A stretch of DNA of 27,043 nt from a virus: IMG/VR virus record IMGVR_UViG_3300021081_000016, positions 1 to 27,043 of that record. One strand, written 5' to 3'. Of this stretch, positions 1 through 27,043 are shown piece after piece (positions within the stretch are counted from its first letter, which is position 1; every line of letters starts with the position of its first letter). The notes under the pieces were generated by a model that saw only the letters and a list, made by a program, of their open reading frames with translations, was not told the DNA's origin and made no database searches. A program made the translations under genes and the position numbers.

Positions 1-3000
1 TAGGTGATGTCGCCCGTGACGAGGATGAAGTCCATGACCTGCGACGGGGGCACGACAATGTTGAACGTGCTTTTCAGCTCGAACGAGACGCCAGGGACGA
101 CATTGACCGCGATGAACGGCTTGGCCTCAAGCTGCACCTCAAAGGATTCCTGCGTGGCGCCGGCCGTCTTCGTCACGTCTACGACGAGGATGCGCTGGTT
201 AGCGGCCGGCGTGATGTTGCTCGTGACCTTGATGTTGGCATTCGTGCCGCCGCCTCCTCCGCCGCCTCCTCCGTCGCCGCCTCCGTCGGGGTCGCCTAGG
301 ACGATGCCGCCGACGCCGACGCCGCCTCCGGGGTCGGTTCCGTGGTACTCGATCCACGCCCGCACGAAGTCCTGCACCTCCAGGCCGCTGTCCAGCACAG
401 TCACATGGCCGTCCGACACGAAGGCCGCGATGTGCTCCAGCCCCATCGTGATGTACGCGGCGTTGCCCGTCTCGCGCCAGCCCTCGACCGCGGCGATCAA
501 GACCGTGTGTTCATTCGGGTGCTCGAAGCCATCCGGGACGTCTACCTCATCCGCGCCAGGCGTCTGCAACGTGATCTGGTAGCTCTTGATGAGGCACTTC
601 TCGCCGAGCATGCTGGCCGGCACATGCGGCCCGGTGGCCACGGCCAGCATCTCGTTCTTCGTGAACTTGGCCAGGTCGAGCCCGCGCCCGCGCGCCGTGA
701 CGCCGTCAGCGTCGGCCTCGGTCAGGTACTGCCGCGCAAACTTGAAGGCGATGGGCCCGAGGCGCGACGTCACGAAGCCGCGCGCCACGAAGTTCTCGCC
801 CGGCAGCTTGTCGCCCAGGTTCTGCGTGCTGCTGGCGAAGTAGCCGCGCCTGCCCTCGCCGGGTGTCGCGCTGTCCCAGCCCGCGCCGCTCGTGTCCACG
901 TCCACGTCGATGAGCTGCGCCGAGTGGTCCGCGATGCGATCCTTCAGCGCGGCCTTCAGCGTCGCCGCCTCGGTCGGGTTCTCGTCCTCGAGGAACTCGG
1001 CCACCAGCGACGCGGCGCGGAAGTATTGGTAGTTGCCGCGCTCGTTGCCCGTGACCGAGTACGTCACCGACGCGAGCACGTCGGCCTCGTCGATGAGCGC
1101 CTCGCGCAGCCGCTCGTCGCCCGTCAGGAGGTAGGCGTCCAGCAGGTTCTCGTCATACGTGTGCTGGTTGTTGTTCACGTCATCGAAGGTGGCCGTCGTG
1201 TGGTCCAGCGTCCCGTCGTTGCTCGCACCCGGGTCGGCCGCGTCAGCGAAGTCGTCCGCGCGCGGGATGGCCCATTCCGCCAGGTAGATCCCGAAGTCCA
1301 CGCCGCGGAAGTATTGCCCGCCGTTGCCGTGCCGGAGGTACTCGTCGAGTAGCCGCGTCTCGCCCTGCGGCGAGTTGTTCTCGCCGCCCGTGTTGGCGGC
1401 GTTGCGGAAGCGCACCACCTGCATGGTCTCGTTGCCGACGGCGATCGTATGCACGATGGACAGCGCGTCGTACACATACTGCTGCTGCTCGAGCGTGGCC
1501 AACTGGTACGGGAACACGCCCGCGACGTCGTACTTGCTGTAGTCCTGCAAGCGCGCGGTGGCTGGGAAGTCGAGGCGCTTGGCTACATCCGCAGGCGGCG
1601 CGACTCCCGGCGAGCCAGAGGCGGCCTGGTGGAACGAGAAGCACGCCTGCCGACTTTCGTGCATGCGCCACGGGAACACGTATTTGTCCGGGTTGTACCG
1701 GCTGAAGACGCCGACGCGCACCGTGCCGTTGTCGTTCACGCCCAGCGACGCCGGCCAGAAGTACGGCATGAGCCGGATCGCGATGGTGCAGCCCGCCAAC
1801 GCGCCGCTGAGGTTCATGTAGCCGTGCGCCGGGAAGCTGGCCTCATTTCCGCTCGGGCCGACGCCCCCGACCGTGACCACGCCGTCGTCGCGCTTTTCCC
1901 ATCCCTTCTGCGTGAAGGCACCGCCGCCGTCCTTGAGAATGTGGGGCTTGTACGATCCGCCCACGCCACCAGTGTCCGTCGTCGGCGCCGAGCTGAACGC
2001 CTGGTAGCAGTAGACGTCCGCAGGCCCGGCGCCGCCGAGGGCCTGATCGGTCTGCGTGCCGGGGTTGCAGCACACCGCGCGGCGGCTGGTGCCCGGGATG
2101 ATCTTCGTCTCCAACTCGACCCAGCCGAGTTGAAGGTGCTTGTTGTCGTCGGTGGACGGAGCGGAGTTGAGGTGGTGCTTGTCGTTCTTGATCGTGAACG
2201 TCACGGCGATGTCGGGCGAGTGGTAGGACGCAGCGAAGCGGCACGAGAATCGCGCAACGGTCACGGTCGGCGCCGCCGAGGAGGCCAGTTCGCCGTCGAT
2301 GCGCAGCACGGCGTGCGCAGGACCGTTCTCCTCGATGGCCCCCGTCGCGTTGGTGCGCACGACCAGCGATGTCGTCCCGTCGGCCATCGTGCCAACGACG
2401 CCGACGCTCGTGCCGGTGGACACAATCGTCTGCACCCCGACGATGACGGTGTCAAAGAGGTTGAAGGCGCCCGTCTTCACAGTGGCCGTGACGAAGCCAG
2501 TTGTGATCGTGTACGTGCCAGCGGACAGGCTGATGATGTCGGTGCCGGTCGAGACGCCGGTGCCGGCCGTCGCGCTGATGTCCAGCGTCGGCGTGCCGCT
2601 CAAAGGGTTCACGTAGGCATGCACCTGCGCCCACTTCACGAAGCCGGACGGCCACTTCTGCAACGTTCGCGCCTGCCAGCGCAGGGGGGGCAGGGGGGCC
2701 GTCAGCAGCAGTGCAGGGCGCCCCCCGGTCTCCGCCACCGTGAAGTCTGGCAGTGGCACGGAGAACGGTACGGTTGTGGCGATGTCAGTCCACGCCGTTA
2801 CGCCGCTGGGCAGCAACTTCTCAAGGTCGATCACGAGCGGCAGGAAGCCGGTGGCCGGCGCGGCTTCCGCGCCGCCAGCGCCGCCCGAGAGCGCCTTGTC
2901 GAAGACGGCGGTGCCCAGCGTGCCGGGCCAGCTGGGCAGCGTGCCGCGGACGTAGTAGTCCATCCGCTGCGAGGCCGGCACCGTGATCCCGGACGTGCCG

Positions 3001-5930
3001 GTGATCTCGAACCACGTTCCAGCGAGGATCTCTGACACGAGATAAATGTTGCCCTCCAGGAGCGCCTCGAACGCGGGGTCCGGCGCTCCCGCGGACTGGT
3101 CCACGTCCACCACCTCGATCCATTTGCCCACCGAGGGCGGGGTCGCGGTCGTGATGCGAATGTTGACGCCACCTCCGCCCGACAGGACCTTGTTCGTCTG
3201 GAGCGTGCCGCGTGCGCCGTAGGCCGGCTTGCCGTGGCCATTGGCGCCGACGTTCCTGGCGACGCCGCTCATCATCGGCGTGTTGGCGAGGATGCCGCGC
3301 TTGATGAAGACGAGGCGCTGGTTTGCCGGCACCGTGATGGCCGTGGTCCCGTCGAGCTCAAACGTATTGGCCGTCACGCCCGTCACGGTGAACGTCTGCG
3401 CCAGCATGGCGGCCTTGAACGCGTTGTTGATCTTGGTGACGTCGCTGACACCGTCCGCGTCGGTGGCCCACACGTTCGTGCAGGTGAGCACGTCGCCGTC
3501 AAACACCCCATGCCCGCCGTGACTCACGCCGGACCCAATGGCGACGGACGAGCCGGTTGACGCGATCTTGACGTTGCTCGGGTTGCCTCCCGTCACGTCG
3601 CTGGAAGACGGGATCATCGGCAGCCCGGTGTTGTTGTGCAGCGCCCGGAACGCGTAGTTGTTCGGCTGTATCTGCCCGAGTCCCATGCCCACCATGCCCG
3701 CCGGTGGCTCGTACTTCGCGCCGTAGGTATAGATCGGGTTGATCGTCCGGTTGACCACTGCGTACACGAAGTCCCCGCCGGACTCCGGCGCGCAGGCGAT
3801 GCTCTCGAAGCTGTCGCCGTCCGTGTTGTGCCGGTGCCATGCCTCGATGCCCTGCTCGGGCAGGTAGGTCAGCGCGACGACGTCGCCGTCCTCGCGCACG
3901 GCGTACACGATGGAGTGGGGCGTCTTCTGGTGGCACCACTGGAGGATGTTCACGCCCTCGAACAGCGAGGGGCAGAACGCCGTGAGGTCGCGCCCCTTCA
4001 TGCCGCCGGCGGCGAGGTCGTACCCGAAGTCGTGGACGAGCCCGCCGTGCGCCTGCACAAAGAGCGCCGTGTTGCGCACGCGCAGCGGCTGCACGGTCGA
4101 CGCGCCAATGGCGTCGCGCGGGTCCGCGTTGATCGCGTCCCAGCGCACAACACCGTCACCGTCGCCCTTGATCTGGATCTCGTCCGCCGACGTGTGCACC
4201 ATCAGGGGCGAGAGCGGCACGAGGTGCCGCACGAGGTTCACGCCCGAACCGATGATCGGGATGTCGAAAGCGTCGTTGTCCAGCAGCGGCTGGCTACGGG
4301 AGAAGTTCAGGATGTCGCCAGAGCGCGAGAGCTTGAGTGTCGCGGGCTCAAGGAGTGAACCGCCCAGAACCAGGCGCTGCTGGTAGATGGTGGCCGTGCG
4401 CGGGTTGCGCGCGGGCCCGCGGCACGGGTCGGTGTAGTGCGGTGGCCCGTCCTGCGAGACGGCCGTCGACTCCTGCGGGCTGTTGTCGTCGGTGTACGTT
4501 GGCGCTGGCGTGCGCGCGATGAACTGATAAGTGCCGGCGAACCGCTTGAAGACCCAGTACTCAAGCGCCTCGGGGACCGGGGACCAACTGAGCTGCACAT
4601 CGCCCGTGCCGACGCCTGCAGCACCACCAGAATCCTCGATGAACGCGCGGCACCACAGCACGTCCATGCCGCCCGTGTAGGTCGGCCCGCTGGTGTCCAC
4701 CACGATGATGTGCGTGGCGTCGATCACCTTCACGGCGAAGACCTTGTTGATGAGCGCCGCGCGCACCTCGGGCTGGTCTGTCCCCACGCCGCTGAACAGG
4801 ACGGCCTTGATCGCGATTTCGTCCCCATCGGCCAGGTTGTGCGCCGCGAGCGTGTCCAGCACCAGGTCCTTCGTCGGCCCGTAGCTGGAGATGCTCGCGA
4901 GCGGCGCGTTGGCGATGCCGCCGATCGTGAGCGGCAACACCATGACGGCGTAGCCGCCCGACGGGACCGTCACGCCCTCGGTGGTATCCAGGTCCAAGTA
5001 CCCCGAAGCGTCCGGTGTGGCGTTGCCGACGTTGAACACCTTGCCCAGCAGCGCCGCCTCGAACGCCGCGTCCGGCGTCGCGCCGATGGCAAAGACGGCC
5101 GTGACCAGCACGTCCTCGTCGACGTCCATGTTGTTCACCGTGGTCACACGCACCTTGCTGCCGCTGCCACCCGACGCCGGGCCGGTGTAGGCGATCGCCG
5201 CGCTGGCAGGCAGCGACTGCTCGAGCTTGCCCTTCTTGATCGCCGTGACCTTGAAGCGGCGTAGCGTGCCCGCACCGGTCGACGTCGATGTGAGCCCATT
5301 GGGCGCCGCGATGGGCGGCAGGAAGTCCACGGGCTGCAGCGTCCACGTCACCGCGCCGAAACGCTTCAGCGCATACGGCCGGTGTTTCGGGTGGAATAGA
5401 AACGTGACGTCGGCGTAGCCGGTCGCGACGAGCTCGAAGACCTCGGTGTCTTCGTATGGCGTCGGGATCTCGTAGAGCGCGTCGCTCAGCACGGCCGTGA
5501 GCGGGTACCACCAGTCCGCGCTGGTCAGCGGTGTTTTGTCCAGGCCCGCCTGGATGCAGTAGTAGTAGATGCCGACGCTCGTGACGAGATCGCCGACGTT
5601 GTAGAGCTTCGTGGCGCTGTAGGCCGGCGCGTCGCCCGACGTCGCCACGATCTGCGCGCCCTCATTCAGAAAGCGCAGCGTGCGGTCGCCCCACGCGAGC
5701 ATGGCGCTGTCGTTGCCGCCGAACACGAAGGGCATGAGGCGCGTGATCCCGCTGCCCTTGGTCGTGGCCGCGTACTCGAAGGCGGCGCGGTTCTCCAGGC
5801 CGCCCGAGCGCATCACATTGAAGTTGAGCGCGTCGAGGAGTCCGTAGACGCGCTTGGCCTGGTCTGTGCGCGCCCACACGGACGGGCTCACGATCCCGCC
5901 GGCGAAGCTGCGCTGCGTCGGCGCGGCCAT
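1..5930 (-). CDS. Giant tail nozzle protein (T7 gp12-like) fused to YetA/PcRGLX lyase-like domain; 3' end off window
   Basis: I read this frame codon by codon: it is open from ATG 5930, which overlaps the stop of the upstream gene by one base (TGATG), to the left edge, at least 1,976 codons. Residues 1 to about 790 resemble the T7 gp12 tail nozzle (N-terminal MAAPTQRSFAGGIVSPSV, later RTATIYQQRLVLGG and a beta-propeller-like region). Repeated beta modules of 70-90 residues (near 251-337, 354-421, 801-879, 916-996, 1888-1976) share an FxLxxxxxITVPxxQR-like ending and resemble E1 FCCH-type domains. Residues about 1029-1861 match the layout of the exo-rhamnogalacturonan lyase/YetA family: RIFT-barrel start (QKWPSGFVKW), beta-sandwich with WRMHE near 1423, and helical toroid (HTYDENLLDAYLLTGDE near 1590-1609). 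A glycine-rich linker lies near 1863-1897. Nozzle role is confident; lyase assignment is by eye. The domain would probably act on a surface polysaccharide at the tail tip. Confidence 0.85.
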   Translation of the reverse strand, partial: MAAPTQRSFAGGIVSPSVWARTDQAKRVYGLLDALNFNVMRSGGLENRAAFEYAATTKGSGITRLMPFVFGGNDSAMLAWGDRTLRFLNEGAQIVATSGDAPAYSATKLYNVGDLVTSVGIYYYCIQAGLDKTPLTSADWWYPLTAVLSDALYEIPTPYEDTEVFELVATGYADVTFLFHPKHRPYALKRFGAVTWTLQPVDFLPPIAAPNGLTSTSTGAGTLRRFKVTAIKKGKLEQSLPASAAIAYTGPASGGSGSKVRVTTVNNMDVDEDVLVTAVFAIGATPDAAFEAALLGKVFNVGNATPDASGYLDLDTTEGVTVPSGGYAVMVLPLTIGGIANAPLASISSYGPTKDLVLDTLAAHNLADGDEIAIKAVLFSGVGTDQPEVRAALINKVFAVKVIDATHIIVVDTSGPTYTGGMDVLWCRAFIEDSGGAAGVGTGDVQLSWSPVPEALEYWVFKRFAGTYQFIARTPAPTYTDDNSPQESTAVSQDGPPHYTDPCRGPARNPRTATIYQQRLVLGGSLLEPATLKLSRSGDILNFSRSQPLLDNDAFDIPIIGSGVNLVRHLVPLSPLMVHTSADEIQIKGDGDGVVRWDAINADPRDAIGASTVQPLRVRNTALFVQAHGGLVHDFGYDLAAGGMKGRDLTAFCPSLFEGVNILQWCHQKTPHSIVYAVREDGDVVALTYLPEQGIEAWHRHNTDGDSFESIACAPESGGDFVYAVVNRTINPIYTYGAKYEPPAGMVGMGLGQIQPNNYAFRALHNNTGLPMIPSSSDVTGGNPSNVKIASTGSSVAIGSGVSHGGHGVFDGDVLTCTNVWATDADGVSDVTKINNAFKAAMLAQTFTVTGVTANTFELDGTTAITVPANQRLVFIKRGILANTPMMSGVARNVGANGHGKPAYGARGTLQTNKVLSGGGGVNIRITTATPPSVGKWIEVVDVDQSAGAPDPAFEALLEGNIYLVSEILAGTWFEITGTSGITVPASQRMDYYVRGTLPSWPGTLGTAVFDKALSGGAGGAEAAPATGFLPLVIDLEKLLPSGVTAWTDIATTVPFSVPLPDFTVAETGGRPALLLTAPLPPLRWQARTLQKWPSGFVKWAQVHAYVNPLSGTPTLDISATAGTGVSTGTDIISLSAGTYTITTGFVTATVKTGAFNLFDTVIVGVQTIVSTGTSVGVVGTMADGTTSLVVRTNATGAIEENGPAHAVLRIDGELASSAAPTVTVARFSCRFAASYHSPDIAVTFTIKNDKHHLNSAPSTDDNKHLQLGWVELETKIIPGTSRRAVCCNPGTQTDQALGGAGPADVYCYQAFSSAPTTDTGGVGGSYKPHILKDGGGAFTQKGWEKRDDGVVTVGGVGPSGNEASFPAHGYMNLSGALAGCTIAIRLMPYFWPASLGVNDNGTVRVGVFSRYNPDKYVFPWRMHESRQACFSFHQAASGSPGVAPPADVAKRLDFPATARLQDYSKYDVAGVFPYQLATLEQQQYVYDALSIVHTIAVGNETMQVVRFRNAANTGGENNSPQGETRLLDEYLRHGNGGQYFRGVDFGIYLAEWAIPRADDFADAADPGASNDGTLDHTTATFDDVNNNQHTYDENLLDAYLLTGDERLREALIDEADVLASVTYSVTGNERGNYQYFRAASLVAEFLEDENPTEAATLKAALKDRIADHSAQLIDVDVDTSGAGWDSATPGEGRRGYFASSTQNLGDKLPGENFVARGFVTSRLGPIAFKFARQYLTEADADGVTARGRGLDLAKFTKNEMLAVATGPHVPASMLGEKCLIKSYQITLQTPGADEVDVPDGFEHPNEHTVLIAAVEGWRETGNAAYITMGLEHIAAFVSDGHVTVLDSGLEVQDFVRAWIEYHGTDPGGGVGVGGIVLGDPDGGGDGGGGGGGGGTNANIKVTSNITPAANQRILVVDVTKTAGATQESFEVQLEAKPFIAVNVVPGVSFELKSTFNIVVPPSQVMDFILVTGDIT

Positions 5931-6565
5931 CAGCTCCCCCGGCGCGCGTCGAGGAACATCGACGGCAGGTTGTCGGTGGTGGGCTCAACCTCGATGCCGG
6001 CCGCTTCGCGCGCGCGTGCCACAAACTCGTTCGCGAGCACCGTCTGCTGGCGCGCGAGTTCCTTGTCGGACCGAAGCGGCATCGCCAGCATGGACGCGAG
6101 GTAGTGCGAGAGCGCCATCCCGAAGGTCGCGTCCCAGTTGCTCGCCAACGTCACCGCGTTGCTCATGATGAGCGCGCGTGCCTCAGGCTCGTCGGTCATC
6201 ACCGAAACGGCGCCGGTGTCGTCCCGCCGCACCTGCATCGGGATCTTATTCGCGCGCCGGCCGGCGCGGCTCATGATCTTCCAGACGCGCGCGGCCGTCG
6301 ACGGGTAGCGGTAGCTGTAGAGCCACTCGTTGGCCCAGGTCTGCGTGCCGTCGGCCGTCTCCTGCAACGTCAGCGCGGAGCTCGATATGCCGAAGGTCCA
6401 CGGCGCAGCCTGCAGCAACACGTCGCGGCAGGTCGCGAACCAGAGGATGACCTGGGCCTCGGTGTCGTCCTCGCCGTCGAGGAGCGCGATCGACAGGCCC
6501 GGCAGCACCTTTGAGATGCCGACGAGCCCGAGAGCCCGGTTCGCAATCTCGATCTCGGTGGCCAT
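5930..6565 (-). CDS. Tail tubular protein A (T7 gp11-like adaptor)
   Basis: The 211-residue product resembles the T7 gp11 / tail tubular protein A family that joins portal to nozzle in short-tailed phages. Visible family signs are the N-terminal segment EIEIANRALGLVGI and the conserved stretch CRDVLLQAAPWTFG near residues 46-60, typical of the 'ARDxLLRxxPWxFA' signature, and the length fits the family (about 190-220). The ATG at 6565 has AGAGG about 5 nt upstream. The stop overlaps the start of the nozzle gene by one base, so the two tail-tube proteins are translationally coupled. A GC-rich hairpin sits just upstream, between this gene and the preceding one, which may attenuate transcription between head and tail genes. 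Family assignment is by pattern, not alignment. Confidence 0.85.
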   Translation of the reverse strand: MATEIEIANRALGLVGISKVLPGLSIALLDGEDDTEAQVILWFATCRDVLLQAAPWTFGISSSALTLQETADGTQTWANEWLYSYRYPSTAARVWKIMSRAGRRANKIPMQVRRDDTGAVSVMTDEPEARALIMSNAVTLASNWDATFGMALSHYLASMLAMPLRSDKELARQQTVLANEFVARAREAAGIEVEPTTDNLPSMFLDARRGS

Positions 6566-6584
6566 GTCTACCTCTCAAGCAGAA

Positions 6585-6621
6585 AGGCCCCGGCGACCGG
6601 GTGTGCCGGACACCGGGGCCT
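6585..6621 (-). terminator. GC-rich hairpin, weak terminator or attenuator
   Basis: AGGCCCCGG (6585-6593) and CCGGGGCCT (6613-6621) form a perfect 9-bp stem around a 19-nt loop. On the minus strand the stem is followed by TTTCTGCTT, a poor but recognisable U-rich tail. It lies between the head-side gene 6644-7000 and the tail tubular A gene, where partial termination could set head-to-tail expression ratios. Confidence 0.5.
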
Positions 6622-6643
6622 GCGTTCCAAGTCGGGAGTTCCG

Positions 6644-7000
6644 TCAGGGCGTGGTCTCGTTGGTCTCGAAGTTGAAGCCCTTGCGCAGGCGCGGGCCGCC
6701 GCCGGGTGCGGTGTTGGCCACGACCTTCGGCGGCTTCGGGATGGAGGCGGGGTCCGCCGTGGCGGGATCGACGAGCTCGGTGCCAGTGGGCAGGCGGAAC
6801 ACCGCGCCGTCGATCGTCGTGTTGAACTTCGTGGCCTTGTCGCCGGGCTTGACGCGGTCACTGTCGCGCGGCGTGTGCCAGAAGAGGTCGCCACACACCT
6901 CGCCAGGGCCAAGCATGTAGTGCCCCTTCCAGCGGCGCTCGATCGCGCGCAGCAGGAGCGGCTTGGTGGGCGACTTGGCTGGCGCTTCGACTGTGGGCAT
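6644..7000 (-). CDS. Unknown virion-region protein
   Basis: A 118-residue protein with no family that I recognise. It is basic at the start (KSPTKPLLLRAIERRWKGHY), has a short Gly/Trp-containing middle (GPGEVCGDLFWHTPRD), and a proline-rich C-terminus (PASIPKPPKVV) ending in a probably flexible tail. No membrane segment or signal peptide is seen. The ATG at 7000 is preceded by AGGAGA about 8 nt upstream. It lies between the cement protein and tail tubular protein A, a place where BPP-1-like phages keep small head-completion or structural proteins, so a structural or head-tail joining role is likely but is inferred from position only. Confidence 0.75.
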   Translation of the reverse strand: MPTVEAPAKSPTKPLLLRAIERRWKGHYMLGPGEVCGDLFWHTPRDSDRVKPGDKATKFNTTIDGAVFRLPTGTELVDPATADPASIPKPPKVVANTAPGGGPRLRKGFNFETNETTP

Positions 7001-7026
7001 CGAGCTGTCTCCTCAGCGAGTGGGTG

Positions 7027-7545
7027 TCAGTAGGACAGGCCGTTGGCGTAGATGAAGGGCTTGCCGGCCTTGCTGTGGTCGATCCAGATCGTGACCGCGC
7101 CGGCCGAGGACGTCTGCACGCCGGTGACGCACAGGAAGCCGATGTACCGCAGCCACGTCTTGTCGTCCGGCGGCACGATGAACTCGATCAGGTTGCCGAT
7201 GGCGAGCAGGTCGGCGCCACCCGATGGCGACGCGCCGTCCGTGTACGTCTCGCTCGCCCAATGCACGCGCGGCGAGGACGTGAGGGTCGTGGTCGCGGCC
7301 GAGACGAGCTGGAAGATGACCGTGCCATCGGTGCTGGCCTGCACAAGCGCCGTGGTGACGAGGATGTGGCCGAACAGCGGTTCCCCCACGCCCATGTTGC
7401 GGCCCTGGCCGGCGCCCGCCACAACGGCGCCGCTCGCGGGCACCGTCGCTGACGTGTCGAAGTTGTCGCCGATGACCGCCGTGCCGGCGGCCGCCGCGAT
7501 GGACGCCGCGTTGGCAAACTTGTTCTGGCTGTCGATGTAGGCCAT
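7027..7545 (-). CDS. Capsid cement/decoration protein, Bbp16-like
   Basis: The 172-residue protein looks like the Bbp16 cement (decoration) proteins of BPP-1-type phages, which bind the outside of the capsid lattice and stabilise it. Supporting segments are an Ala-rich N-terminus followed by a small beta domain with GRNMGVGEPLFGHILV near residues 48-63, a run of Thr/Ser beta strands (TVIFQLVSAATTTLTSS), and a strand ending in VTIWIDHS. It follows directly after the major capsid gene, the usual place for a cement protein. The ATG at 7545 has AGAGGA upstream with somewhat long spacing of about 9 nt. No cysteines form an obvious metal site. Confidence 0.75.
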   Translation of the reverse strand: MAYIDSQNKFANAASIAAAAGTAVIGDNFDTSATVPASGAVVAGAGQGRNMGVGEPLFGHILVTTALVQASTDGTVIFQLVSAATTTLTSSPRVHWASETYTDGASPSGGADLLAIGNLIEFIVPPDDKTWLRYIGFLCVTGVQTSSAGAVTIWIDHSKAGKPFIYANGLSY

Positions 7546-7571
7546 TGGTCGGTTTCCTCTAGGTCAGGCGG

Positions 7572-8627
7572 TCACGGGAAGTCGGACAGCAGGACCGGCG
7601 CGTCGTCTTCGGTGTTAACCAGGATCTGGTCGCAGATGCGAACCTGGACGCCGTGCACGCTCAGGATCGGGATCTGATTTGTGCCGGCTGGCGCGTCGAA
7701 GTGGATCTGCGAGCCGCCCTTGACCGCCGACTGCCGGCGAATCCAGGTGCGCGTGCGGCGCGTGCAGTAGAAGCGGAAGTTCGGTCCGGGGTTCTGGATG
7801 CGCTCGATGGCGTCGGCGATCAGGTCGATCAGGTATGTCGAGGCCGTGGACGCCTGCGAGCCAGTGCCGAGCTGTTGGAACGTGAGATCGCTGACGTCGA
7901 TGTTCGCGATGCGAACGACGCTCATGTAGTTCTTGACCGCGAGCCCGCACTTCCACTTGAGCTCGTCTTCGTAGGCCCAGAAGCCCGTACCGACAGCTCC
8001 GGCGGTCACGCTCGTGGGCTGCTTCTGGATGCCCTTGTCGTTGACTTCGAGGCCGGCCTGCGTGCCCTTCGGGTAGAGACCGCAAACCTTGTCCTCGTCC
8101 CAATCGATGCCCCAGACGGACGTGTTGTCTGTGCCCGTGCCGCCGGCGTTGAGGACCTGCGAGCTGACGTTGCCGGTGATCGCGTTGTAGCGGATCGTGA
8201 GGCCGTTGAACTGGCGCTCGTCGAGCTGGTTGGTGCCGTAGAGCATCAGGTACTGGAAGTACTGCATGAAGCCCTGCAGCTTCGCCTTGCGCTCATTCAT
8301 GCGGATCTTGCCGAGGTTCCCGCCGTGCGGGACATCGACGTCGATCACACCGGCGTCGGTCATGAGCGAGACGCCGTCCTCGATCTGCGCGACTGCGCTC
8401 TTCGTCGGCGGCGTGCCCTCATACAGCCGGCGGAGCACTGGCTGCGGGATGCCAGTGCGCACGACCGTGATGTTGCTCGTGTCCTTGTTCGTCGGGTACC
8501 ACGGGATGTCCTGCGCCATCTCGTTGGTCTGGTCGAGCAGCTCGGCCGGATTGGCGATGGTCCCATCGGGGAGCCGCATCTTCTCGATATCGGCAGTGGT
8601 GACGTAGGCTGCGCCAAGAGTGGCCAT
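7572..8627 (-). CDS. Major capsid protein, epsilon15 gp7/BPP-1 type
   Basis: This 351-residue protein is the best candidate for the main shell subunit (HK97-type fold of the epsilon15 gp7 / Bordetella BPP-1 branch). Length, place after the scaffold gene and before a cement gene, and segments such as DIPWYPTNKDTSNITVV, NLGKIRMNERKAKLQGFMQY and the C-terminal PILSVHGVQVRICDQI fit that branch. No prohead protease is seen nearby, in line with scaffolds that are not processed from a capsid delta domain. GGAG lies about 9 nt before ATG 8627. It ends in DDAPVLLSDFP. Which capsid subfamily it belongs to would be settled by a profile search. Confidence 0.85.
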   Translation of the reverse strand: MATLGAAYVTTADIEKMRLPDGTIANPAELLDQTNEMAQDIPWYPTNKDTSNITVVRTGIPQPVLRRLYEGTPPTKSAVAQIEDGVSLMTDAGVIDVDVPHGGNLGKIRMNERKAKLQGFMQYFQYLMLYGTNQLDERQFNGLTIRYNAITGNVSSQVLNAGGTGTDNTSVWGIDWDEDKVCGLYPKGTQAGLEVNDKGIQKQPTSVTAGAVGTGFWAYEDELKWKCGLAVKNYMSVVRIANIDVSDLTFQQLGTGSQASTASTYLIDLIADAIERIQNPGPNFRFYCTRRTRTWIRRQSAVKGGSQIHFDAPAGTNQIPILSVHGVQVRICDQILVNTEDDAPVLLSDFP

Positions 8628-8647
8628 GGATCAGGTCTCCGGGTTGC

Positions 8648-9301
8648 TCATTCGAAGCCGACTTCCTTGCGCTGGGCAGGCGTGAGCGCGGCCCATGTCG
8701 CGGGGAAAGCCTCGGCGTAGGACAGCGACTTGGCTGGTGACTGCGTCCCGGCCACCGCGGGCTTCTCAGCGAAGGCCGCGCCGACCTCCGCGAGGAAGCG
8801 CGCGAAGCGCGGGTAGGCGATCCAGTTGGTCGCGCGCAGTTCCTCTCCGAGTTCCTTGCCGGAGGGGAAGCGCTGCAGCGCGGCGTCCCGGTTCTTGATC
8901 GTCACGTCGTACTTCGCGCCGCCGAACGCGGGGTCGTTGCGCAGCTCCGCGTCCCACGCGGCTGACTGGCTGCGGAAGCGCGCGATGTTCGCGGACTCGC
9001 GCTTGAGCGTGGCCTGCGCCTCGGCGGGCGTCATGTTCTCGGACTTGGCCCACTCCGCGACGCTGGCGACGTAGGCTGCGTCAAAACCGCTGCCGTCGGG
9101 CGCAGTCAACTTGCTGTAGTCGTGCGCGACGGGCGCGACCGTGGGCGCAACCGACGGCAGGCCGGCGGCGGGCGCTGCGGCGGTGACCGGCGCAGGTGCG
9201 CTCGGCGCGGGCGCTGCGGCGGCCGGTGGCGCAACGGGAGGGGCGGAAGCAGCCGGCGCAGCAGGCGCTTCGGGGGCCGAAGTCGGAGGCGTCATGGCCA
9301 T
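8648..9301 (-). CDS. Capsid scaffolding protein
   Basis: A 217-residue protein directly upstream of the major capsid gene. Residues 1 to about 58 are almost entirely Ala, Pro, Val and Ser (disordered), followed by a charged, mostly helical half: DYSKLTAPDGSGFDAAY, EWAKSENMTPAEAQATLKRE and FPSGKELGEELRATNW. The disordered Ala/Pro N-terminus plus helical C-terminus, and the 'W-G/A...' style segments typical of phage 'peptidase/scaffold' proteins of BPP-1-like phages, point to an internal scaffold that guides shell assembly and leaves before packaging. A second ATG lies two codons downstream (9295), and either could be the start. No protease catalytic triad is visible. Confidence 0.75.
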   Translation of the reverse strand: MAMTPPTSAPEAPAAPAASAPPVAPPAAAAPAPSAPAPVTAAAPAAGLPSVAPTVAPVAHDYSKLTAPDGSGFDAAYVASVAEWAKSENMTPAEAQATLKRESANIARFRSQSAAWDAELRNDPAFGGAKYDVTIKNRDAALQRFPSGKELGEELRATNWIAYPRFARFLAEVGAAFAEKPAVAGTQSPAKSLSYAEAFPATWAALTPAQRKEVGFE

Positions 9302-9318
9302 CCGACAACCCGCACAAC

Positions 9319-9522
9319 CTAGCGAGTCAAGGCTTTCCTGAGTATTTCCGCGACGGCCGCTGAGTGTGTGATGCCGGCGCGACCCGCCACGCGCGCCAGC
9401 GCGACGTACAGCTCGTCCTCAATCCAGGCGCTGACATGCCGGTTTTTCCGCTTGCCGACGGCGGCCCGCCGGAAGCCCATGGAGGAGACCACGCCGGGCT
9501 GTGCGGGTCGTGGCGGGCTCAC
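9319..9522 (-). CDS. Small ribbon-helix-helix-like protein
   Basis: A short protein of 67 residues if it starts at GTG 9522, which overlaps the stop of the upstream gene as GTGA, or 53 residues if it starts at ATG 9480 (MGFRRAAVGKRKNRHVSAWI). The C-terminal part KNRHVSAWIEDELYVALARVAGRAGITHSAAVAEILRKAL reads in pieces as a ribbon-helix-helix fold: a short strand with alternating residues, a helix, a turn at GIT, and a second helix. Such proteins bind DNA as dimers; here, inside the structural operon, it could be a late regulator or a structural accessory. The assignment rests on pattern only. Confidence 0.6.
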   Translation of the reverse strand: MSPPRPAQPGVVSSMGFRRAAVGKRKNRHVSAWIEDELYVALARVAGRAGITHSAAVAEILRKALTR

Positions 9523-9803
9523 GCGCTGGCGCCCCCGCGACGCGCCTGCGCGTCCGCGATGTCTTGCTGCAGCAGCATCACGTAGCCGGTGGGGTCGGCG
9601 GCCTCGATCTGCGCGCGGATCTTGCGCCCGGCCTCGCGCAGGCCCTCGAGCTTCAGCACGGTCAGCACGTCGGCGCCGGGCTCGTGCGTACCCTTCTCCA
9701 TCTCGCAAATCTTGAACAGGATCACGCGCAGCACATCGCAGCCCTCGGGCGTGCGCAGCACTGCGCGCCATGCGGCGGCGGCTTTGCCGGTCTGCGGGGT
9801 CAC
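9519..9803 (-). CDS. Bbp19-like phage protein
   Basis: I take GTG 9803 as start because it overlaps the upstream stop (GTGA) and has GGTGGG just before it; this gives 94 residues. An ATG at 9836 would extend it by 11. The sequence AWRAVLRTPEGCDVLRVILFKICEMEKGT followed (in a second segment) by KLEGLREAGRKIRAQIEAADP matches the layout of the Bbp19 domain found next to capsid genes of BPP-1-type phages ('TPxGxxVLxxL...EGxRxxxxxIxxxI'). Function in the virion is not established for the family. It lies between an unknown protein and the RHH-like gene, just ahead of scaffold and capsid genes. Confidence 0.7.
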   Translation of the reverse strand: MTPQTGKAAAAWRAVLRTPEGCDVLRVILFKICEMEKGTHEPGADVLTVLKLEGLREAGRKIRAQIEAADPTGYVMLLQQDIADAQARRGGASA

Positions 9804-10243
9804 CCCACCATGCTCGGGTGGAAGCGGTAGCCCCACGCGGCGATCTGGCAGACGAACGTGCCGGTCAGCGCCGACGTGAGCACCGATACCGCCAGGCCGG
9901 TGCTCGCGGCGGAGGAGTCGATGACGAAGCCGTCGGTTGCGTCCAGCGGCAGCGAGCTAACGTTCGTGCCGTGCGCGTCGTCGAGTCGCAGCGCCTGGAA
10001 GCTCGTGCTCATGTCGACATCGTCGATCTTGATGATCGCCGTGGCTGTCTCGCCGGCTGGCATGACTCCGGCGCGCGACAGCATTGTCCACTGGACGATG
10101 CGCGTCTTGAAGCCGGCACCAAAGATCCAGCTTGGTTGATTGGAGATGTCCGGCACGCCAAGCACAGTCGTCGTGGCCTGTGCGCACGATGCCGACCACA
10201 CGCAGAGGAGTCCGAACGGCGGAATCACGCCACCCTTTGGCAT
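9800..10243 (-). CDS. Unknown protein with signal-like N-terminus, in head module
   Basis: The 147-residue product starts at ATG 10243, sharing one base with the portal stop (TGATG). Residues about 8-21 are hydrophobic and end in SCAQA, which looks like a signal peptide with an AQA cleavage site; that would be odd for a virion protein, so it may simply be a hydrophobic strand. The rest is rich in Ser, Thr, Ala and short beta strands (TATAIIKIDDVDMSTSFQAL, GTFVCQIAAWGY), like a beta-sandwich decoration or head-fibre protein. No homologue recognised. Position between portal and the Bbp19-like gene suggests a head-associated role. Confidence 0.65.
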   Translation of the reverse strand: MPKGGVIPPFGLLCVWSASCAQATTTVLGVPDISNQPSWIFGAGFKTRIVQWTMLSRAGVMPAGETATAIIKIDDVDMSTSFQALRLDDAHGTNVSSLPLDATDGFVIDSSAASTGLAVSVLTSALTGTFVCQIAAWGYRFHPSMVG

Positions 10244-11940
10244 CACGCACCTCCAGCGCTGGCGAGCATGCGACTGCCAGCTGTGTCTTGATTCATGTCC
10301 ACGTTGGACAGCTTGCTCGCTGTGTCGGCCGCCTGCATCGCCTGCTGCACCGCCTGTTGCCTGGCGATCTCCTTGGCGCGCGCCTGGCGCAACGCGGCCG
10401 TCTCCTCCGGAGACCGGATGATCTTCGGCGGCACGCCCTGCAAGCGCCCGGCCGTCCGCGCGTACTCGTCCCAATCCACGTTATCCAGCACGCCCGGCAC
10501 GGCGGGCGCCATCTCCAGCATCTGCGCGCCGAACCGGATCACCGGCGAGAGGCCGACCGACCGCTGCGCGGACGCCATCTTCGACAGCAGGCGGACGTGA
10601 ATGCTCTTGCCCTGCAGGATCGGCGGTGGCGGCTTGACCAGTCCGCGCCGCCAGCGGATCCCGAAGTGTCGGCGCACATACGGGTCGTGGAAGTCGTCGC
10701 TGTAGCGCGTGACCACGCTGCCCATGAGCGAGTTGCGCTCGTCCTGCTTGGCGTAGACCGCGGCGGCCGTGTCCTTCTGCGCTCGCAGGTCATCGAGCAT
10801 CGGCGAGACCACGTCGGCATAGAACGCCTCGCGGATCGATGCCGTGCAGTCCTTCATCGCGTCCAGGATGGCCACCAGCGCCTGGGCCTGGACCTCGAAG
10901 ATCGGCTGCGTGCGTGCCGACGCGACCGTGCTCGCCGGCTCCTCGGTCACGCCGCCGGGCATCAGGTCGATGCCACCGTCGCGGATGCCTGGTGGTCCTG
11001 ATACCGCTGGCCGGCTCATGTACGCGAGCAGCCGCAGGCGCTCCTCCGCGAGCTTCTGCAGCTCCAAGATGTCGTCCATGGCCGTGATGCCGGGGCAGTT
11101 GGTTCCGTACAGGTCGCCCGGCGCCACTTCCCAGCGCGGCACCATGATCGGGAACTCGTCGTACCCGCCCTCGCGGAGAACGCCGCCCTTCTGCTCCACA
11201 TCGCTGACGCTGCGGCACCAGTAGCACTCAAGGAAGCGCTTCGACGCCAGCAGGTACTGTGGGTTCCAGTCCTCGTTGGGATACACGAGGTGGGCCACGT
11301 CCCAGAAGCTGTTGTATTGCTTCAGGTCGTAGTCGCGGCGAATCACGCGCGGCAGCTTCTCGTAGGTGAACTTCTCCACCATCTGCGCCGTGTTGAGCCG
11401 GAAGTCGCGCGAAACCTCGTTGACCTGGTCGTTCTCGGACACACCGATGGCGTAGCTGCCGATGGGCAGCGCCTTGCAGTGGATCACCGTCTCGAGCGAC
11501 TCCTCCACGAACAGCGCGCCCGTGCCGAACTTGATGCCGTCGCCGACGGTGAGATCGGCTTCGGTGTAGAAGTTGCTGCGGTCGTCGTCCGAGAGCTGGG
11601 CGTCGCGCTCCTCGCGCAGCCAGATGGCCGCCTGCTTGTCGGCATCGATCTTCGGGTCGCCTGTCGTCAGCTCGTACCAGTCCGAGACAGGCGACAGCAG
11701 CTCGCTGGCCATGATCGCGCGCAGGCGCCGCTGCGCCTGGCCGGCGACGTTGCGGATGATCCTCGTTGAGCGCCGGTCGCCCCGATTGTTGTCCGTGAGG
11801 CTGAAGCGCACGCGGAATGGGTCGATGATGTCGCCGAGCGTGCGCCACGTCGACTCGTAGCTGCCACGGTCGTAGAGCCGTGCCGCGCGCCGCTCCTCGA
11901 GCCACTGGAACTTGCTCTTGCCGGAGAGCGCCTTAGCCAC
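10243..11940 (-). CDS. Portal protein (T7-type head-tail connector)
   Basis: The 565-residue protein matches the T7 gp8-like head-tail connector family, the twelve-fold ring at the capsid vertex through which DNA is packaged. Typical segments are EERRAARLYDRGSYESTWRTL and LGDIIDPFRVRF near the N-terminus, GDGIKFGTGALFVEE near residues 130-145, PRWEVAPGDLYGTNCPG near 268-284, and the Gln/Ala-rich helical C-terminus (KEIARQQAVQQAMQAADT). Length fits (about 530-570). The start is GTG 11940, overlapping the stop of the upstream gene by 8 nt; the ribosome site is weak, so coupling to the upstream gene is likely. The stop overlaps the next start by one base. Confidence 0.92.
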   Translation of the reverse strand: MAKALSGKSKFQWLEERRAARLYDRGSYESTWRTLGDIIDPFRVRFSLTDNNRGDRRSTRIIRNVAGQAQRRLRAIMASELLSPVSDWYELTTGDPKIDADKQAAIWLREERDAQLSDDDRSNFYTEADLTVGDGIKFGTGALFVEESLETVIHCKALPIGSYAIGVSENDQVNEVSRDFRLNTAQMVEKFTYEKLPRVIRRDYDLKQYNSFWDVAHLVYPNEDWNPQYLLASKRFLECYWCRSVSDVEQKGGVLREGGYDEFPIMVPRWEVAPGDLYGTNCPGITAMDDILELQKLAEERLRLLAYMSRPAVSGPPGIRDGGIDLMPGGVTEEPASTVASARTQPIFEVQAQALVAILDAMKDCTASIREAFYADVVSPMLDDLRAQKDTAAAVYAKQDERNSLMGSVVTRYSDDFHDPYVRRHFGIRWRRGLVKPPPPILQGKSIHVRLLSKMASAQRSVGLSPVIRFGAQMLEMAPAVPGVLDNVDWDEYARTAGRLQGVPPKIIRSPEETAALRQARAKEIARQQAVQQAMQAADTASKLSNVDMNQDTAGSRMLASAGGA

Positions 11941-12226
11941 CGAGGCCGCCCGTGTACTTGTTCTTGCCCGGGATGGTGCCGAGCCCGCCCATGCCGGAGA
12001 GAATCAGGTCGTACAGTCCGTACTGCTGGAGCTGCAGCGCCTTGGCGTGCTCGGCGGCCGAGAGCGCCTTCTTGGCGTCGGCCTCTGGATCGAGGGCTGG
12101 CGGCTTGGGGAACTTCGGCTTGCTGGGGCCCTTGAACTTGCCGAGCAGCCCCTGCCCAAACCCAAGCGGGTCGAAGACCTTCGTGTAGAAGTGCGAGACC
12201 GAGTCGAAGTAGTCGCCGAATCCCAC
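11933..12226 (-). CDS. Unknown small protein before portal
   Basis: A 97-residue protein starting at GTG 12226, with GGAG about 7 nt upstream. The N-terminus GFGDYFDSVSHFYTKVFDPLG is amphipathic, followed by a Lys/Pro-rich segment (GPSKPKFPKPPALDPEAD), a helix rich in Ala and Leu (AEHAKALQLQQYGLYDLIL), and a glycine-rich tail. Small proteins of this layout often precede the portal in podoviruses with unknown function. No membrane span. Its end overlaps the portal start, so it probably couples portal translation. Confidence 0.7.
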   Translation of the reverse strand: MGFGDYFDSVSHFYTKVFDPLGFGQGLLGKFKGPSKPKFPKPPALDPEADAKKALSAAEHAKALQLQQYGLYDLILSGMGGLGTIPGKNKYTGGLGG

Positions 12227-12289
12227 AGACAGAACTCCGCGCGCAGAGGATCGCTCGCGGCATGCCGGTACACCGCATGGAGCCGCGGA

Positions 12290-12817
12290 TCAAGGCGCAG
12301 CCGGGTAGTCTTCTTCCGGTGACTCGTCGACCAGGCGCGGCTGGAACCCCTCCGGCGCGCGGTCCTCGGTTGGCGCCTCGGGCAGCTTGTCCTCGGGCGC
12401 CGGCGTCATCGCCTTCGCGGCGTCCGCGTCGGCCCGGCGCCGCGCGTTCCAGTGCAGCGCGAAGGCGTGCTGCTTCTGCTGGAACTCCTTCAGGAGCAGC
12501 ACCATGGCCAGCTTGTCCTCCTCGATGGTCGTGAAGGGCGAGCCGTCCGCATGGTTCTTCTCCAAGTGCGCCCGGTACTGCAGCTCCATCTGGCTGTAGT
12601 CCGGCATGTTGACCACCACGGCGTCCTCGCCGGGCGCCTTCATGTAGGGCGTCGGGAACTGCGGCGAGAGCCGGTTCAGCACCTGCGACGCCAGCACGGT
12701 GAAGTCCACCGGCTGTATCTGCGGCACATCCTGGCCGTGCAGCGCCTGGCCGTTGGTGAGCTTGTCCGGCGCGCCGTTGCGCAGGTTGGCTATGCGGTTT
12801 CGGGCGTCGTTGGTCAT
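12290..12817 (-). CDS. Unknown protein between terminase and portal
   Basis: A 175-residue protein starting at ATG 12817, one base after the large-terminase stop and with a strong GGGAGGTGAC site before it. The middle (DYSQMELQYRAHLEKNHADGS, then LAMVLLLKEFQQKQHAFALHWNARR) is helical and charged, and the C-terminus is acidic and proline-rich, probably disordered. Nothing resembling an enzyme motif. Location directly after the terminase suggests a head-assembly or packaging accessory, but this is inference only. Confidence 0.7.
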   Translation of the reverse strand: MTNDARNRIANLRNGAPDKLTNGQALHGQDVPQIQPVDFTVLASQVLNRLSPQFPTPYMKAPGEDAVVVNMPDYSQMELQYRAHLEKNHADGSPFTTIEEDKLAMVLLLKEFQQKQHAFALHWNARRRADADAAKAMTPAPEDKLPEAPTEDRAPEGFQPRLVDESPEEDYPAAP

Positions 12818-12818
12818 G

Positions 12819-14324
12819 TCACCTCCCAGAGGCCCAGCCTTCACGGCCGAGCGGGTCGAACTCGGTCCGTGCTGCACTACGCAACACGGGACTCGCGATA
12901 CCGCGTGCCACTCGGGCATCGCGCGACGACACCGGCACCATCCAGTGCTGCGCCAGCGAGTCCGCCCTGTTGGGCGAGCGCTTGAGCCGCGTCTTGGTGT
13001 CGCTCTTGTCCTCAAGATAGAACCTGTCGTTGCGCTCGTTGACCTCGCCCGTGACGGCTAGTAACTCCTCGCGCAGGATCGGGTCCTTCGGCAGCGCCAC
13101 GTTGTCCCGGATCGCCTCGGCCATCTTCCACCAGCCCTCGGCCCGCAGGTTGCCGAAGCGCTGGTTTGCCGGCGCGCTGCTGTAGACGACCGGGATCACA
13201 CGGTGCCCGCGCGCCTTCAGCGGCTCGATCCACGACCAGCCGTGCCCGCCGGTGCCATCCACGAGCATCGCGTCCACACCACCCCACGCGCTGGCTACTT
13301 CGGCCATCCATGAGGCTCCGCTCGATCCTGTCTGCCCACCGCGCTCCATGATCGGATGCACGAAGCAACCCTGTCGGCAGCAGACAGCGCTCGGGTCGAT
13401 CTCGCGCCCCACGTCGGCGCTCACGACCTTGGCGGCCCAATCGAAGTCCGACTTCTGCGGCGACCGGTTCATCGCACGGTCCACGTCCTCCTCAGTGAGG
13501 AGCGCTGAGATGTCGCCATCCGGGAAGCGGCCGAGCACGTAGGCGCGGACCCACGCATCATCACGCCCGCGCGTGGCCGCTGCGATCTTCTGGCGGGCCC
13601 ACTCCACGTCGACGCGCGGCGTGCGCTTGGGATCGTCCGGGTCGGCCGTGCACTCGTAGATCGTCCACTGAGCGCGCAGCTCACCCTGCGTAACCGCGAA
13701 TAGCATGCCCTTGCGGGAGAGCGGGTTGCCGGCCTGCTGGATGCGCAGCACTCGCGCCGTGGATCCAGCTTGGTCAGCGACGTTGATGAGCTGCGGCGGC
13801 ACCGCGCCCGACTCGTCGATCTGCTCCAACACGTACCACTCGTGCAGGCCGGAGAGCGTGCGGCCAAGGGTCTGCTCGTCGGCGTCCTTCGGATAGCCGG
13901 TAGCTTGCAGCCACCACGTTCCTGGATGGTCGCGCGCGTAGATGCGCTCGCTGTTGATCTCGAACAGCCTGCTCATCAGCGGCGAAGCGCTGATCCAGCG
14001 CCGGTACTCGGTCCACAGGTGGGACTCAAGGTTCTCGCGCGTGACGGCGAGGCATTTCCCGATGGGGTGGTGGTCCTTGTCGCCGCGCGTCGTGAGGAAG
14101 TTCAGGCCACACCAGACCATCGTTGCAGACTTGCCGTTGCCGGTCGGGCCTTGGAACGACTGGCGCACGATGGGAGCGTCCGATCCGAACTCCATGAGCG
14201 CGTCGGCCTGCTGCGGGTCAGGCTCGATCCCCGGCCAGACTTGGCGCACAAACTGCACGGGGTTGCGACGCCACGCGCGGATCGCTTCGGCGACGGGGGT
14301 GCCGGCGAACGGGTTGTCAGTCAC
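12819..14324 (-). CDS. terL: Terminase large subunit (DNA-packaging ATPase/nuclease)
   Basis: The 501-residue protein is the motor that pumps DNA into the prohead and cuts concatemers. Its Walker A is GPTGNGKS at residues 59-66, with a Walker B-like VLEQIDES near 165-172 (acidic pair Asp170-Glu171). The C-terminal RNase H-like nuclease is shown by SADVGREID (Asp304), AMLVDGTGG (Asp356) and NRADSLAQ (Asp455), which would hold two metal ions. Length is in the usual range. The start ATG 14324 overlaps the end of the previous gene by 8 bases. The small terminase candidate is at 15544-15849, separated by four small genes, an unusually wide spacing. Confidence 0.93.
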   Translation of the reverse strand: MTDNPFAGTPVAEAIRAWRRNPVQFVRQVWPGIEPDPQQADALMEFGSDAPIVRQSFQGPTGNGKSATMVWCGLNFLTTRGDKDHHPIGKCLAVTRENLESHLWTEYRRWISASPLMSRLFEINSERIYARDHPGTWWLQATGYPKDADEQTLGRTLSGLHEWYVLEQIDESGAVPPQLINVADQAGSTARVLRIQQAGNPLSRKGMLFAVTQGELRAQWTIYECTADPDDPKRTPRVDVEWARQKIAAATRGRDDAWVRAYVLGRFPDGDISALLTEEDVDRAMNRSPQKSDFDWAAKVVSADVGREIDPSAVCCRQGCFVHPIMERGGQTGSSGASWMAEVASAWGGVDAMLVDGTGGHGWSWIEPLKARGHRVIPVVYSSAPANQRFGNLRAEGWWKMAEAIRDNVALPKDPILREELLAVTGEVNERNDRFYLEDKSDTKTRLKRSPNRADSLAQHWMVPVSSRDARVARGIASPVLRSAARTEFDPLGREGWASGR

Positions 14325-14676
14325 CGAGGCCGACCCTCGCAGCGATCCACGCCCGGAGGCGGCGCCACCACGGCAGCGCGTCGGCGAGCGGCACCACGCG
14401 CACGCCCGGCGAGAGCGGCAGCATCATCTCGCTGCAGACGTGGGCCGCGGCGTACTCCTCAAGCGCACTGCGCACCCGCTGGGAGTAAGTCTCCCGGAAC
14501 CGGCTGACGTCGGGCACCCTGTGAACCATGTCCACATCGACGATGGAGTCCGCCTCAAACCGGTGCCGGCCGCACGGCGCGACGACGCTCCAGGTGTCGA
14601 CGAAGGCGCGGTACCGCCCGACGCCGCAGGGCCCGCGCAGCCACTGCTCGCCCATGTCGATGTGCGTGAGCTTCAC
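14317..14676 (-). CDS. Unknown protein upstream of large terminase
   Basis: A 119-residue product if begun at GTG 14676, which overlaps the upstream stop as GTGA; ATG 14655 (MGEQWLRGPCG) would give 112. Contents: GRYRAFVDTWSVVAPCGRHRF looks like a small beta region with two cysteines, then SIVDVDMVHRVPDVSRFRE, then a helical segment and a Trp/Arg-rich end (ALPWWRRLRAWIAARVGLG), which could be an amphipathic helix at a membrane or DNA. No family recognised. It ends 8 nt into the large-terminase gene, so it may couple terminase translation. Confidence 0.65.
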   Translation of the reverse strand: MKLTHIDMGEQWLRGPCGVGRYRAFVDTWSVVAPCGRHRFEADSIVDVDMVHRVPDVSRFRETYSQRVRSALEEYAAAHVCSEMMLPLSPGVRVVPLADALPWWRRLRAWIAARVGLGD

Positions 14677-14951
14677 GCCGGGCTGCCGTTGGCGTCGGTG
14701 GGGGACTGCGGGGATTCTGGCTCTGTGTGCAGTAGGCCGGCATCGCCCATCAGCGCCTGCTCGAATACGTCGCGCGGCATGCGGATGATGAACACGTCTC
14801 CGTCCTGCTTGATCGGGCACAGGAGGATCGCCGTAATACGCGCCCGCTCGCGAGCTAGCGCGTCCTTGAGCCGCTCGGGCGCGGCCGGGCGCGTGGCGGG
14901 CGTGAGCGGCGGCGGCGCCGGCAGCCGGATCGGCCCGTCGTGGTCGCTCAT
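14673..14951 (-). CDS. Unknown small protein
   Basis: A 92-residue product starting at ATG 14951, sharing one base with the stop of the gene before it (TGATG). The N-terminus is proline/alanine-rich (PIRLPAPPPLTPATRP), followed by a helix LKDALARERARITAILLC and a short strand with DGDVFIIRMPRDVFEQALMG, ending in an acidic Ser/Pro tail. No function recognised. It is one of four small, tightly overlapped genes between the putative small and large terminase subunits. Confidence 0.65.
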   Translation of the reverse strand: MSDHDGPIRLPAPPPLTPATRPAAPERLKDALARERARITAILLCPIKQDGDVFIIRMPRDVFEQALMGDAGLLHTEPESPQSPTDANGSPA

Positions 14952-15163
14952 CACGTGGCCGCCAGCGCGCGGGACTCGGCGGCGCGCAACTCGGCCTCGG
15001 CGAGCCTGTCGATTGCCGCGTCGAAGCGCGCGCCAGCCTCGGCGCAGGCGAGCGCGAGCGGGTCGCATGGCGCGTCTGGCACCAATGACGCGCATGGGTA
15101 GAGCGCGATGCCGGCATCCACGAGCGACTGGATGAACAGCATGTGCTTTTCGATGGGACTCAT
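14951..15163 (-). CDS. Unknown small helical protein
   Basis: Seventy residues from ATG 15163, which overlaps the upstream stop as ATGA. The sequence SPIEKHMLFIQSLVDAGIALY is followed by a Cys-containing loop and a long alanine/glutamate-rich helix (CAEAGARFDAAIDRLAEAEL). A longer frame extends upstream, but that part is the shadow of the small membrane gene and lacks a coupled start. Function unknown. Confidence 0.6.
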   Translation of the reverse strand: MSPIEKHMLFIQSLVDAGIALYPCASLVPDAPCDPLALACAEAGARFDAAIDRLAEAELRAAESRALAAT

Positions 15164-15288
15164 GCCGTCACCGCTCCCCACGCGAGCCGCAGCGCCGCCA
15201 CCAGCGCTGTGAGGCACGCGATGTTGCAGGCGACAGCAGCCGCGCTCGAAAGCTTGCCAGCCACGTGAGCGTCGCCCACGCGCATCAT
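15160..15288 (-). CDS. Small single-span membrane protein
   Basis: A 42-residue frame, MMRVGDAHVAGKLSSAAAV at the start, with one hydrophobic helix of about 20 residues (roughly residues 15-38) and an Arg, Trp near its end. Its TGA overlaps the ATG of the next gene as ATGA, the same coupling as its neighbours, which is the main reason to believe in it. Two adjacent ATGs (15288, 15285) are possible starts; the ribosome site is weak. It could be a holin-like or membrane accessory protein but there is no partner endolysin in view. Confidence 0.5.
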   Translation of the reverse strand: MMRVGDAHVAGKLSSAAAVACNIACLTALVAALRLAWGAVTA

Positions 15289-15331
15289 GAAGTGCCCCGC
15301 GCGGACGGCGCGAACGCGTGCACGAGATCAT

Positions 15332-15547
15332 TCATCCTCGTGAATCCCCAAATGCCTTGCGCCTCCCTAGGAGGCCCGTGTTGCGCCCCAGGTCATGAAT
15401 CGCCGGGACCGACTGCCGCTCGCCGATGGTCCACACGCGGCCGCAGCGCACGCACGTAACCGCCTGCAGGTGGCAGCCGCGCGCCCCCTTGAGGCAGCGC
15501 GGGCAGCTCTCGCGCAGCAGCACGGGGCTCGTGGCCTCGTCGCTCAT
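15332..15547 (-). CDS. Small zinc-ribbon protein
   Basis: The 71-residue product starts at ATG 15547, overlapping the small-terminase-like gene as ATGA. It has two CxxC knuckles, CPRC near residues 15-18 and CVRC near 32-35, with a further Cys between, as in a rubredoxin-like or zinc-ribbon fold (the second reads VTCVRCGRVWTIGER). Such small zinc ribbons occur near terminase genes in many phages with unknown role, perhaps DNA or protein binding. Confidence 0.7.
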   Translation of the reverse strand: MSDEATSPVLLRESCPRCLKGARGCHLQAVTCVRCGRVWTIGERQSVPAIHDLGRNTGLLGRRKAFGDSRG

Positions 15548-15849
15548 GAGGGCGGCGGCTGCGGCGTCACGCCCAGCGCGGCCTCGACCAACTGCGCGAG
15601 CGTGCCGCCAGCTGGGATGTCCACGTCCACCCGCCGACGCACGCGGCGGCCAAGCAAGCCGAAGAACAGCTCCGGCTTGGCCTTCGCCGTCTTGACGAGG
15701 TAGGGCACGCCACCAAGCTCAACGAGAGCTGTGTCGATCATCTCGTCCAGCTCGATCGTGAAGCGGTTGCTCGTGCCGGGCTTGCGGCCACCCGTCTTGC
15801 CGCGGCCCTTGCGGAATCGCGTGTCCGTGACCTGCGCCTCCATACCCAT
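15544..15849 (-). CDS. Probable terminase small subunit or DUF5681-like DNA-binding protein
   Basis: A 101-residue basic protein. It opens with FRKGRGKTGGRKPGTSNRF, the 'KG..GNP.GRPKG..N' type of N-terminus seen in small-terminase-like and DUF5681 proteins, then a helical part (ELDEMIDTALVELGGVPYLV, TAKAKPELFFGLLGRR) and a Val/Asp segment. As the first gene of the leftward head operon, with the large terminase further on, it is the best candidate for the DNA-recognition subunit of packaging. Starts at ATG 15849 or 15843; no good ribosome site precedes either, so its messenger may be leaderless or short-leadered. Confidence 0.6.
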   Translation of the reverse strand: MGMEAQVTDTRFRKGRGKTGGRKPGTSNRFTIELDEMIDTALVELGGVPYLVKTAKAKPELFFGLLGRRVRRRVDVDIPAGGTLAQLVEAALGVTPQPPPS

Positions 15850-15984
15850 TCTGTTTAGACGGCCTGCATGTCCCGTGTCCAGATTTAAACCTGAACAGTG
15901 TGGCGTCTGACGAAGATGACGAGATTGTCATTCGACATTTGGCGCCATGCGGAGTGCCCATGCAGCTACTCCCACGCTGGACGG

Positions 15985-16026
15985 GCGGAGCAGCGCCGGA
16001 CTGAGTCCTGGCTGAAGCCGCTCCGC
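15985..16026. repeat. Inverted repeat with internal palindrome
   Basis: GCGGAGC (15985-15991) pairs with GCTCCGC (16020-16026). Inside lies GGACTGAGTCC (15998-16008), 5-bp arms around one base. The nested symmetry in a divergent promoter region suggests an operator, but no second copy was found. Confidence 0.45.
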
Positions 16027-16068
16027 TCAAGTCTCCCTGCAAGCTCCGCCGAATACTGGCAAGGTGGC

Positions 16069-16097
16069 TTGCATCTTGCACGTCAGCGTGCTATGGT
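16069..16097 (+). promoter_or_regulatory. Candidate sigma70-like promoter with operator in the spacer
   Basis: A -35-like TTGCAT (16069-16074) and -10-like TATGGT (16092-16097) are separated by exactly 17 bases. The spacer contains a perfect inverted repeat GCACG-TCAG-CGTGC (16078-16091) that abuts the -10 box. The promoter would read into the HTH gene 60 bases downstream, so autoregulation is likely. The boxes are weak matches, so the call leans on spacing and symmetry. Confidence 0.5.
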
Positions 16098-16153
16098 GCT
16101 CGTGTTCCACACGGAGACCGACGCCATGACCGCTTCGACTGAGGGGCCCGCCG

Positions 16154-16396
16154 ATGTACGATCAAGCTGCGATGGCAACGCGCAAGCCGTTCAAGGACGA
16201 TCTGCTCCCGGCGCTGGCTGCGCTGGAGGAAGCGACCGGGGATCGCTGGACAGATCTGCGGCTGGCGAACCTGCTGGGAGTGACGCCCAGCACGGTCCTG
16301 CGCTGGCGACTCGGGAAGAACGAGCCGGACACGTTCCGGGCCGTGGCGATGCTGGCGAAGCTGCGCAAGGCCGCCCGGAAGCGCCCGCCAGCCTAG
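16154..16396 (+). CDS. Small HTH transcriptional regulator (Cro/CI-like)
   Basis: The 80-residue protein carries a helix-turn-helix: RLANLLGVTPSTVLRWRLG at residues 36-54, the classic 'xLAxxLGVxxSTVxRWxxG' pattern, with a short basic C-terminus. ATG 16154 is chosen because GAGGGG lies about 7 nt before it; an internal ATG at 16172 has no ribosome site. It is the first gene of the rightward operon, facing the divergent region that carries symmetric candidate operators, so it likely controls its own and perhaps the leftward promoter. No partner repressor of CI length (about 200 residues) is seen, so it could be either Cro-like or the only repressor. Confidence 0.8.
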   Translation: MYDQAAMATRKPFKDDLLPALAALEEATGDRWTDLRLANLLGVTPSTVLRWRLGKNEPDTFRAVAMLAKLRKAARKRPPA

Positions 16397-16401
16397 CGCC
16401 G

Positions 16402-16659
16402 CTGCCGGCCCTCGCGCCGATCACGCGCCACGTCGCGAAGCTGTGCCCTGACGGCTTCGACCCGCGCTGCGAGCACTGCGAGGACGGCAAGGTCTACGGC
16501 GGGGACCCGGCCGACACCGGCGGCGACTGCATCGAGTGCGACGGCACGGGCTGGCTCGCCTGCTGCTACTGCGGCGAGGCCGTCGGCTGGGACGGTCGGC
16601 TGACCCACGACGGGCCTGAGTGCGCGGCGTGCGTGGCGGCGGAGGGGGACGCGCCATGA
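16402..16659 (+). CDS. Cysteine-rich zinc-binding protein, start uncertain
   Basis: The C-terminal 70 residues contain many paired cysteines: CPDGFDPRCEHCEDG, DCIECDGTGWLACCYCGE and PECAACVAAEG, like DnaJ-type zinc knuckles (CxxCxGxG). The stop overlaps the ATG of the next gene (ATGA), and the cysteine spacing argues for a real protein. The problem is its beginning: no in-frame ATG, GTG or TTG exists after the HTH stop. I place the start at a CTG (16402) only as a minimum; the first ATG in frame, 16127, has GGAG upstream but would overprint the whole HTH gene (177 residues). Function unknown; DNA- or protein-binding is likely. Confidence 0.5.
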   Translation: MPALAPITRHVAKLCPDGFDPRCEHCEDGKVYGGDPADTGGDCIECDGTGWLACCYCGEAVGWDGRLTHDGPECAACVAAEGDAP

Positions 16660-17099
16660 GCCTTGCGCAGCCTGCCGCCATCTGCTCTACTTCCGACGTC
16701 ACTGACCGTTGCGCCGAACCTCCCGGGCTTGCTGGCGAGCAAGCCGGGAGAACTTTGAACGAATCACCTGCGGCTCCTGCCGCCGATGCCCAGCGCGTGC
16801 CCGCGGCGCGCTGCGGCCCAGTCCCCCTTGTGGGGCTGCACGGCGTCACAGCGCTGTGCGCTGGCGATGAGGTCATCGCCTTCGTGGGGATGCTGCGCTT
16901 CGGGATGCTGGGCGACGCCCAGCGCATGGCGGACGCGGGCGCGCAGTGGCCCTGCATCCGCTCCATCGTGGCCGAGGGGGTCCACTTCCTGCGCGTGGAG
17001 CTTGCGGGCTCGCCGCATGCCTTCCTGCTGGCCACCAACGCCTACGCGCTGATCGTGGAGCGCGACAGCGCGGGGATCGTGCGGGAGGACGAGCCGTGA
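16656..17099 (+). CDS. Unknown protein
   Basis: A 147-residue frame starting at ATG 16656, which overlaps the previous stop (ATGA). The first 30 residues are cysteine- and serine-rich and low in pattern; from about residue 52 the protein looks better folded, with LVGLHGVTALCAGDEVIAFV, FGMLGDAQRMADAGAQWP and FLRVELAGSPHAFLLATNAY. A strong hairpin lies inside the gene at 16720-16750, and a TTG at 16755 just after it has GGGAG upstream, so a shorter 114-residue form is possible. The end overlaps the nuclease start as GTGA. No family recognised. Confidence 0.6.
   Translation: MSLAQPAAICSTSDVTDRCAEPPGLAGEQAGRTLNESPAAPAADAQRVPAARCGPVPLVGLHGVTALCAGDEVIAFVGMLRFGMLGDAQRMADAGAQWPCIRSIVAEGVHFLRVELAGSPHAFLLATNAYALIVERDSAGIVREDEP
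16720..16750 (+). promoter_or_regulatory. Strong hairpin covering a possible ribosome site
   Basis: CTCCCGG-g-CTTGCT and AGCAAGCCGGGAG form a 13-bp stem with one bulged G and a GGCG loop. The 3' arm contains GGGAG, which is the Shine-Dalgarno-like sequence of the TTG at 16755. No T-run follows, so it is not a normal terminator. Confidence 0.5.
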
Positions 17100-17986
17100 A
17101 GCTCACCAACAAGATGGGCCTCCCGGAAGCGCTCGTGGCCGCCGTGGCCAATGACGACTACGACCGCGGCGAGTGCGACTACAGCGTCACCGAGCTGCTG
17201 TCGCCCCCGCGGATCTCCGCGCTGCGCCGGCTGCACGAGCACGAGCTGACCGAGGACGCCTCCTCGCGCATCTGGAGCCTCCTGGGCCAGTGCGCCCACG
17301 CGATCCTGGAGCGCGCTGGGGGGGCCTCGCTCTCCGAGTGGCGTGGCCATGTGACCATCGCGGGCAAGCGCGTCTCGGGGCAACTGGACACGCTCAACGT
17401 GCTCTCGGGCACGCTGTCCGACTGGAAGGTCACGACGGCGTGGACCGTGAAGGGCGGCGCGTTGCGCGACGAGTGGCCGCCGCAGTTAAACGCCTACGCG
17501 ATGATCGCGCGGTCCGCTGGACACGACATCAAGCGGCTAGAGATCGTGGCCATCCTGCGCGACTGGAGCAAGCTGGAGGCCCGCCGCTCCGCCGACTATC
17601 CGCAGCAGCAGGTGGCCGTGATCCCCGTGCCGGTCTGGCCCGAAGCCGAGGTACGCCGACTCTTCGATGAGCGCATCCGCCTGCACGAATCCGCCCGCGC
17701 TGGCGAGCTGCCCATCTGCACGCCCGAGGAACGCTGGCAGCGACCGACGGTCTACGCCGTGATGAAGGACGGGCGCAAGTCCGCCCTGCGCCTGCTCGAC
17801 AGCCACGAGGAAGCCGAAGGCTGGATCAAGGCCAACGAGAAGGGCGGGGAGAAAATCGTGGAGCGCCCCGGCGAGAACGTTCGCTGCGCCAACTACTGCC
17901 CTGTCTCGGCTTTCTGCTCGTGGTGGGCGGCCCATGCGCCAGCACCCGAAGAGCGGCCCGCCATGCTCGCATCGCTTCCATTCTAA
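17096..17986 (+). CDS. PD-(D/E)XK nuclease with Cas4/RecB-like iron-sulphur cysteines
   Basis: The 296-residue protein starts at GTG 17096, overlapping the previous stop (GTGA). The nuclease core is seen as CAHAILE (His68), SGQLDTL (Asp98), LSDWKVTT (Asp109-x-Lys111) and PPQLNAYAMI (Gln130, Tyr134). Four cysteines lie as in Cas4, AddB and phage RecB-like exonucleases: Cys208 in PICTPEERW, then Cys264, Cys268 and Cys274 in RCANYCPVSAFC, fit to hold a 4Fe-4S cluster. It likely resects DNA ends for recombination or repair, working with the ssDNA-binding protein encoded directly after it and RusA further on. The repeated 'VYAVMKDGRKSALRLLDS' segment is typical of this phage family. Confidence 0.85.
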   Translation: MKLTNKMGLPEALVAAVANDDYDRGECDYSVTELLSPPRISALRRLHEHELTEDASSRIWSLLGQCAHAILERAGGASLSEWRGHVTIAGKRVSGQLDTLNVLSGTLSDWKVTTAWTVKGGALRDEWPPQLNAYAMIARSAGHDIKRLEIVAILRDWSKLEARRSADYPQQQVAVIPVPVWPEAEVRRLFDERIRLHESARAGELPICTPEERWQRPTVYAVMKDGRKSALRLLDSHEEAEGWIKANEKGGEKIVERPGENVRCANYCPVSAFCSWWAAHAPAPEERPAMLASLPF

Positions 17987-17996
17987 GGAGTTTCCA

Positions 17997-18563
17997 ATGC
18001 CCATCATGATTTCCGACACCACCCCCGAGAGCAATCCGGCGCCCGCCGGGCTGCACCAAGCCGTCTGTGCCTTCGTCGAGGACATCGGGGATGAGGACTT
18101 CAAGAACGATGGCAAGTGGAAGCGCAAGGTCGTCATCTGCTGGGAGCTGGGCGAGCTGATGGACGACGGGCGCCCGTGGATGATCTCCCAGCGCTACACG
18201 GCCAGCCTCAACGAGAAGGCGACGCTGCGCCACCACCTCGAAAGCTGGCGCGGCCGACCGTTCACGGAGAACGAGCTGGAAGCCTTCGACCTGGAGACGA
18301 TCCGCGGCGTCGGCTGCCAGCTCCAGATCATCCACAAGGTGAAGGAAAGCGGCGGAAAGAAGGCCACCATTCTTGCCATTGTGCCGCTCCCGAAGGGCGT
18401 AGCGGCGCTGCCCATCCACAACATCGACCCGCCCAAGTGGATCGCTGATTCGCGCGACAAGAACAAGGCCGCGATGACTGAGCGCGATGCGGCACGGATG
18501 GAGGCTGCTGCTGTGGCCGGCGGCAACGCTGGCGACGCAAGCGAAGTGGACATCCCCTTCTAA
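17997..18563 (+). CDS. OB-fold ssDNA-binding/replication protein
   Basis: The 188-residue protein has the best ribosome site in the window (AAGGAG, 6 nt before ATG 17997). KVVICWELGELMDDGRPWMISQRY (in two parts), SLNEKATLRHHLESWRGRPF and FDLETIRGVGCQLQIIH match a widespread phage protein that precedes or follows RecB-type nucleases and has been taken as an SSB-like OB fold. The last residues, EVDIPF, reproduce the acidic-hydrophobic tip of bacterial SSB (DDDIPF) that recruits partner enzymes. That tail is the clearest evidence for ssDNA binding. Its place between the nuclease and RusA supports a recombination/replication role. Confidence 0.7.
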   Translation: MPIMISDTTPESNPAPAGLHQAVCAFVEDIGDEDFKNDGKWKRKVVICWELGELMDDGRPWMISQRYTASLNEKATLRHHLESWRGRPFTENELEAFDLETIRGVGCQLQIIHKVKESGGKKATILAIVPLPKGVAALPIHNIDPPKWIADSRDKNKAAMTERDAARMEAAAVAGGNAGDASEVDIPF

Positions 18564-18739
18564 TGACCCCGCAACACGACGCCCCGCACGCCATGGCCCT
18601 GCTGCTCCACGAAGAGCAGTTCGCGGCGGTGGCTGCTGCCCTGCTGGAGCAGGAGCACCCGCTGTGCGTGGCCCGCGACGGCATGCGCGTGCTGCGCGCG
18701 GCGATGAATGGGAGCGCGCTGCTGGGATCGCTCAACTAG
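18563..18739 (+). CDS. Unknown small protein
   Basis: Fifty-eight residues, starting at ATG 18563 which overlaps the previous stop (TAATG). The sequence is alanine/leucine-rich and helical: MALLLHEEQFAAVAAALLEQ in the first half and ARDGMRVLRAAMNGSALLG in the second. No membrane span (charges interrupt the helix). Gene spacing supports it; function unknown. Confidence 0.6.
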   Translation: MTPQHDAPHAMALLLHEEQFAAVAAALLEQEHPLCVARDGMRVLRAAMNGSALLGSLN

Positions 18740-18788
18740 GCCGGATCAACGAGGACAACGCCCTGGGAGGGGCGGGCTGGAGGTGGTG

Positions 18789-18899
18789 GTGCCGTACCTG
18801 TCGTGGACGTTCGACTGTGGGCGGGGCTGCGCGTGCGTGCGCAGCTCCGCCACCTTCATTTCCTGGCCGCCTACGCGCGGCTCACCGAGGAGCACATGA
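18789..18899 (+). CDS. Possible small Cys-containing protein
   Basis: A 36-codon frame from GTG 18789 (VPYLSWTFDCGRGCACVRSS onward) whose TGA overlaps ATG 18896 of the next gene. GGAGG lies just before the start. Only the coupled spacing supports it; the ParB-like gene's upstream extension (GTG 18803) covers the same bases in another frame, so at most one is real. Confidence 0.3.
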   Translation: MPYLSWTFDCGRGCACVRSSATFISWPPTRGSPRST

Positions 18900-19819
18900 G
18901 CAAGTCCGAACCCAAGCCGACGACAACGTGGGAGATCATCACGCCGGATATCGCGAGCACACTGCTGGAGTCGATGGCTGGCAACCGCCCGGTGGCTCAG
19001 CGGCGCGTCGAGCGGATGGCCGCCGACATCAAGGCCGGGAAGTGGGCCGAGAACGGCGAGTCCATCATCATCGACGACGACGGCCGCCTCCTCGATGGCC
19101 AGCATCGCTGCTGGGCCGTGGTTGAAGCGAGCAAGGCGATTCGCACCGTCGTTGTGCGCGGCGTGCACCCAGCGATGTTCGTGTCCATCGATCAGGGCCG
19201 CTACCGCACGGACGCCGACATCCTGTCCATCGCGGACGGCAGCACCAAGACGCCGAAGCTGCTTGCCGCTGCCCTGCGGCTCCTCATGTGGTGGGAGGGT
19301 GGCTACAGCCACGCGGCCTTCCGCGCCCTGGACGGCGACAAGGGCCGGCTGCTGGCGATCCACGGGCGCCACCCTCGGATGATCGAGTCCATGGAGTTCT
19401 GCGGGGGAGCGCGATTCCGGCAGCTCCTGCGGCCCAGCGTCGCGGCCTTCGCGCACTACGTCGGCCGCAAGTTTGGCTCCGAGTGCGATCCCGATGAGTT
19501 CTGGATGTCCGTCTCAACGGGGGCGGGCCTGGACCGCGGCGACCCAGCGCTGGCGCTGCGCGAGTACCTGCGCCGCCGACACGGTGACGTGAACGCCGCG
19601 AACCGGATCGGCGGGGCGCGGTTCACCTCGTACCTGGAGGCCGAGGTCTGTCTGCGCGCCTGGAACGCCCACTGCGAGGGCGCGTCGCTGGCGCACGTGC
19701 AGGTGGGCGAGCAGATCCCCGAGCCCTACGGGTCGCCGAAGTACGACCGGCGCACCCACATGTCGGGCAAGAAGCTGACCGAGACGCGGCGCGCGGCGAG
19801 CGGGAGCGCGACACGGTGA
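18896..19819 (+). CDS. ParB/sulfiredoxin-fold protein
   Basis: The 307-residue product (from ATG 18896, GAGGAG close upstream) has the ParB N-terminal-type core: VERMAADIKAGKW, IIIDDDGRLLDGQHRCWAVVEAS with the GQHR motif at residues 68-71, and RTVVVRGVHPAMFVSIDQGRYRT. In this fold the motif binds or hydrolyses nucleotide, or cuts DNA in some phage members. The C-terminal half is helical and carries no recognisable DNA-binding domain. In phages such proteins are usually uncharacterised; a role in DNA processing or gene control is possible. GTG 18803 would add 31 residues. Its end overlaps the RusA start as GTGA. Confidence 0.75.
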   Translation: MSKSEPKPTTTWEIITPDIASTLLESMAGNRPVAQRRVERMAADIKAGKWAENGESIIIDDDGRLLDGQHRCWAVVEASKAIRTVVVRGVHPAMFVSIDQGRYRTDADILSIADGSTKTPKLLAAALRLLMWWEGGYSHAAFRALDGDKGRLLAIHGRHPRMIESMEFCGGARFRQLLRPSVAAFAHYVGRKFGSECDPDEFWMSVSTGAGLDRGDPALALREYLRRRHGDVNAANRIGGARFTSYLEAEVCLRAWNAHCEGASLAHVQVGEQIPEPYGSPKYDRRTHMSGKKLTETRRAASGSATR

Positions 19820-20259
19820 CGCTGCTTTATGCGTCCATCCTGGGCGAGCCGGTCGGCAAGGGGCGCCCGCGCGTCACCACCATCGGCGGCTTCGCGCGGG
19901 CCTACACGCCCGCGAAGACGGCGACGTGGGAGGCGAACGCCGCCGCCGTGCTCTCCGAGGCGTGGGGCGTCCGGGGGCCGCTCGACAGCACGCCCGTCCG
20001 CCTGAGGGTGCGGGCCATCGCCGGGCGCCCAAAGCGCCTGCTGCGCCGCAAGGACCCGGACGCCCGGCTGTGGCGCACGACCAAGCCCGACGGGGACAAC
20101 GTGCTCAAGGCCGTCGGGGACGCCCTTGTGGCCGCTGGCGTGCTGCGCGACGACGTGCTGATCGTCCGGCAGGAGGTGGAGTCGCTGTACGCGCGCCGCG
20201 ACGAGGGCCCGTCCGTGCAGGTCTGGCTCGAGCAGGCCGCGGCCGAGCCAACCCCATGA
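19816..20259 (+). CDS. rusA: RusA-like Holliday junction resolvase
   Basis: The 147-residue protein begins at GTG 19816 (GTGA overlap). It carries the RusA catalytic signature: TKPDGDNVLKAVGDALVAAG at residues 89-108 with Asp92, Asp94, Asn95, Lys98 and Asp102, followed by LRDDVLI (Asp112-Asp113). The N-terminus (GEPVGKGRPRVTT) is the usual start of the family, and the length is about right (120-150). RusA dimers cut four-way junctions, here probably in replication intermediates before packaging. It sits in the recombination module with the nuclease and ssDNA-binding protein. Confidence 0.92.
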   Translation: MTLLYASILGEPVGKGRPRVTTIGGFARAYTPAKTATWEANAAAVLSEAWGVRGPLDSTPVRLRVRAIAGRPKRLLRRKDPDARLWRTTKPDGDNVLKAVGDALVAAGVLRDDVLIVRQEVESLYARRDEGPSVQVWLEQAAAEPTP

Positions 20260-20519
20260 GCAACAAGCCCCCCGCCGACAACGCCACGCGGCCCTGCACG
20301 CGCTGCGGCAGGCCGCGCAGCACCACCCGCCGCCGCTGCCTCTGCCTGCCGTGCTGGAACAAGTACCTGACCGAGCGCAAGGCCGCCCGGAAGGAGCGCC
20401 GTCGGTCGCACGCCTTGGCCGTGAGCCGGCGGCCGGCCCAGCGCGTGCCGCGAGACCTGAAGGTGGGCAGCACGGCGGGCGTTGACGCGCCCGGATTGGG
20501 GACCGCCGATGGCTGGTGA
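20256..20519 (+). CDS. Small basic zinc-finger protein
   Basis: Eighty-seven residues from ATG 20256 (ATGA overlap with rusA). CTRCGRPRSTTRRRCLCLPC has cysteines spaced CxxC...CxCxxC at residues 14-33, a likely zinc site, followed by a very basic helix (KYLTERKAARKERRR). It should bind nucleic acid. It overlaps the start of the replication gene by 11 bases, and small zinc proteins in this position are common in lambdoid-like replication modules but have no assigned function. Confidence 0.65.
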   Translation: MSNKPPADNATRPCTRCGRPRSTTRRRCLCLPCWNKYLTERKAARKERRRSHALAVSRRPAQRVPRDLKVGSTAGVDAPGLGTADGW

Positions 20520-21351
20520 CTGGATGCCCGCGCGCCTCGATCTGCACGAGGACCCCGCCGTCGTGTCGATGGCGCTGGCCCTGGCGCAGACCGAGAACGA
20601 GATCGCGGGTGGACTCATGCGTGTGTGGGCGTGGTTCTCCCGCCAGTCACGTAACGGTCACGCTGCCGTCACGCCCGCGTACCTCGACGGTCTCGCGCGC
20701 GTCACAGGACTGTGCGTTGCGATGTCGCGCGTCGGGTGGCTAGACATCGACAGCGAGGGCGGTTGCGCCATCCCGAAGTGGGATCGGTGGTTCTCGCAGG
20801 CGGCCAAGAAACGCCTGAATGCTGCCCGCAGACAGAAGGCGAAGCGCGAGCGCGAGCGCAATTCCGGACGTCACGCTGCCGTCACGCCGCCGTCACGCAC
20901 GAGCGTGACCAGAGAAGAGAAGAGAAGAGAAGAGAAGAAACGGAAGGACAAAGACGTTCCGCCGCCTGCGGCGTCGGGCCCGCCTGAGCCACCCGCGGCG
21001 AAGCCTCCACGGAAGCCGTCCGGGCCGGTCCAGGAGCTGCTCTCGTGGTTCCGTGACGAGTACCTCGCGACGCAGGGCACCCCCTACGGCATCACGGCCC
21101 GCGACGGCGTCGCAGCGACGCGGCTGCTGAAGCTGATCGACCCGGAGACGGCGCGCTCGAGGGCGACACGCTGGCTGACGTCGGTGGACCCGTGGATCTC
21201 GAGCACGGACCGTGGCTTCTGCCTGTTCGCTTCCAAGGCCAACTTGCCCGAGCTGCGCGGGATCGCGCCGGCCGTAGTGGGCGGGCGTGGCCGCGACCCG
21301 CTGGCTGGGGTCAAAGAACTTGCCCGCCGCCTAGACCAGGAGCCATCGTGA
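20509..21351 (+). CDS. Replication initiator, lambda O-like (winged-helix N-terminus)
   Basis: The 280-residue protein (ATG 20509, GGGGA about 7 nt upstream) starts WMPARLDLHEDPAVVSMALAL, with EIAGGLMRVWAWFSRQSRNG and VGWLDIDSEGGCAIPKWDRWF, the winged-helix domain common in phage replication initiators. A charged linker (REEKRREEK) and Pro-rich stretch then lead to a C-terminal domain (LLSWFRDEYLATQGTPYG, RATRWLTSVDPWI) of the kind that contacts the helicase loader. Next comes a G39P-like loader, as in lambda O-P and SPP1 G38P-G39P. Tandem 11-bp repeats lie inside the gene (listed separately), as iterons do in lambda O, so the protein probably binds its own gene. Confidence 0.8.
   Translation: MAGDWMPARLDLHEDPAVVSMALALAQTENEIAGGLMRVWAWFSRQSRNGHAAVTPAYLDGLARVTGLCVAMSRVGWLDIDSEGGCAIPKWDRWFSQAAKKRLNAARRQKAKRERERNSGRHAAVTPPSRTSVTREEKRREEKKRKDKDVPPPAASGPPEPPAAKPPRKPSGPVQELLSWFRDEYLATQGTPYGITARDGVAATRLLKLIDPETARSRATRWLTSVDPWISSTDRGFCLFASKANLPELRGIAPAVVGGRGRDPLAGVKELARRLDQEPS
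20646..20678 (+). repeat. Three tandem 11-bp iterons, cluster A
   Basis: GTCACGTAACG (20646-20656), GTCACGCTGCC (20657-20667) and GTCACGCCCGC (20668-20678) are contiguous. All start GTCACG. They lie inside the codons for residues 46-57 of the initiator. Together with cluster B they could be initiator binding sites. Confidence 0.65.
20870..20902 (+). repeat. Three tandem 11-bp iterons, cluster B
   Basis: GTCACGCTGCC (20870-20880), GTCACGCCGCC (20881-20891) and GTCACGCACGA (20892-20902), followed by an inverted half GCGTGAC (20903-20909). The first unit is identical to the middle unit of cluster A. A purine-only tract starts right after. Confidence 0.7.
20911..20951 (+). other. Purine-only tract, candidate origin unwinding element
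   Basis: From 20911 the strand is almost wholly A and G in a 5-bp rhythm (AGAGA repeated about five times), then AAACGGAAGGACAAAGA. It is the most A-rich stretch of the GC-rich operon and lies just after the iterons, as the unwinding element does in lambda ori. It encodes the charged REEKRREEK linker. Confidence 0.55.
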
Positions 21352-21962
21352 ACGACCGCGACGAGACCGTGCTGACCGTGATCGCCACGGTGGCCACGGC
21401 CTACCCGCACGCCAACTTCACGGCTGACACGGCTGCCGTCTGGCGCGAACTGCTGGCCGACATCGACGTGCCGACGCTGAAGATGGCCGTCACGAAGTTG
21501 CTGGCGACGCACAAGTTCTGCCCGTCCATCGCCGAAGTCCGCGCTGCCGCGCTGTCCACCAAGCGCACCATCGGCGAAGAGTCGCCCGAGGCCGCGTGGG
21601 GCGTCGTGCTGGACGCGATCCGGAGATTCGGCTGGGCACGCCAGCCGTCCTTCACCGACCCCGTGATCGAGCGTGCGCTGCAGTGCACGATCGGCTGGTA
21701 TGACTTGTGCACGTCGGAGCTGTCGGACGGGCCGAGCCACCGCGCGCGCTTCATCGCGGCCTACGAGAGCCTGCAGGCCAAGGTCCGCGAGGGGCTGCTG
21801 CTGCCGCAGTCGCTGCGCGACCAGCTCGAGGCGAGCCGCAAGGACCACGTCGCCGGCGTGCTGGAGGACCAGTACCCGGGGCGCGAGAGCGTCAGCGACC
21901 AGGCACGCCACGCGCGTGCGCTCGTCTCTGGCTTGGGCGACGGCCCGAGGCAGGCGCCATGA
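21348..21962 (+). CDS. Helicase loader, G39P-like
   Basis: The 204-residue product starts at GTG 21348, overlapping the initiator stop (GTGA). TVIATVATAYPHANFTADTA, VWRELLADIDVPTLKMAVTK and HKFCPSIAEVRAAAL match the N-terminal domain of SPP1 G39P-type proteins, which bring a replicative helicase to the origin. The C-terminal part (QAKVREGLLLPQSLRDQLEAS) is helical. No helicase gene is seen in the window, so the loader probably acts on host DnaB or on a helicase outside the window. As last gene before the terminator it closes the replication operon. Confidence 0.7.
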   Translation: MNDRDETVLTVIATVATAYPHANFTADTAAVWRELLADIDVPTLKMAVTKLLATHKFCPSIAEVRAAALSTKRTIGEESPEAAWGVVLDAIRRFGWARQPSFTDPVIERALQCTIGWYDLCTSELSDGPSHRARFIAAYESLQAKVREGLLLPQSLRDQLEASRKDHVAGVLEDQYPGRESVSDQARHARALVSGLGDGPRQAP

Positions 21963-22066
21963 CGCCCCGACTTGAATCCGTCCTCGCGATGGCTACTCTC
22001 CGGTCCATCGGGCGACAGGCGCCTGGGAGCTGGGCTGGGAGGCCCGGTGGACGCCTGCCGCGGCGG

Positions 22067-22090
22067 CTGCGCGAAAAGCGCAGATTTTTT
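22067..22090 (+). terminator. Intrinsic terminator of the early operon
   Basis: CTGCGC (22067-22072), loop GAAAA, GCGCAG (22078-22083), then ATTTTTT (22084-22090). The perfect 6-bp GC stem with GNRA-like loop and six Ts is the clearest terminator in the window. It lies 105 bases after the helicase-loader stop and before the recombinase. Confidence 0.85.
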
Positions 22091-22125
22091 CGGGAGGTCG
22101 CGATGGCCGGGATGAGCCGCCAGCC

Positions 22126-22209
22126 GCTCGCGCTTCACGTTCTTCGCCCCGAACGACGCGAAGCTCGCGCTTCACCGCCCTGGGCCTCGCTCCTGGGTCG
22201 TGCTTCAAA
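22126..22209 (+). repeat. Direct repeats upstream of the recombinase
   Basis: GCTCGCGCTTCAC occurs at 22126-22138 and exactly again at 22163-22175; a weaker copy, GTGCTTCAA, lies at 22200-22208. The 37-bp spacing is near three and a half helical turns. They could be arm-type binding sites for the recombinase. I see no convincing gene between 21963 and 22283. Confidence 0.45.
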
Positions 22210-22242
22210 CGACGCGGGGCCGAACCCTAACAGGATTCCGGC

Positions 22243-22254
22243 GGTTGGCCAACC
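22243..22254. other. 12-bp palindrome, possible recombination core or operator
   Basis: GGTTGGCCAACC is a perfect palindrome. It lies 30 bases before the preferred recombinase start. Both an attP crossover core and an autoregulatory site are possible; no second copy was found in the window. Confidence 0.35.
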
Positions 22255-22283
22255 AGCGGCCGGGGAGGCTGGGGGCGTCGGAC

Positions 22284-23270
22284 GTGCAGACGGACGGCGC
22301 TCAATCCCTAGCCGTCACGGCCGAGTCGGGGCAGCCTCGGCTGCTCCCCGTGCCCACCACGACCGAAGAGACCTTCCACCCCATCGTGTCCACGTGGCTT
22401 TCCCGGATGGAAGCCCGCGCGACGCCGCAGACCCTGCGCGCGTACCGGTCGGACATGCGGCTGCTGTTCCGGTTCCTGGCCGAGCGCTACAGGCTGGACG
22501 ACCCGCGGGCGATCACGCCGGCGATGCTCGAGACGTACTTCCGGGAGCTGGCGCCGCGGCTCTCGGCCTTCGCGCGGCTGCGGCAGCTGACGAGCGCGCG
22601 GTCCTTGGCTCGCTGGCTGCGGAAGTCCGGCTACGTGCTGGCCGACTTCACCGAGGAGCTGGTCCGGCCGAGGCTCCCGAGGCTGCTGCCGCGGTTCCTG
22701 ACGGTCGAGGACGTCACGCGATTGCTCGCGGCGCCCGCCAGTGCCTCGGACGACGACGTGCGCCTACGCGCGATCCTGCACGTGTTCTACGGGACCGGGA
22801 TCAGGCTCACCGAGCTGACCGAGTTGCGGGTCGAGGCCATCGACATGCACCACGGGGTGCTGCGGGTCATGGGCAAGGGGCGCCGGGAGCGCTACTGCCT
22901 GTTCGGGCCGCGCACGCGGCGGGCGCTGACGGCCTGGCTGCTGCTGCGCGAGCGGGTGCTGGCGCGGCCGGAGTGGGCGCGGCGGGCGGACGGCTTCGTG
23001 TTCGTGAACTTCAAGAATGGCGGGCCGCTGCGCCCGTGCGCGGTGCAGCGCTTCGTGCGGCGGGCCGGCGAGCGCGCCGGGATCGCGCGCAAGGTCCACC
23101 CGCACATCCTGCGACACAGCTTCGCGACGCATCTGCTCGCGGGCGGCGCGGACATCCGACACATCCAGGTGCTGCTCGGGCACGAGTGTCTTTCGACGAC
23201 GGCGATCTACACGCACGTCCCGCTGCCGCACCTGAGCGACGTCTACCGCAGGGCGCTTCCGCTGGGCTGA
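22284..23270 (+). CDS. Tyrosine recombinase, XerC/D-like integrase
   Basis: From GTG 22284 (GGGGG 8 nt upstream) the protein has 328 residues. The N-terminal SAM-like core-binding domain runs from about 30 to 125 (HPIVSTWLSRMEARATPQTL). The catalytic domain has every active residue: Arg174 in GTGIRLTEL, Lys198 in MGKGRRER, His274 and Arg277 in HPHILRHSFATHLL, His300 in LLGHECL and the nucleophile Tyr309 in TAIYTHV. This makes it a functional-looking recombinase for integration or dimer resolution. Other starts (GTG 22200, GTG 22350) are open. It stands alone after a terminator and is followed by a large inverted repeat, so it probably has its own promoter. The phage is therefore likely temperate. 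Confidence 0.88.
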   Translation: MQTDGAQSLAVTAESGQPRLLPVPTTTEETFHPIVSTWLSRMEARATPQTLRAYRSDMRLLFRFLAERYRLDDPRAITPAMLETYFRELAPRLSAFARLRQLTSARSLARWLRKSGYVLADFTEELVRPRLPRLLPRFLTVEDVTRLLAAPASASDDDVRLRAILHVFYGTGIRLTELTELRVEAIDMHHGVLRVMGKGRRERYCLFGPRTRRALTAWLLLRERVLARPEWARRADGFVFVNFKNGGPLRPCAVQRFVRRAGERAGIARKVHPHILRHSFATHLLAGGADIRHIQVLLGHECLSTTAIYTHVPLPHLSDVYRRALPLG

Positions 23271-23295
23271 CGCCCGCTGATCTCTCATTCGTGGT

Positions 23296-23387
23296 CCACG
23301 GGCCGCGCCTCGGCGCAGCGGTTCCCCTCCGCCGTCTCCCCGGCGCTTTCCCGGTCGCTGCGCTTCGGGGGCGCCCGCGGCCCGTGG
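23296..23387. repeat. Long inverted repeat after the recombinase
   Basis: CCACGGGCCGCG (23296-23307) and CGCGGCCCGTGG (23376-23387) are perfect 12-bp inverted copies around 68 bases; inner arms GCGCAGCG and CGCTGCGC also pair. ATTTT follows four bases later. It could end the recombinase transcript, be an att site, or encode a structured RNA. No gene is evident in the 23271-23413 gap. Confidence 0.6.
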
Positions 23388-23413
23388 CCACATTTTCCCC
23401 CAAGGAGGCTCTC

Positions 23414-23524
23414 GTGAAGACCCGTGACACGACCATCGGCATCGTTGGCGAGGCGGCGCTGATGCTGTTCGCGCTGTACGCGCTCTGGCTGGCGATGAGC
23501 CTGTTGCCGGCGGCGCAGCCGTGA
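23414..23524 (+). CDS. Small single-span membrane protein
   Basis: Thirty-six residues from GTG 23414, with a perfect AAGGAGG 5 nt upstream. A short charged start (VKTRDTTIGIVGE) precedes one hydrophobic helix AALMLFALYALWLAMSLLP. As first gene of the second rightward operon with such a strong ribosome site it is very likely real. A holin-like role is possible but no endolysin is in view. The stop overlaps the next start (GTGA). Confidence 0.7.
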   Translation: MKTRDTTIGIVGEAALMLFALYALWLAMSLLPAAQP

Positions 23525-23721
23525 CGGTGGCGTACCTCGCGCTGCTGGCCGCCTGCGCCCTCGTGGCGCTCTACAGCTTCGTGCGCCGACGCCGCGCGCA
23601 CATCGGGCCCCATCCGATTGACTTTCTCTCGGCCACTGAGCGCGACCTCCGCGCATTGGCCGACCGCCGATCCGAGGTCAGACACCAAGCCGAACCGGGG
23701 GAGCGGCGCACCGCGCAGTGA
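23521..23721 (+). CDS. Small membrane-anchored protein
   Basis: Sixty-six residues from GTG 23521 (GTGA overlap). The N-terminal helix AYLALLAACALVALYSFV spans a membrane and is followed by RRRRA, so the charged C-terminal part (DFLSATERDLRALADRRSEV) should be cytoplasmic. Size and pairing with the previous membrane protein resemble antiholin or small lysis accessory pairs, but that is inference from layout only. Confidence 0.65.
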   Translation: MTVAYLALLAACALVALYSFVRRRRAHIGPHPIDFLSATERDLRALADRRSEVRHQAEPGERRTAQ

Positions 23722-23783
23722 CACGGCGCGCGGCTGGGTCGCCACCTTGCCGCGCGCCATTCAACACAACACGGAGAACGAGA

Positions 23784-24194
23784 GTGGTTTCCAAGAAGAA
23801 GGCCGACGAAGCGCCCGAGACCGTGAGCCTCGGGCTCGCGACGCGCACCCTGCCCGTCAAGCTGACGGGCGACGAGTTGCTGGAGAAGGGCGCGCGCCTC
23901 GCGCAGATCGAGGACGACGTCACGAGCGAGAAGGCGCGGCAGCTCGACCACAAGGAGACGATGAAGGCGCGGCTCGCCGCGCTGGAGGCCGAGCGGTCGG
24001 CCGTGGCGTCGTCGCTACGGCGCGGTATTGAGTACCGCGACGTCAAGGTGGACCAGCTCGCGGACTACGAGCTGGGCAAGGTGCGCGAGGTGCGCACCGA
24101 CACCGGCGAGGTCAGCTTCACGAGGCTGCTCACCGACGAGGAGCGGCAGCGCAAGTTGTTCGCGGACTCGCAGGCGCACGAGGCGCCCGCATGA
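23784..24194 (+). CDS. Unknown coiled-coil protein
   Basis: A 136-residue protein; I choose GTG 23784 (VVSKKKADEAPE) since a GGAG lies 9 nt upstream and the upstream part of the frame lacks sense. Residues about 35-85 form a charged coiled coil (LLEKGARLAQIEDDVTSEKA, ERSAVASSLRRGIEYRDVKV), followed by a small domain with YELGKVREVRTDTGEV and TRLLTDEERQRKLF. A similar layout is common in uncharacterised phage proteins of replication or host-control regions. Confidence 0.65.
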   Translation: MVSKKKADEAPETVSLGLATRTLPVKLTGDELLEKGARLAQIEDDVTSEKARQLDHKETMKARLAALEAERSAVASSLRRGIEYRDVKVDQLADYELGKVREVRTDTGEVSFTRLLTDEERQRKLFADSQAHEAPA

Positions 24195-24448
24195 AGCCGA
24201 GAGCGAAGGGCAAGCGGAAGCGCGTCGTCGCGCGCGTCGATGGCGTCGCCATCACGCAGAAACAGGCTGACGCGCTGGAGGGCTTCTTCTTCGATCAGCG
24301 GCGCGAGGTCGCGGCCGTCGCAGAGCGCTGCTCCCGCGCCGAGACGCAACTGAAGGGCGACGAAGCGCGCATCGCAACTCTGAGCGACCGCCTCGCCGCG
24401 CTCGAGCGCCCGCCGCGGTGGTGCCGGCTGCTGCTGCGATGGCCGTGA
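24191..24448 (+). CDS. Unknown small coiled-coil protein
   Basis: Eighty-five residues from ATG 24191 (ATGA overlap). Very basic first 15 residues (KPRAKGKRKRVVARVDG), then VAITQKQADALEGFFFDQRR and a coiled coil (ETQLKGDEARIATLSDRLAAL). The basic start could bind DNA or RNA. Function unknown. The stop overlaps a GTG of the next frame as GTGA. Confidence 0.6.
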   Translation: MKPRAKGKRKRVVARVDGVAITQKQADALEGFFFDQRREVAAVAERCSRAETQLKGDEARIATLSDRLAALERPPRWCRLLLRWP

Positions 24449-24684
24449 ACATCCTTCCCCTTGCCCATCAGGAGCAGGCGCCTCACAACCTCCGGGCGCC
24501 CGCCGCGCTGCCGCATGCCGAGGACTTGGGATCGCTGAGCGACGCGGAGACAGTCGGGGCCGGCGTCCAACATGCGCCGGCAGCCCGTACCGCCTGCGCA
24601 CGCGGCCGCAGCGCGCGCGGCCAGTCGCGGGCGCGGCGCGAGGCCCTGGTGGGCGAGGGGACTTTGAGGGCGGTGATGCAGTGA
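24445..24684 (+). CDS. Possible small protein, weak
   Basis: A 79-codon frame from GTG 24445 (GTGA overlap with the preceding stop), ending in TGA that overlaps the HNH gene's GTG. Both junctions fit the operon style and this fills the only gap. But the amino acid composition (Ala, Arg, Gly, His) looks like non-coding reading of GC-rich DNA, with no fold pattern. An ATG at 24439 is another start. Confidence 0.4.
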   Translation: MNILPLAHQEQAPHNLRAPAALPHAEDLGSLSDAETVGAGVQHAPAARTACARGRSARGQSRARREALVGEGTLRAVMQ

Positions 24685-25181
24685 GCCCTTCGTTCGACAA
24701 CTCCGCCGATCTGAGCATTGGCCGCAACGGCAAGAACTTCTGGTCGTTCGTTGACAGGCGCGGTGGCCCCGACACGTGCTGGCCGTGGACTGGCTATCGC
24801 GATGCTCGCGGTTATGGTCGCGCGCGTCGCGGCGAAGACAAGCGCACCGCACAGCGGTGGGCGTACATCTTCACAACGGGCGCGCAACTGCGCAGAGACG
24901 AGTTCGTCTGTCACCACTGCGACAACCCGCCGTGCTGCAACCCGGCACACCTCTACGTCGGCAGCCACGACGACAATATGCGCGACAGAAACGAGCGAGA
25001 GCGAACGTGCTTCGGCACGCGCAATGGTCGCGCGCGACTCAATGACGTCGCTGTCCGCGTCATCCGCTTCATGGCGAAGCGCGGCCTAGCAACACCCGAG
25101 CAACTGGCGGAGGCTCACGGCGTTAGCCGTGCGGCGATTCGCTTCGTTGTGTCCCGCAATACCTGGAGACACGTCGCATGA
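24681..25181 (+). CDS. HNH homing-type endonuclease
   Basis: The 166-residue protein starts at GTG 24681 (GTGA). The zinc/ββα-metal core is CHHCDNPPCCNPAHLYVGSH (residues 77-96), followed by DDNMRDR (Asn99), the pattern of HNH_3-type homing endonucleases. RWAYIFTTG at 59-67 is the conserved strand before it. The C-terminus (GLATPEQLAEAHGVSRAAIR) is a helix-turn-helix that would bind target DNA. These genes spread as free-standing mobile elements between phage genes; here it is fully merged into the operon's overlapping-start pattern, so it may have been adapted to the phage's use. Confidence 0.85.
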   Translation: MSPSFDNSADLSIGRNGKNFWSFVDRRGGPDTCWPWTGYRDARGYGRARRGEDKRTAQRWAYIFTTGAQLRRDEFVCHHCDNPPCCNPAHLYVGSHDDNMRDRNERERTCFGTRNGRARLNDVAVRVIRFMAKRGLATPEQLAEAHGVSRAAIRFVVSRNTWRHVA

Positions 25182-26227
25182 GCAATCAAGCCGCCAACTT
25201 CATCGCCGCCTACCTCGGGGACACGGCCAACGTGCCACCGTCCGAGGCAGCACGCAAGCGCATGCGTGACGTGCTGCTGACGCACCCGCTGGACAACCCG
25301 CAGGACGCGGGCGCGCAGGCCAGCCACCGCAACTTCGCGGGCACGCTGCCGCACGCCTATTGCCTGCACCACAAGGCGTTCACGGCGCACGAGATCGAAC
25401 CCATGTACCGCGCGTGGGTCGAGTTCGAGCGCGACCACCGCGGCCTCGGTGGCGACGTGCCGTATCCGCCGAAGATGACCGACGTCTACAAGTCCACCCA
25501 CTTCACGAACATCCAGCACCTCGTGATCGCGGCCACATCAGAGAGCCCGGAGACGCGCAAGCTGGCGCTCAAGCAAGCCGTGCAACTCCGCGGGCTGATC
25601 CTGAAAGACGGCGTTGTCACGGAGCCCGATTGGATGGGGCCGTCACGCGGCATCGGATGGTCGGCGCAGGGCTGCTTCGATGACGTGCTGGCTACCGCCG
25701 AGCCGGAAGTCCTCGGCGGCGTGCTGAAGCTGCTGGGCAGGCTCACGATGGGCGAGGAAGGCGGCGTGCCGTTCATCTGGCGCAACAAGAATGCGCTGGG
25801 CCAAGTCGGGCATCTGTACGAGTGCTCGCCGTGGATGGATTCGACGGCCATCAAGGCGCTCGCGCTCACGGTCAGCGAATACACCAACGACCCGGCGCTC
25901 GTGTCCTTGCTGATCCACTCCCTGCGCTGCCTGCAATACGCGCAGCGCGAGGACGGCACGTTCCACGACGACTACCAGCCGGGCCAGCCGGGCGTGTTCA
26001 ACGAGTCGCCGGGCGAGAGCACCGAGACCTGGATCTGGCCGGCGCTGATCGCGGCCAAGGAAGCGCTGGACGATGCGTGGCCGGTGTGGGCGCAAGTGAT
26101 GCTCGATCGGTGCAAGCTGCGGTTCATGGCGCTCAACCGCTTCCTGCCGAAGGACAGCGGCTTCGTTGACGCCAAAACCATGGGGCTGGCGATCTACTGC
26201 GCGCCGACGTGGGGGTGGCGCGCGTGA
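25178..26227 (+). CDS. Unknown helical-repeat protein, possibly alpha/alpha-toroid
   Basis: The 349-residue product starts at ATG 25178, GGAG 9 nt upstream and ATGA overlap with the HNH gene. The sequence has regularly spaced helices, such as TNIQHLVIAATSESPETRKL, LKQAVQLRGLI, DDVLATAEPEVLGGVLKLLG, TAIKALALTVSEYTNDPALV and SLLIHSLRCLQYAQREDGTF, and aromatic-acidic loops (ESTETWIWPALIAAKEAL). This pattern fits an alpha/alpha-toroid, the fold of several polysaccharide lyases and glycosidases, but no catalytic motif was identified. With the next gene it may form a surface-polysaccharide-active or virion pair; that is inference. Confidence 0.6.
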   Translation: MSNQAANFIAAYLGDTANVPPSEAARKRMRDVLLTHPLDNPQDAGAQASHRNFAGTLPHAYCLHHKAFTAHEIEPMYRAWVEFERDHRGLGGDVPYPPKMTDVYKSTHFTNIQHLVIAATSESPETRKLALKQAVQLRGLILKDGVVTEPDWMGPSRGIGWSAQGCFDDVLATAEPEVLGGVLKLLGRLTMGEEGGVPFIWRNKNALGQVGHLYECSPWMDSTAIKALALTVSEYTNDPALVSLLIHSLRCLQYAQREDGTFHDDYQPGQPGVFNESPGESTETWIWPALIAAKEALDDAWPVWAQVMLDRCKLRFMALNRFLPKDSGFVDAKTMGLAIYCAPTWGWRA

Positions 26228-26268
26228 ACAACATCTTCCCCGCGGCCCCGCGCCGCACGGAGACCTGA
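26224..26268 (+). CDS. 14-codon coupling mini-ORF
   Basis: GTG 26224 overlaps the stop of the 349-residue gene (GTGA) and runs VNNIFPAAPRRTET to TGA 26268, one base before the next ATG. GGAG inside it is the ribosome site of that next gene. It probably serves to couple translation rather than make a functional peptide. Confidence 0.35.
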   Translation: MNNIFPAAPRRTET

Positions 26269-26269
26269 C

Positions 26270-27043
26270 ATGACCGCACCGATCCACATCGCCCGCACCT
26301 ACAACGAGATCTTCGCGCAGGACGTGGACCGCGCGCTCGGCTTCGTCGGTACCGTGCAGACGGTCATCTACGCCATCGGCGCCGGGACCATCGACGGCGA
26401 CATCAAGCACGCGCAGGTGACGCTTGATCTCGCGCGCCAGCGCGGACAGTTCCTTGAGGCGTGGTTCTACCCCGGGGCGGGCGCCATCACCTCGGGCAAG
26501 ATCAAGGTCACCGACCCCGCGCTGGTGGCTGACGCGAAGAAGGCTGCCGACCAGTTGCGCGCTCACATCGCCAATGGTGGCCTCGGCGGCGGGGCCTCGA
26601 TCCTGTCGGAGTGCGGCGACGACTGGAAGATCACGCCGGCGACGTTCATCGCGGCCTACGAAGCCGTGGCGGCTGTGGTGCCGAAGGAGTTCGTGCGCGT
26701 GTGGGCGCTGACTCCGATGAAGGGCCTGTCGAACGCGATGGCCTACCGCCCGCCGTCGGCGCAGCTCTTCGCGCTGCACCCCTACGGCCTCAAGTCCGTG
26801 GACTTCACCACGCTGGCGGACGGCACGCTGAAGGCCAACACGACGCCCGCAGCGCGCGCACTGGCGCTCCTGGAGGCAGCCTCGGTGGCGGGGCTGCCGT
26901 TGCTGGGCTTCGACGAGGCGGGCGTGATCGATGTGGTGGACATCGCCGATAGCGGGAAGACCGCCTGGCTCAACTATTACAAGCCGTGCTTCGATCTGCT
27001 CACGCGCTACGGCGGCCGGATGATGTTCATGGCGAGCGAAGAC
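26270..27043 (+). CDS. TIM-barrel-like protein, 3' end off window
   Basis: Open from ATG 26270 (GGAG about 8 nt upstream) to the right edge, 258 codons without a stop. Strand-like segments recur at barrel spacing: TVIYAIGAG, QFLEAWFYPG, SILSECGDDW, FVRVWALTPM, AQLFALHPYG, LPLLGFDEAG and GRMMFMASED, each followed by a helix. Acidic residues at strand ends (Glu in SECGDDW, Asp/Glu in FDEAG, ASED) are where a glycoside hydrolase of the (beta/alpha)8 type keeps its catalytic pair. I infer a sugar-cleaving or sugar-binding protein, perhaps for host envelope, but no family is recognised. Coupled to the helical-repeat protein before it. Confidence 0.6.
   Translation, partial: MTAPIHIARTYNEIFAQDVDRALGFVGTVQTVIYAIGAGTIDGDIKHAQVTLDLARQRGQFLEAWFYPGAGAITSGKIKVTDPALVADAKKAADQLRAHIANGGLGGGASILSECGDDWKITPATFIAAYEAVAAVVPKEFVRVWALTPMKGLSNAMAYRPPSAQLFALHPYGLKSVDFTTLADGTLKANTTPAARALALLEAASVAGLPLLGFDEAGVIDVVDIADSGKTAWLNYYKPCFDLLTRYGGRMMFMASED

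Follow-up and report, generated by a model that had tools for sequence, protein, structure and literature searches.

The window analysed here, the 27,043 nucleotides of IMG/VR virus record IMGVR_UViG_3300021081_000016, carries virion genes in the order portal, protease, capsid, adaptor and nozzle, as found in epsilon15, BPP-1 and Carin1. The portal, a head-to-tail connecting protein, is encoded on the minus strand at 10243..11940 (PF12236, 4e-102; phrog_332, 3e-109), followed on the same strand by a major capsid protein of the epsilon15 GP7 type at 7572..8627 (PF20911, 1.7e-82) and a head-tail adaptor of the tail tubular A type at 5930..6565 (phrog_394, 1e-22), which lies directly upstream of the nozzle gene with a stop/start overlap. 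Compared with the capsids encoded near the nozzle homologues that we retrieved, the capsid protein (7572-8627) reaches about 39% identity at most, and as a query against IMG/VR it recovered only the twin contig described below; by this capsid comparison the phage is placed on a deep branch. Comparison of the scanned window proteins, those at 12819-14324 and 14317-15117 among them, with Pfam and PHROGs identified no terminase large subunit, and the sole match of the protein at 12819-14324 was phrog_5902, of unknown function. On the opposite strand, a replication initiation protein and an HNH endonuclease are present at 20482-21351 and 24681-25181.

The frame that follows the adaptor runs on the minus strand from an ATG at 5930 to position 3, comprising 1,976 codons without a stop. 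Because the record ends at the window edge, the frame is open at its 3' end and the C-terminus lies beyond reach, and the chain encoded at 3..5930 is thus at least 1,976 residues long. A random series of as many codons with this base composition would be predicted to contain about 42 stops (P ~5e-19). Across the entire frame, joints included, GC at third codon positions stays steady at 0.85-0.95, and codons are used much as in the capsid and portal genes, so that nothing indicates a shift from one half to the other. Congruent with this, a twin contig, IMGVR_UViG_3300018084_000008 (32,682 bases), is 100% identical over window positions 1538-27043 (25.5 kb), continues 7,176 bases past the right end of the window, and reads the junction of nozzle and enzyme in one frame of 1,464 codons. 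The twin speaks against a random assembly chimera, although it is not fully independent evidence, since the source population may be the same; a search for a longer contig extending past window position 1 returned none. A preliminary description of this DNA had reported one uninterrupted frame of at least 1,976 codons joining a nozzle to a PcRGLX/YetA-like module. Both observations are confirmed, with neither stop nor frameshift between the halves in the window or in the twin; that description had left out the strand, five internal repeats and the truncation by the window. A nozzle and a PL26-like module are fused in a single frame.

Residues 1-735 (3726..5930, minus strand) gave matches to phrog_376, annotated 'tail protein' (5e-104), and to the 'Tail Nozzle' structure of Carin1 (PDB 8ck1, 8ck1_A; 6e-54), and align with 12 phage nozzles. 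Judged from sequence, this part is a tail nozzle of the epsilon15/BPP-1/Carin1 type, with an N-terminal platform part and a beta-propeller region assigned by homology. With epsilon15 (gp12), BPP-1 (bbp13) and Carin1 (gp36, 8ck1) it shares an N-terminal RSFAGG..SPS..AR motif, the propeller core and the gene order after the adaptor, but those nozzles measure 681-830 residues against at least 1,976 for the fusion chain. The most conserved core, residues 506-731 (3738..4415, minus strand), is 29-43% identical to 11 phage nozzles and ends in VNRTIN, at which point the homologues go on with G..KRYIER. The earlier assignment of the N-terminal 790 residues to a T7 gp12 nozzle holds as far as a nozzle is concerned, for residues 1-735 and as borne out by the profile matches to phrog_376 and 8ck1, whereas recognisable T7 gp12 sequence was not found. 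Scans with the nozzle for close relatives returned only the twin contig and one relative of 25% identity. Many scFv matches in the PDB search were dismissed as artefacts of Gly linkers. Separately, some of the records carry peculiarities: PQ492659 (L019, Limnohabitans phage DC33) is classed as Inoviridae yet encodes an epsilon15-like podophage nozzle, so that its taxonomy line looks wrong, the nozzle gene of Pseudomonas phage UFJF_PfDIW6 (L018, 7562-10031) appears as two overlapping CDS, and that of PH444 (L020) is cut short, the latter two probably through sequencing frameshifts or decay.

Residues 1029-1862 (345..2846, minus strand) form the second recognisable unit, supported by a homologue in another phage contig (L149, see below), PF21345, profile-profile alignment and a reciprocal genome search. 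PF21345, the central beta-sandwich of PcRGLX, scored 26.3-28.8 bits against a curated cut-off of 23.5, with the match restricted to positions 5-127 of the 360 in the profile; of 14 genomes scanned with it as controls, B. subtilis and Bacteroides ihuae alone gave matches. Profile search yielded no match of the module to PF19501 (N-terminal RIFT barrel), nor to PF21346 (C-terminal catalytic toroid) at E 10. We assembled a PL26 reference set of six full-length proteins from Pseudomonadota, found via PF21345, whose profile matches PcRGLX in the PDB (5xq3, 5xqg, 5xqj, 5xqo) with about 1,029 bits. Against this PL26 profile the single-sequence query reached an E of 3e-6, and the query together with three viral homologues 4e-14 (probability 98.2, about 200 columns, residues ~1046-1252). 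In the reciprocal direction, the viral profile hit five places in 398 Pseudomonadota genomes, all of them PL26 genes, in five of the six genomes found by PF21345.

The significantly homologous part, residues 1046-1252 (2175..2795, minus strand), corresponds to domain 1 of PcRGLX plus the initial third of its domain 2, and carries the motifs WPSGFVKW and ENGPAHAV, at about 21-25% identity to PL26 in the aligned part. Further on, the rest of domain 2 is collinear (GGvaiGlrdFWqryPtaLdi in PL26, AGCTIAIRLMPYFWPASLGV in the module), as is the toroid part (QHW...YYLTADER in PL26, QHT...YLLTGDER in the module), neither being significant alone. In the toroid-like part, QH (His1590) followed by YLLTGDER, at 1101..1175 on the minus strand, is a candidate active-site segment. 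The three-part layout proposed earlier thus stands for the beta-sandwich, with PF21345 the only one of the three Pfam families above its cut-off, and for the RIFT barrel through the profile-profile alignment and a WP.G..KW motif, while the toroid is represented by a weak collinear motif (P 0.004 at YYLTGDER, profile-profile). Since the catalytic toroid family PF21346 is without a match, we regard the module as a distant relative of PcRGLX/YetA (PL26), rather than a member of the lyase family proper, and as a putative lyase. PcRGLX and YetA are moreover free-standing enzymes, whereas the module here is embedded in a virion protein. AlphaFold models were unusable (pLDDT 29 for the module with 4 sequences, 32 for the nozzle as a single sequence).

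Self-comparison of the chain uncovered five repeats of roughly 80 residues, all on the minus strand. Repeat 1 (residues 252-340, 4911..5177) and a weak copy, repeat 2 (residues 365-430, 4641..4838), lie inside the nozzle half; repeats 3 (residues 780-890, 3261..3593) and 4 (residues 918-1003, 2922..3179) form the spacer before the enzyme module, and repeat 5 (residues 1890-1976, 3..263) follows the module and is cut by the window edge. Two short elements complete this layout, a junction peptide YEPPAGMV (residues 740-747, 3690..3713) and a Gly-rich linker after the module (residues 1884-1895, 246..281), both likewise on the minus strand. The occurrence of one repeat family in the nozzle half and on both sides of the module ties the halves together and would provide spacers for an arm. 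In other nozzles a small domain separates the propeller from the C-terminal domain; we tested whether the five repeats correspond to it and rejected the idea, and their comparison with Pfam E1_FCCH gave no match.

Direct search with the module returned no match in phage records, plasmid records or bacterial contigs, and a scan for close relatives recovered only the twin contig. Alignment-based scans of IMG/VR, on the other hand, delivered three relatives (L148/L151, L150 and L149), the first two being PL26-like proteins of 1,450-1,620 residues on virus contigs. The one in IMGVR_UViG_3300045931_000039 (L150, 247-4968; 1,573 residues) is located upstream of terminase genes and harbours an E1_FCCH-like domain inside its toroid part. 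The third, L149 (IMGVR_UViG_3300044464_000110), is a siphophage contig of 51 kb that encodes head morphogenesis, scaffold, capsid, Ad1 and neck1 proteins, and where a single frame of 1,917 residues (5634-11387) is placed between the neck1 and tail tube genes. Its N-terminus is esterase-like, with a GxSxG-type motif and no significant Pfam match, its tail terminator is recognised by PF13554 (63.6 bits) and phrog_179 (1e-40), and its C-terminus is a GH26-like domain. The PL module it contains is 65% identical to the nozzle-fused one over the full length, and the peptide YEPP[AT]GMV ahead of the module is common to both fusions. Between the two modules dN/dS is about 0.4, and the toroid part is the best conserved (70%). 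The same module is therefore found on the tail terminator of an unrelated siphophage, there in the company of esterase-like and GH26-like ends, pointing to a transferable enzyme module that core tail proteins can carry. In MW202657 (L158, 3164-4804), a frame with a related tail terminator is already 546 residues long, indicating that terminator genes of this group tolerate large additions.

These data bear on two alternatives. That an assembly chimera or a missed frameshift brought together genes for a nozzle and for an unrelated enzyme could be argued from the layout, which is absent from other nozzles, and from the perfect identity of the two contigs, which may share reads. We consider this scarcely credible, however, as the same junction occurs in two records with steady GC3 and codon use, members of a single repeat family lie on either side of it, and the same module was independently fused to a tail protein in L149. 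Less easily set aside, but still unlikely, is that the module retained the PL26 fold and lost catalysis, serving as a carbohydrate-binding adhesin on a covalent receptor-binding arm. That significant similarity to PL26 extends no further than domain 1 and the opening third of domain 2, and that PF21346 gave no match, would fit such an adhesin; on the contrary, it is precisely the toroid part that is best conserved between the two phages, with the QH...YLLTGDER segment kept, and the L149 module sits beside a GH26-like domain, that is, in an enzyme array. A putative lyase remains our preferred assignment.

Next we considered where on the nozzle the module is inserted, using 121 frames that contain the propeller, taken from phage records, IMG/VR and bacterial genomes, 113 of which have a complete enough end. 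After the propeller, related nozzles continue with G..KRYIER, an optional segment and then a GLxHLEG domain of about 160 residues, the profile of which matches 117 of the 121 frames. The variable segment of the family is the one between propeller end and GLxHLEG domain, spanning 40-145 residues in 105 homologues, a short segment being the rule in this family though no requirement for belonging to it; the entire post-propeller stretch is about 183-310 residues in the 113 frames, and the longest frame has 1,093 residues. The fusion chain, by comparison, continues for at least 1,241 residues after the propeller, and among the nozzle homologues compared it alone has an arm of this kind. Neither HMM nor profile-profile search picked up the GLxHLEG domain in residues 1-1976, the known part of this gene, which is cut by the window edge.

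The C-terminal nozzle domain thus either resumes beyond the window or was replaced. Replacement, in which the chain would end in enzyme and repeats, is compatible with catalysis and draws on the lack of a trace of the domain in 1,241 residues. It nevertheless appears rather improbable to us, since the window cuts the gene before its end and almost all homologues possess the domain, as does 9efk, a distant nozzle of solved structure that retains both ends; in T7, furthermore, the C-terminal platform contacts the adaptor (PMC6702177), and loss of the equivalent domain would be costly. Most likely the conserved C-terminal domain resumes downstream of the window.

Alignment with nozzle homologues sets the insertion site directly after the propeller end. 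In the T7 gp12 hexamer, the tip is formed by a loop inserted in the propeller, whereas the propeller end leads via the fibre dock to the C-terminal platform (PMC6702177), and SU10 follows the same nozzle plan (PMC9509320). As sequence search did not lead to T7 gp12, we infer the position of the module from this published topology; by analogy, it would occupy the site of the fibre dock, on the tail flank. The preliminary description had put the module at the nozzle tip, a location that does not agree with a module following the propeller end.

Aggregated, the findings make it fairly probable that this phage possesses an epsilon15-like nozzle with a post-propeller arm, bearing a PL26-like lyase that thins host polysaccharide. 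We infer hexameric display on the flank, catalysis, a surface polysaccharide as substrate and a resumed C-terminal domain from the layout and its relatives. The arm would consist, in order after the propeller, of beta repeats as spacer, the PL26/PcRGLX-like module, the Gly linker and a further repeat. As the chain is part of the nozzle, and nozzles are hexamers by analogy, about six module copies would be carried per virion. With the arm leaving at the T7-type fibre-dock position, the module would be held on the outer tail flank, either instead of a docked tailspike or next to one, and during approach it may thin the surface polysaccharide by beta-elimination, allowing the nozzle to reach the envelope. 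An activity packaged or ejected to act inside the envelope, rather than a surface depolymerase, seems very improbable to us: many podophage core proteins do carry wall-degrading domains, such as the structural lysozymes that related phages encode downstream of the nozzle, but nozzles stay outside the cell, and PL26-type lyases, as is known for the family, act on rhamnogalacturonan and not on peptidoglycan.

Almost all phage depolymerases are separate proteins, typically trimeric and with an N-terminal anchor (PMC6872550, PMC5701251), in agreement with the preliminary description, which had held that they are normally separate tailspikes. The fusion resembles tailspike depolymerases (LKA1 gp49 lyase, K1F endosialidase, Klebsiella RBPs) in presenting a predicted polysaccharide-degrading domain on the tail; those spikes, however, are encoded by separate genes with an N-terminal virion anchor, whereas the module here lies inside the nozzle frame. 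Swapping of trimeric depolymerase spikes sets host range. There are also claims of enzyme activity in tail tubular proteins of the ordinary kind (PMC5440376, PMC7582827). The reported dual-function tail tubular protein A of KP32 (PMC5440376) likewise represents an enzyme claim for a core tail protein, yet it is an ordinary adaptor-type protein, unlike the whole extra enzyme-family module described here. The literature searched yielded no account of a nozzle or terminator with a built-in PL26-like module, and a PL26-type phage depolymerase was found neither there nor in 50,697 phage records.

More tentatively, we propose a mobile PL26-like cassette that enters hexameric rings, namely the podophage nozzle at its fibre dock and the siphophage terminator at the neck, with six covalent lyases instead of docked trimeric tailspikes and with the nozzle C-terminal domain resuming. 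The presence of the same module on two unrelated tail proteins indicates that core tail proteins accept large enzyme modules, and the nozzle-fused lyase-like module suggests that phages can equip their tails with enzymes in a manner that has received little notice. A lyase module in a nozzle would escape annotation aimed at spikes and fibres only, and a lyase in the DNA-gating ring would fix enzyme stoichiometry and geometry relative to the ejection channel.
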